A stretch of DNA of 64,000 bases, taken from NCBI GenBank assembly GCA_963580455.1, contig OY756972.1:15391001-15455000 (forward strand), given 5' to 3'. This document shows, piece by piece, positions 1 to 64,000 of this stretch. Position numbers and translations under genes: made by a program. Source of the stretch: Euonymus europaeus (lineage: Eukaryota; Streptophyta; Magnoliopsida; Celastrales; Celastraceae). Position 1 is the stretch's first letter, and each line of letters begins with the position of its first letter. The notes under the pieces were generated by a model. That model made no database searches. It saw nothing but the letters and a program-made list of their open reading frames with translations, and was not told where the DNA came from.

Positions 1-689
1 AAAGATGTGTTCAAGAAATGGACTTACTACTCTCTCATCATATCCTTGAAATTTGATACATGTTATTCGTTCTTGTGCATCTATGTGTGAATCTCATAAA
101 CTTGTTAGATCAAGATAAAACATAATGTAAGAGATTGACTATTCATAGGTTGTCAAATCAAGATACTTTGGTACTTTTATGTACATGCAAGCAACATATA
201 AGATTACCCCCTTTATTTCAAGAGGTGAAAGTTTTAAATTCATGGCGGCTTTCACAGTCAAGCTTAAGTAGCTATCTTTATTTCAAGAGATACATACCTT
301 CTAACATTAGGTAGCTCCCTTTATTTCAAGAGATACATACTTTTTTTTCAATACCTTTGATGTAGCCCTTTCCATTTGAATTACTTGCATCAAGTTTCCC
401 AAAGAATTGTTCAATAGACCTATCAAGACAAATCTCAAGCATTATGTCAATCAGACTTTGCAAGTAGAGATTTTGTGAAAAACAATGTATGACTAATAAC
501 ATGATCTTTTCAATTTTATGAACGAATTAGCCATTTAACAATAAACACATTCAGAGGTAACATCAAACAATCAATGCTTGAATCATAGATCAAGAATTAA
601 ATCACATATCCCACACACATGTTACCTCAAGCTACTTGAAAATCTATTCCATTGTAATCACCCCTAGTATTTTTCTTAGTAACAAAAGC
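1..689 (-). other. Downstream non-coding part of the copia element
   Basis: About 690 bases beyond RNase H with no long frame. Purine/pyrimidine patches of the type CTTTATTTCAAGAGATACATAC recur at about 210-350 in three imperfect copies. I recognise nothing else; a 3' LTR would lie outside the window. Confidence 0.4.
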
Positions 690-950
690 CTTTGTCTGTC
701 TAAGGGTTTTGAAAAAAAAATGTCAGCCAATTGATTTTCAGAAGCAATATATCCAAACGACACATATTCATTTTACCAAATTCATGGATGAAATGATGAT
801 GAAACATAATATGCTTAGCTTGGTTCTAGAATTGAAAGTATAACCGCACGCATATTATCAAAAATAAATACGAGCATACTTTCCTGATTCAATCCATAGT
901 TCTGAAGCATTTGTTTCATCCAAAGTGTCTGAGTGCAGCAACTTCCAACA
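690..950 (-). pseudogene. copia RNase H remnant
   Basis: In a different frame from gag, the minus strand reads GSCCTQTLWMKQMLQNYGLN, then a FDN motif, then (after frame breaks) KHIMFHHHFI and a NQLAD-like end with IFFK. This is the standard order of the C-terminal half of copia RNase H (...LWMKQML...DN...KHI.IRHHFI...NQLADIFTK). It joins gag directly, so RT, integrase and protease were lost by one or more deletions. Stops and frame changes rule out function. Confidence 0.75.
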
Positions 951-2478
951 ACCATGTTTTCAACTCCAACTCATTTTGGATTTGTGCATGTGTTTTCATG
1001 GGGGCAGTTACCTCTCCAATGATTAGATCTTGAACATCATTCATTTTGACTTGTCGAGATGGTTCAAGAGTATTTGAAGTAGGCTCGCTGTAGGTTACCT
1101 CGCGTGTATTTGATTGCCACTGTCTTGGTGAAGTAGGCTTGCTGCAAGTTACCTCAGTTGCATCTGCTTGCTGTTGCCTCAATGAAGTAGGTTTCCTGGA
1201 GGCTACCTTACTGTTATATACACTTGCAGATTTTTCTTTTACAGCACTTAAAGCTCTTAAATCAGATTTCTTGACCCAAACTTTCTTTGTTTGAGATGAT
1301 TTTGGACGTTGTCTTATATCATGTGATTTCTCACGAGCATCACATTGTTTTCCAGCAAGATTTTGAAACCTATTTTGAAGAAACTTTTTCTGCACATTTT
1401 CAAAGTTAGTCTTCCTGGAAAAATATGATTTAGGCATTCCATATAACTTATGACAATAAGGTCTTATATGGCCCCTAATTCCACAATGATGACAAATGGG
1501 AATAAACTTACCTTTACCATACCTTTGAGTATTTTGCCTTCCAACAAATGGTTGCTTGAAAAATGGTTGAGCAGTCCTAGCAAATTTATATGAAGTTTCA
1601 TGCTTTTGATATGAAGAAGAAGATCTATTACCTTGTATATTTACCTTGTTTGGAATGGTAGATCTCTTCTCTTCTTGTTCCAAAGTTTTGGATGAAGAAG
1701 GCACAAACTGCACAAAACTTTTAGGAAGACATGTGTGTGAACCAGATTTTGAACACTCACCTTTTTCATATCCTAAGCCACAAGTTTCATTGCTCATCCT
1801 TTGATTATCAAGAATATCCTGCAATCTGTTAGATCCTGAGTTAAACTTGTCAATATCTGAACATACCTTCTTTAGCATGTGTTCTCTTTTCTTTTCTGCC
1901 TCAGCGAGGTAGGTTACATCAGAAGTTACCTCAACTGGGCAGAGTGCTTCAAGATCTAGGATTCTCTCTTGTAGTTCCTTGATTTTTGATTTCGTTTCAT
2001 TCAAATCTTGAGTAAGAATTCCGTTTTCTTTGACAAGTTTGAGTTTTTCTTTTTTGCTCTCGACATATTCCTCAAAAAGATTGGTGTAGGCTACTTGAAG
2101 CTCACACATATCAAATTCAGAATCACTATCATATGTTGAGCTTGCCCTTGACTTTTGGTCACTAAAGATTACCGGAAGGGCTATTGGAGTTTCCTTTTCT
2201 TCATCTTCAGATTCAGCATCAGATTCTTCTTCTATATCGTTGTATGCTTTTGGCTTCTTTTTCCAATTTGCACACTCTTGAGCAAAGTGTCCAAATCCTT
2301 TGCATTTGAAACATTGAGTGGACTTAGACTCTTTGCTTTTCTTCTTGGGTTTGTAAGATGAATACTCCTCTTCCATGAGTTCCTTTAAATTCCTACTCTT
2401 CATGAATTTCTTAAAAATTTTCATTAGAAACAATAATTCATCAAATTGTCATATTTGATTCGTTGATATAGATTCCAT
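916..2478 (-). pseudogene. copia gag (Sirevirus-like), deleted at both ends
   Basis: Nucleocapsid part of a Ty1/copia Gag. An ATG at 2478 begins MESISTNQI, the usual style of copia gag start, but a stop follows and the N-terminal UBN2/capsid domain is absent. A 505-aa open frame (from 2433) follows. Counting from its first residue there is a CCHC knuckle at about 41-54 (CFKCKGFGHFAQEC), an acidic stretch, a coiled coil at about 120-165, a second CCHC knuckle at about 314-327 (CHHCGIRGHIRPYC), and an imperfect repeat of the pattern EVT-x-S-KPTSPRQ at about 411-464. The last 12 or so residues are an out-of-frame reading of an RNase H remnant, so the frame crosses a deletion. It cannot encode a complete Gag. 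Confidence 0.8.
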
Positions 2479-2489
2479 CGTTGACACCT

Positions 2490-2501
2490 GCTTCGATACC
2501 A
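2490..2501 (-). other. Primer-binding site, initiator tRNA-Met type
   Basis: The minus strand reads TGGTATCGAAGC two bases after the LTR. The canonical plant initiator-Met site is TGGTATCAGAGC, so there are two adjacent differences, probably mutations. Confidence 0.75.
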
Positions 2502-2503
2502 AT

Positions 2504-3395
2504 TGAAAGTTCGGTTTCTCACCAAGATCATTAGCCAACAGACATGGAAATTAAAATTGTGGAAAAATAAACGAAAATCAAACACCAAGAATTTTACGAG
2601 GAAACCCAACCTGGGAAAAACCTCGAGTCTATGAGCGACTAACCTTGAGGAACAATCCACTAAAACGAATCAGGAGTTACAACCCTATCTTAGAACTAAA
2701 GACATCGCTCATCCCTCCCATTCAGTGTATTGCTTCAACCTCACTCAACCTCAACAAGGTAGAGTCCACTCTTGAATCCCTCAAGAGTTCTCACACACAA
2801 ACAACTCACAAAGAATAATTTTCAATACAAATATCCTCACTACAAATCACTCATTCAAACACTCAAGATCACACATGAAATAAGAAGTGATTTGTTTTTC
2901 CAAAAACCCAACACACGCTCAAGACTCTCTCAAAGATAATTTCGGTCAAACTTTAAAACCAACGCGCATGGAATATATATAAGATCATCTTGTCTTGATT
3001 ATGAAGACTTCTTCTCCCACCAGAACTCTGAGCATTCTATCACCTGAAGAGATAAGTCACACATCCAATATAAGAATTGATAATATAGGAATAATCAAAG
3101 ATAATCCATGGTAGTTACATGTTTAACTCACAATATAACTCTTATATGGTTATCCATACATGAATAGACTACCTATCTTATCTATATAAGACAGTCCATT
3201 GACAATAAAACACTGCATGTCATTAAAATTAAAAGCCCACGCGTTAAAATCTTTAAGCCCGTGCAGATGAAGTAACTTACTTCACATACCGGAGTAACTT
3301 ACTTCACTGCTCTACAGCACCCAATTATCACAAAATTCAATTGGTTAAATATATCTCACAATTGTCAATTAGATTTTATAAATTAAAAACCAACA
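2504..3395 (-). repeat. 5' LTR of the copia element
   Basis: On the minus strand it begins TGTTGGTTTTTAATT and ends ...CTTTCA, giving TG...CA termini and a length of 892 bp. It is followed after two bases by the primer-binding site. The right boundary is fixed by the abrupt start of the Athila RT frame at 3396. Confidence 0.8.
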
Positions 3396-6005
3396 CTTTT
3401 AGATGCTGGAATTATTTATCCCATCTCCGATAGCAAATGGGTGAGTCCGGTGCAAGTGGTTCCGAAGAAGGGAGGTATTACAGTGGTTACCAATGAGAAG
3501 AATGAGCTGATACCTACAAGAACTACTACCGGTTGGCGTGTTTGTATTGACTATAGAAAGCTTAACAATGCCACTCGGAAGGATCATTTTCCTCTCCCCT
3601 TCATTGACCAAATGTTGGAGAGACTAGCTGGACATTCCTTTTACTGCTTCTTGGATGGCTATTCTGGATATAATGAAATCCCTATAGCACCCGAAGACCA
3701 AGAGAAGACTACTTTTACTTGCCCTTTTGGCACATTCGCTTATCGGCGGATGCCATTTGGATTATGCAATGCTCCAACCACCTTCCAACAATGTATGATG
3801 AGCATTTTCTCAGATATGGTGGAGCGCTTCATTGAGGTATTTATGGATGATTTCTCTGTATTTGGCTCTTCTTTTGATTCTTGCTTGCACAATTTGGCCT
3901 TGGTTTTGAAGCGTTGTGAAGAAACCAATTTGGTTTTGAATTGGGAGAAATGTCATTTTATGGTGCAACAAGGTATAGTGTTGGGGCATCGAGTGTCAGC
4001 ACAACGCATTGAAGTTGATAGAGCAAAGATTGATACAATTGAGAAATTGCCACCTCCTATCACAGTTAAAGGAGTTCGAAGCTTTCTAGGGCATGCCGAA
4101 TTCTATCGACGTTTCATCAAGGACTTCTCCAAGATCATCAAGCCTCTTTGTAGCTTGTTGTTAAAAGATGCAGATTTTAACTTCTCAAAGGAATGCTTAG
4201 AAGCTTTTAACTTGCTTAAAGAGAAACTCACTACTGCTCCAGTAATCGCTGCTCCAAATAGGGAAGTTCCTTTTGAAATAATGTGCGATGCTAGTGACTA
4301 TGCCATTGGCACTGTTTTGGGTCAAAGAAAGGAGAAATTGCTACATGTGATTTATTATGCTAGTCGCACCTTGAATGATGCCCAGTTGAATTACTCCACT
4401 ACTGAAAAAGAGCTTTTAGCGGTGGTATTTGCTCTTGATAAATTTCGATCCTATCTCATTGGATCAAAGGTTATTGTATTCACCGACCATGCTGCTTTGA
4501 AGTATCTACTCTCTAAAAAGGAGGCCAAGCCACGGTTGATTCGTTGGATCCTTTTACTACAAGAGTTTGATATTGAGATTAGAGATAAGAAGGGGTCAGA
4601 AAATGTTGTTGCCGACCACCTTTCTCGATTGATGGAGGGGAGAGAAGATGCAAGCCTTCCTATTTTGGAGACTTTTCCCGATGAGCAACTTTTTGCTATC
4701 ACCACCTCTACCATTCCTTGGTATGCTGATTTTGTGAATTATTTGGCAAAGGATATTCTTCCACCGGATTTGACTTTCCATCAAAAGAAGAGATTTCTAC
4801 ATCAAATTTGATTTTATTATTGGGATGAGCCTTTCTTATGGAAGCATTGCTCAGATCAAATCATAAGACGATGTGTCCCGGAGGAAGAGATGGTAGGAAT
4901 TCTTACACATTGCCACTCACTTCAGTGTGGGGGTCATTTTGGTGCAAACAAGACTGCAGCAAAGATGTTGCAATCCGGATTTTATTGGCCAACTTTGTTC
5001 AAGGATGCCCATTCTTATATGTTAGCTTGTGATCGATGTCAGCGCATGGGCAACATCTGATGCCGCAATCAAATGCCGCTCACTAATATTCTTGAAGTGG
5101 AGCTCTTTGATGTATGGGGTATTGATTTCATGAGACCCTTCCCAAAGTCACTGAAAAATCAATACATCCTCGTGGCGATGGATTATGTTTCGAAATGGGT
5201 GGAAGCCACGGCATTTCCAACCAATGATTCAAAAGGTGTACTAAAATTCTTGCGAAAGAATATATTTTCACGGTTTGGGACTCCCTGAGCCATTATTAGT
5301 GATGGAGGTACACACTTTTGTAATCGACAATTCAACTCCTTACTTGCCAAATATGGGATAACTCACAAAGTTACAACCCCATACCATCCTCAAGCTAGTG
5401 GTCAAGTGGAGTTATCTAATAGGGAGTTGAAGAAAATTCTTGAAAAAACTGTGGGCTCCTCACGCAAGGATTGGGCTTCGTAGCTAGATGATGTCTTGTG
5501 GGCCTATCGGACTGCTTACAAAACTCCTATTGGAATGTCTCCATTTCGATTGATCTATGGCAAAGCTTGTCACTTACCCGTTGAGCTTGAGCATAAGGCT
5601 TTTTGGGCTGTGAAATATTTGAATTTTGATATGGTGACTACAGGAGAGAAGCGAGCCTTGCAATTGAATGAGATGGAAGAGTTTCACAATGAAGCTTATG
5701 AAAATGCAGCCATCTACAAAGCGAAAACTAAGAGATGGCATGACAGTCGCATTGTGCCCAAGGAATTTCATGTTGGGCAAAAAGTCCTCCTTTTCAACTC
5801 TCGTCTTCGCCTCTTTCCAGGTAAACTGAAATCCTGGTGGTCGAGACCATTTCTTGTTACTAAAGTGTCTCCTTATGGAGCAATTGAGGTTGAACATGTC
5901 ACTTTGGGGACAAAATTCAATGTTAACGGTCAAAGGTTGAAGCCCTACTATGAAGCTGATTTTGATGTTCAAAAAGCTTCTTTGACCCTCCAAGATCCTC
6001 AATAG
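3396..6005 (+). pseudogene. Athila pol: RT, RNase H and integrase with four in-frame stops
   Basis: A single continuous frame from 3396 to 6005 reads reverse transcriptase ([11 protein letters not shown] near 3535; catalytic FMDDF near 3840), RNase H (FEIMCDASD near 4276; TDHAAL near 4480), the integrase zinc region with HCHS...CDRCQRMG (4900-5048), the catalytic core (WGIDF, DGGTHF, SGQVE) and a chromodomain-free C-terminus ending in [10 protein letters not shown]. Stops interrupt it at 4809, 5058, 5286 and 5481 with no frameshift. Those at 4809 and 5286 could be CGA to TGA, the change expected from loss of methylated cytosine. The N-terminal RT, protease and gag are outside the window or beyond the copia insertion. 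It is not functional. Confidence 0.9.
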
Positions 6006-7967
6006 TGGATACAAGAAGTCGAGCCAACGACTATAAACAAAGGCGCTTGTTGGGAGGCCACCCAACTGGGGTAAATTCTTTCCTTTTAATATTATGTTTT
6101 AGCATCTTGTGTATTTAACTCTGTGTCATTTATGTACAGGGAAAATAAGTGCAACTGCAGGTGATTAATTGGAAATCTGGATATGTGAAATTTGAACCAG
6201 AAACGATGGAGATCGATCCCCATTTTGGGTGATCGATCAACCTCAAAGGAGACACATTCAGGTAAAGAGACAGACTTAAATGGTGATCGATCCCCTTAAA
6301 AGGTGATCGATCCCCCCAAGCCCCAAGTATTTCTGCAAAAAAAAAAAAAAAAAAAAATTAGAACCAGATTTTTGTGGGATCGATCCCCTTTAATGGTGAT
6401 CGATCCCCTTTAATGGTGATCAATCCCACCTTTATATAAAAAAAAATTCCAAATTTTGACTCACGCACACAGCACACACATCACCTTAAAAAAAAAAATT
6501 TGACTCACGCCCATAGCACAAATGCACTACTATCACTTTTTCAATACCAAAGCACACACAACACCTTGCTTTTCTTTCTCCCGTACACAGCACCCCACTC
6601 CTTTACTAGTAGCATGGTTTGATTGCTTTTGAGACAAGTTGTCTGATTTGTGGCTTAGAGACTGTAAAATGTTGTTTTTGAACACATAAAAAAAAATACA
6701 GCCTAAAGGTGAAGTCAAAAAGAATGAGTATTTTGAAAACCTCGCTTAGCCAAATGCGGAGACTATGACCTATGTGAGCGTTTGAGTCTTTCCATCTTCA
6801 TTGAGTGATGAAAATCAACTCCACTTTTTATTTTGTGCTCACTATATACTAGATAATCTCATTATCTTTGTTCGGTTGCTTGGTCACTTGCTAAGCATGC
6901 ATCTCATGAGCATAACATTCTTGTGAACTCTCCATGGGAAGATCATTTTTGTTCTGAGGAAATGACAGTAAGGCCATCTTTATTAGCCACTAAATTCCCT
7001 TTTCAATCAACCCTCACGAAAAATATTATCCTTAGATCCCTTTTTGAAGCCAAACACTAGCCCTTCCTTCTTAGCCACATACTACAGCTATTTGGATAAA
7101 TTGTGGACTATTTAATTCATTTATTGAAGATCATTGGGATATACTGTGAGAAAGCACAATGATTGAGGAATTTTCTTGGGCTTTGCATGAATTATCATTA
7201 GAGAAGAGAATGAGTTTGGTAAAAAAGGGAAATTTCCCGATTGTGAAAAGAAAAGAAAAAATGTGTAAAGTCTGGGTGAATAAAAAAAAAGATTTGAGGA
7301 AGAATAAATGAGAATTGCTGATGGTTGATTTTATGAGAATGGTCTTCAATTGCTAATTTGAATAGTTCTTCAATTGTTATCATCACTCTTATCAATGCCT
7401 TCTTCCTACCTAAACCCTAGCCTTACATTACAAGCTTTAAAAGTCCTACTTGATCCTTGAGAAATTATGATCCGAACATGGGAGTAAATTTGGCTGTTGC
7501 TCACTGCTTAGTAGTGGCATCCTTTCATAAGATCATATTCTGCATGTTTCATGAGCTTTCTTTGCAAAATGTATATGGGATCTTGATTACACTATTCCAC
7601 CCATATACACATGAGTGAAACACTTTAGCCAACTTCAGTGTGAATTTATTTCTGAGTGAACATCGGTGAGATTTTGAAGTTGAGGCTAAAAGCTTTGTGA
7701 TGTGTTCTTAAAATCAACTTATTCTAAGATGTAACCTAAGGGCTACTCTTTACTTTCTGAATAATAAGTCTCTAAGTTGTGGATTGGATAGCTATACTCT
7801 ATATTGTGATTGAACTGTGTGATCTTATGCGACTAAACAAGGAAGTGAAAATTGCATTATGCTCCTAATCCTAATCTCATTCTCATTGGTGTCCATGCTT
7901 TCATGTAAATCCTCTTTTCTAAAAATTCAAGATTTGCTCGAGGACGAGCAAAAGCTTAGTGTGGGGG
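6006..7967 (+). other. Athila 3' non-coding region with GATCGATC repeats
   Basis: No env-like reading frame is left. Between 6210 and 6430 the motif GATCGATCCCC recurs about six times with spacers such as TTTTAATGGT, interrupted by a poly-A run at 6338-6357. The region ends with AGTGTGGGGG, the polypurine tract, at about 7957-7967. Confidence 0.65.
7957..7967 (+). other. Polypurine tract of Athila
   Basis: TTAGTGTGGGGG lies immediately before the LTR TGTTGATC. This is where plus-strand synthesis is primed in gypsy elements. Confidence 0.75.
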
Positions 7968-9327
7968 TGTTGATCTATCTAATATTTGCATGGCTTTTGT
8001 ACATCAATTAACATTAGTTTTTGCCTCATTTGATGCTTTTGAGCATCAATACTACATAATCTTGTGATTAATGTTACTTTCAGATCAAAGGCAAAAATGG
8101 AAAAAGATGAGGTTAAAAAGATAGAAGTATTGGCGATGGATCAACTTTTCTGGAGATGGATCAACCACAAAACAAGGCACAAGAATCCAGAGAAGTTTGG
8201 GGATCGATCTCCCATTTTGTGGATCGATCCCCCTTGAAGTTATGAATGGCAGAGAATTCTGTGGATCGATCACCCATTTTGGGGGATCAATCCCCCACGC
8301 GCAGATCACGAATTTCATATTTTCCAGCTGGGAAAACTTTGCTAAAATTAGAAAATACTAAGCCAAAACGGCATAGCTTAGTATAAAAACGTCATTAGGG
8401 TTTGTGGAGGTATAAAAGACCATCTTATGTCATTTTGGAGGGAGTTGATGACCTAGCCACCATTCTCTCACATCTTGGGAGAGTTGAAGAAGAAGAAGAG
8501 GAGAGAGGAAGTGGAGCTCCAGATTTTCTGGGTTTAATCTTTCTTCTTTACTTCTTGTTATGGATATTATGATTGTTATTTGTGTTGTTCTTGTTATTAT
8601 GAGGAACTAATCCTCTCATTAGGGTCCTAATGTAACCTAACTTTGAAGATTCCATGAACTTGGCTTGATAATTTATTGATTTCTGCATATTATTGAGTAT
8701 TTATGGTTTTGTTTAATGCTCTTGAGTGCTTGATCACCATTCAAGTGATTTGATGCTTGGGTTGAGACCGGAAGGAGATATCTAGGATTTGCATCTTGCC
8801 ATAGATACCATAGGGTTCATGTACCATAGGAATATAGGGACATGCCTTGTGCAATCGTTATGTGGTTTTCCACGAATCTTAATGGGTTTTTGTCACTTAA
8901 ATCCGAATGTTAGGAATAACAGGGGTTAGTGATAGGAACACTTTCAGTGTAACCAGGAATGGAGCATTGAATAGGTAAGGGAGACCGATTGTCAATAATT
9001 GTTGGTAATTACGGATTATTAAGTCAAGAGAGTGGAATTGGATAGGTGATGGTGAAATTAGGAACCCTAGTCTTTACTCATTCGATTAATATAATCTGTC
9101 ACTATTGTTCGTTTACATCTTAAAGTGCTTCTTTAGAGTATAAATTCTTGTTATATTGTTTATGTTAGTGTTAATCAAACCAAAACAACTTATTCGATTC
9201 TCCAAATATCGCTAGTGTTAATCATAACGGATACTCATCAACTGTTAACTCAATCCTCGTGGGAACGATAATCTATTCATCACTTTATTACTTATGCGAT
9301 TTGTGCGCTTGCAAATAAGTCCCATCA
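7968..9327 (+). repeat. Athila 3' LTR
   Basis: Begins TGTTGATCTATC and ends GCAAATAAGTCCCATCA; 1360 bp. It carries four further GATCGATC/GATCAATC boxes at 8202, 8223, 8262 and 8285, matching those in the internal 3' region. The end is fixed by the return of E1 sequence (GTGAAGGTCGAATCGTCGC), which continues uninterrupted in E2 at 22487. Confidence 0.8.
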
Positions 9328-9417
9328 AATGTGAAGGTCGAATCGTCGCTCAGGAATAATTTCTGCTTTAGCAAACAACTCGATTGCTCGTAAGCGGGGT
9401 GACAGAGTCCCACCCAT
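9328..9417 (-). pseudogene. ORF A, first ~30 codons (cut by Athila)
   Basis: From an ATG at 9417 the minus strand reads MGGTLSPRLRAI, the same beginning as the E2 copy at 22576. It stops at the Athila insertion; the rest of this copy is not in the window. Confidence 0.7.
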
Positions 9418-10240
9418 TAAATGAGATGAAAGATGGGTGAGGAATTTGAACGGAACGAAGGTGAGCAATAATGGAGAATGAGGTAAGACAAACTAAAATC
9501 ACCGAAAGTGAGTAATCGTGTCGATAACGAAAAGAACAAAAGATGACGTGACGAGATCAGTGTGAAAACGGTGATCGACTATCGGTGGAAGTGAAAGAAA
9601 TTTTGAAAGAGATGAAATGATGAGAAAGATGATGCAGATGCTAGATATGGTAAAGATATGCGACTCAGATAAGAGGAAGAAGAAAAATTTGACCCTAAGA
9701 GAGAAAACGTTAAAGAAAAATCGTAAGATTTCAAAAGACGTTGAAAACTCTAGATCACGTATGATACGGTGGAAACGTGTCACTTAGTAGAAAAGCGAAT
9801 AAATCAATCAGAAGAGAAAAAAAATTGGCTAGAAAGGAAGACAGAGAAGAAATGTGGGGATACGTGCCGGAGCTGGTGATAGAGACACGATAGTGATGGG
9901 AAGAGACAAATGGCCGAAAGAAAATGAAAAAAATAAAGAAAGTCGTATGCCTGAGCTATGACAAGGATGGGAAAGAGACATGATGGAGATGGGGAGGAAA
10001 AACGATAGAGACAGGAAAAAAGAATATGGCCAAAAGATACAAAATATTTTAAAAACACATGCCATGAAAACGACAAAAATAAAGAAAGTTGTGTATGCCT
10101 GAATTGTGACAGTGATGGGGAAGAGGCATGATAGAGATGGTGAAGACGTGCGACTCACAGCGAAGAAGAATTTTTTTTTTAATAGATGAGACAAAACTTT
10201 TAAACGAAGGTCATGGAAGAGAAATGAGAAGAAATCTTTG
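9418..10240 (-). repeat. Degenerate purine-rich repeats upstream of ORF A (E1)
   Basis: The plus strand is strongly purine-rich. Imperfect units of the form GTGATGGGGAAGAGGCATGATAG, AATATGGCC(A/G)AAAGA and ATGCCATGAAAACGA recur. Long apparent frames here only reflect the strand bias. The same block stands before ORF A in E2 (22640-23330) and E4 (50340-51060). Confidence 0.6.
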
Positions 10241-11620
10241 AACACAGGTCTGAGCCATTTCTGCCTCCTGTCAAGGCAATGATTGAGAGTGACGGCTTTG
10301 TAATTGAAACATGCAATCAACGCGAGCATACACTTGATTTGTGGGCCACTCCCAACTAGATTTGTGCGAAATAATAGTGCATGGGATCCGTGATCCACTC
10401 CCCACTTGGGCAAGACATAAAATATTTGAAGAAAGAGATGCATACCTGATTCATGAAGATTGACTGAATTTGTACTGTTTGAACAAACCTGTCAAATGAT
10501 AAGCAGCATGCGACGATGATGCATGCAATGACATATATTGCTCGATCATGAATGTCTCACTTGGAATGAATGCAATCCTCTCAAGTTTTTTCATTTTTTC
10601 CTCTCTCCCTTTTTTTTTTGTTTTTTTCATTGGTTTTGACCAATTTTCTTCAAAACTCATATGTGCCCACATTTCTTAATAAAAACTTTTTCCATTTTTA
10701 TGTTTCGGATCATTCCTCTCCTAATAATACATATCTCGACCACGGGGTTTTTTTCCATCCCTTTTTCAGTGTAGGACACCAACATCTATCAATGTCCTGA
10801 CAAAAAATAATATTCAAGTAGACTTATCACGCTTTCTGTTGAAACTTTGTCAATGATGATTTTAACAATACAACTATGCATGTCAAATGAAAAATGGAAG
10901 ATGAATGAGATGTGAAAATGGATGAGCAAAGTCAAAGAAATGAACACTTCGATAAAATTTCATCGAAAATGATGATTGACGATAGGAAGCTTATTTTGGA
11001 GGGGAAGAGGTGATGTCAAAGAAATGAGAAATAGATTGAGCTTTCCCAAGATAAAAATTGTGACAATCCAAAAATTACACCAAAACTACCCCAGTTTTGG
11101 TGTTCCCCCAATTAACAATGATTAAATCCAATTTGCATAAGATTATATCTAAACCCTTCATTTTTGGCAACAAAATTCTTCTTTTGATGTAATGATTGCA
11201 CCAAAAACTGCCCCAATTTTGGTGCGTGTCTAGGAAGCCAATTATGCACCTTCACCCATATCACCACAAATCAAATTGATCACCAATCATGACACTGTCC
11301 AAAGTCCAACAAGTCCATGTCTGAACTGTTCTTCTAAACTTCCAATCTGAATTGAATGCATCGTTTCTCCTCTCTGTTTTTCTTATTTCCTTTTCCCTTT
11401 TCTTCATTGTTGTTGTTGTTGTTTTTTTTTCTTTTGTGTTTTTGTCCCTAATTTTTGCCTAGAGCGCCCTTTCAGGTTTTCACTCTAGCGGGAATTTTTT
11501 GTCATAATTATGCAAATGTCTCTACTGAAGACAGTAAATCAAAGACAGTAACTTAATTTATTCATCGAAAACTAACTTTCCAAAAAAGATAAACAACACA
11601 CCGTCTACAATGTTCCACAA
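10241..11620 (-). other. Post-pol untranslated region of E1 with two hairpins
   Basis: No gene. It holds the post-pol motif (11446-11497, minus CCCGCTAGAGTGAAAACCTG then GGGCGCTCTAGGC) and two hairpins, 11198-11224 and 11077-11103, which match those in E2 and in the young element in the same order. Confidence 0.7.
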
Positions 11621-12731
11621 TTACTGAAATAATGGAAAATAAAAATTCCCTGACTGAAATCCCGGGTCTTCATGATTTTCAGAAGGATAACAATTCTGTT
11701 GTTGGGCCTGTGTAGTAGAAAACTGCATGGTATGCCTTTCAAAATCACTGGATGAATGATAAGGCAGGTGAGTCATGACTCCATGGTTGCCCGCAATATA
11801 TGCCATTAATAGATCAATAGTTTTAGACAAGTGATCCAGATGTGCCTCAATTTGCGTTAACCTTTCAGCTACGTCAATAGTTCCAGATGACTGAGAATGA
11901 TGAATGGTAGGGGATTCAGCCACAGTAGGAGTCTCTACAATATCATCATCCTTATATCTTCCGATCATTCTGCGATCAATAGCACATTTTGGATACTGCA
12001 CCTCCTCATGCGGTGCCCAAAGAACTCCAGCTTTCATGCACAATGTGCAGATCAGAGAGGGCAAACAAAGCCCTTTGGTTGTTGTATTGCAACAACTGTG
12101 CACAATGGAATTGTGCAAAACTTTGCCAATATCAATTGATTTTTCATGTAGAATACAATAAAGCAAAATTGCTCTATTTTTTGGAATATCTGTTGAATGC
12201 GTGCTTGGCATGAGCTTCGCCCAAATAAATCGCATCCAAGTCCTGCTATTTTTTTGTCATAGAAGATGTGGGAAATGAGACTCCCACCTCATTAAATTTC
12301 TTCCAGGCAGCTCCTGGCTTACACAACGTATGAATCACTTCATCCATAATAGTATCAGATTCCAACAAGACCGAGAAATTGTCATTGACGATGTCTGAAA
12401 GATTGTAGACAGCATTGATGGTTTTGCTATCAAATGGGACCATCATACCCCGAACATATACATGTTCATACCCTACAACTGCATTTGCATAAAATTCCCT
12501 TACCACTGGGACAACTGCAGGTTTTGGCTGTGCAACAAAATCCCCCCAACCTCGTTCAGCAATAATTTTAGCAATTGCAGGCTCTGCTGTTAAAGAAGTT
12601 TGCAAACCTCTCTCTGGAATAATTTTTCTCCCCCTTATTGATTCTCGATATTTCTTAACCGCTTCTTGACAGATAAAGCGATTTAGATCAATCATCTAAG
12701 AGGATTGCTCGAATGGTCTTTTGGTAGCCAT
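11621..12731 (-). pseudogene. ORF B of E1: Transposase_32-like, broken
   Basis: Same protein as the intact E2 copy at 24703-25860. The ATG at 12731 starts MATKRPFEQSS, then a TAG replaces the glutamine codon found in E2. Near 12248 a run of seven T (six in E2) shifts the frame. Otherwise both halves stay open and keep VREFYANA, YVRGMMVPFD, W.KLMPSTHSTDIP and LLYCILHEKSIDIGKVL. So it decayed by one nonsense change and one homopolymer slip. Confidence 0.8.
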
Positions 12732-13600
12732 AGAGATGAGCTAACTGAGGTGATTCAAAATCAACCCGTGAAGTGGGAGAAGATCACGAAGGATTTTGAA
12801 CAAGGAGTTTTGGCGGTGTAAGAAAAGGGAAAAATTTGGCAGATGGCCTGCCAGTAAAGCTGAGTTGACGGTGAAGAGGTGACTCAAAGAGGAAGAAGAC
12901 GAAGTTGGCCAAAAGATAGAAACAACATTGAAGAAGGGTTTGAATAAAATGTCATGAAAGAGAGAGAGGAGAGGAAAAGTCAGGATCCACAGTTGATTAG
13001 GTGGAAGAGATTACAAAGAAATGCAACTCAAGATGACTGGAGAGACAAAAATCATTAAAGAATAGTTGAATAATTGGCAAAAGAAGGAGACAATGGAGGA
13101 ATATTGTAATGCACGCCTGAATTAGCGATAGTGACGGTGAGTGATTGTGAAATATCTCACTTGGCAACCAAAAGATCCGTAGACAAGAAAATTACTCATT
13201 TAACATAGAAATTGTCCTCACATGGTCAACATTGTAATCTGCGCATATTTGCTCCTCAACTATGCTCATTATTGATGACATCAATTCAAGTCACTTTCAG
13301 CCATATTAAAACCATCAGTCTTAATCTCAAAGTCAATGCACACTATCCTCACCATTGCCACATTATCAATCAACACGTGGCCACATAACAAAAGTAATTA
13401 TTGCACTTTCCACTTGTATGGGAACCACATATTTCTTTCTGAATTTCTTTCGTAATCTGTTTGGTTTCCCTGTCATTTTCTGGGTCATTTGACCAATATT
13501 CTCCTCCCTCACTGTACCTGAGGCTTCATATCTAACATCCTTGTCAGGGTGGCACAAAATATTCTGATGATATCTCGAATGCGTGTCAGAGAAGGATTTA
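12732..13600 (-). other. Region between pol remnant and ORF B in E1
   Basis: No supported gene. 12790-13150 is purine-rich on the plus strand. 13380-13600 reads as a short open stretch on the minus strand that continues from the pol-exon remnant, without a recognisable domain. Confidence 0.4.
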
Positions 13601-13985
13601 ACATTTTTGATTGAGTGCACCCAAAAACTGTTTCATTAGATTCATCTTTTTCTATATCCTCAATTTCAATCTTGGTGAATGGAATGGTAGAACGTGTGAG
13701 ATTTGGAAATTATGGAAAAATGAAAGAGAATGGTTTTGAGAATTTTGAACGAAGAGCTTTATTCATGGTGATAATATAGAAAAGATAAAATGATGCAACA
13801 TGCAACAGCCGTATTAAAACTCCATCAAAGACAATGTAAAGACATGCTCATTGCAAAACCCAATAAGTGGTCATGAGCTAGACCACAAATGGTTGTGCAT
13901 TTAGAGATTACTCCTTGAGGCCATTGATAAGATACTGAAAATTTCCAAACTGATCCAGTTACTAAGCTCAAAAACCAATGTGTGA
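13601..13985 (-). pseudogene. Remnant of pro end, intron and pol exon start (E1)
   Basis: On the minus strand 13985-13915 aligns with the last codons of the young protease frame (young: PGFKLNNWTSVELP). About 13915-13680 aligns with the putative intron (shared ATACGGCTGTTGCATG). 13680-13620 aligns with the start of the pol exon (KIEIED...). It shows that E1 derives from an element with a full gag-pro-pol. Confidence 0.65.
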
Positions 13986-14910
13986 GAAATGATTAGTAGT
14001 AGAGTTGACTTATTTATTTAACAGCAACATGAAGATTAAACGTCAATGCCCCTAATATTATCATTTGCCAATGATTTTAATTTTTATTTTTTTTGTCTTT
14101 TTTTTACCAACTTCATTAATATATGCATGATTGTGAATTTATGTACATCCGATAAACAAAGGAACTATTATACATGTGATGGCAATGGATGACTCATATA
14201 TACATGGATAAAACCTAACTAATATATGCAAAATAATACAGGAAATGTATATACAGACGTGTGAGTGAAAGAGGGGTATATACATGGGCGTAACTTTAAA
14301 TGATGTATGCAAAATAAGTACGTGAAACCTACATGTACAATAAGAATAATATATGTATGAATCAAAACAAAACGTTATATACAGCAAACATAACAACAAA
14401 ACAAAATAATATATACAACAAAATGATATATAACACCATAAAAACATAAGTTTAGAAGTAGTTTCCTATGTCCTATGACTATGGTCGTTGGCTATGGACA
14501 ATCTAGGCTCTCGACTTATCCCCCACCAGTGTCCATTACTGGAATAGGCAGGGTCCCTCTTAACAGAGGAGTGGGTCGAGTGAGGATTTTTCGTGAGCCT
14601 GCACGGGGATTGAAATCCCTCGAAGGTCTCATTTACTTCATCCTCTCCTAAGGGTATTGAGCCCGAGTTGTTGGACTCATGAAAAGGGTATTGTGCACGA
14701 TGTGTGAGGACAATAATAAAAAGCTCACAAAACACAACATTTTTTTAAAAAAAAAATAATAAAAAATATCAATAAAAAAAACTAGAGAAATAAAACACCA
14801 AATATATTTAAAACAAACAAAATCAAATAATGGGATAAGAAAAATTAAATTTAGAAGGCCCAACTCACTAGTTTTTTTTAAGAGATATATACACATTTAA
14901 AAACTAGTCA
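13986..14910 (-). other. Leader of E1
   Basis: Non-coding sequence between the primer-binding site and the pro remnant. It includes a block shared with E2 (CTCGACTTATCCCCCACC... at about 14510-14640 on the plus strand). That block is the site where the young element inserted in E2. Confidence 0.6.
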
Positions 14911-14928
14911 TCCCCAATAGAATCGCCA
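14911..14928 (-). other. Primer-binding site of E1
   Basis: The minus strand reads TGGCGATTCTATTGGGGA two bases after the LTR. The young element and E2 have TGGCGACTTCACTGGGGA. A TGGCGACTC...-type site is characteristic of Tat/Ogre elements, reported to be primed by tRNA-Arg; I did not check the tRNA. Confidence 0.75.
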
Positions 14929-14930
14929 GT

Positions 14931-17026
14931 TGTCGCCACCAATTGTAACAGGTGCAATTGGTCACCGATTAAAAATAATTTGGTCTGCGAAAATCCAAAA
15001 AAAATGGGTAAGTGAGTTTGTTACGTATGGGGAAGGTGTGAGGCACCCCAGAACGTCTGTTTTAAAAAACAGTTGTCAATTTAACTTTTATTATCACATT
15101 AAATGATTAAGAAAATCAAACATGACATTAAACAAAAATATATACATGAGGTATGATAATTATTTACAAGATATAAATGTTATATTGAGAGTCTAATATT
15201 GAAGTTCATGGGACCCTTCCATCCAATAGTCAAGTTTCCATGAAACATTCTTACCTCAAGAATTTTTCTGAGGATGCATCCAATGCATTTCCCGAATTAA
15301 TTTCATCGTTGGTTATGACTTTCGATATAATTTTTATACACACATAAAATATAAAATATGAATATTTAAAAATAAAAATAAGAAATCCTCTCCATCCAAT
15401 GGTTAGGAATTCCTAAAATTTCCTCAAGAATTCGATCGAAAACATCCAATGCCACTCGATTGGTTCCGTCGTCGGATTAACCTCAATATATTACCCACTC
15501 TAAGCATGCAATCTAAACACTCATTTGATATATACATGAACCCTAAGTGTCTACATGCTTCTAACACCCTAAAATCACATATGCAATTTTATTATTTTTG
15601 TTTTACTATTTACATGGTGGTATATGGCCTTGGGGCCCAATTCCCGCTAATCTAAAAATCCTAATTTTCTAAACCCAAAAATCCAAGTGAAACATGAAAA
15701 ATAAAAAAAAAAACCCCAATATTACAAGCCCATTTGTTAACTTTACAAGCCCAACTATCTCAACCCAAAACCCATAAGAAAATGGGTCATAATAATGGTT
15801 GACCCAATCAAAGGCCCAATTTCAGCGGCCCAAACCTCTTATTTGTTTCCCAAAGCCCAGAATCAATCTAATAGTTTTGAACTTATTGGCCCAATGTCTT
15901 CCTTTGGATGACAAGGCATTGAAGCCTTCTCCTAGCTTTCCCAATTCTGAAACATAGAAGAAACGGCGCACCAAAGGCACCAATGGCAGAGGGGGCTCCA
16001 CTCATCTATCAATGCCCACAAAGCTTATGAAATTTTTCATAGTTAACACCTTATGCAAAAGATCCTTGATGAGAAATCTTGGAATTTTGACTTGGTTGAA
16101 TATCTCTCTTAGTAGATACATCTCCTTCCTTTGCAGATCCCTAGGTGTCACTCTCCATCTGTGAATCTCCACCAGCGCTCCCATCCATGGATTATTGATT
16201 AGCTTTCGAATCGGGCCGAGTCATCTTCAACACAAGACAAGAAATCTTGCTGAGATTCAAGAACAGATCGAGTAGATTTCTGTCAATGATCACATATGAT
16301 TCACACAACTTAGAGAGTCGAAAGTTCTCCTAGTATTGATCGGAGATAACATACAAACACAAACAAACGCACAAAACCAAAACAATGGAGAAGATGCACT
16401 TAGCTTTTCAGATGACAGAAGGTGTGGGCCCCCCAAAACAGGTGCAGATACCATGTTTTTGTAGGAGCCAGGAAATGGAAGCTAGCCCAGGAATTCCGGT
16501 CCCAAATCCTTGATTTTCCTATGTTAGGTGAGAAAGGAAGAAAAAATAAAAGTTTCTTGGAGAAAATGAGGGAGTGAGTTAGGGAAAAAAAAGAATTCGG
16601 TGGAGACAAAAGGAGGATTCCAGTAGGTATTGAAGAAAAAGAAGAAAAATCACGTTAGGTATTTACTTCAAAAAATCATGTTCAAAAGTCAAAAAAAATA
16701 TGGTCCAAACGTGTGGCAAAAATAAAAAAAATTAAAATATGTCCAAATATGAGTCCCCAATTATAGTATCCCTAATCCCGTATTTCAATATTCCACTTCT
16801 CCAAAAATCCCTCCATAATCCCTAATTTTCATTCAAGAATCGAAACTTTTACTAGATTGTTCCCAATTAAAGATAATGAAATCATTTAATTGTATTTCTC
16901 TTAATTTTCTTTTTCTCTTCAGAACTAGGCCAAGCCCTTCCCTTAATTGGCATCTTCTTATTTTGAGCTTGAGGGGAAGCATTATGGATTTGTGGATTGG
17001 GGCCTGGACAAAAATAGGGTACTACA
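14931..17026 (-). repeat. 5' LTR of E1
   Basis: The minus strand begins TGTAGTACCCTATTTTTGTCC and ends TTGGTGGCGACA; 2096 bp. Nearly identical over most of its length to the LTR at 53600-55715. Its last ~400 bases are homologous, in inverted orientation, to the end of the plus-strand LTR 17030-20252. Confidence 0.75.
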
Positions 17027-17029
17027 GCT

Positions 17030-20000
17030 TGTTGTACCCCAATTTTGGCTCAAAACTAGCCAAGAAAAATCAAAAAATGCAAATAATAATAAAGCCCAAA
17101 ATATGGGCTGAATTAGAGTCAACCGTGGACCAAAAATTAGGGTTCGAATTTGGTTGATTCGATTAATTGACCCGATAAGCTTAAATGTTTAAATTTTCTG
17201 ACCCAATCGTAACCTAAGATGTTACCCTGATCAGTCATTTCAACCCAAACAAGAAGCCTGACCCATCATATAATTTAAACAAAACCATTTGAACCCAATT
17301 GATGGCCCAAATTAACAGGCCCGTTTGTCCCATTAATTTAGGCCCAAAAACTTTAAAATATGAAGAGATGGTCCGGCCCGGCACATGAGTCTAACCCTAA
17401 TCAAGTAAAAAACAAAAGAAAACAAAAGGAAGAAACGGAAGAAAGAGAAGAGGCCAGGAAGAAAAAATGGGAAGGAAGAAAAAGAGATGCCGGAGGGGAA
17501 GAGGGCGTAGAAATTCAAATGAGGAGCGATTTTTGTTGACAATTAGAGCCGGCTGTTGTTGATTTCGGGGGTTGAGTGATTCAGTGATGTGGGTATAAGA
17601 AGAGGCAGAGAGATCGGATTTCAGGGGGAGTTGTATGGGGTCTTCCGGGGGTGGGGTGGGTTTGGGTTTTCTTTTGTTTCGATTTTCTAGGGATTTGTCT
17701 CGGAGATTGAGGTTTTTTTTTTCATTTCTGAAATTCTTGGAGGAGATTTTGGGTTTTCTTTTGAATTTTCTGGAGATCGGTTTTTTTGACAGGGGGAGGA
17801 GGGGGCTCAGGTCTTCGAGGCTGCCCTTCTCTTGTTTCGGTTTTCTTGGAAAATTTGTGGGTTCCTGTCTTCTTTTACTTCAGTTCTCTGGGAAGTTCTT
17901 TCGGTTTTCTGGCGGGGGGATTCCTTCTTTTCTTCATCTTTCTTTGTTTCGGTTTTCTAGGAAGATTTTTGAGGTTGTTCCTTTCTTCTGGTGATTTCAG
18001 TTTTTCGAGAGGGGGCTGGAGTTCTCATTTTTTATGGATTTCTTCTTCTGGTTTCTGGGGTAACTGGTTTTGATTTTATATCTCCTGGTTCCTCAAATAC
18101 ATAAATCCCAAAAGCTTCATCCCTTTTTCTTACCTGTCTCGATTTTCAGTTCAGGAATTTATGTTTCTTGCATATTTCCTCTTGAAATTTGGTGTTGTAA
18201 TTGTTTTGAGAAAAAGATATATGATAGTTCTTGAATCCTGCTTGAGATGTTGAATTTACTACGTTTTTGTGCTCTGTAACCTCTGATGTGCATGTCTAGC
18301 TGTTATTGATTTTGGTTTTTATTATGATTTTGTAATTAGATTTCGTATGTTTTTGCTGATTTTTGAGATGTGTTGATGCTCCATTGTCGTGATTGTTGAG
18401 GGATAAAGCTTGGTTTAAATCTTTGCATTATGGTTCTTGCTATGCAGTCGTCAAATACTGGATTTTCCTTTGTTGTTTGATGTCCATTTGTTTCAGTGGT
18501 GATATGTTGCAGGATTTGTTTGTGTTTGCAATGCTCTAGATGTATCTATTTTAATGGATGTTCGGATGGCTAGAAAGCCAAGGGAAGAGCAATTTCTTTG
18601 TTGTTTTGAATTTGATATCCATGAATGTTTTTGGTGATTTGAACATGAACCCTTATTTGAGATAGCTATAAAGGATACTGAGAATTTTTAGTCCACCTCT
18701 GGCAGATTCATGTCTTGATTGCCGAGCTCTGTGGGAGATTAAAATAGGCATGGTTGCTTTGTTGGAGATTTTCTTGGATGTGCTGTGGGGCATTTTGGTT
18801 TGGTTTAAGTTATGGATCATGAGGTTAATATGTAACTTGATAAAAATTGGGCTCATTTGTCTACATTGTTTGTTTGGGCTTTTAAATAAAGTACATGGGT
18901 TTAAGCATCAAGTAAAAAAGTTTAATAATGGTTCGGGCCAATGGATTATATTAATTATTTAGGCTTTGATTTTTTTTAAAGGGGCTTAAAATGCTTTGTT
19001 TAATTCATATTTTATTGTATAGTAAATGATCGATTAATTGATCCGATGATGGAACCAAAATGGGAAAGCATTGGATGCTATCCCGAGAGGATTCTTGAGG
19101 AAATGATTTTTGCGGAATCCCTACCATTGGATGGAAAAGGATTTAATGAAGTGCGGAGCCTTCGATATGATAATCTCTTTCGGTAATAAATCATTATTAA
19201 AACGGGAACCGAGTCCCTCTTATGTTTGCTTATTTTTATTATATGTTAATGATGTGTTTTATTTAATATGTGTTTTTCCATGCTATGTGATTATGTGTTT
19301 AAATTGTATGATATGAAGTATTAATATATTTGAATTGGGATTTGCGATAATTCAATATCGTATAGTCCACAAAAAAACTCGGTTCCCAATATTTCAATTT
19401 CATTTTATTTTCATTTTCATTTTATTTTTATTTTTTAATTTTATTTTTGTTTTATTTTTATTTCTATTTCTATTTTATTCTAATTTCATTTTCGTTTTAT
19501 TTTTATTATCATTTTTATTTTTATCTTTTGATTTTATTTTCGTTTTATTTTATTTTTATTTTATTTGTATTTCATTTTTATTTTTATTTTATCTTTTATT
19601 TTTATTTTCGTTTTATTTTTATTTCTATTTCAATTTTATTTTTATTTAATTTTTGTTTTATTTTTATTTAATTTTATTTTTCTTTTTATTTTAATTTTTA
19701 TATTTTATGCTTTTCTAATATTTATATTGTATATTTTCGTGGTGTATAAAAATTATATCGAAAGTCTTTACCTACGATGGAATTGATTTGGGGCATGCAT
19801 CAGATGCACCCTCGGAAAGATTCTTGAGGTGAGAGTGCTTCTAAGAAATTGGACCATTGGATGAAAAAATTATGTGAACCTCAATATTAGACTTTCAATA
19901 TAATTTTTATATCTCCTAAAATTATTCTATTCAATTTTAATATAGTTTTTGTCAAACTTATTTTTATCCTATTTCAATATATTTTTGTATAATTATTTTA

Positions 20001-20252
20001 CTCTATATATGATTCCTGTCATAATTAATTTTTCTTAAAAATCATTTAATGGGATAATGAAAGTTAAATTGGCAACTGTTTTAAAACAGACGTCGTGGGG
20101 TGCCTCACACCTTTCCCATACGTAACAAACTCACTTACCCATTTTTTCTGGATTTTCACAGACCAAATTAATTTTATTGGTGACCAATTGCACCAATTAC
20201 AATTGGTGGTGACTCTCTTTTAAAATTTTATTTCGAAAAACCGGTTGCGACA
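17030..20252 (+). repeat. Tat-type LTR, plus strand, without adjoining element
   Basis: Begins TGTTGTACCCCAATTTTGGC and ends AACCGGTTGCGACA. The end carries the family string GGGGTGCCTCACACCTTTCCC followed by CAATTGGTGGTGACTC. No polypurine tract precedes it and no primer-binding site follows. The five-base flanks (CAGCT, CTCTC) do not match, so a simple solo-LTR insertion is not supported. Confidence 0.65.
19380..19720 (+). repeat. T-rich low-complexity tract (ATTTT)n
   Basis: About 340 bases of ATTTT/ATTTTC units inside the LTR 17030-20252. Three apparent frames of F/Y/I-only composition across it are artefacts. Confidence 0.85.
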
Positions 20253-20819
20253 CTCTCATTTGGGCCGGACCACAGATTGTTTCCAGATCACTGATTGAAA
20301 ACCTGGTGTAAAGCTTGACGATATGCTTGGGATGGTGGAATGGGAGAAGTTATGGTGATGTTGATGTTGTGGTTCAAGTGGTGGCTGGAAAAGTGAGGAA
20401 TTGAGCTATGATGAAGAAGGGTTTTGGTGGCAAGGAATTCTTGTGGCTAGAAGATGATCCGATTCCCCCCCTAAAATTGGAGGAGAAGTGTTGTTCTTGT
20501 AGAAGTGAGGAATTGGATGCCAGGAAGCATCCTTGTCTAATGGGTGAGTGCCTAATTTCTTCAATTAGGTGAGGACCACATGAAAAACGGGACTAATTGG
20601 TGGAGAAATTGGAGTTAGTGGAAAAAAGGAGCACCGATTGGATTTTGTCAAGAAAAGAAGATAGCCAGCACTAAAGTATCAAAAAATGATTCACGTGGGA
20701 GTAATATGCCACCAAATAAAAACACAAAAGAATTAATACCAAAAAATAAAAATGTAGACTAAAAATGAGAGAAGAAAAAAAAGAGTGTGAGAAGGCTCGG
20801 ACGAAATCAGGTTACTACA
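20253..20819 (-). repeat. Partial 3' LTR of E2
   Basis: The minus strand begins TGTAGTAACCTGATTTCGTCC right after the polypurine tract. It is cut after ~567 bp at the end of the LTR 17030-20252. Its distal part resembles the LTR at 52606 (TATCGTCAAGCTTT...CCAGGTTTT). Confidence 0.7.
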
Positions 20820-20832
20820 GCTGCCCCCTTTT
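20820..20832 (-). other. Polypurine tract of E2
   Basis: The minus strand reads AAAAGGGGGCAGC immediately before the LTR TG; the young element has AAGGGGGGCAGC in the same place. Confidence 0.75.
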
Positions 20833-20899
20833 GCGTGACTTTTACATAGTAATGGCGCGCAAAAGAGTAGTAAACCTATTTTTGGTCCAATGTCACGAA

Positions 20900-21420
20900 A
20901 ATGCATGAGATCACTACAGTCATTTTTGGATTGGCTGACGATGGAAAAGATTTTATTTTTTTATTTTTTTTTGAAAGATGCTCGGGATTACTAGAGCCAT
21001 TCCCGGCTTGGCTAATCATTGGAGAAGATTTTTTTGAAAAATGCACGGGATCACTAGGGCCATTCCCGGCTTGTGCAGTCATTGAAAATGATTTTTTTTG
21101 AAAAATGCTCGGGATCACTAGAGTCATTCCCGGCTTGGCAGACATGTTGAAAGAGTTTTTTTTTTTTGAAAGATGCTCGGGATCACTAGAGACATTCCCG
21201 GCTTGGCGAATCATTGGAAATGATTTTTTTTTTTTGAAAAATGCTCGGGATCACTAGAGCCATTCCCGGCTTGGCTAATCATTGGAAATGATTTTTGAAA
21301 AAAATGCTCGGTATCACTAGGGCCATTCCAGGCTTGGCCAGTCATTCAAAATGAATTTATTTATTTTTGAAGAATGCTCGGGATCACTAGAGCCATTCCC
21401 GGCTTGGCAGACATGTTGAA
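20900..21420 (-). repeat. Tail tandem array of E2 (~66-bp units)
   Basis: Seven good copies and one diverged copy of the motif GCCAAGCCGGGAATG...TAGTGATCCCGAGC on the minus strand, at about 20980, 21045, 21107, 21175, 21243, 21306 and 21376. They are separated by A-rich spacers ending in ...AATGATT. Apparent reading frames across it are repeat artefacts. Confidence 0.9.
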
Positions 21421-21583
21421 AGAGTTTTTTTTTCTTTTTTTTGCATTTTTTAAATTAATATTATTTTGAATTATTGTATTTACACAAAGAAATTTACATG
21501 GGGACACTGTAGTTATCCCTGGGCTTGTCTGTGATATGGGCTGGACTTGGGTAAAAGATACATGAACTGACACTGTAGAGTTC

Positions 21584-22576
21584 TTAATTGGGCCTCTCCA
21601 TATTCGCGGCCACATTCAACAGTTGCTCCCACCTTTTTCGCGTGGCCTCCGACTGATGTTCATTAGTTGGTGTTTTCTGAATACGGTTAGGTGGTGATGG
21701 TGGTGGTTTAAAAGCAAATCGAGATGTTTCCCCTAGTAATGCAACTCGTGGCCGTGATGCTTTTTGCCTCTTGGCAGCAGTGGTCATTTGGTTAATGCCT
21801 TTCTGCCAGTTGTTTTTCTGCATAATGCTTACTGGATAAAATGGACAGATTTGGTTTATAGGAGGACGAATGCCTTTGCTCAAAACCAGTCGGGTAACGA
21901 GTCGTGGAAAATATAATTTTCCAACCTTCGTTGGTCTATTCTCCACGAAACTCTGTGTCTTTAGAATTGTGGTCATAAAGAATTCTCCAATATCGAACCA
22001 TACTCCCTGATACATATAGTATAGGGCATGAAGAATCCTACCCCGTCTCTAGTGGTGGTGGTCGATGGGGCAAAGATTGTGCCGGAGAGCGTCGTCCAGC
22101 AACCACATCTTTGGTAGCAAATATGAGCGGCGTGTAGCGCTTATTTTCTTATCGCTCGGTCCTCGACACATGTTGTCAATTATCTCCTTCTTAGAAACAG
22201 TTACCAGTGCTTCGAATCCGATAGCTACATCATAAGAAGGGGGATACCCTAAACACTTGCATATGTCTGCTGTGGTGAACTGGAGTTTTATACCAATTAC
22301 TTCCACCTGGTAAATCGGATGTGGTCCGGTTCTCGTATGCGGTGTTAACATTTCAAGAGTCTCGTAGAAATCACGAACTATACGAGGGTACACTGATAAG
22401 TCACCTGTAGGATCTGGGTTAACAAAAAATAACACAGAGTGATCCTGGAGGTAATACATAGCCCAGCGAGCGTTGGCATCTCTAAGAATGTGAAGGTCGA
22501 ATCGTCGCTCATGAATAATTTCTGCTTTAGCAAACAACGTGATTGCTCGTAAGCGGGGTGACAGAGTCCCACCCAT
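21584..22576 (-). pseudogene. ORF A of E2: Transposase_32-like, one in-frame stop
   Basis: From the ATG at 22576 (MGGTLSPRLRAI) to TAA at 21584, about 330 codons, with a single TAG at 22049-22051. That TAG stands where E6 has a glutamine codon (HHHQRRGK). It keeps the features of the intact young copy: RWAMYYLQDHSVLFFVNPDP, VRDFYETLE, QVEVIGIKLQFTTADICKCL, WLLDDALRHNLCPI, ILHALYYMYQGVWFDIGEF and YFPRLVTRLVLSKGIRPP. The frame is open on both sides of the stop, so decay is slight. Its function is unknown; see the young copy at 42360. Confidence 0.85.
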
Positions 22577-24702
22577 TAAATGAGATGAAAGATGGGTGAG
22601 GAATTTGAACGAAACGAAGATGAGCAATAATGGAGAACTAGGTGAGACAAACGAAAATTATCGAAAGTGAGTAATCGTGTCGATAACGAAAAGAACAAAA
22701 GATGACGTTACGAGATCAGAGTGAAAACGGTGATCGACTATCGGTGAAAGTGAAAGAAATTTTGAAAGAGATGAAATGATGCAGATGCTAGATATGGTAA
22801 AGATACGCGACTCAGATAAGAGGAAGAAGAAAAATTTGACCCTAAGAGAGAAAACGTTAAAGAGAAATCGTAAGATTTCAAAAGACGTTGAAAACTCTAG
22901 ATCACGTATGAGACGGTGGAAACGTGTCACTTAGTAGAAAAGCGATGAAATCAATCAGAAGAGACAAAAAATTGGCTAGAAAGGAAGACAGAGAAGAAAT
23001 GTCGGGATACGTGCCGGAGCTGGTGATAGAGACACGATAGTGATGGGAAGAGACAAATGGCCGAAAGAAAATGAAAAAAATAAAGAAATTCGTATGCCTA
23101 AGCTATGACAAGGATGGGAAAGAGACATGATGGAGATGGGGAGGAAAAACGATAGAGACAGGAAAAAAGAATATGGCCAAAAGATACAAAATATTTTAAA
23201 AACACATGCCATGAAAACGACAAAAATGAAGAAAGTTGTGTATGCCTGAATTGTGACAGTGATGGGGAAGAGGCATGATAGAGATGGTGAAGACGTGCGA
23301 CTCACAGCGACGAATAATTTTTTTTTAATAGATGAGACAAAACTTTTGAACGAAGGTCATGGAAGAGAAATGAGAAGAAATCTTTGAACACAGGCCTGAG
23401 CCATTTCAGCCTCTTGTCAAGGCAATGATTGAGAGTGACGGCTTTGTAATTGAAACATGCAATCAACGCGAGCATACACTTGATTTGTGGGCCACTCCCA
23501 ACTAGATTTGTGCGAAATAATAGTGCATGGGATCCGTGATCCACTCCCCACTTGGGCAAGACATAAAATATTTGAAGAAAGAGATGCATACCTGATTCAT
23601 GAAGATTGACTGAATTTGTACTGTTTGAACAAACCTGTCAAATGATAAGCAACATGCGACGATGATGCATGCAATGACATATATTGCTCGATCATGAATG
23701 TCTCACTTGGAATGAATGCAATCCCCTCAAGTTTTTTCATTTTTTCCTCTCTCCCTTTTTTTTGTTTTTTTCATTGTTTTTGACCAATTTTCTTCAAAAC
23801 TCATATGTGCCCACATTTCTTAATAAAAACTTTTTCCATTTTTATGTTTCGAATTATTCCTCTCCTAATAATACATTTCTCGACCACGGGGTTTTTTTCC
23901 ATCCCTTTTTCAGTGTAGGACACCAACATCTATCAATGTCCTGACAAAAAGTAATATTCAAATGCACTTATCACGCTTTCTGTCGAAACTTTGCCAATGA
24001 TGATTTTAACAATATGACTATGCATGTCAAATTGAAAACTTCTTGGAAGATGAATGAGATGTGAAAATGGATGAGCAAAGTCAAAGAAATGAACACTTCG
24101 ATAAAATTTAATCGAAAATGATGAGTGACGATAGAAAGCTTATTTTGGAGGGGAAGAGGTGATGTCAAAGAAATGAGAAATAGACTGAGCTTTCCCAAGA
24201 TAAAAATTGTGACAATCCAAAGATTACACCAAAACTGCCCCAGTTTTGGTGTGCCCCCAATTAACAATGATTAAATCCAATTTGCATAAGATTATATCTG
24301 AACCCTTCATTTTTGGCAACAAAATTCTTCTTTTGATGTAATGATTGCACCAAAAACTGTCCCAGTTTTGGTGCGTGTCTAGGAAGCCAATTATGCACCT
24401 TCACCCATATCACCACAAATCAAATTGATCACCAATCATGAAACTGTCCAAAGTCCAACAAGTCCATGTCTGAACTGTTCTTCTGAACTTCCAATCTGAA
24501 TTGAATGCATCGTTTCTCCTCTCTGTTTTTCTTATTTCGTTTTCCCTTTTCTTCATTGTTGTTGTTTTTTTTTTTGCTTGTGTTTTTGTCCCTAATTTTT
24601 GCCTAGAGCGCCCTTTCAGGTTTTCACTCTAGCGGGAATTTTTTTGTCATAATTATGCAAATGTCTCTATTGAAGACAGTAACTTAATTTATTCATCGGA
24701 AA
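22577..24702 (-). other. Between ORF B and ORF A in E2: purine repeats, hairpins, post-pol motif
   Basis: 22640-23330 is the same purine-rich degenerate repeat block as in E1. 24226-24252 is a perfect hairpin, ACACCAAAACTG-CCC-CAGTTTTGGTGT. 24347-24374 is a second hairpin of the same kind. 24591-24640 is the post-pol motif. No gene is supported. Confidence 0.75.
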
Positions 24703-25860
24703 CTAACTTTCCAAAAAAGATAAACAACACAACGTCTGCAATGTTCCACAATTACTGAAATGATGGAAATAAAAATTCTCTGACTGAAATCCCGGGTCTT
24801 CATGATTTTCAGAAGGATAACAATTCTGTTGTTGGGCCTGTGTAGTAGAAAACTGCATGGTATGCCTTCCAAAATCACTGGATGAATGATAAGGCAGGTG
24901 AGTCATGACTCCATGGTTGCCCGCAATATATGCCATTAATAGATCAATAGTTTTAGACAAGTGATCCAGATGTGCCACAATTTGCGTTAACCTTTCAGCT
25001 ACGTCAGTAGTTCCAGATGATTGAGAATGATGAACGGTATGGGATTCAGCCACAGTAGGAGTCTCTACAATATCATCATCCCTATATCTTCCGATCATTC
25101 TGCGATCAATAGCACATTTTGGATACTGCACCTCCTCATGCGGTGCCCAAAGAACTCCAGCTTTCATGCACAATGTGAAGATCAGAGAGGGCAAACAAAG
25201 CCGTATGGTTGTTGTATTGCGATAACTGTGCACAATGGAATTGTGCAAAACTTTGCCAATATCAATTGATTTTCCATGTAGAATACAATAAAGCAAAATT
25301 GCTCTATTTTTGGGAATATCTGTTGAATGCGTGCTTGGCATGAGCTTCGCCCAAATAAATCGGATCGAAGTCTTGCTATTTTTTGTCATAGAAGATGTGG
25401 CAAATGAGACTCCCACCCCATTAAATTTCTTCCAGGCAGCTCCTGGCTTACACAACGTATGAATCACTTCATCCATAATAGTATCAGACTCCAACAAGGC
25501 CGAGAAATCCTCATTGACGATGTCTGAAAGATTATAGACAGCATTGATGGTTTTTCTATCAAATGGGACCATCATACCCCGAACATATACATGTTCATAC
25601 CCTACAACTGCATTTGCATAAAATTCCCTTACCACTGGGACAACTGCGGGTTTTGGTTGTGCAACGAAATCCCCCCAACCTCGCTCAGCAATAATTTTTG
25701 CAATTGCAGGCTCTGCTGTTAAAAAAGTTTGCAAACCTCTCTTTGGAATAATTTTTCTCCCCCTTATTGATTCTCGATATTTCTTAATCGCTTCCTGACA
25801 GATAAAGCGATTTAGATCAATCATCTGAGAGGATTGCTCGAATGGTCTTTTGGTAGCCAT
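24703..25860 (-). CDS. ORF B: Transposase_32-like protein, intact, 385 aa
   Basis: An uninterrupted 385-aa frame from ATG 25860 (MATKRPFEQSSQMIDLNRF) to 24703. The middle resembles the plant putative transposon protein domain Transposase_32 (Pfam PF20167, recalled, not searched): IAERGWGDFV at about 58, VREFYANAVVGYEHVYVRGM at about 80-100, a W-x-K-LMPSTHSTDIP block, then NRAILLYCILHGKSIDIGKV and CLPSLIFTLCMKAGVLW. The C-terminal third is polar, with a DVAERLTQI..LDHLSKTIDLL helix and a Q-rich end. The domain has no demonstrated enzymatic activity. The gene sits where pol is in the young element, after the intron/pol-exon remnant and before the post-pol hairpins. An equivalent broken copy is in E1. 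It may have been captured by the retroelement; the direction of transfer is unknown. Confidence 0.75.
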   Translation of the reverse strand: MATKRPFEQSSQMIDLNRFICQEAIKKYRESIRGRKIIPKRGLQTFLTAEPAIAKIIAERGWGDFVAQPKPAVVPVVREFYANAVVGYEHVYVRGMMVPFDRKTINAVYNLSDIVNEDFSALLESDTIMDEVIHTLCKPGAAWKKFNGVGVSFATSSMTKNSKTSIRFIWAKLMPSTHSTDIPKNRAILLYCILHGKSIDIGKVLHNSIVHSYRNTTTIRLCLPSLIFTLCMKAGVLWAPHEEVQYPKCAIDRRMIGRYRDDDIVETPTVAESHTVHHSQSSGTTDVAERLTQIVAHLDHLSKTIDLLMAYIAGNHGVMTHLPYHSSSDFGRHTMQFSTTQAQQQNCYPSENHEDPGFQSENFYFHHFSNCGTLQTLCCLSFLES

Positions 25861-26689
25861 AGAGATGAGCTAACTGAGTTAATTCAAAATCAACCCGTGA
25901 AGTGGGAGAAGATCACGAAGGATTTTGAACAAGAAGTTTTGGCGGTGTAAGAAAAGGGAAAAATTTGGCAGATGGCCTGCCAGTAAAGCTGAGTTGACGG
26001 TGAAGAGGTGACTCAAAGAGGAAGAAGACGAAGTTGGCCAAAAGATAAAAACAACATTGAAGAAGGGTTTGAATAAAATGTCATGAAAGAGAGAGAGGAG
26101 AGGAAAAGTCAGAATCCACAGTTGAGTAGGTGGAAGAGATTACAAAGAAATGCAACTCAAGATGGCTGGAGAGACAAAAATCATTAAAGAAGAGTTGAAT
26201 AATTGGCAAAAGAAGGAGACAATGGAGGAATATTGTAATGCACGCCAAAAGATCCGTAGACAAGAAAATCACTCATTTAACATAGAAATTGTCCTCACAT
26301 GGTCAACATTGTAATCTGCGCATATTTGCTCCTCCACTATGCTCATTATTGATGACATCAATTCAAGTCACTTTTAGCCATATTAAAACCATCAATCTTA
26401 ATCTCAAAGTCAATGCACACTATCCTCACCATTGCCACCATTATCAATCAACACGTGGCCACATAACAAAAGTAATTATTGCACTCTCCACTTGTATGGG
26501 ATCCACATATTTCTTTCTGAATTTCTTTCGTAATCTGTTTGGTTTCCCTGTCATTTTCTAGGTCATTTGACCAATATTCTCCTCCCTCACTGTACCTGAG
26601 GCTTCATATCTAACATCCTTGTCAGGGTGGCACAAAATCTTCTGATGATATCTCGAATCTATTCCCCGTGTCAGAGAAGGATTTAACAT
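25861..26689 (-). other. Upstream of ORF B in E2
   Basis: No gene recognised. 25920-26240 is purine-rich on the plus strand. The part next to the pol-exon remnant stays open on the minus strand (...HPDKDVRYEASGTVREENIG) without a known domain. Confidence 0.4.
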
Positions 26690-27065
26690 TTTTGATTGAG
26701 TGCACCCAAAAACTGTTTCATTAGGTTCATCTTTTTCTTTATCGTCAATTTCAATCTTGGTGAATGGAATGGTAGAACGTGTGAGATTTGGAAATTGTGG
26801 AAAAATGAAAAAGAATGGTTTTGAGAATTTTGAACGAAGAGCTTTATTCATGGTGATAATATAGAAAAGATAAAATGATGCAACATGCAACAGCCGTATT
26901 AAAACTCCATCAAAGACAATGTAAAGACACGCTCATTGCAAAACCCAATAAGTGGTCATGAGCTAGACCACAAATGGTTGTGCATTTAGAGATTACTCCT
27001 TGAGGCCATTGATAAGATACTGAAAATTTCCAAACTGATCCAGTTACTAAGCTCAAAAACCAATG
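26690..27065 (-). pseudogene. Remnant of pro end, intron and pol exon start (E2)
   Basis: The minus strand from 27065 matches the end of the young protease frame. 26995 to about 26758 matches the young intron (GAGTAATC donor-like start; ATACGGCTGTTGCATG; final CATTCCATTCACCAAG). 26757 onward matches the pol exon (KIEIDDKEKDEPNE against IEIDDNEEDESNE in the young copy). Confidence 0.75.
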
Positions 27066-27668
27066 TGTGAGAAATGATTAGTAGTAGAGTTGACTTATTT
27101 ATTTAACAACAACATGAAGATTAAACGTCAATGCCCCTAATATTATCATTTGACAATGATTTTTATTTTTATTTTTTTTTGTCTTTTTTTTTGTCTTTTT
27201 TTTTGCCAACTTCATTAATATATGCATGATTGTGAATTTATGTACATCCGATAAACAAAGGAACTATTATATATGTGATAGCAATGGATGACTCATATAT
27301 ACATGGATAAAACCTAACTAATATATGCAAAATAATACAGGAAATGTATATACAGACATGTGTGAGTGAAAGAGGGGTATATACATGGGCATAACTTTAA
27401 ATGATGTATGCAAGATAAGTACGTGAAACCTTTATGTACAATCAAAACAATATATGTACGAATCAAAACAAAACATTATATACAGCAAACACAACAATGT
27501 ATGTACAAGAAACAAAATAATATATACAACTCCCAAAAGACGTAAGGTTAGAAGTAATTTCCTTTGTCCTATGACTATGGTCATTGGCTATGGACAATCT
27601 AGGCTCTCGACTTATCCCCCACCAGTGTCCATTACTGGAATAGCCAGGGTCCCTCTAAACAGAGGAGT
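27066..27668 (-). other. Leader of E2, right part
   Basis: Non-coding, collinear with the E1 leader at about 13986-14570. It ends at the target site of the young element. Confidence 0.6.
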
Positions 27669-27673
27669 GGGTC
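27669..27673. other. Target-site duplication, left copy (GGGTC)
   Basis: GGGTC before the 5' LTR TG; the partner is at 46283-46287. Confidence 0.95.
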
Positions 27674-30400
27674 TGTTATACCCCATTTTTGTCCAAATTC
27701 TTTTGCTATAAAAATACAAAACAGAAATATGATAATAAATAAAATACAAAAATAAACAAATATACAAAAATAAACTCAAAAAATAGAAAGCCCAACCCCT
27801 CCCCCATTAAGCCCAAAAATAGAGTTTACAAAACCAAAAGCCCAAATAAACAGCCCATAACCCGGTCCATCTTCAAGAAGCTTCCAACAAATTGAAAGCA
27901 AAGGATGGGGGAAGCATGGTTTGTGGTTGGATGGGGAGGTGGTTGCCGTTGGAGTTAAGGGAGAGCAGGACTTCAATGAAAGGCAGAGATGGCAGGAGAT
28001 GGTGGAGATTGATGAGGGGATGGGCAGAGGAAGTTGAGCCAGAGGTTGGGATGCTACAAAAAGGGGGGGGGGAGAAGACCAGAGGGAACCAGAGAGAGAA
28101 ACGGAGAAACAAAGGGGAAAAGGGAGGAGATCGATCCGAGAGAGAGGGGACCCAGAATACCAAATCACTACCCGACTATACTTCGTCAACCTCTCTTCCC
28201 TCAAATCCTGATCGGACTGCCTTGACAACTCCGATCTCCTCTTCACGCAAGTCCTCAACTGGACCTTCTCACTCCATCCATCATCACCGGCGCTCATACC
28301 ATTATTGACGGCATCCACCCGAAATTCCTTCTGCCCCCACATCCACATCTGTTTTTTTGGTTCGATTTCTTCGAGATTTGAAAGGTAATTTTCTACCCCT
28401 CACTCTGTAACCCAAATCTCTATATACTTTGTTGAATCTTTGTTTCTCAAAACTGGATTGAGGTTGCTTCAGCTGGGTTCAGGCTTGCTCTTGTTGTTCC
28501 GTTATTGTTTTGTTTCTTGGTTATTTCTTGTGCTTCTCTGTCTACTTTGCTTGCTTGTATTGTTCCTGGTTTTACATGTCGAGCTCGGGAGGGCGGTCGC
28601 ACCACCGGATGTGGAGGAGTGGTTACCGTTGGCCATGTACTAGAAGGGAGAAGACACTTCTGGTTTGAGGTATTGGGCCGGTAGGGCTGGTAAGACTTTG
28701 GGCCAAGGTTGTTCTTTTATTGGGCCGGTTACAGGATTGATAAAATTGGGCTAGGCTTGTATGATGAATTGATAAATTGGGCCACGTTGGTACATGCTTT
28801 GTAATATTTGAAATGGGGCCGGGCTTTTATTGTTTCTTTAGCCAAGAATGATTGTTATATTGGGCCGGTTACAGATTCATGGGGCTTTGGGCCTATTTTT
28901 GTTGATTGAATTATCGGGCCAAGTCCTTGCATGTTTTAAGGTATTGATGACGAGCCAGTAATTGGGATTGGGTTTACATGCATGTGGGTTTATATGTATA
29001 GATCATTGGGCTTTAACTTATTTCTTGTGTATATTTGGTTCTTGTTTGTATATTGGGCTTTGGGTTTATAAATCATGCATGGATTTGTTGAGGTAGAAAT
29101 TAGTAAACCCAAAGCCATGTAAATTGTAACTCATGTAAATAAATGGATGTAAATAATAAAATGCATACATGTATATTTAGGATGTTAGAAGCATATGGAT
29201 TTATTGAAATATGACTGCTTAGTATGCATGTTTAGGCTTTGTGCAAATTGTGAATATTTAGATTGCATACTTAGAATCTTGTTTCATTGTTATGCCATAA
29301 AAAAGACGCAACGCGATAACAATTAAATCTAAGCCGTTGCACCTTAAAAAAATGACACCAAGACTAATATGAGAAACTCGTATTCTGTTTAAATACCAAA
29401 AGAACCTTCAAGATATTGGGGTTTTTGTCGGCATTTATTCAGAATACTTGATTTTCGTGGAACCAAAAAGCAAATTTATTTTTAGGGATTAGAAGAATCT
29501 ATTTAAGGACTCAAGAGGGGGTTTAAAGATATTTGACCCATCTAATGAGCCTTAAATGTATTCTTTCTTTTCTCATAAAGAATATGATTGTGAGTATGGC
29601 TTAAATTGACCGAGTGGGTGTCTGTGGATCGATTTGATGCATCAATCGAATTCCAAAAATTCACAACCTTTTCAAAATTATCAAAACCACTTCAAGTGGA
29701 CTTTTCATCAATCTCCAAATTATTTCAGCCAAGCCGGGAATGGCTGTAGTGATCCCGTGCACCTCTTTTAAATTATCAAAACCACTTCAAGTGGGATTTT
29801 TCATCATTCTCCAAAGTATTTTTCAGCCAAGCCGGGAATGGCTGTAGTGATCCCGTGCACCTCTTTTAAATTATCAAAACCACTTCAAGTGGATTTTTCA
29901 TCATTCTCCAAAATATTTTCAGCCAAGCCGGGAATGGCTGTAGTGATCCCGTGCACCTCTTTTAAATTATCAAAACCACTTCAAGTGGATTTTTCATCAT
30001 TTTCTAAAAATATTTTCAGCCAAGCCGGGAATGGCTGTAGTGATCCCGTGCACCCTTTTAAAATCATCAAAAACCACTTCCAGTGGATTTTTCATCCAAG
30101 CATCAAATTGCCACAATATTAATGGGGTCAAACCCACTCAATTGAAACATGGACTTTCTAGTATATATAGAAATTCATTAAAGCAATTGGGACATACAAA
30201 CTCTTTTCAAAACAAAATTCGAGCCAAATAAGAAAACATTTTAAGGCAACCGTTTTTTCGGGAGTTGTGGGGTGCCTAACACCTTCCCCATGCTCAATAG
30301 ACCCCCTTACCCATTTCTTTTTCGTAGACCATATTAGGTGTCCAATTGCACCTTAAAAATCAATTGGTGGCGACTTCATTTTTTCAAGCCGGTTGCTTCA
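27674..30400 (+). repeat. 5' LTR of the young element
   Basis: 2727 bp, TGTTATACCCCATTTTTGTCC...AAGCCGGTTGCTTCA. It contains a possible TATA box (CTATATAC, about 28420) and four ~97-bp tandem units at 29690-30110. Near the end it has the family strings GGGGTGCCTAACACCTTCCCC and CAATTGGTGGCGACTTC. Short frames inside it have no support as genes. Confidence 0.95.
29680..30110 (+). repeat. ~97-bp tandem units in the 5' LTR
   Basis: Units starting at 29727, 29825, 29921 and 30018. Each holds AGCCAAGCCGGGAATGGC, then TAGTGATCCCGTGCAC, then the near-palindrome CCACTTCAAGTGG. The 3' LTR has the same array at 45562-45992. Confidence 0.9.
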
Positions 30401-30402
30401 GC

Positions 30403-30420
30403 TGGCGACTTCACTGGGGA
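30403..30420 (+). other. Primer-binding site of the young element
   Basis: TGGCGACTTCACTGGGGA, two bases after the LTR and identical to that of E2. This is the Tat/Ogre type, thought to be tRNA-Arg primed. Confidence 0.85.
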
Positions 30421-31209
30421 TAGTATGGTTATTATACCAAAGGGGTCGAGCCTTTTTCTTTTTGTTTTCTTATCTTGGCTAATTTGTTTGTTATATAATT
30501 TTTATGTTTCTTTTAAATTGAATGATTTAATACGTTTGTCCATGATTGTAGATATTTGACAGGTTCTGTGGTTACAAGTATAGATACGGTATGATTGCTC
30601 CACACACACATCACTATTCACATGCACACAAACGACCCATAAAAACCCGGGTCTTACTAGTGATTAGTGAGGGTTGATCCTTGCTTTTGATGGACTTTGT
30701 CCTCACGTAAGCAAGGAAAAACATCCTCCTGGATTGACGTCCCTTCAAGATATTGGGGGATGGGCTCCACTTCCAGATATGGGGTGTGTGCTAACCTAAT
30801 CCAGTAACCTCTCGCGTATTCGCGATGTAGTTAGATATGCTGCCTATACGCACATCAGTTCATCCTTAGATCCGGTTCGAGACCTTCAGAAGTATATAAG
30901 AATTTGGCCCCGTTTAAAGACAATGGAGTGATTCATCTATCCTTATCTCCATTTATTTTTGTTTTGTTTACATATTTTACGTTCACCTAGAATATCCACA
31001 CATAAGCATACAGTGTTTAGATACATGTTCATATATTATTTTATGCAGTTATTGTGTACATATTGATTTAGTTTGTATTCATATATTTGTCAGCATACGT
31101 GTTATTTGTTTGTACATATATTTTGTACCATACTTCTTGACATTATGTACATACTCATTTTTTCATACGCCCATACATTCACTAGGCACACTCTTTGCAA
31201 TTCGACAAG
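30421..31209 (+). other. Leader of the young element
   Basis: About 790 bases without a gene. It contains a compound hairpin at 30679-30716 that recurs after pol at 40862-40899. Confidence 0.7.
30679..30716 (+). promoter_or_regulatory. Compound hairpin in the leader (copy 1)
   Basis: Outer stem CCTTGCTT / AAGCAAGG and inner stem GGAC-TTT-GTCC. The surrounding 65 bases (30651-30716) are repeated in direct orientation after pol. A role in packaging, dimerisation or translation is inference only. Confidence 0.5.
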
Positions 31210-33291
31210 ATGATGTTTGCAGAAGCAGTGATAGGGACGAGCCATATGGAGCGAGACCATTCATGGGAGGTTAAGGAAGCATTGGAAGGTTTGCAAATAG
31301 AGCTTGGGGACAGTTTGAAGGATGATTTGCCTCTTGGAGTTGTTCGAAAAACGCAATTTCAAGAGCAAGCGCCACCAGGTCTGGCACAGTTTTGGGAGAA
31401 ACAAAGCATTGAAGCACGTAAAAGCTTCGGGAAGATCTATGGGCATATCGGGCATTTGCTGACCATCAGGGTACCTATAACCCTTCTCCAAGCAGCTACA
31501 CATTATTGGGACCCAGCATACCGATGTTACACTTTTAACTCAACAGATATGTCCCCCTTGGTGGAAGAATATGGTCAACTTTTGGGGTATGACCCACATG
31601 TTAACAAAGTCTACAACCCAGGAGAAGTTACAGACGGCAGGAAGATCGTTCACAAGCTGTTGAAGATAGATCAGACTAAGACTCCAGGAAAAGATAAAGG
31701 CACTATCTGGGTGTTTCCTATAGACAAATTGATGAGTTTTGCTCAAGGAAAGTTTGAGACTCCAGAGGGACAGATGGCTTTTGCTCTAGCTATATATGGA
31801 GCGGTATTGTTTCCGTGTGCAGGAGGCTATGTGGAGAAAAATGTGATTAAGCTGGTTCACCTTGTCAAGTATGGCACCAATCCTATACCATCAATCATAT
31901 GTGAGACAATTCGGTCTCTCAATCATTGCCGCATTCGAGGAGAGGGCAGTTTTAGGGGATGCTCACAATTACTCAGTCTCTGGTTGGTGAGTCACTTGAG
32001 ATATCCAAAAAAGATTGGGGCTCCAATTGTTATGTTTGAAGATCATACTCGTCCGCTCAGAGATCCGTTTCATAATTTCAAAGCAGCAAAGATACAGTCC
32101 AAGGTGCCGGGGGTTGATGTGTGGAGACGCTTCTTGGAAGAATTGAAGCCTGAGCTTACTTTTGATAGAGCGGTATGGTACAAGCCAAAGGGTTTACTCT
32201 ACAAGTGTGTGGAGTATAATTGGCTACCTTTGATAGGACCTTGGGGCGGCACTAGTCAAGCACCGGCAATGTTCCTCCGTCAAGAAGGGTGCAATCTATG
32301 CGTGCCTGTTACACATGGTCTGATGGAGTTCGACTTCTCACATGGAGATGAGAAAGGGAAGGGGTTATCTCGGCAGGCGGTAGATGCATGGAAAAGAACT
32401 CATGTGATGATGCGGGGAAAACTCACTATGGACACCAAAGGAAAAGATCGATATGTTCATTGGCTCCAAGAAAGGAAAAAGACGATAACACAGCCTAGCA
32501 GTCTCCTTACTCAAAAGAAGATGTCTTATGGGAAGGAAAGTCAGACTCTGGAGGTTTTGTCAGATAGGGATAAAGAAGGAGTTGATGCCCCAATCGAAAT
32601 AGCAGCATTTCAGAATTCGTGGAAGCAAAGGTTCCAAAAAAGCGAAAGTGAATGTAGAGGGCTGAAAAGGAAGATTTTAGAAGAAAGAGAAATTGAGAAA
32701 AAGAAATTCGATGCACTAGAGAGGCAATTCATGAAGTTGCAAGAAGAGAAAGATAAAATGAGGATGAGCCAAGTAGAAGAGGAAAGGACGAGGATGCAAG
32801 TAGAGTCTCACGAACTACGCGGGCAAATTCGAGAGCTAAATGTAGAGCTCGTCTCATGGAAAGAAGATGTTTATCAGCTACAACTGCAAATGCATCGAGA
32901 CAGGAGGAAAAAAAAGGAGGCTGAAGCTGAGAGAGAGAGATCGATTGTGCAAATAAATGAGGTATGGGAAAAAAATCAGCAGCAGATGGATGAGATTGAA
33001 GTTTTGAATAGGAACAATAATGATTTACATGCGATGCTAGAAGAAAGCCAGCTAGAGCAAAAAAATACGAGATTTAGAGTGCGGCTAATGATGAGCCGCT
33101 TGATGTCTTTGTCTGAATGGGCTAGGAGCTATGAAGGGCGTTTGAGGAAGTTGGACTCGAATCCCGCACTGGAGATGACAGGGCTAACAGGGATTTGGGC
33201 GCTCTTGAGAGATTTGAAGGGGGACCTACAAGAGCTTCAGAGGAGATTGAATGTAGTTCTGGATGAGGTCCCAGTTGTCCAAGTAGAATAA
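31210..33291 (+). CDS. ORF1: DUF7745-like protein with C-terminal coiled coil
   Basis: 693 aa from the ATG at 31210; an in-frame TTG lies 15 bases upstream but an ATG is the likelier start. The N-terminal two thirds resembles the plant DUF7745 family (recalled, not searched): LAQFWEKQS near 60, YRCYTFNSTDMSPLVEEYGQ, FALAIYGAVLFP, SQLLSLWLVSHL, YNWLPLIGPWGG and CVPVTHGLMEFDF. Residues ~470-640 form a long charged coiled coil. Ogre-type elements carry an extra ORF of unknown function before gag, and this gene is in that position. It is followed by gag after ~180 bases. The frame is intact. Role unknown; assembly or RNA binding are only guesses. Confidence 0.85.
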   Translation: MMFAEAVIGTSHMERDHSWEVKEALEGLQIELGDSLKDDLPLGVVRKTQFQEQAPPGLAQFWEKQSIEARKSFGKIYGHIGHLLTIRVPITLLQAATHYWDPAYRCYTFNSTDMSPLVEEYGQLLGYDPHVNKVYNPGEVTDGRKIVHKLLKIDQTKTPGKDKGTIWVFPIDKLMSFAQGKFETPEGQMAFALAIYGAVLFPCAGGYVEKNVIKLVHLVKYGTNPIPSIICETIRSLNHCRIRGEGSFRGCSQLLSLWLVSHLRYPKKIGAPIVMFEDHTRPLRDPFHNFKAAKIQSKVPGVDVWRRFLEELKPELTFDRAVWYKPKGLLYKCVEYNWLPLIGPWGGTSQAPAMFLRQEGCNLCVPVTHGLMEFDFSHGDEKGKGLSRQAVDAWKRTHVMMRGKLTMDTKGKDRYVHWLQERKKTITQPSSLLTQKKMSYGKESQTLEVLSDRDKEGVDAPIEIAAFQNSWKQRFQKSESECRGLKRKILEEREIEKKKFDALERQFMKLQEEKDKMRMSQVEEERTRMQVESHELRGQIRELNVELVSWKEDVYQLQLQMHRDRRKKKEAEAERERSIVQINEVWEKNQQQMDEIEVLNRNNNDLHAMLEESQLEQKNTRFRVRLMMSRLMSLSEWARSYEGRLRKLDSNPALEMTGLTGIWALLRDLKGDLQELQRRLNVVLDEVPVVQVE

Positions 33292-33468
33292 AGTTACTTC
33301 TTGTATGCAATATTTTGAATAAAAGTAATAAAAGAAGAATGCTATGCTTTCAATCGTCTTGTCAAATTGCAAAGATATTTAGGAAGCACATCAATTCACA
33401 AATCATGCATCATTACAAATAATAAAATAATAATAAAATGTAAATAACTAAAATTAGACTTTTGAAAG

Positions 33469-35322
33469 GTGGCAGATAAAAAGGGAACTGCACCGATTCA
33501 TTCACATCATAGCCATCCTCACCGCACGAGGTTACAATTGCGGATTGCCAAAGCCATGGAGAATGAGCAGCAGAAAGAGTTGGTGCAAAAACAGAGTCAG
33601 GAGATAGCGGATTTGAAGGAACAGATGGCTTTGCTGATCAGCCAAATATCACAGTTAACAAAGGCGAAAGCGGTGATGGGGGAATCCCCGCTCAAAGAGG
33701 ATCCCAAATATTTCCCTTATGACCATACATTGATGAATTTCTCAGGGGAGGCGCCGACAGGGAGCGTTGGAATTACTCGAAATAATGGTCCTTCAGTGGA
33801 ATCTCAACAAAGGACCAATATCGTGCTTGTGGCTGATAAAGAAGAAGAAGGGAAGGGTCTTACCTTGGAGCAATTTAAAAGGTGGGAGAACTGGAGAAAT
33901 ACCACAGAAGGATTCGGACTCGCTGGCGCATTGAGTGCCCAAAAGTTGTGTTTGGTGAAGGACCTGACAATTCCTTCAGATTTTAAACTCCCTGCTTTCA
34001 CCCTTTTTGATGGCACTGGAGTCCCTCTCGACCACCTGACTATGTATTGCCGGCGAATGCAACCATATGTCCATAATGAAAAAATACTGATCCACTTTTT
34101 TCAGGAGAGTCTAACAGGAGGAGCAACTCGTTGGTTTACTGGATTGGATCCATCTTCAGTAGTGACTTGGGAAGATTTGGCAAACTCCTTTTTGAGGAAA
34201 TACGAGCATAATGTTGAAAAAGTTCCTACTATTTATGATCTCCAGGGAAATATCATGAAGGAAGGAGAAAGCTTCCGGGATTGGGCACACAGGTGGAGAG
34301 ACCTGGCATCTCAAATGCATCCACCGCTGGCAGAACTGGATCTGGTTAATGCATTTACTGATGCGCTGAGAGAGCCATACACCTCGAAAATTGTTGGAGG
34401 AGGACATAATGATTTGAATGAAATAATTCGATCAGGGGAGCGTATTGAACGGTGTGTGCAGAGGGGAACTATCATCATTGATATTTCCTCACCAGAGAAG
34501 TCTGAGTCTCAGAAAGGAGGAAAAGGGAAGAAAAAAGAGAACGAGGTGCATGCTGTCAACTATGGCTTTAATCCGACCTATAGCCTTCCTACTACTGAAT
34601 ACAAATCCCAAAACTCTGCTCCTAGACCACCAAACCAGTATAATCATAATCCAAATCCAAACAATTATCAGCCATCCCGCCAAAATAACCAGAATTTCCA
34701 AAACAATTTCCGACCCCGAAGACAGCCGGAACACTTTAATCCTATCCCAATAACTTATGCCCAGTGTTACGACATGTTATTTGCACAGTCAGCAATCGCG
34801 CCCATCCCAGGGAAACATGAAAATCTACCTTACCCACCATGGTATAACCCAGAGTTGACATGTGTCTATCACGGAGGCTTTCCGGGACATTCGATTGAGA
34901 AGTGTTTCGCTTTTATGAGGATTGTGGAAAACATGGTTAAATCTGGATGGTTGGACTTTGATGGGATCAAGAGGCCTGATGTCATCCATAACCCTTTACC
35001 TGATCACGGGAAGGAAAGCATTAATGTGATTGAAAGCTCAGTTGGATCCAAAAGAGAGGTTGCTGGAATAACGATGTCGTTGAGTGTGGTGCTAGATGCC
35101 CTAGAGAAAGAGGGACTTATCAAGAGGGAGGAGCTGGACCCAAGGCTAAGGTACGATGGCTATGATGAGTCCAAAACTTGTGGATTCCATCAGGCGGTGA
35201 GGGGACACTCCTTGGAGGATTGTTTTCAGTTCCAGAGCAGAGTACAATACTTGATTGACACTAAAAGAATAAAATTTGATGAGAAGAAGGATGATCTAGA
35301 AACAATCAATGTCATTGGATAG
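33469..35322 (+). CDS. gag: gag
   Basis: Structural Gag of a Tat/Ogre-type element, 617 aa counted from a GTG at 33469. The frame opens after a TGA at 33463 and the first ATG is at 33556, which is the likelier start (588 aa). A short coiled coil (QKELVQKQSQEIADLKEQM) precedes a retrotransposon-gag capsid domain at about 185-310 (LTMYCRRMQPYV, TGGATRWFTGL, EGESFRDWAHRW). The nucleocapsid part has two CX2HX5HX4C knuckles of the Tat type at about 465-478 (CVYHGGFPGHSIEKC) and 571-584 (CGFHQAVRGHSLEDC). It ends at a TAG (35320-35322). The next codon continues in the same frame into protease. Confidence 0.92.
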   Translation: MADKKGTAPIHSHHSHPHRTRLQLRIAKAMENEQQKELVQKQSQEIADLKEQMALLISQISQLTKAKAVMGESPLKEDPKYFPYDHTLMNFSGEAPTGSVGITRNNGPSVESQQRTNIVLVADKEEEGKGLTLEQFKRWENWRNTTEGFGLAGALSAQKLCLVKDLTIPSDFKLPAFTLFDGTGVPLDHLTMYCRRMQPYVHNEKILIHFFQESLTGGATRWFTGLDPSSVVTWEDLANSFLRKYEHNVEKVPTIYDLQGNIMKEGESFRDWAHRWRDLASQMHPPLAELDLVNAFTDALREPYTSKIVGGGHNDLNEIIRSGERIERCVQRGTIIIDISSPEKSESQKGGKGKKKENEVHAVNYGFNPTYSLPTTEYKSQNSAPRPPNQYNHNPNPNNYQPSRQNNQNFQNNFRPRRQPEHFNPIPITYAQCYDMLFAQSAIAPIPGKHENLPYPPWYNPELTCVYHGGFPGHSIEKCFAFMRIVENMVKSGWLDFDGIKRPDVIHNPLPDHGKESINVIESSVGSKREVAGITMSLSVVLDALEKEGLIKREELDPRLRYDGYDESKTCGFHQAVRGHSLEDCFQFQSRVQYLIDTKRIKFDEKKDDLETINVIG

Positions 35323-37005
35323 GAGCTTAGTAAGGGACTAAGACCTGGAGGGCGTGGGAAACCGATCGTGCTGAAATACTTCTTGGATGACGCGCCAGTT
35401 GTCCACCTAAAGCCGATATACTCAAGTGATAAGGCTGTCCCATGGACATATGAGAAAAATAACTCGGAGGGTGGTGTAGATAACATTTCAGGTGTTAGTA
35501 GGATGACACGCAGTGGACGAGTTTATTCTCCTGAAGAATCGAGTGTCAGCCTAAAGTTGAAAACAGAGGCTGAAAAGAGGAACAAAGGAAAAGAAGTAGC
35601 AAGCATGAAGGAAAGTGGAAGTGAAATAAAGGAAGACTTGATTGAAAGTGATGGAGTGAAGAGAGCAGTAACTGAAAGGGAAATCCATGAGTTTTTAAAG
35701 ATTGTTCGTCAAAGCGAATACATGATTGTAGACCAATTGAAGAAAACCCCAGCAAAGATTTCCATATTGGATTTAATTATGAGCTCAGAGACGCATCGGA
35801 AGGTGCTGCTGAGAATGCTGAATCAAGCCTACGTGCCAGAGAAGATCTCGACGGAGTCTTTAGATGAAATCGTGGGAAATGTTCTCGCCACTCACTTGCT
35901 ATCATTTACTGAAGAAGAGATCCCAGATGAAGGAATGGGGCACAATAAGGCGCTGCACATTTCAGCTATGTGCAAAGGATTTGAAGTGGCCAGCATCTTG
36001 ATTGATAATGGGTCGTCGTTAAACATATTGCCAAAGCAAACTTTCGATCGCCTCCCAATTGACAGATCTTATCTGAAGCAAGTGCTCGTTGTGGCTAAAG
36101 CATTTGATGGGACTAAAAAGGAGATAATGGGAGAGATTGAGGTTCCATTGGAAATTGGGAATGTAACCTTTAACATTTCTTTCATGGTGATGGACATTTC
36201 ACCCACTTACAGCTGTTTATTGGGTAGACCATGGATCCACGCTGCTGGCGCTGTCCCGTCGTCATTACATCAAAGCCTCAAGTTTGCTTACAAGGGAAGA
36301 GTGTACATTATCAAAGGACAGACCGAATGGATGGTGGCTAGTGTTTCCAATTCCCTCCACATTGATGCCCCTCTGCAGGGTATTGAAAGCACATTTCAAT
36401 CTTTTGAAATTGCCACCACCAGCTTTGTGAAAGAAGAACAATCTCCAGTAGAACCACGATTGTCGAAAGTGGCCAAATTCATTGGCAGGGTGATGTTGAG
36501 GATGGGTTTTCAGCCAGGAGGAGGTCTTGGCAGAAAAGGACAAGGGATAAAAAAGCCTGTAGAGATACTAAAACACGCGGAGTCTTGGGGGCTTGGATAT
36601 AAGCCAAGCAGGGGTGACAAGATACAGGCACGTGCAGAGAAACAGGCCAAACGAATTGCTCGACTGGAGGGAAGAGGATCATACGTTCAGAAGAAGACAA
36701 TCCCGTGGCTTTATGACAGCTTTGTGTTTGGAAACTTTTTGGAAGAAATCAGTCCACCCAAAACTAGAGCGATTTTCGGGAAATTACCTCTGATTTTATC
36801 TGTTGAAACAGTAGAAGAGGGTCGAGCTGGAGTTGCTTTTGGGAAGCTGTGTGATGAGTTTAAAGAATTCCATGTTGCTATGGTAGAAAAGGGGGAGAGC
36901 TCCACTACTAATCCCGGTTACATCATCCCTCGTCCACCAGGTTTCAAGCTCAATAATTGGACCAGTGTGGAATTACCAGTATCTATCGACAACCTGCAAG
37001 AGTAA
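35323..37005 (+). CDS. pro: pro: aspartic protease with G-patch
   Basis: Continues the gag frame after the single TAG and has no ATG of its own near its beginning, so it must be made by stop suppression or from a gag lacking the stop. Numbered from 35323, the protease catalytic motif is ILIDNGSSLNIL with Asp near 228, followed by SFMVMDISPTYSCLLGRPW, the second half of the retropepsin-like fold. A G-patch lies at about 390-430 (MLRMGFQPGGGLGRKGQGI...GLGY). G-patches after protease are known in some retroviruses and in Tat elements. The frame ends at TAA 37003-37005, but a splice donor at 37002 would remove that stop. Confidence 0.88.
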   Translation, partial: ELSKGLRPGGRGKPIVLKYFLDDAPVVHLKPIYSSDKAVPWTYEKNNSEGGVDNISGVSRMTRSGRVYSPEESSVSLKLKTEAEKRNKGKEVASMKESGSEIKEDLIESDGVKRAVTEREIHEFLKIVRQSEYMIVDQLKKTPAKISILDLIMSSETHRKVLLRMLNQAYVPEKISTESLDEIVGNVLATHLLSFTEEEIPDEGMGHNKALHISAMCKGFEVASILIDNGSSLNILPKQTFDRLPIDRSYLKQVLVVAKAFDGTKKEIMGEIEVPLEIGNVTFNISFMVMDISPTYSCLLGRPWIHAAGAVPSSLHQSLKFAYKGRVYIIKGQTEWMVASVSNSLHIDAPLQGIESTFQSFEIATTSFVKEEQSPVEPRLSKVAKFIGRVMLRMGFQPGGGLGRKGQGIKKPVEILKHAESWGLGYKPSRGDKIQARAEKQAKRIARLEGRGSYVQKKTIPWLYDSFVFGNFLEEISPPKTRAIFGKLPLILSVETVEEGRAGVAFGKLCDEFKEFHVAMVEKGESSTTNPGYIIPRPPGFKLNNWTSVELPVSIDNLQE

Positions 37006-37265
37006 TTACTATATGCACTACCATCGGTGACTCAGCTCACGGTCACTAATTGGGTTTTTGTATTTGAGCATGTCTTTACTTTTTCTTTGATAAATTTCCT
37101 TTAGTACGGCTGTTGCATGTTTATCTTTTTTATTGTTCTTGTGTCCAGCAATTTCCATTCTTGTTCATCCTGAATAAAAGTCCTTGATTCCAAATTTGCA
37201 TGTTCATTCGCCTTTGTTCTCCTACCACTTCCCAATTCCCAAATCTCATACATTCCATTTAACAG
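37002..37265 (+). other. Putative intron between pro and pol
   Basis: Donor GA|GTAATT at 37002, pyrimidine-rich interior, acceptor CCATTTAACAG|G at 37265. Length 264 bp, a multiple of three. Joining the exons makes a GAG codon and puts pro and pol in one frame (...DNLQE-IEIDDNEED...). It removes the three in-frame stops (37003 TAA, about 37105 TAG, 37171 TGA). A spliced intron at this place is established for Ogre elements; splicing here is not shown. Confidence 0.75.
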
Positions 37266-40200
37266 GATTGAAATTGATGATAATGAAGAAGATGAATCTA
37301 ATGAACCAGATTTTGGCGCACCCATTAACAATGTAAAATTTGACTCTGACTCTGAGGAAGAATCCGAGATATCATCAGAAATTCTAAGGCAGGTTGATTC
37401 GGAAGAAAAGATGATTCAGCCGCACAAAGAAACAACTGAGGTTGTTAATTTAGGGACTGTGGATCAGAAAAAAGAGGTTCGAATAGGCACTGCCTTTGAC
37501 GGGGAAGACAAGAAGAGATTGATGGTGTTGTTACATGAATACCAGGATATCTTTGCATGGTCTTACGAAGATATGCCGGGGCTCGATACGGACATAGTGG
37601 TCCATAGATTACCATTAAAACCGGATTGTCCTGCAGTTAAACAAAAATTGAGAAGATTGAAGCCAGATATGCTTTTGAAAATTAGAGACGAAGTAAAAAA
37701 CCAATTTGATGCCGGATTCCTTGCAGTGGCAAAATACCCTGATTGGGTAGCAAATATCGTGCCAGTCCCAAAAAAGGATGGCAAAGTTCGAATGTGCGTG
37801 GATTACAGAGATCTTAATCGAGCAAGTCCGAAGGATAACTTCCCTTTACCTCAGATTGACATACTGGTCGATAACACTGCAAAACATTTTGCATTCTCCT
37901 TCATGGATGGATTTTCAGGTTACAATCAAATCAAAATGGCGCCAGAAGATCAGGAAAAGACCACGTTCATCACTTTGTGGGGTACTTTTTGTTATAAAGT
38001 GATGCCATTTGGTTTGAAAAATGCGGGAGCAACGTATCAACGGGCTATGGTTACTCTGTTCCATGATATGATGCATAAAGAGATTGAAGTGTATGTAGAT
38101 GATATGATTGCAAAGTCAAAAGACGATGAAGATCATATGTTTAATCTTGAGAAGTTGTTTAAAAGGTTGAGAAAGCGCCAGTTGAAGTTGAATCCCTCAA
38201 AGTGTACATTTGGAGCAACTTCTGGGAAGTTGTTGGGTTTTATTGTAAGTAGAAAAGGTATCGAAGTGGACCCAGACAAGGTAAAAGCCATTCTGGAAAT
38301 GCCACCCCCCCGCACTGAGAAACAGGTCAGAGGCTTTTTGGGGAGGCTTAATTACATTGCCAGATTCATTTCACAATTGACTACCACATGCGAACCGATA
38401 TTCAAGTTGCTCCGGAAGAACAACCCATCTAAATGGAATGAAGATTGTCAAATTGCTTTTGAGAAAATCAAACAATACTTGCAAAATCCACCGATCTTAA
38501 TGCCTCCGATTGTTGGGAAGCCACTTATTCTCTACTTGACAGTATCAGATAACTCGATGGGATGTATGTTGGGACAACATGATTCGTCAGGGAAGGTAGA
38601 GCATGCGATCTACTATTTGAGCAAAAAGTTTTCTAATTGTGAGATCAATTATTCTATGTTAGAGAAAACTTGTTGTTCATTGGCATGGGCCGCTCATCGG
38701 CTCAGACAATATATGCTGTATCACACTACTTGGCTAATCTCCAGAATGGACCCAATCAAGTACATTTTTGAGAAACCGTCTCTATCAGGTAGGATCGCAA
38801 AATGGCAAATGTTATTATCAGAATATGACATCTTATATGTTACTCAGAAGGCCGTAAAGGGAAGTGCGATAGCAGATTATTTGGCGGAGCAAGCAGTGGA
38901 TGACTCCCAGACTATGAATCCAGGATTTCCAGACGAAGAGGTTTTGACCTTAGAGTCGGATGACCAAGAAGACTCAGAAAAATGGGTCATGTTATTCGAT
39001 GGGGCCTCTAACATCACTGGTAGTGGAATTGGGGCTGTACTTATCTCTCCGGAGGGCAAAGTTACACCTTTTACCGCTAAGCTTTACTTCAAATGTACCA
39101 ATAACGTATCCGAGTATGAAGCATGCACCATGGGCATCCAGGCCGCTGTTGATATGGAGATTAAAAAACTTCAGGTTTATGGTGATTCTCAACTTGTGAT
39201 CAGACAATTGAGCAATGAATGGGAGACCAAGGATGTCAAATTAGTCCCGTACTATCACCATATCGAAAGGTTGATCAGGGTTTTTGATTGTGTAAAGTTT
39301 GATCATATTCCAAGAGAGGAAAATCAGATGGCAGACGCGTTGGCCACCCTAGCAGCCATGTTTGATCTAGATCCACGAGGTGAGGTCGAAGTTATCAAAA
39401 TTGAAAAACGCACGATTGAAGCACATTGTTTAAATATAACTGAAGAGCCCGATGGGAAACCCTGGTATCATGATGTGAAACAATACTTAGAAAAAGGAGA
39501 ATATCCTATTGATGCATCGGAAAATGACAAACGCACCTTGAGGAGGCTTGCGTTTTCCTTTTTCTTAGACGGGAATACTTTATACAAAAGAAGTCCAGGA
39601 TTTGTTCTTCTTCGTTGCGTTGATATGAAGGAGGCTAGACAGATTATGGAAGAGATTCACGAAGGAGCATGCGGCACTCATTCAAGTGGCTATCCAACGG
39701 CAAGGAAAATATTACGGGCAGGCTACTATTGGCTCACCATGGAGAGAGATTGTATCAACTACGCGGTCAGATGCCACAAGTGCCAAATTTATGCCAATAA
39801 AACTCATGTTCCAGTACACCCGCTACATGTACTAGCATCGCCTTGGCCATTCTCAATGTGGGGTATAGATGTCATCGGTCCTATCGAGCCAAAGGCCTCC
39901 AACGGACATCGTTTCATCCTCGTTGCCATTGATTATTTTACTAAGTGGGTAGAGGCAAATTCTTATGCCAATGTGACAAGCAATGTGATAGTTCGATTTT
40001 TGAGGAAGGATATTGTATGCCGTTATGGGGTTCCTGAGAGGATTATTACAGACAATGGAACAAATTTCAATAGCAAGATGGTAAAGGACTTTAGTGAGCA
40101 GTTCAAGATCAAGCATCATAATTCATCTCCGTACCGTCCCAGGATGAATGGAGCTGTTGAGGCGGCTAACAAAAACCTCAAGAAGATCATTCAAAAAATG

Positions 40201-40710
40201 ACAGAAAATTACAAGGATTGGCATGAGAAACTTCCCTTTGCTTTGTATGGGTACAGAACTTCTATACGTACCTCTACCGGTGAAAGTCCTTTCTCTTTAG
40301 TATATGGGACAGAGGCGGTTCTTCCCATTGAAGTAGAAATTCCCTCGCTGAGAGTGGCGGTAGAGGCTAACTTAGAAGAAGCAGATTGGGTTCAAACTCG
40401 GTATGAACATTTACACTTCATTGAAGAAAGAAGGTTAGGGGCGTTGTGTAGGGGACAGCTTTATCATAGACGAATGATAAGAGCACATGACAAGAAGATG
40501 CACCCTCGTTGTTTCAGAGAGGGAGATTTGGTATTAAAGATGATTCAACCACCGCAAAAAGACTATCGCGGAAAGTGGACTCCCACCTATGAAGGACCGT
40601 ATGTGGTAAAGAAGGCATTCTCTGGGGGAGCTCTAATCTTGACAAGGATGGATGGAGATGATTTGCCTCATCCCGTGAATGTTGACGTTCTTAAGAAGTA
40701 TTACGCTTAA
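37266..40710 (+). CDS. pol: pol: reverse transcriptase, two RNase H domains, integrase
   Basis: Open from the acceptor at 37266 to TAA at 40708-40710; the first ATG is 37411 (1099 aa, used for numbering). An acidic linker precedes RT (VPVPKKDGKVRMCVDYRDLN near 117; YVDD at 228-231). A first RNase H (VSDNSMGC..., KGSAIADYL) is followed by a second, archaeal-type RNase H (LFDGAS Asp 530, EYEAC, YGDSQ, NQMADALA). The doubled RNase H defines the Tat branch of Ty3/gypsy. Integrase has the HHCC region (EIHEGACGTH...CHKC) and a DD35E core at Asp 820, Asp 881 and Glu 917. It ends LPHPVNVDVLKKYYA. All catalytic residues checked are present, so it may be active. Confidence 0.95.
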
Positions 40711-42359
40711 AAAAAAATAATAATAAAAAAAAAAATCCCGCTGGAGTGAAAACCCGAGAGGGCGCTTTAGGCAAAAATTAGGGATATATAAAATGTTAGA
40801 GCGAAAACCCGAAATGGCGCTCGGAAAAATCTGGTCCTACCAGTGATAAGTACGGAAAAAACTTTGCTTTTGATGGATTTTGTCCTCACGTAAGCAAGGA
40901 AGAGAGATGCAGTATTTGATTTCGTGATGTTAAAAACAGTTAATTGAAAAAGGCACCAAAACTGGGGCAGTTTGTGGCGCGTCATTTATGCTGTTGAAGA
41001 TTTGCAGCTTATTAAAAGAAGGAGGGCCTACTGACAAATGGGGAGGATTCAAAAACAACCTCATACAAGTTAGATTTGATCATTGTTAATTGGGTGCACA
41101 CCAAAACTGGGGCAGTTTTGGGGTGCAATTTTCTAAGTTATCACAGTTTCAATTTTGGAGAAGTTCGATTGGTTCTTCGTACTCATGACTTTCTCGTATT
41201 CTTGTACTCCAGAAGAGTTCCTTGATTGCTGCTCATCATTCTTAATAAATTAATGAGACTATTCATTTCTTCAGTTTTTATTACTTGTTTTCTCCACCTC
41301 TATACCCTACTCACATTCCCACTCCATTTCCCAAAGTTATATCTTCGAATTCACATTGAGGATGTGCATAGCCGTACTATTAAATTTATCACTGACAAAG
41401 TTATGACATGAATTGTGATGGTGCATTTAGAACATTACTTTTGACAAGAAGCCGATGGATGTTGGCATCCCAAACAGAAAGGATCTAAACCGGGAAATCT
41501 GTGGTCGAGATAGCAGAGGGAGATACCAGTCATGAAAATGACAAAAGAGACTTTGAGGGACAAAAATTCCAAATTAAGAAATACACACACATGGCCGGTT
41601 ACTAAGACCAGTTAGAAAAAATGGCATCATGAGCATTGAATCTTCAAAAGAAAAATGGTCTTCTCCTAACCAGAATACAAAATATGTTGATGAACCTTAT
41701 GAGTCAGAGGGACAATCCCTAGAAGAAAGCAGATTGGTCTGGCAATTCACAATTGTACACGTGCTTGAGGATGTAGAGAGAGCGTGCTTTCGTTCATTAA
41801 ACATTCATGGTTTCATCAAAATAGGTCATTACATGCATCAATCATGGCATTTTTGGTTTGTCCTTTGTGAATTGGTTTCAGGTTTGTTCAAGGGGTAAGA
41901 GAGGGGTGACATCATGCTTCTCAAGTCAAATAAGTGGTTACAAGTTGTCCTAACAAGAGGCTACAAACCCTGATCTAATCTTTTGAGCCATATTCACGTC
42001 TTGTCATTTGTACGCATACATCGTTGAAAATAAATATAAAAAAAAAAAAGGAAAAGATGAAGGGGCGGTGCTGACTTTCACCCTCTTTTTGACAAATTCT
42101 TGACCCTCTTCTAAATATTGGGCCTCATCTAGCCAAATCATTGCAGCTTCGCCACTGAGTTGACGTTTTTCTACCCTCTTCATCACCTGCAATCCCAATG
42201 TTCGACATTTCTTGACTATTTCGTGACCCATCATTAATGTCATGTCTCTTCTGGAAAACTTTTTCCCTTCGATGAACCGCCGTCTTCATCATCTCTCGTC
42301 ACTTCCTCTCCCCCTCAGTTTACTGACTTGAGCCGATCTACCACTCTGTACATACTCAA
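40711..42359 (+). other. Post-pol untranslated region of the young element
   Basis: About 1.65 kb without a supported gene. In order: the post-pol motif (40736-40786, with a second short copy at 40797-40825), the hairpin shared with the leader (40862-40899), and two CACCAAAACTG hairpins (40953-40980 and 41096-41126). The rest shows nothing recognisable. Confidence 0.75.
40862..40899 (+). promoter_or_regulatory. Compound hairpin after pol (copy 2)
   Basis: CTTTGCTT / AAGCAAGG outer stem and GGAT-TTT-GTCC inner stem. Both changes relative to the leader copy keep pairing as G-U, which favours an RNA structure. Confidence 0.5.
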
Positions 42360-43340
42360 ATGAGCATCAGTTCGTCATCCCGATCGCGAGCGATCACTTT
42401 ATTTGCTAGAGCGGAGATTGTCTCGGAACGACGGATTGATCCGGATATTTTGGGAGATGCTGGCACTCGATGGGCCATGCGGTATCTTCAAGAGCATGCT
42501 ATGCTATTTCTGATAGATCCAGACCCCGCAGGGGACTTTCCGGTATATCCGCAAATAGTTCGAGATTTCTACACAACTCTTCAAGCTTTGCCTCTTGGTG
42601 CACATACTGGACCACGACCAGTTTATCAAGTTTCTGTAGTCGGTATAAGACTCCAATTCACCACAGAAGACATATGTAAATGTTTAGGGTACCCTTCCGC
42701 CTATGAGTTGGCTACAGGCTTCGAAGCACCAATCACTGTCACCAAAAGGAAGATCATCGATGACATGTGTAAGAGACGGAGGGTTAAAAATGCTAATGCT
42801 ACGCGGCGATCATATTTACCACCAGAGATGTGGTTGCTGGATGATGCACTCCGGCACAACCTTTGCCCTATTGGCCATAGCCAGCAACGACAGGGTCGAA
42901 TTCTTCATGCCCTGTACTACATGTACAAAGGTACGTGGTTTGATATTGGCGAGTTGTATTTAGCGATTATCCTAAAGGCACAAAGATTTGTGAGGAACAG
43001 GCCAACGAAGATTGGAAAGATATATTTCCCGCGACTTGTTACTCGTCTGCTTTTCAGCAAAGGCATTCGCCCTCCCCAGAGTTTGAGCTCCACGTCATAC
43101 CCAATAATTGTTATGGGGAAAAGCACATGGCGACAAAGCACTGGCCACATGACCTCGATTACCCAGAGACAACGAGCACCGCGGCCTAGGGCTGCATTAC
43201 TACAGGAAGCATCTCGAATGGTCACCGGATCGACACCGCCTGACCGTGGTCAGGACACTTCAGCTCATGATCGTCTGTTAGAGTCAAGACAGCAAAGGTG
43301 GGAATGCTTGCTGACCATTGCTCAAGAATATGGGGCATGA
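42360..43340 (+). CDS. ORF A: post-pol Transposase_32-like protein, intact, 326 aa
   Basis: ATG at 42360 (MSISSSSRSRAITLFARAE), TGA at 43338. No transmembrane segment or signal peptide is evident, so it is not a typical env-like gene. The body follows the order of the Transposase_32 family: VRDFYTTLQ, QVSVVGIRLQFTTEDICKCL, MWLLDDALRHNLCPIG, ILHALYYMYKGTWFDIGELY, IYFPRLVTRLLFSKGIRPP. The C-terminus is basic and proline/arginine-rich. It lies between the post-pol hairpins and the polypurine tract and has homologues in the same position in E1, E2, E4, E5 and E6, so it is a stable part of this element family. Conservation of the frame suggests selection. No catalytic residues are recognised; role unknown. 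Confidence 0.82.
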   Translation: MSISSSSRSRAITLFARAEIVSERRIDPDILGDAGTRWAMRYLQEHAMLFLIDPDPAGDFPVYPQIVRDFYTTLQALPLGAHTGPRPVYQVSVVGIRLQFTTEDICKCLGYPSAYELATGFEAPITVTKRKIIDDMCKRRRVKNANATRRSYLPPEMWLLDDALRHNLCPIGHSQQRQGRILHALYYMYKGTWFDIGELYLAIILKAQRFVRNRPTKIGKIYFPRLVTRLLFSKGIRPPQSLSSTSYPIIVMGKSTWRQSTGHMTSITQRQRAPRPRAALLQEASRMVTGSTPPDRGQDTSAHDRLLESRQQRWECLLTIAQEYGA

Positions 43341-43554
43341 CCATAGGCAGTACAGTACTGGCCTTTGCGTTTGCTGTAAAAAAAAATAAATAAATCAAAA
43401 TCAATCAAAAAATCAAAAAATGATGAATAATCAAAAATCAGCCAAGCCGGGAATGGCTATAGTGATCCCGTGCATCTTTGAAATTCGGCCAAAATTTGGG
43501 TTACTAACCCTTTGTGCACCATCACTTTGTAAAGGTCACACAAAGGGGGGCAGC
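43341..43554 (+). other. Tail of the young element with one repeat unit and polypurine tract
   Basis: A single GCCAAGCCGGGAATGGC...TAGTGATCCCGTGCA unit at about 43441-43475, where older copies have arrays. The polypurine tract AAGGGGGGCAGC (43543-43554) abuts the 3' LTR. Confidence 0.85.
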
Positions 43555-46282
43555 TGTTATACCCCATTTTTGTCCAAATTCTTTTGCTATAAAAATACAA
43601 AACAGAAATATGATAATAAATAAAATACAAAAATAAACAAATATACAAAAATAAACTCAAAAAATAGAAAGCCCAACCCCTCCCCCATTAAGCCCAAAAA
43701 TAGAGTTTACAAAACCAAAAGCCCAAATAAACAGCCCATAACCCGGTCCATCTTCAAGAAGCTTCCAACAAATTGAAAGCAAAGGATGGGGGAAGCATGG
43801 TTTGTGGTTGGATGGGGAGGTGGTTGCCGTTGGAGTTAAGGGAGAGCAGGACTTCAATGAAAGGCAGAGATGGCAGGAGATGGTGGAGATTGATGAGGGG
43901 ATGGGCAGAGGAAGTTGAGCCAGAGGTTGGGATGCTACAAAAAGGGGGGGGGGGAGAAGACCAGAGGGAACCAGAGAGAGAAACGGAGAAACAAAGGGGA
44001 AAAGGGAGGAGATCGATCCGAGAGAGAGGGGACCCAGAATACCAAATCACTACCCGACTATACTTCGTCAACCTCTCTTCCCTCAAATCCTGATCGGACT
44101 GCCTTGACAACTCCGATCTCCTCTTCACGCAAGTCCTCAACTGGACCTTCTCACTCCATCCATCATCACCGGCGCTCATACCATTATTGACGGCATCCAC
44201 CCGAAATTCCTTCTGCCCCCACATCCACATCTGTTTTTTTGGTTCGATTTCTTCGAGATTTGAAAGGTAATTTTCTACCCCTCACTCTGTAACCCAAATC
44301 TCTATATACTTTGTTGAATCTTTGTTTCTCAAAACTGGATTGAGGTTGCTTCAGCTGGGTTCAGGCTTGCTCTTGTTGTTCCGTTATTGTTTTGTTTCTT
44401 GGTTATTTCTTGTGCTTCTCTGTCTACTTTGCTTGCTTGTATTGTTCCTGGTTTTACATGTCGAGCTCGGGAGGGCGGTCGCACCACCGGATGTGGAGGA
44501 GTGGTTACCGTTGGCCATGTACTAGAAGGGAGAAGACACTTCTGGTTTGAGGTATTGGGCCGGTAGGGCTGGTAAGACTTTGGGCCAAGGTTGTTCTTTT
44601 ATTGGGCCGGTTACAGGATTGATAAAATTGGGCTAGGCTTGTATGATGAATTGATAAATTGGGCCACGTTGGTACATGCTTTGTAATATTTGAAATGGGG
44701 CCGGGCTTTTATTGTTTCTTTAGCCAAGAATGATTGTTATATTGGGCCGGTTACAGATTCATGGGGCTTTGGGCCTATTTTTGTTGATTGAATTATCGGG
44801 CCAAGTCCTTGCATGTTTTAAGGTATTGATGACGAGCCAGTAATTGGGATTGGGTTTACATGCATGTGGGTTTATATGTATAGATCATTGGGCTTTAACT
44901 TATTTCTTGTGTATATTTGGTTCTTGTTTGTATATTGGGCTTTGGGTTTATAAATCATGCATGGATTTGTTGAGGTAGAAATTAGTAAACCCAAAGCCAT
45001 GTAAATTGTAACTCATGTAAATAAATGGATGTAAATAATAAAATGCATACATGTATATTTAGGATGTTAGAAGCATATGGATTTATTGAAATATGACTGC
45101 TTAGTATGCATGTTTAGGCTTTGTGCAAATTGTGAATATTTAGATTGCATACTTAGAATCTTGTTTCATTGTTATGCCATAAAAAAGACGCAACGCGATA
45201 ACAATTAAATCTAAGCCGTTGCACCTTAAAAAAATGACACCAAGACTAATATGAGAAACTCGTATTCTGTTTAAATACCAAAAGAACCTTCAAGATATTG
45301 GGGTTTTTGTCGGCATTTATTCAGAATACTTGATTTTCGTGGAACCAAAAAGCAAATTTATTTTTAGGGATTAGAAGAATCTATTTAAGGACTCAAGAGG
45401 GGGTTTAAAGATATTTGACCCATCTAATGAGCCTTAAATGTATTCTTTCTTTTCTCATAAAGAATATGATTGTGAGTATGGCTTAAATTGACCGAGTGGG
45501 TGTCTGTGGATCGATTTGATGCATCAATCGAATTCCAAAAATTCACAACCTTTTCAAAATTATCAAAACCACTTCAAGTGGACTTTTCATCAATCTCCAA
45601 ATTATTTCAGCCAAGCCGGGAATGGCTGTAGTGATCCCGTGCACCTCTTTTAAATTATCAAAACCACTTCAAGTGGGATTTTTCATCATTCTCCAAAGTA
45701 TTTTTCAGCCAAGCCGGGAATGGCTGTAGTGATCCCGTGCACCTCTTTTAAATTATCAAAACCACTTCAAGTGGATTTTTCATCATTCTCCAAAATATTT
45801 TCAGCCAAGCCGGGAATGGCTGTAGTGATCCCGTGCACCTCTTTTAAATTATCAAAACCACTTCAAGTGGATTTTTCATCATTTTCTAAAAATATTTTCA
45901 GCCAAGCCGGGAATGGCTGTAGTGATCCCGTGCACCCTTTTAAAATCATCAAAAACCACTTCCAGTGGATTTTTCATCCAAGCATCAAATTGCCACAATA
46001 TTAATGGGGTCAAACCCACTCAATTGAAACATGGACTTTCTAGTATATATAGAAATTCATTAAAGCAATTGGGACATACAAACTCTTTTCAAAACAAAAT
46101 TCGAGCCAAATAAGAAAACATTTTAAGGCAACCGTTTTTTCGGGAGTTGTGGGGTGCCTAACACCTTCCCCATGCTCAATAGACCCCCTTACCCATTTCT
46201 TTTTCGTAGACCATATTAGGTGTCCAATTGCACCTTAAAAATCAATTGGTGGCGACTTCATTTTTTCAAGCCGGTTGCTTCA
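43555..46282 (+). repeat. 3' LTR of the young element
   Basis: 2728 bp. Identical on reading to the 5' LTR except one more G in the poly-G run near 43950. It carries the same tandem units at 45562-45992. Confidence 0.95.
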
Positions 46283-46287
46283 GGGTC
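46283..46287. other. Target-site duplication, right copy (GGGTC)
   Basis: GGGTC directly after the LTR end TTGCTTCA, followed by GAGTGAGGATTTTTCG, which continues the E2 leader. Confidence 0.95.
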
Positions 46288-46659
46288 GAGTGAGGATTTT
46301 TCGCAAGCCTGCACGGAGAATTTAATCCCTCGAAGCTCTCGTTTACTTCATCCTCTCCTAAGGGTATTAAGTCCGAGTTGTTGGACTCATAAAAAGGGTA
46401 TAGTGCACGATGTGTGAGGACAATAATATAAAATAAAATAGCTCACAAAACACAACACATTTTTTTTTGAAAATAATAAAAGAATATCAATGAAAATAAA
46501 AAAAATAACTAGAGAAATAAAACACAAAATATATTTAAAACAAACAAAATCAAATAATGGGATAAGAAAAATTAAATTTAGAAGGCCCAACTCACTAGTT
46601 GTTTTTTAAAGAAATATATATTCATTTAAAAACTAGTTTCCCCAGTGAAGTCGCCAGTG
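46283..46659 (-). mobile_element. E2, leader and primer-binding site
   Basis: Continues E2 beyond the young insertion, collinear with E1 14570-14930. The primer-binding site (46639-46656) reads TGGCGACTTCACTGGGGA on the minus strand, identical to the young element. The 5' LTR that should follow to the right is not recognisable, so it is lost or replaced. Confidence 0.8.
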
Positions 46660-46867
46660 TTACTAATGTAATATGTCTATTGATTGGATATTTTGAGGAG
46701 GTAGTCTGGTTAGTCAGGTTGCCTGTTGTAGGACCTTGAGGTCTAAGGTTATATTTTCACTAGGGAGTTGAGATTTGAGTAGTTTTCATCCGTTGTGGTG
46801 GCGCTCGTGCTCCTCGTGCATGACTTAGCATGTGTGTGGCTAGTGCGCCATTCAAAAAAAAAAAAAA
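46660..46867 (+). other. Unidentified segment ending in poly-A (possible retroposon 3' end)
   Basis: Unlike the surrounding Tat sequence. It ends GCGCCATTC followed by 14 A (46854-46867), which would suit the 3' end of a LINE or processed copy. No coding part is visible. Confidence 0.3.
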
Positions 46868-47404
46868 GTAGGGTAGAGTGAATACTCATGAGAAAGTTAA
46901 TTAGTAATTACAGAAACGCCGTAAAAGCCACGAGACTAGTTTGTTGATCATATGCAGCAGTTGGTCATAGGAGTGACATCAATGGTGACCCAACGGAACA
47001 TGTGGTTGAAACTTGAAAGTGTTTCAAGGCAGGACCAATTCAATCTCCATTACATCTGTAGTTTTTGGAATAAACTAACCATATTCTTTGGGATTCCTAC
47101 GTCATCAGATAAATTAAAAAAACTAAACACGCCAAAATGATCTAATTCCTGTCATGATCTGAGAATATTACTTTTTCACAAAAGCTCAAATGAAAACAGA
47201 TCTGATGAAGATGGACCAATCCAGATCTCTTTTGATATATATTCTCGTCACAATCAGAAAAGTCCACACCTAATGTTACAACAACATCTCAAATATTTCT
47301 CTACTTCACTCTATATCTACATATATATTATACACCCAAGCTTGTAAAAGCAGGTAGCAATAGAACAGAAGGAAGAAAACTGCAGAGGAAGAAGAAACAA
47401 TGAG
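46868..47404 (+). promoter_or_regulatory. Promoter-like island
   Basis: Not recognised as part of any element here. About 47270-47402 looks like a plant core promoter and 5' UTR: CTCTATATCTACATATATATTATACACCC, then a purine-rich leader (GAAGGAAGAAAACTGCAG) and an ATG at 47401. After a few codons the ATG runs into Tat sequence. It could be the remains of a host promoter or chance. Confidence 0.3.
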
Positions 47405-48729
47405 CACACCCCAAAACTGTTACATCTTTTCCATTATCATCAATTTCAGTCTTGTGGAATGGAAAGTCTGGGATGAAGAATGAAGGCGAATGAATGAAAA
47501 ATTTTGAACAAAGAATTTGATCTTATAAAAGACATGATGGAAGTGTCAGAACATGTGAATGTCATACTATAAAATTTTTCAAATCAAAGTAATGACATGC
47601 TCATAAAAAAACCAATAAGTGGTCATGAGCTAGACCACAAATGGCGGTGCATTTGAAGATTACTCCTGAAGGAAATTGATAAGAGATTGAAAATTCCAAA
47701 ATTGATCCAATTACTGAGCTCAAAAAACAATGGTCTAGAAATGACCTAGCAAGTATTAGCAACAGAATTATGACTCTCTTTCATAGTTGCAACATGAAGT
47801 TTCTTAAATTGCACACACAACTGTCCAAATGTTATCCCAACACGATCCTTTCTAAATCAATCAACATGAAGAATGAAAGTCAATTTTCTCGAAATTGCTC
47901 CAATGTTGGGTCAGTTGTCAATTTTTATTATTTAATCTATGCATGATTGTGAATTTATGTGCATCCTATAAACAAAGAACTAATTGTACATGTAATGGTA
48001 ATGAATGACACATATATACAGGATGTAACCTAACTAAAGCATGCAAAATAATACATGAAATGTATATACATGCATGTGTGAGCAACAAAAGAAGTATATA
48101 AATAGGCGTAACTTTAAATGATATATGCAAAATAAGTACATGAAACCTACATGTACAATAAAAATAATATATGTATGAATCAAAATAAAACGTTATATAC
48201 AGCAAACATAACAACAAAACAAAATGATATATACAACAAAATGATATATACAATATAAGTTTAGAACTAGTTTCCTGTGTCCTATGACTATGGTAATTGG
48301 TTATGGACAATCTAGGCTCCCGACTTATTCCCCCGCTAGTGTCCATTGCTGGAATAGCCTGGGTCCCCCTTAATAGAGGAGTGGGTTGAGTGAGGATTGA
48401 AATCCCTCGAAGGTCTCGTTTACTTCATCCTCTCCTAAGGGTTTTGAACCCGAGTTGTTGGACTCATGAAATGGTATCGTGCAGAAAACACAACATTTTT
48501 TTTAAAAATAATAAGAGAATATCAATAAAAACTAGAGAAATAAAGCACCAAATATATTTAAAAAAAACAAAATCAAATAATAGGATAAGAAAAGTTAAAT
48601 TTAGAAGGCCCAACTCACTAGCTTTTTTTTAAGAGATATATACACATTTAAAAACTAGTTTTCCCCAGCAGAGTCGTCAGTTGTCGCAATCGGTTTTGCG
48701 AGAGGAATTTTAAAAGAGAGTCGCCACCA
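47405..48729 (-). mobile_element. E3: 5' fragment of a non-autonomous Tat element
   Basis: Minus-strand order: 48-bp LTR end (48729-48682), primer-binding site TGACGACTCTGCTGGGGA (48679-48662), leader, pro end (47735-47664), intron region (about 47664-47450) and pol exon start (47450-47405, KIEIDDNGKD). More diverged than E1 and E2. It is cut at the promoter-like island. Confidence 0.75.
48682..48729 (-). repeat. 48-bp LTR remnant joining E4 to E3
   Basis: The minus strand TGGTGGCGACTCTCTTTT... to CCGATTGCGACA is only the 3' end of a Tat LTR. It lies directly between the tail of E4 (which lacks its polypurine tract) and the primer-binding site of E3. Confidence 0.75.
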
Positions 48730-48849
48730 TTGCGTGACCTTTACGTAGTAATGGCGCGCAAAGGAGTAGTAAACATATTTTTGGTCCAATTTCACGAAAA
48801 CACATGGGATCACTACAGTCAATCTTGGATTGGCTGACGATAGAATTTT

Positions 48850-49137
48850 TTTTTTTTTGAAAGATGCTCGAGATTACTAGGGCCATTCCCAGCTTGGCTA
48901 ATCATTTTCAATGATTCGCCAAGCCGGGAATGGCCCTAGTGATCCCGTGCATTTTTTAAAAAAATCATTTATTGGCCAAGCCGAGAATGACTCTAGTGAT
49001 CCCGAGCATTTTTCAAAAAAATCATTTTCAATGATTCGCCAAGCCGGGAATGACCCTAGTGATCCCGAGCATTTTTCAAAAAAATTCATTTTCAATGATT
49101 CGCCAAGCCAGGAATGGCCCTAGTGATCCCGTGCATT
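48850..49137. repeat. Tail tandem array of E4 with inverted half
   Basis: One unit near 48866 has the element's (minus) orientation, but four units at about 48918, 48974, 49040 and 49102 read on the plus strand. At the turn, GGCTTGGCTAATCATT is followed by AATGATTCGCCAAGCC. Confidence 0.85.
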
Positions 49138-49271
49138 TTAAATTAACATTATTTTGAATTATTGTATTTACACAAAGAAATTTACATGGGGACACTGTAG
49201 TTATCCCTAGGCTTGTCAGTGACATGGGCTGGACTTGGGTAAAAAATACATGAACTGACACTGTAGAGTTC

Positions 49272-50263
49272 TTAGTTGGGCCTCTCCATATTCGCGACCA
49301 CATTCAACAGTTGCTCCCACCTTTGTCGCCTGGGCTCCGACTGATGTTCATGAGTTGGTATCTTCTGAATACGGTCAGGTGGTGATGGTGGTGGTTTAAA
49401 AGCATATCGAGATGTTTCCCCTAGTAATACAACTCGTGTCCGTGATGTTTTTCGCCTCTTGGAGCAGCGATCATTTGGTTAATGTCTTTCCGCCAGTTAT
49501 TTTTCTGCATAATGCTTATTGTATAAAATGGGGAGATTTGGCTTATAGGTGGACGAATGCCTTCGCTCAAAACTAGTCGAGTAACAAGTCGTGGGAAATA
49601 TAATTTTTCGACCTTCGTTGGTCTATTCTCCACGAAACTCTGTGTCTTTAGAATAGTGGCCATAAAGAATTCTCCAATATCGAACCATACTCCCTGATAC
49701 ATGTAGTATAGGGCATGAAGAATCTTACCCCGTTTCTGGCGGTGGTGGCCGATGAGGCAAAGATTGTGCCGGAGAGCGTCGTCCAGCAACCACATCTTCG
49801 GTGGCAAATCTGAGCGGCGTGTAGCTTTTACTTTCTTATCGCTCTGTCCTCGACACATGTTGTCAATTATCTCCTTCTTAGAAACAGATACCGGTGCTTC
49901 GAAACCGGTAGCTACATCATAAGATGGGGGATACCCTAAACACTCGCATATGTCTGCTGTGGTAAACTGGAGTTTTATACCAATTACTTCCACCTGGTAA
50001 ATCAGATGTGGTCCGGTTCTCGTACGCGGTGGTAACATTTCAAGAGTCTTGTGGAAATCACGAACTATACGAGGGTACACTGATAAATTACCTATAGGAT
50101 CTGGGTTAACCAAAAATAAGATAGAGTGATCCTAGAGGTAGTTCACAGCCCAACGAGCGTTGGCATCTCTAAGAATGTGAAGGTCGAATCGTCGCTTAGG
50201 AATAATTTTCGCTTTAGCAAACAACGTGATTGCTTGTAAGCGGGGTGACAGAGTCCCATCCAT
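49272..50263 (-). pseudogene. ORF A of E4, broken
   Basis: Starts MDGTLSPRLQAI at 50263. A TAG near 50134 interrupts NYL*DHS and a frameshift lies near 49460 (after DINQM). The other conserved blocks (VRDFHKTLE, QVEVIGIKLQFTTADICECL, WLLDDALRHNLCLI, MYQGVWFDIGEFF) remain. Confidence 0.85.
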
Positions 50264-51197
50264 TAAATGAGATGAAAGATGGGTGAGGATTTTCACGTGA
50301 TGAAAGTGAGAAGTAGTGGAAGAAAAGGTGAAACAACGAACAAAAATCACCGAAAGTGAGTAATTGTGTCTATAATGGATGAGACAAAGGACAAAGTGAC
50401 AAGATTAGAGTAGAACAGTGATCGACGATTAGTGAAAGTGAAGGAGGTTTTGAAAGAGATGAAATGATAAGATAGGTGTGCAGATGTTAGAGATGGTGAA
50501 GATACACGACTTAGAGAGGAGGAGGAAAAATCTGGCCATAAGAGACAAAACGTTACAGAGAAGTCGTAAGATTTCAAAAGATGTTGAAAACTCGAGATCA
50601 CGGATGATATGGTGAAGATGTGTCGCTTAGTGAAAAAGAGAAGAAATCAATCAGAAGAGGCAAAAATCGGCCAGAAAGGAAGATAGAGAAGAAAAATATG
50701 GATGTGCGCCTGAACTGGTGATAGAGACGTGATAGAGAAAGGGAGGAAAAATGATAGAGACAGGAATAGGAATATGGACAAAATATTTTGAAAATACACG
50801 CCATGAAAACGAAAGAAATTAAGAAAGTCATGCCTGCCTGGATTGTGACAAGGGCGGGGAAGAGGCATGATAGTGATGGTGAAGAAAAATGATAGAGACA
50901 AGAAAGAAGAATATGGCCGAAAGATATAAAACACATGTCATGAAGACGAACGAAATGAAGAAAGTCACGCCTGTCTGACTTGTGACTGGGACGGGCAAGA
51001 GTCATGATAGAGATGGTGAAGACGTATGACTCAACAATGAAGAAGAAAAATTTGTTAGAAGAGACAAAACTTTTGAACGAATTTCATGAAAGAGAAATAA
51101 GAAGAAATGTTGGAACACACGCCCGAGCCATTACAACCTCTTGTCAAGGCAATGATTGGGAGTGACGGCTTGGTAGTTGAAACATGCAATCAACGCA
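50264..51197 (-). repeat. Purine-rich degenerate repeats upstream of ORF A (E4)
   Basis: Same block as in E1 and E2, with units of the type GTGATGGTGAAGA(A/C), GATAGAGACAGGAA and AATATGG(A/C)C. The last matching string on the right is GAAACATGCAATCAACGC near 51195. No gene. Confidence 0.6.
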
Positions 51198-51207
51198 TGA
51201 ATACCAT

Positions 51208-51843
51208 TGTTTCAAAGCACCGATATCTGTTTCTAAGAAGGAGATAATTGACAACATGTGTCGAGGACAGAGCGATAAGAAAGTAAACGCTACACGCCGC
51301 TCAAATTTGCCACCGAAGATGTGGTTGCTGGACGACGCTCTCCGGCATAATCTTTGCCCCATCGGCCACCACCACCAGAGACGGGGTAAGATTCTTCATG
51401 CCCTATACTATATGTATCAGGGAGTATGGTTCGATATTGGAGAATTCTTTATGGCCATGATTCTAAAGACACAGAGTTTCGTGGAGAATAGACCAACGAA
51501 GGTCGGATAATTATATTTCCCACGACTCGTTACCCGATTGATTTTGAGCAAAGGCATTCGTCCTCCTATAAGCCAAATCTCCCTATTTTATCCAGTAAGC
51601 ATTATTCAGAAAAACAACTGGCAGAAAGACATTAACCAAATGACCACTGCTGCCAAGAGGCGAAAAGCACCATGACCACGAGTTGTATTACTAGGGGAAA
51701 CATCTCGATCTGCTTTTAAACCACTACCATCACCACCTGACCGTATTCAGAAGACACCAACTCATGAACATCAGTCAGAGACCAGGCGACAAAGGTGGGA
51801 GCAACTGTCGAATGTGGTCGCGAATATGGAGAGGCCCAACTAA
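51208..51843 (+). pseudogene. ORF A of E6, N-terminally truncated and broken
   Basis: Begins within the FEAP(I/V)SVSKKEIIDNMCRG block and ends at TAA 51841. Stops follow NRPTKVG (51508-51510) and KRRKAP (near 51673). All later conserved blocks are recognisable, including YFPRLVTRLILSKGIRPP. Confidence 0.85.
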
Positions 51844-52009
51844 GAACTCTACAGTGTCAGTTCATGTATTTTTTACCCAAGTCCAGCCCATGTCACGGAC
51901 AAGCCCAGGGATAACTACAGTGTCCCCATGTAAATTTCTTTGTCTAAATACAATAATTCAAAATACTAACAATTTAAAAACAAAAAAAAAATCAAATCAA
52001 ATTCATTCA

Positions 52010-52520
52010 AATGTCAACCAAGCGGGGAATGGCCCTAGTGATCCCGAGCATTTTTTCAAAAATCACTTCCAATGATTAGCCAAGCCGGGAATGGCCCTAG
52101 TGATCCCGAACATTTTTTTAAAAAAAAATTCATCATTTTCAATAATTCGCCAAACCGGGAATGGCCCTAGTGATCCCGAGCATTTTTTCAAAAATCATTT
52201 TCAATGATTCGCCAAGCCGGGAATGGCCCTAGTGATCCCGTGCATTTTTCAAAAAAATCATTTTCAATGATTCGCCAAGCCGGGAATAACCTTAGTGATC
52301 CCGAACATTTTTCAAAAAAAAAAGAGAAAAAAAAACATTTTCAATGATTGGCCAAGCCGTGAATGACCCTAGTGATCCCGAGCATTTCTTTTTTTAAAAA
52401 AAAAAAATCATTTCCAATGATTCGCCAAGCCAGGAATGACCCTAGTGATCCCGAGCATTTTTCAAAAAAAAAAATTCTCAAAAATTTCGGCCAGGCTGGG
52501 AATGGATACATCGATCCCAT
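52010..52520 (+). repeat. Tail tandem array of E6
   Basis: Seven units plus one diverged unit, starting near 52018, 52079, 52150, 52212, 52276, 52350, 52425 and 52488, with spacing about 62-75 bp. Core GCCAAGCCGGGAATGGCC, then TAGTGATCCCGAGC. Confidence 0.9.
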
Positions 52521-52605
52521 GCATTTTCGTGAAATTTGATCAAAAATAGGTTTACTACTCCTTTGCGCACCATTACTATGTAAAGGACACGCAAATGGGG
52601 GCAGC

Positions 52606-53597
52606 TGTAATACCCCATTTTTGTCCGGCAGATTTTTGTGTTAAACAAATAATAATATTAAAAAATCAAAAATGAGTAAAATAATAAATAATAAATAAAT
52701 AAACCTATCCCACTACCCAATTTACCAATCAAGCCCAATTACCAAATCCTACATCTAACCCACAAAATACCCAAAGGCCCGGCCCACCTAAAGATAACCT
52801 AATAGGACTCAATCAAACTTTTGATTAGGGAGGCCGGCACCGTTTGGCAGCAAAAGGAAGAAAGAAGGAATGTGGCCGATTGATTGGAGAGAGAGGAAGA
52901 AAAGGGAGAAAGTGGTTGTTGAAAAGGAGAAGTTAGTGGAAGAAAAGGAGGGAATGGGGGGCGGCTGTTGAAAAAAGAGCAAGGCAGAGAGAGAGAGAAC
53001 GTGGGAGAGGAGAAAAAAGGAGATCGGCTGGATTAAATAGAGGGAGGAGAGTTGTTGTTTAGGGGGAGAACCGGAGAGGGAGATTGGATCATCTTCTAGC
53101 TACCATAATTTCTTTCCACCAAAATCCATCTTCAACAAAGCTCAAATCCTCACTTTTCCATCCATGACTTAATCCACAATATCAGCATCACCATTCAATT
53201 GGGGGGGGGGGGAAGCACCAACACCATAGATTCTCCCATTTCACCACCCCAAGCTTATCGTCAAGCTTTGCGCCAGGTTTTTCAATCTGTGATTTGGAAA
53301 CGATCCGTGGTCCGATCGAAGTGAAATTTGGACAGTGATTTCACAATATCTGAAATATTGTTCTGTACGGTGCGATTATCGATGGAGGACGTCTATCTAA
53401 CCCAGTTAATGATAGAACGTCACTGTAATTTTGAGGAAAAGTGATACTACGCCAGGTTTTTAAATCACTGATCGGGAAACGATCCGTGGTTCGACAGTTG
53501 TCGACAAAAGCCATCACTTGATTTGTAACAGTTGTCAGGCATTACCTCTGCCTACAATAAGGGTTGACAGCTTCTCGTGCGTGATGGCGAAGGTGTA
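52606..53597 (+). repeat. Partial 3' LTR of E6
   Basis: TGTAATACCCCATTTTTGTCC directly after the polypurine tract. It shares its start with the young LTR and its middle with the E2 LTR. An internal imperfect duplication (CGCCAGGTTTTT...GATCCGTGG) lies at about 53270 and 53450. Cut at ~53597 by the next LTR. Confidence 0.7.
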
Positions 53598-53599
53598 AT

Positions 53600-55715
53600 T
53601 GGTGCAATTGGTCACCGATTAAAAATAATTTGGTCTGCGAAAATCCAAAAAAAATGGGAAAGTGAGTTTGTTACGTATGGGGAAGGTGTGAGGCACCCCA
53701 CAACGTCTGTTTTAAAAAACAGTTGCCAATTTAACTTTTATTATCCCATTAAATGATTAAGAAAATCAAACATGACATTAAACAAAAATATATACATGAG
53801 GTATGATAATTATTTACAAGATATAAAAGTTATATTGAGAGTCTAATATTGAAGTTCATGGGACCCTTCCATCCAATGGTCAAGTTTCCATGAAACATTC
53901 TTACCTCAAGAATGTTTTTGAGGGTGCATCCAATGCATCCTCGGATTAATTCCGTCGTTGGTTATGACTTTCGATATAATTTTTATATACACATAAAATA
54001 TAAAATATGAATGTTTAAAAATAAAAATAAGAAATCCACTCCATCCAATGGTTAGGAATTCCTAAAATTTCCTCAAGAATCCGATCGAAAACATCCAATG
54101 TCACTCGATTGGTTCCGTCGTCGGATTAAACCTCAATATATTACCCACTCTAAGCATGCAATCTAAACACTCATTTGATATATACATGAACCCTAAGTGT
54201 CTACATGCTTCTAACACCCTAAAATCACATATGCAATTTTATTATTTTTGTTTTACTATTTACATGGTGGTATATGGCCTTGGGGCCCAATTCCCACTAA
54301 TCTAAAAATCCTAATTTTCTAAACCCAAAAATCCAAGTTAAACATGAAAAATAAAAAATAAAAAACCCAATATTACAAGCCCATTTGTTAACTTTACAAA
54401 CCCAACTATCTCAACCCAAAACCCATAAGAAAATGGGTCATAATAATGGTTGACCCAATCAAAGGCCCAATTTCAGCGGCCCAAACCTCTTCTTTCTTTC
54501 CCAAAGCCCAGAATCAATCTAATAGTTTTGAACTTATTGGCCCAATGTCTTCCTTTGGATGACAAGGCATTGAAGCCTTCTCCTAGCTTTCCCAATTCTG
54601 AAACATAGAAGAAACGGCGCACCAAAGGCACCAATGGCAGAGGGGGCTCCACTCATCCGTCAATGCCCACAAAGCTTATGAAATTTTGCATAGTTAACAC
54701 CTTATGCAAAAGATCCTTGATGAGAAATCTTGGAATTTTGACTTGGTTGAATATCTCTCTTAGTAGATACATCTCCTTCCTTTGCAGATCCCTAGGTGTC
54801 ACTCTCCATCTGTGGATCTCCACCAGCGCTCCCGTCCAGGGATTATTGATTAGCTTTCGAATCAGGCCGAGTCATCTTCAACACAAGACAAGAAATCTTG
54901 CTGAGATTCAAGAACAGATCGAGTAGATTTCTGTCAATGACCACATATGATTGACACATCTTAGAGAGTCGAAAGTTCTCCTAGTCTTGATCGGAGATAA
55001 CATACAAACACAAACAAACGCACAAAACCAAAACAATGGAGAAGATACACTTAGCTTTTCAAACGACAGAAGGTGTTGGCCCCCCCCGCCCCCCCAAAAC
55101 AGGTGCAGATACCATGTTTTTGTAGGAGCCAGGAAATGGAAGCCAGCCCAGGAATTCCGGTCCCAAATCCTTGATTTTCCTATGTTAGGTGAGAAAGGAA
55201 GAAAAAATAAAAGTTTCTTGGAGAAAATGGGGGAGTGAGTTAGGGGAAAAAAAAGAATTCGGTGGAGACAAAAGGAGGATTCCAGTAGGTATTGAAGAAA
55301 AAAAAGAAAATCACGTTAGGTATTTACTTCAAAAAATCATGTTCAAAAGTCAAAAAAATATGGTCCAAAAGTGTGGCAAAAATTAAAAGTGACGTAAAAA
55401 ATTAAAATATGTCCAAATATGAGTCCCCAATCCAAATATGAGTCCCCAATTATAGTATCCCTAATCCCGTATTTCAATATTCCATTTCTCCAAAAATCCC
55501 TCCATAATCCCTAATTTTCATTCAAGAATCGAAACTTTCACTAGATTGTTCCCAATTAAAGATAATGAAATCATTTAATTGTATTTCTCTTAATTTTCTT
55601 TTTCTCTTCAGAACTGGGCCAAGCCCTTCCCTTAATTGGCATCTTCTTATTTTGGGCTTGAGGGGAAGCACTATGGATTTGTGGATTGGGACCTGGACAA
55701 AAATAGGGTACTACA
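53600..55715 (-). repeat. Tat-type LTR (E1 family), truncated at its end
   Basis: The minus strand begins TGTAGTACCCTATTTTTGTCC at 55715 and ends in GGTGACCAATTGCACC, lacking the last ~20 bases present in the E1 LTR. Closely similar to 14951-17026. It has its own small duplication of CAAATATGAGTCCCCAAT at about 55415-55450. Confidence 0.75.
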
Positions 55716-56293
55716 CGGCTTGGCGAATCATTGAAAATGAATTTTTTGAAAAATGCTCGGGATGACTAGGGCCATTCCCGGCTTGGCGAATCATTGAAAA
55801 TGAATTTTTTGAAAAATGCTCGGGATCACTAGGGCCATTCCCGGCTTGGCAGACATGTTGAAAGAGTTTTTTTTTTTGCAATTTTTAAATTAATATTATT
55901 TTGAATTATTGTATTTACACAAAGAAATTTACATGGGGACACTGTAGTTATCCCTGGGCTTGTCCGTGACATGGGCTGGACTTGGGTAAAAAATACATGA
56001 ACTGACACTGTAGAGTTCTTAGTTGGGCCTCTCCATATTCGTGACCACATTCAACAGTTGCTCCCACCTTTGTCGCCTGGCCTTCGACTGATGTTCATGA
56101 GTTGGTATTTTCTGAATACGGTCAGGTGGTGATGGTGGTGGTTTAAAAGCATATCGAGATGTTTCCACTAGTAATACAACTCGTGTCTGTGATGCTTTTC
56201 ACCTCTTGGCAGCAACGGTCATTTGGTTAATGCCTTTCTGCCAGTTATTTTTCTGCATAATGCTTACTGGATAAAATGGGGAGATTTTGCTTA
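55716..56293 (-). mobile_element. E5: ORF A end and tail of a Tat element
   Basis: ORF A C-terminus (56293-56019), then two full and one partial tail units (about 55755 and 55817; partial at 55716). It abuts the LTR start with no polypurine tract. Confidence 0.75.
56019..56293 (-). pseudogene. ORF A of E5, C-terminal fragment
   Basis: About 90 codons matching the end of ORF A (MQKNNWQKGINQM, then the basic/proline region, then ANMERPN-like end at TAA 56019) with frame damage. Truncated at 56293, where unrelated sequence begins. Confidence 0.7.
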
Positions 56294-56695
56294 AAATTTT
56301 ACAATTTACATAGTTTACGAGTCCAAGATGAGCTCATTTAAAACTTTAGTCCAGGTGAATAAAAAGCCCGAACACAACTCATTTGTTTTGTCTCTTATTT
56401 TTTATGTCCAATAAGTGAGTCATTTGAGCCCAAAGAAATAATGAGACCCGATGCAACTAAGACTAAAACACCATCTCAATTTAAGCTTAGCCCAATAAGC
56501 CGCAAGCTCCAAAAACCTTAGTCGATTACATAATTTTTTTAACAACACCAAAGCTCAATACATTGCCCTACTAATAGGTCTTACACTTAATATCAAAGGT
56601 TTCTTCCTCTTAGTTCCCTTATTTCACACACTCAGACTCAGATTTGCTCTATGAGCTTTTTTCTTATACATAACCTAAACCAAATGCAACTATTC
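56294..56695. other. No feature recognised
   Basis: About 400 bases of AT-rich sequence without frames or matches to the other repeats in the window. Confidence 0.4.
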
Positions 56696-57190
56696 TCAGG
56701 TTATACAGTGTTTGTCCTCAAACACTGGTTCTTCCTCTGATTCCTCCTCATAATCTTCCTCACGCTCCTCCGATTCTGTGACCTGACTTGCAAGAACTTC
56801 ATTCTCGTACCGCAGTCCCCGGTTCTCCTCCCTCATACGTACAACTTCACGTTGGAGTCTTTTAGTTTCCTGTTGTTGGATCGCCAAATTGCCACTTTCC
56901 CCGTAGTTGTAGCCTGGTATCTGTATACCAAAATCATTTCTTAGCTTATGAAGCATAAGTCGAGCACATTCTTCCTGAACTTCCAGTTCACCACCATTGA
57001 ACGTGGTCCATGCTTTAATCACGCATCCCAGGGCACCCAACTCAACGTTTGGGTTTCGTAAGGTAACCGTTGTTCTAACACATGAGGGTTCCCTTACGGT
57101 TTTGTATCGTGGAAAAGGCATCCCATGGTTGGAAGTAAACTCCTCTAGCACCTTTACTGAACAAGCTTGGCCGCGTCCTTCACTTGCCAT
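56696..57190 (-). CDS. Small protein resembling a dsRNA-binding domain plus coiled coil
   Basis: 164 aa from ATG 57190 (MASEGRGQACSVKVLEEF) to 56696. Residues ~11-85 follow the order of a double-stranded-RNA-binding domain: V.LEEFTSNHGMPFPRYKTV, then a TVTLRNPNV strand, then an alanine/leucine helix (EVQEECARLMLHKLRN). Residues ~105-140 are a coiled coil (QQQETKRLQREVVRMREEN) and the end is very acidic (EEREEDYEEESEEE). A consensus splice donor, AAG|GTAAGT, lies upstream on the same strand (GTAAGT at 57251-57246) with TATTTAAG before it, so the transcript may have a 5' exon. It may be a host gene, a gene fragment or part of an unknown element. The family call is by eye only. Confidence 0.5.
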   Translation of the reverse strand: MASEGRGQACSVKVLEEFTSNHGMPFPRYKTVREPSCVRTTVTLRNPNVELGALGCVIKAWTTFNGGELEVQEECARLMLHKLRNDFGIQIPGYNYGESGNLAIQQQETKRLQREVVRMREENRGLRYENEVLASQVTESEEREEDYEEESEEEPVFEDKHCIT

Positions 57191-57330
57191 TTTTTTCCAA
57201 GTTGTATAACTTGAGTAGAGAGAGAAATACTACTTGGTTTGTGTCACTTACCTTGGTTCCCTTTCTTAAATACAACTCGAATTCCATCATGTTACTTTCA
57301 ACTCTTACTACCCTATGAAACCTTGCATAG

Positions 57331-57463
57331 GACGTGTAACCCCCTAAAGGACCCCAATAAACTAGCCTTTTCAGCTACTCTATAATGTGTCACCCAGACG
57401 TGTAACCCCCTAAAGAACCCCAATAAACTAGCCTTCTTCAGCTACTCTATAATGTGTCACCCC
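57331..57463. repeat. 66-bp tandem duplication
   Basis: GACGTGTAACCCCCTAAAG... to ...AATGTGTCACCC occurs twice in a row (57331 and 57397) with two differences. Confidence 0.9.
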
Positions 57464-58529
57464 TTAGTTGTGGTGTTCTAAACGTCCATATAATTTCGCT
57501 TCACCCGAATCCTCTTTAGTTGTACTCCAAGATCTCCATTATCTCTGAAAGAATCCCAAAGAATCCGTCTGTCTTCCTTGAATCTTCAGTGTCAGTAATA
57601 ATTCTACTTTGTTATTATTAACTCACATGACAAGCTAGTCTATGCTATCGTTACTACTCTGTCACCTCGAAAGCCTCGGTAAATTCCATTAACTTCTAGA
57701 GATACTCTTTCTTTTTCATCATCCACAATTATTATCATTCAATTTACTAAGTAAATTTCTTGAATTTCCAATCTATTCCCCAAATAGTTATAGACTATTC
57801 ACCTTTAGCTCTAGAGCACACATCAATCACTGTCATATCTTATGCATTTAAATAAAATTTACCACTTTGATATTCAAGTACCCTTAGTGTCCAAACTTCT
57901 TACCAAGAATTTCATACTTAACCTTATAAATTCTCATATCTTAGATGTTGTTATAGAGTCACAACATCTAGTACATCCATCATTCTAAATACAATATCAT
58001 TCTTTTTTTTTGTAAACAAATCCTTATCCTTTTGATACACACCTTCCCTTTAAGGAAATTTTATTTTTCTAAATTTAACACACTTTTATCATCCACATGC
58101 AAATTTTCTTAAGGATACTAATCTTATTTCCAAAATTCCTTTCTTAATGGATTCTAACCAACGAGTTCATCATTCCACTAGCCAGTTAACTCTCAACTAT
58201 AATCTTTCGTCATGAAGTTTCCAAGACTCTAGACCTAACTCATCATCACATTCATCTTCTTTATGCAAGTGTCCACCCCGACGCCATCTCCTACCTCCTC
58301 ACATCATCTAGACATCCCCTTTCATAGAACATTAACTAGTCAAACAACTATTTTCGTAGTTATTCACGAACTCTAGGTACGAGTAATACGCCACCATCTA
58401 GCCTTAGATGCTTCGATGCAAACTAATGTTTGTTTCTCTCTTTTACCTCCATGTTTTTTATTTTCACAATCTCACTCTAATTTTCCCGAGTCAAACAATA
58501 CTCTCGCTCAACTATTAGAGATAGGAAAT
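57464..58529. other. No feature recognised
   Basis: About 1.07 kb, AT-rich. No reading frame or repeat that I recognise. It may be decayed interior of the gypsy element to its right. Confidence 0.35.
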
Positions 58530-59968
58530 ATACCTCCGATGAAATTTAACTGTTCCGGAGCTTCCTCATATCCCAAAGCAAATGCTCGAGTCTGAACCGT
58601 AGTCGGTTGCTGTTGCTGAATCGGTTGTGGTGGTCTACCACCTCGTCCTCTCCCTCTTGCAGGAACTGTAGAAGGCAGAGCTAGAACTGGTGCCGGAGGT
58701 GGTAATCCCGGTGCCTAAGACTGTGCCTACTGTGTAGTACCACCACCCTGTGGACATTCATTCCTCTTGTGCCCTATAAGATTACACCCATAACACTTCG
58801 GACCCGTGGTCCTGCATTGATCCTGCTTATGCCCTTCTTTACCACATCGAAAACATGTGATCTTCCCACCATGTGGCCTAGGCCCCTTTCCTCGGTCCCC
58901 TTTCTGATTGTGAGAGTCAGTTCTCTGTTTCTTTTGACTACCTCCACCTGTGGATGAAGAGGTCCATCCTTTCTAGGCGTCCCAATACTGTCGGGAGTTT
59001 CTCTTCTTCTGTTCAAACCTCAATGCCACATTCACTGTCTCAGCATAGGTCTGAACTCTGGTAGCAAGCACCATCTCACTCAAACTTGGAATCAATCCAT
59101 CACAATACCTTTCTGGCTTGCTCCCCTCATCCGGAGCAAACCTCCTACCATACTTGTATAGCTCCTCATACCTCTTGGTAGACTATGACATCGTCATGTC
59201 TGGTGTCTGTACAAACTCCAAATATTGTTTGGCCTGATCGGCTTGAAATTAATGTGGAACAAACCGCTCCATAAATAGTAATTCAAAAGAAGCCCACATC
59301 AGTTCATACTTTCTCGAGCCTAAAGAATTGCACCAATCGTAGGCATCACCTCTCAGATAATAAAACACTAGCTTCACCCTCTGGTCATCCCGTATGGCTA
59401 AAGTATCAAATCTTGCTCCAAGTTGATGCACCCATTCTTCAGCTTCTCGACCTTCCCCCTCTCCGAAAAAGTGGGAGGACTTGTCTTTCTCAACTGGTCA
59501 ACTTCATACATTTCCCTACCCAATCCTTGCATTGATCCTGTTTCAGTACCAGCTCATGAAGCCTGCCCCTCAGTATGAGCCTCAGGTGTTCTAGCAAGTT
59601 GGTTCATCACCGCTTGAGTCAGGTTTATCATGGCACTTGCCAATGCTTCTAGTGTCACTGGTTGACCACCCAAGATGATAGGAGCAACCTGCACTGCCGG
59701 AGGTGTCTCCACATGCACTGGAGCAACCCCTGGAGCCGTCTCCTGTCCCCTAGTCTGAATATCATCACCCTATTGTTGTTCTTCCAGCACTGTATCCTCC
59801 TCTCTGATCTCTGTACCCAACCCCGGTACTGATCCCTGTGTGCTAGGAGTGCGCATCACTCCCCTCCCACGACTTCGACCTCGGCCCCGAGGTCTATCAC
59901 CTCTTCCCCCATCCGTAGGGGTCTTAGTTGTAACTCTCGACGCTTACGTCGTCCTACGAGTGTCCATC
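58530..59968 (-). pseudogene. Ty3/gypsy gag, decayed
   Basis: Minus strand from about 59968 (MDTRRTT): an R/G-rich N-terminus, then the retrotransposon-gag domain (ARFDTLAIRDDQRVKLVFYY, LRGDAYDWCNSL, FMERFVPH), then two CCHC knuckles at about 58850-58755 (CFRCGKEGHKQDQC and CYGCNLIGHKRNEC). It ends in a proline/glutamine-rich tail (RGRGRGGRPPQPIQQQQP). In-frame stops occur near 59250, 59190, 58974, 58727 and elsewhere. Knuckle spacing and the initiator-Met primer site suggest a chromovirus-like gypsy element distinct from Athila and Tat. No pol follows. Confidence 0.8.
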
Positions 59969-60120
59969 TGTGCCACAACAAATAACACTATTGAATATAA
60001 AATGGATAACGAGGATTTAAGGAGAAAGAGTACGTACCGGATCTTCAAAGGTCGTGACATGGTCTGGAGACTACTAACATACAACTAGGACCCAACCCCA
60101 GATCCTACGTAGAGTCGTAA

Positions 60121-60136
60121 CCTCGCTCTGATACCA
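60121..60136 (-). other. Primer-binding site of the decayed gypsy element
   Basis: The minus strand TGGTATCAGAGCGAGG is a full match to the initiator tRNA-Met type site. It stands ~150 bases upstream of the gag start. Confidence 0.85.
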
Positions 60137-60765
60137 AATTCTAAAGCCCCGACCCGGGGGGGGGTGGGGGGGGGGGGGCGCTACTGGTTAAACCTAATTG
60201 AATATCTATAAGATATTAAATCTCCACATTATCACAAAAGATTTAATCTTAATTTCTCCAACTAAATCCGTAAATTTCTACCGAAATTTCGGCAGCATCT
60301 CCTTGTATATCGGAGAATGCCCACCTGAAATACGCAGCACATATTCAACAATAAATATGGCCTCCGGCCATCACATCACAAGCAATCAGAATCCTAGGTA
60401 GGGGCTCAGGCCATCTACAGCATGCATCCGCAATACATAATAAATCACAATCATCATACATGTATCAACATGTAATATAACAATAAGATTCACACACAGG
60501 TACATGAGTCCTATCACAAGGCACCCTCCTATCCGTACCATCCACACACCGTCAAGGTGCTCATAAACATAGTCAACATACACAATCTTCAATTCGTACA
60601 TAAAATATCAAATATAATAAATAAAATTAATTCTTTATTCTAAGCCATCCTAGTGTCTCCAGGTGGCACCATGTCAACTTTATGAGACAAAAGAAAGAAA
60701 TGGCATGTTAGGCATAATAAATTACATTTCAGTGAACTCCAAGTTTAGATATTCTACCATGTCAT
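60137..60765 (-). repeat. Probable 5' LTR remnant of the gypsy element, with poly-G
   Basis: By position this should be the LTR. Its end next to the primer site (...GGGCTTTAGAATT) lacks a clear CA, and I cannot place its start. It contains a run GGGGGGGGGTGGGGGGGGGGGGG at 60155-60178. Confidence 0.35.
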
Positions 60766-61079
60766 GATTCTTTATGATTCAAAAGAGGGTCGTAGGCAAT
60801 CCGTCGCTAATCGATAGTTTTCTTGTAGTGATCTGAATTGAAGAAAATAAAGACTTAGTTGCAAAAAAGATTAATAGTTTAGAAGAGTCATTGCATAAGA
60901 TGACTCAAGAGGCGTGAAATAACAAGAGAAGATCTGAGATGACAAAAGAAGAGTTCTCTAAAGCTATGCTGCAAGAAAGAGAAGAAATAAAAGAATTAAA
61001 ATGAGTGAGCAGAGAAGGATGCACCCATATGTCCATGATGAGAAGATGTATTGTGATGAGTAGGGACCTTTTCTTCTAT
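60766..61079 (+). other. Unrecognised sequence before the E7 tail
   Basis: A/G-rich, perhaps the distal interior of element E7. No frame or motif supported. Confidence 0.35.
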
Positions 61080-61368
61080 CCTTTTAGCCAGGCCAGGAAT
61101 GACTGTAGTGATCTCAAGCATTTTTCATTTAAAAACTATTTTTCAATTTATGTCGAGCCGGGAATAACTATAGTAATCCCGGACATTTTTCATTTAAAAA
61201 AATCTTTTCCAATTTCAACCAAGCCAGGAATGGTTGTAGTGATCCCGAGCGCTTTCAAAAAAAATAAAAAATAAAAACCTCTCATGTCTCAATTTTTTCG
61301 AATGAAATTCAGTCGACTACACCTTTGTCTACCTTTTATTTCAAAAATGACACACAAAGAGGGGTAGC
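61080..61368 (+). mobile_element. E7: tail of a Tat element
   Basis: Three diverged tail units (near 61088, 61152 and 61215; core GCCAGGCCAGGAATGAC..., GTCGAGCCGGGAATAAC..., ACCAAGCCAGGAATGGT...) followed by polypurine tract AAGAGGGGTAGC before the LTR start at 61369. Confidence 0.75.
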
Positions 61369-63280
61369 TGTAGTAACCAATTTTCATCCGAGATTGATTC
61401 AAAGAATAATAAAAAGGAGAAAGAGAGGGTAAAATAAAATAGTGGGTCATCGTGTTTATAGTGAATAAGAAGAGTGATGAGGTTACTTTTGTGGTTATAT
61501 TATGGTATCAACAATAATTTTGTTGATGATGTTGTACACTAGAAATATTTGAATCATTAATTATCTAGAATAATAAATAAACATCCAGCCCAAACTAAGG
61601 ACTCTAAGGCATGTTGTGATCTAGTATATGTGAGATATTAAGTAGAAAAGAGACACTTTTGTCTCGAGATATATATATATATATAGATAACCATAGCATG
61701 GGCATATATATATATCATATATATATGAGATATGTGGTCTATAATTGATTGCAATATTGAATACTCTCAGTAACTCGATGATCAAAATTAAATAAAATAA
61801 ATACTATAAGTTCGTATTTTTAGGATTAAATTAAGTCACATGCCATAAGTTGGTACTTTTAAGGGTCAAAATTCACTCAATACGATAAATTAATATTTCC
61901 TTTTTAAAATCCATAGCATAAATTGGTATTTTCTTTCAAAGATAAGTCTTTGCCAGACGTGTAATATTGACTCCGCACTTTTATCATTGAATTTTCCCAA
62001 TCTTAAGTCACAAACTTCTTAGATCACAAAAATACAAAACTTTATATTTTTAAAAGTCAAGGATTTCTCTACCCGTGACTTTTCAACTTCACGCGTGACT
62101 CTACACCTTACGGACCTGGGCCTAGCTCAATGAAACTTTCGAAGTACCTTCGAAAAACCTTGAAACCTACCACAGTGACACCGAAAGACGTATCCACCAG
62201 GTATGGAGGTCCGAATCTATCTGAGACATTTCTTCAAGATTTGGAAAGTCTATAGGGCCCTATGGAACTCCATACTTCCACACATAACCTATGAGATACC
62301 CGTAATCCTCGATGTAGCTACAATGCATGTTCATAATGTCATGCAAGAATACGTATATATATAAATATATACAACCTATACACATACATAACTACGTTAT
62401 GCATGTTCAAGATTAAGCTACATTCGATAGATGATCGAATATAGGTCAAGGTGTGCAATTTAATCAACAATCAAAAGGCTCATCTTTCCTAAGAAAAAAT
62501 TTAGGCAAGGATTCAAAGGAGTGACCAATGAAGAATAAAAACCGTTCTTTAGAGAATTGAAATGATATGATAGTAAAAGAGGGGTAAGAATCCCCACCTC
62601 CCCAAGAATTTTGGAGGCTTTTGTTGTGAAATGCATGTGATGGCCTTGGAATTAATTGCATCATTCCTGTATCACTATTGCATGATTTGGTTTTCATTGA
62701 GATGTTTTCCATTCATGGACAATTCTCTTTTATTTAATTGAGGGAGGTGGCTTGGTGTTTCTTCATGCCAATAATGGGGTTTTGTCTTGCATGGTCAAGT
62801 GTGACAATTGGCCTTTCTCTTTAAGGCTAATAATTGTGTTTTCATTGCTTTCCACGGTTTTGGTGGGATTTGGTGCTTGATCCTCGAATTTTTCTGAACG
62901 TGTATGGCTGACCATCCATACTGTAAGGGGTGGCCCTTAGTGTTGAAATTATTGATTCCAGCTCTTTTCATGGTTTGGAGATTTGAGATTTTTGGGATCT
63001 TTCTCAAAGTTTGATCGTACGTTTCGCTGGGGCACCATTATTTCAAAAATTCATGTTTTTAAATAATATCTTTAATTGGAGCATGGAGCAAAAATGGTTC
63101 GTATCATGTGGAACCTTTTTGTAGCTCTCATATTGTATCTTTTATTTTAACTCTATCGGAAAATGACTTTCCATAGAGATTGTTAATTTCCATGGGGGTA
63201 TGCCCCTCGTATGCTTTGTATTATCTATTTTTGGTTATATAAAATGGTGAATTATCAAAAAATGTCCGAGCATGAAGAAT
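61369..63280 (+). repeat. E7 3' LTR, start certain, end unresolved
   Basis: TGTAGTAACCAATTTTCATCCGAG shares its start with the E2 LTR. (TA)n runs lie at 61668-61730. I find no clear CA end or family end string; 63280 is only the limit set by the following pol fragment. Confidence 0.45.
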
Positions 63281-63289
63281 GCAAAGTGG

Positions 63290-63720
63290 AAATTCGATCT
63301 GATAATGATGCAAAGCGAAACCAGATGGCAGATGTTTTGGCCACTCTAGCAACCATGTTTGATATAGATCCTCATTTTGAGGTTTGAAGTTACCAAGATT
63401 GAGAAACGCAAGGTTCCAGTATATTGTTTGAATATAGCAAAAGAAACCATAAGAGGGCTTATAGGTTCCATTCTCTTGGATGTAGATGTCTTACCAAATG
63501 GAACACATAATTTGTATTTTTCCGATATGTTCACATAAAAGAAGCCAAACAGATTATGAAAGCGATACATGGTACTCATTCAATTGGGTATTTGAAAAGA
63601 AAAAAAAATCTGCTAGAATAAAAACACACATACTCTAGAAAAAAATTAGGGATGAAAAACAAAAATCCCAGTAGAGCGAAAACCCGAAAGGGCGTTCTAT
63701 GAAAAAATTAGGGATTGAAA
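63290..63720 (+). pseudogene. Tat pol fragment with post-pol motif
   Basis: NQMADVLATLATMFDIDPHF near 63318 matches the end of the second RNase H of the young pol. After a frameshift come KIEKRKVPVYCLNIA and a piece of the integrase zinc region (QIMKAIHGTHSIGY near 63552). The post-pol motif follows (63665-63712, AGAGCGAAAACCCGAAAGGG). The rest of integrase is deleted. Confidence 0.75.
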
Positions 63721-64000
63721 TTTGCAATGTCCTGACCCTGCTTCTGTATTGACTCTTTATGCTACTCATTCTCCATGGCCTTAGAGATTCGCAATTGTGA
63801 CCTCGTGCAATAGGGATGGTGTTATCCCTTTCTTTCCTGCCACTCTTTGATGATAGTATTGAGATACTTGTGAGTTGGCTAATATTTATATATGATTATA
63901 AATTTATGTGCATCTTACATAGCATTACATTTTGAAAAGATAATAGAAACAAAACATCGTTTCATTAAAGCAACTTGTACTACCACAATTGATTTTAATG
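63721..64000 (-). mobile_element. Possible further Tat fragment at window end
   Basis: 63880-63920 (TATGATTATAAATTTATGTGCATC) resembles the E1 and E3 leader (14126, 47941: CATGATTGTGAATTTATGT). The rest is unrecognised. Confidence 0.3.

Follow-up and report, generated by a model that had tools for sequence, protein, structure and literature searches.

Non-autonomous LTR retrotransposons such as LARD, TR-GAG and Dasheng (the partner of RIRE2) keep the LTRs, the primer-binding site (PBS) and the polypurine tract (PPT), have lost the enzymes, and are presumed to be mobilised by a relative. They are non-coding or code for gag only, a LARD having a long internal region without coding capacity and a TR-GAG retaining gag alone. 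Elements of this kind are usually viewed as parasites that exploit the replication machinery and carry few genes, whereas a selected protein gene seems to have been long kept in those described here. In Ogre elements, the spacer between pro and pol has a mean length of 274 bp, and it is a spliced intron in the pea and Medicago Ogre (Neumann et al. 2019, PMC6317226). The Medicago families Mtr78 (a LARD) and Mtr80 (env-class), in which RT is absent or poorly detected, are described as having a long ORF weakly similar to a putative Arabidopsis transposon protein (PMC2533021). A sunflower Athila ORF is reported to bear PF20167 (PMC11728184), the aORFs of Tat/Retand elements are extra ORFs located after pol (PMC7264820, PMC11963269), and Table 1 of PMC11963269 includes Retand clusters without GAG, AP, RH or INT. 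PF20167 ORFs and post-pol aORFs beside pol domains are already known; ORF B, the subject of this analysis, stands in place of pol.

The window, which is the whole stretch analysed, comprises 64,000 nt of Euonymus europaeus (GCA_963580455.1, contig OY756972.1, positions 15,391,001–15,455,000 of the forward strand). It contains a minus-strand, apparently Ogre/Tat-derived element, E2, in which ORF B lies between a remnant of the start of pol and the post-pol hairpin. The features are as follows.

9328–14936, minus: E1, a second copy arranged like E2, lacking its 3' end and with a broken ORF B
14937–17026, minus: 5' LTR of E1
20253–20819, minus: 3' LTR stump of E2, bounded at 20252 by the end of a plus-strand LTR
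20820–20836, minus: PPT of E2
20960–21437, minus: tail of E2, tandem repeats
21608–22576, minus: ORF A of E2, interrupted by one in-frame stop, a PF20167 relative at 59% (amino acids) to ORF A of the young element
23639–24337, minus: post-pol region of E2 common with the young element (pieces 24337–23830 and 23720–23639)
24591–24637, minus: post-pol hairpin of E2
24703–25860, minus: ORF B of E2, 385 aa plus stop, PF20167 (Transposase_32), ATG at 25860, open to 24706
25861–26260, minus: pyrimidine-rich stretch 5' of ORF B, 64–80% C+T, weakly resembling the stretch before ORF A
26597–27078, minus: remnant block of E2 (the final codons of pro, the intron and the opening codons of pol)
26756–26996, minus: putative intron of E2; the donor is GT, and the AG acceptor is shifted and reads CCAAG, not AACAG G
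27079–27673, minus: remainder of the E2 leader, common to E1 and E3
27674–46282, plus: young gag-pol Ogre-type element nested in E2, LTRs 99.96% alike
46288–46638, minus: 5' part of the E2 leader, separated from the remainder by the young element (E1 14573–14930 aligns to 46283–46658)
46639–46657, minus: PBS of E2, with the same sequence as the PBS of the young element
47579–48680, minus: E3 5' fragment (PBS, leader, pro end, intron start), without gag
48731–51196, minus: E3 3' fragment (post-pol region, ORF A, tail)

E2 is incomplete, being split by the young gag-pol element, with its 5' LTR gone (the sequence from 46659 onward is like none of the compared LTRs) and its 3' LTR reduced to a stump. 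The preliminary description had confined E2 to 20253–27673, which does not hold for the PBS, displaced from that range because the young element inserted in E2. It had also credited E2 with an LTR, a leader as in the young element and ORF A; the LTR survives at the 3' end and not at the 5' end, ORF A is present and carries a stop, and the two leaders have no clear similarity. Its main statements on content were borne out: in tblastn with the young-element ORFs, E1 and E2 matched at pol codons 2–49 alone and showed neither gag nor RT nor integrase, the 385-aa ORF B is open in its place between the pol-start remnant and the post-pol region, and the PBS is the same as that of the young element. 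The pol-start frame of E2 is likewise open, over 286 nt. A candidate integrase remnant upstream of ORF B was rejected, an equal or higher score being reached in 5 of 200 shuffles, and nothing in Rfam reached the gathering score over 20200–46700.

The young element is flanked by the TSD GGGTC (27669–27673 and 46283–46287) and resembles the described Ogre elements (Tat clade, OTA superclade) in gene order and in its putative 264-nt intron. An ORF upstream of gag is followed by gag, pro, the putative intron and RT-RH-aRH-INT, with pol domains in the order RVT_1, RT_RNaseH, RVT_3, H2C2, rve and the second RNase H (aRH) between RH and INT; pro-pol forms a single open frame once 37002–37265 is left out. 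E2-type elements differ from Ogre in being without gag, RT and INT, and in the additional ORF B. Colinear blocks shared with the young element confirm that E2 retains the pro end, intron region, pol start, post-pol hairpin and PPT/LTR start.

E2 27078–26597 = young 36922–37424, 69%: pro end, intron, pol start
E2 24656–24589 = young 40717–40784, 88%: directly after the pol stop
E2 24337–23830 = young 41011–41547, 64%
E2 22562–21598 = young 42374–43333, 68.5%: ORF A
E2 20969–20799 = young 43407–43575, 73%: PPT and LTR start

Since E2-type elements are without gag, RT and INT, placement by RT is impossible, and no RT was found that would assign them to Ogre/Tat; we call them Ogre/Tat-derived, as a probable descent, because of these colinear remnants.

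A search of the 443-Mb genome gave 107 matches (106 of 578 candidates scored) and revealed ORF B in at least 106 places, 58 of them at 68–100% amino acid identity (B1) and 48 at 58–64% (B2). Among the best 30 ORF B loci (E2 included), viewed with 1.5-kb flanks in which pol farther upstream is invisible, the intron/pol-start block precedes ORF B in 29, the post-pol block is present in all 30, and a young-type RT or integrase end occurs in none. Two complete pol-less copies have an LTR pair, PBS, PPT and TSD and no gag or pol, one (L031+L033) with LTRs 99.73% alike and the TSD ATTTT, and the other (L051+L052) with LTRs 99.27% alike and the TSD GTTTG. L034 was rejected as a complete copy; it is without ORF A or a 3' LTR and sits in satellite DNA. 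Thirteen B1 copies were viewed to the 5' end (E1, E2, L034, L051 and nine more), and in all nine of the latter the LTR end leads straight to the leader with no pol between. The same arrangement was seen in 8 of 11 B2 5' stretches, the other three consisting of LTR sequence only, and integrase was found in none of 20 B1 and B2 5' stretches. For the 39 scored pol genes, the next 9 kb downstream include a scored ORF B in no case and ORF A in 22. The proposal that a non-autonomous design derived from Tat/Ogre, its pol slot taken by ORF B, multiplied in this form is upheld by the 29 of 30 loci with the block, the two TSD-flanked copies and the nine B1 stretches. The competing condition, that only two copies exist through segmental duplication, does not hold, with at least 106 places and complete copies bearing their own TSDs; duplication of one locus is therefore ruled out by two complete copies with near-identical LTRs and 5-bp TSDs.

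Pol-less copies have LTRs, PBS, PPT, splice donor, hairpin, ORF B and then ORF A, with no gag or pol; ORF B occupies the slot of RT-RNase H-integrase, and some copies are recent TSD-flanked insertions. Very probably, E2 is one copy, now disrupted, from a large LTR retrotransposon family that descends from Ogre/Tat, depends on helpers and is dispersed through the genome. The elements resemble LARD, TR-GAG and Dasheng in their LTRs, PBS, PPT and lost enzymes, and differ by two remaining ORFs, one of them selected. They depart from the LARD definition in their open ORF B and, in L032, an open ORF A of 339 aa, and from the TR-GAG definition in that E1, E2, L031 and L032 have no gag match. With Mtr78 and Mtr80, as described, they share the character of an RT-poor LTR family with a long ORF; relative to that description, the selection test, the pol-slot position and the helper comparison are given only here. 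The Athila and Tat/Retand reports share the Pfam domain or the idea of an extra ORF, but the ORF they describe accompanies pol domains, while that of E2 replaces pol.

The suggestion that E2 is the partner of the window's young element was not sustained: among gag-pol families, the one closest to E2 in ORF A and LTR end is family H, grouped with Ogre/Tat like the young element, whose pol is, in H, 76–80% identical (amino acids) to young pol and which was aligned at the splice sites through L048 only. The gag-pol locus L048 is 85% alike to L031 across LTR end, PBS and leader, and L050 (H) is 94% alike to L031 at the LTR end. The link between E2 and the young family consists of PBS type only; among the 10 fetched B1 copies whose PBS could be read, three have the young type (one with one change). 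We propose that related Ogre families having ends in common with the pol-less elements would supply the Gag-Pol that packages, copies and integrates pol-less RNA; for subfamily B2 the supplier would be family H, judged by the common ends, and for some B1 copies perhaps the young family, judged by the PBS.

The trees of the intron block and of ORF A conflict, and modules were probably traded with gag-pol elements by recombination: the pol-less core of B2 is flanked by an LTR end and an ORF A of H-like type, and at some B2 loci H gag-pol is joined to the 5' side of that core. An H-type pol (integrase end) lies upstream of ORF B in at least seven B2 loci, six of them at a distance of 2.3–2.4 kb, and ORF B is therefore not limited to pol-less elements. 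In the three of these loci that were read, L053, L054 and L055, on three contigs, H post-pol sequence (L049 8522–8579) is joined to the core at L031 position 5121, with one junction in all three. These loci, and the scrap of ORF1 that L031 retains immediately before position 5121, as expected after deletion of a composite, would fit a history in which ORF B is native to a gag-pol element (H plus core), after pol, and the pol-less copies arose by repeated internal deletions with ORF B as a passenger. We regard this as rather unlikely: the composite is seen in none of the 13 B1 copies with the 5' end read, a leader, pro end, intron and pol start occur in it a second time, as part of the core, which so reads as a joined-on pol-less element and not as the parent, and deletion inside B2 leaves the identical order in B1 unexplained. 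It is quite possible, and we hold it tentatively, that the pol-less copies form a satellite-like LTR lineage that has been free of gag and pol since before the B1/B2 split, with a selected ORF B in the pol slot, and whose core passed between the LTR families of its helpers by recombination and was once joined to helper gag-pol.

ORF B matches PF20167 with 136.4 bits (Pfam gathering cut-off 45; young ORF A, 51.7 bits). It has no relative in IMG/VR, and a search of PDB and BFVD with its predicted structure (pLDDT 76) gave no match at E <= 0.001. Codon comparisons show what is probably purifying selection on ORF B. Median dN/dS was 0.41 within B1 (435 pairs, with a wide spread of 0.11–3.19), 0.35 within B2 (65 pairs), and 0.37 between B1 and B2 (360 pairs, range 0.31–0.47, dS about 0.67), with a bootstrap range of 0.28–0.50 for a single B1 x B2 pair. 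The B2 set of 12 copies includes L040 and L046, both with an H-type pol upstream, and B2 selection could therefore stem partly from gag-pol-bearing elements. Were ORF B neutral cargo, its open frames would reflect only the youth of the copies, and three observations agree with this: E1 x E2 gives a near-neutral dN/dS of 0.74, B1 singletons have a nonsynonymous/synonymous ratio of 2.33, close to the neutral expectation of 2.51 (transitions weighted 4), and a control of about 44 pol-start codons gives 0.46 between B1 and B2, so that the test cannot tell dead frames from live ones. That ORF B is neutral is nevertheless improbable, given the B1 x B2 value at its dS and the lower ratio, 1.36, among variants shared within B1 (Fisher p 0.016; the B2 test was not significant, p 0.65). 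Moreover, stops interrupt the pol-start frame in all 28 copies other than E2, while ORF B runs to codon 370 free of in-frame stops in 19 of 30 B1 and 12 of 14 B2-type copies (frameshifts ignored), and a public record contains a 354-aa relative, 64% identical. The ORF B element is present in dozens of copies and seems to have been kept working by selection and moved by other elements. Its protein may come from a spliced or internal mRNA, and could have an accessory function favouring its own RNA. Gag/pol-free copies seem to keep a selected gene (dS about 0.67), and accessory proteins of Tat/Ogre elements would therefore do something useful, even for an element unable to replicate itself. Pol-less elements separate the accessory gene from gag-pol, and its function becomes testable.

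E1 and E2 have a common layout and are 94–96% alike over the parts present in both, in keeping with the single design proposed for them; E1 is truncated at 9328, its ORF A, tail and 3' LTR are not present in the window, and its ORF B has two stops and two 1-base insertions, so that the intact frame claimed earlier applies to E2. Their high identity might suggest one locus duplicated along with its surroundings, which is extremely unlikely, as homology goes no farther than the PBS side on one end and position 9328 on the other, the E1 LTR and the E2 LTR stump do not match, the sequences flanking the two elements were not found to match within the window, and relatives are many and dispersed, including the complete copies with their own TSDs.

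Of ORF A, just 130 codons are left in the recent copy L031/L033. A protein search with ORF A found no relative at E <= 0.001. Its dN/dS was 0.76–0.89 among E2, E3 and E4 and 1.46–3.75 in pairs with the short E5. An initial reading of selection from the contrast between E2 and E3 (ORF A about 93%, flank about 80%) was dropped because dN/dS for that pair is 0.78–0.82. Comparison of L032 with E2 or E3 gave 0.32 and 0.28, values that give no firm information on the pol-less phase because ORF A has been swapped with gag-pol elements. ORF B as a recent copy of ORF A was rejected (blastp E 0.079). The stretches before ORF B and ORF A are weakly alike; for the E3 stretch before ORF A the likeness was matched by 36 of 300 shuffles and is not above them, and for ORF A of E2 and of the young element it exceeded all 300.

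The window (contig C16 of the 443-Mb host assembly G000, 15391001-15455000; the host is a plant, to judge from its elements) is made up of Ty3/gypsy elements nested in one another. One of its minus-strand Ogre/Tat-derived copies, E2, is interrupted by the insertion of a young gag-pol element, so that its minus-strand reading falls into two pieces:

27674-46282, plus strand: young element, LTRs 99.96% alike, target site duplication GGGTC
46657-46639 (primer-binding site, PBS) through 46288, minus strand: E2, piece 1
27673 to the 3' LTR stump at 20819-20253, minus strand: E2, piece 2
9328-14936, minus strand: E1, with the layout of E2, 94-96% alike, ORF B broken

The young element carries ORF1 (DUF7745), gag, pro, RT-RH-aRH-INT and ORF A. 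Its pro and pol form a single open frame once 37002-37265 is omitted, which agrees with the description of Ogre in PMC6317226. In E2 the pol-start block runs to 26597 and is separated from a hairpin (24637-24591) by 0.7 kb of other sequence and by ORF B, a 385-aa frame of PF20167 (Transposase_32). The leader of a further copy, E3, is joined to the end of pro as in E1 and E2, with more of pro retained, and gag is thus absent from all three. The LTR of E1 and the LTR stump of E2 did not match each other. A 3.2-kb LTR-like stretch (17030-20252, plus strand; TGTTGTACCCC...GGTTGCGACA) lies between the E1 5' LTR and the E2 3' LTR stump; no target duplication to match accompanies it. At 55715-55716 an E1-type LTR begins within the tail repeats of another copy and without a polypurine tract, and for this reason probably inserted there as a nested element; it is truncated at 53594.

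The preliminary description held that the pol-less design had multiplied in this form, and two complete LTR-flanked elements elsewhere in the genome bear this out. The first (L031+L033, contig C14) has 2.6-kb LTRs that are 99.73% alike, target site duplication ATTTT and a PBS; its ORF B frame is open (377 aa stop to stop), and ORF A is shortened to 130 codons. The second (L051+L052, contig C10, ORF B subfamily B1) has 2.06-kb LTRs that are 99.27% alike, target site duplication GTTTG, and matches to both ORF B and ORF A; no gag was found in it, and pol only as a 24-codon scrap. The pol-less design in this genome has element termini, multiple copies and no enzymes, and some of the copies inserted recently. 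Locus L032, in which the frames of both ORF B and ORF A are open, belongs to a tandem array of one pol-less element (G000:C11:15850234-15872586), where three ORF B copies and their matching ORF A copies lie 10,599 bp apart. The B1 copy L034 has an array of ~155-bp repeats on both flanks (1-1640; from about 8345).

The genome search with ORF B gave 107 matches; among the best 106 of 578 candidates, which were scored, 58 had 68-100% identity (B1) and 48 had 58-64% (subfamily B2). The best 30 loci, E2 among them, were read with 1.5 kb of flank, a distance beyond which pol would not be visible. The post-pol block was present in 30/30 and the intron/pol-start block in 29 (absent from L013); the hairpin aligned over at least 63 nt in 25, over only 22 nt in three and not at all in two; and neither a young-type RT nor a young-type integrase end occurred within these flanks (0/30). 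RT was absent from all 14 B2-type loci read, one of which has an integrase end (L046) and another (L040) pol beyond the stretch read, as shown by L055. At 20 further loci we read 1.2 kb where a PBS or integrase end was expected. The LTR end ran into the leader in 9/9 B1 loci, with the PBS recognised in eight; LTR end, PBS and leader were found in 8/11 B2 loci and LTR sequence only in three, and integrase in none of these 11, a non-random sample from which loci with an integrase end had been left out.

Searching with ORF A (best 119 of 902 candidates scored) yielded 64 E-like, 32 young-type and 23 third-class sequences, classes that we drew by identity and by where the match begins. ORF B lay 2.8-5.0 kb upstream in 56/64, 0/32 and 1/23, respectively. 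At least 10 of the 23 have pol upstream (nine by pol search, plus L049), and we named this class family H. Among scored pol genes (best 39 of 10,723 candidates), a scored ORF A followed in 22 and a scored ORF B in none. H and B2 share 87% identity in ORF A (B1 and B2, 81%) and 94% in the LTR end. The ORF A tree places H with B2 (1.00); the intron-block tree joins it to the young element (local support 0.99), the pol-less copies standing apart. Recombination best accounts for this conflict. The intron acceptor is CAAG in all aligned core introns except L019 (its own change) and CAGG in the young element and L048; GT stands at the donor in 41 of the 43 rows that have letters there, these two included.

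At least seven B2 loci have an integrase end upstream of ORF B, namely L046/L048 and six of H type, the latter at a distance of 2.3-2.4 kb (at least six loci; best 40 of 124 candidates scored). The three H-type loci that were read (L053, L054, L055) all join H post-pol sequence (L049 8522-8579) to the pol-less core at L031 5121, so a composite of gag-pol and the ORF B core exists. These three have one junction in common; L046 and L048 have another, with one occurrence in the genome search.

The E2 PBS (46639-46657) is of the young type. Ten fetched B1 copies had a readable PBS, of young type in three (L071 and L073 exact, L068 with one change) and of a second type in seven (two with one change). 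Two PBS kinds thus occur among close relatives within B1, and the young element shares one of them exactly; this is a tRNA primer switch. The PBS is rebuilt from tRNA in every replication cycle, and its type therefore marks the last primer used, not common descent.

ORF B is under selection. Median dN/dS is 0.41 in B1, 0.35 in B2 (12 copies, two of them the composites L040 and L046) and 0.37 between them. In B1, singleton variants come close to the neutral expectation of 2.51 (177 nonsynonymous, 76 synonymous), and those that are shared lie further from it (83 and 61; p = 0.016 vs singletons); the same comparison in B2 was not significant (p = 0.65). In 28/28 other copies the pol-start frame is interrupted by stops, although in E2 it is open. 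Two results count against selection: the value for E1 against E2, 0.74, and a control on about 44 codons of the pol-start frame, which gave 0.46 between B1 and B2 and so does not set ORF B apart from that frame.

The pol-less copies would draw on H-like or young-like elements for Gag-Pol in trans, and ORF B would be expressed through splicing. No title or abstract among the matches listed, on non-autonomous Tat/Ogre families and accessory genes, described the E2-type design; subscription literature is thinly covered there. Among the papers searched, one names Transposase_32 or PF20167, in a sunflower Athila element (PMC11728184). The structure model of ORF B (pLDDT 76) combines a domain of mixed helices and strands with a long helix (290-318), and its tail is of low confidence. 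Its top 19-residue hydropathy (1.72 at residue 221) is marginal for a membrane span and falls within the PF20167 domain; KKYR was the only basic cluster found. The likeliest role for ORF B would be an accessory one, favouring its own RNA, and we put even this forward tentatively. The hairpin stands directly after the pol stop in the young element and after ORF B in E2 (window 40735-40845, plus strand, and 24591-24637, minus strand; also L031 7956-8186). No Rfam match to it was found. It is possibly a cis signal; the young and E2 hairpins are 88% identical and the adjoining blocks 64-69%, with two copies in the young element and about three in the B2 locus L031.
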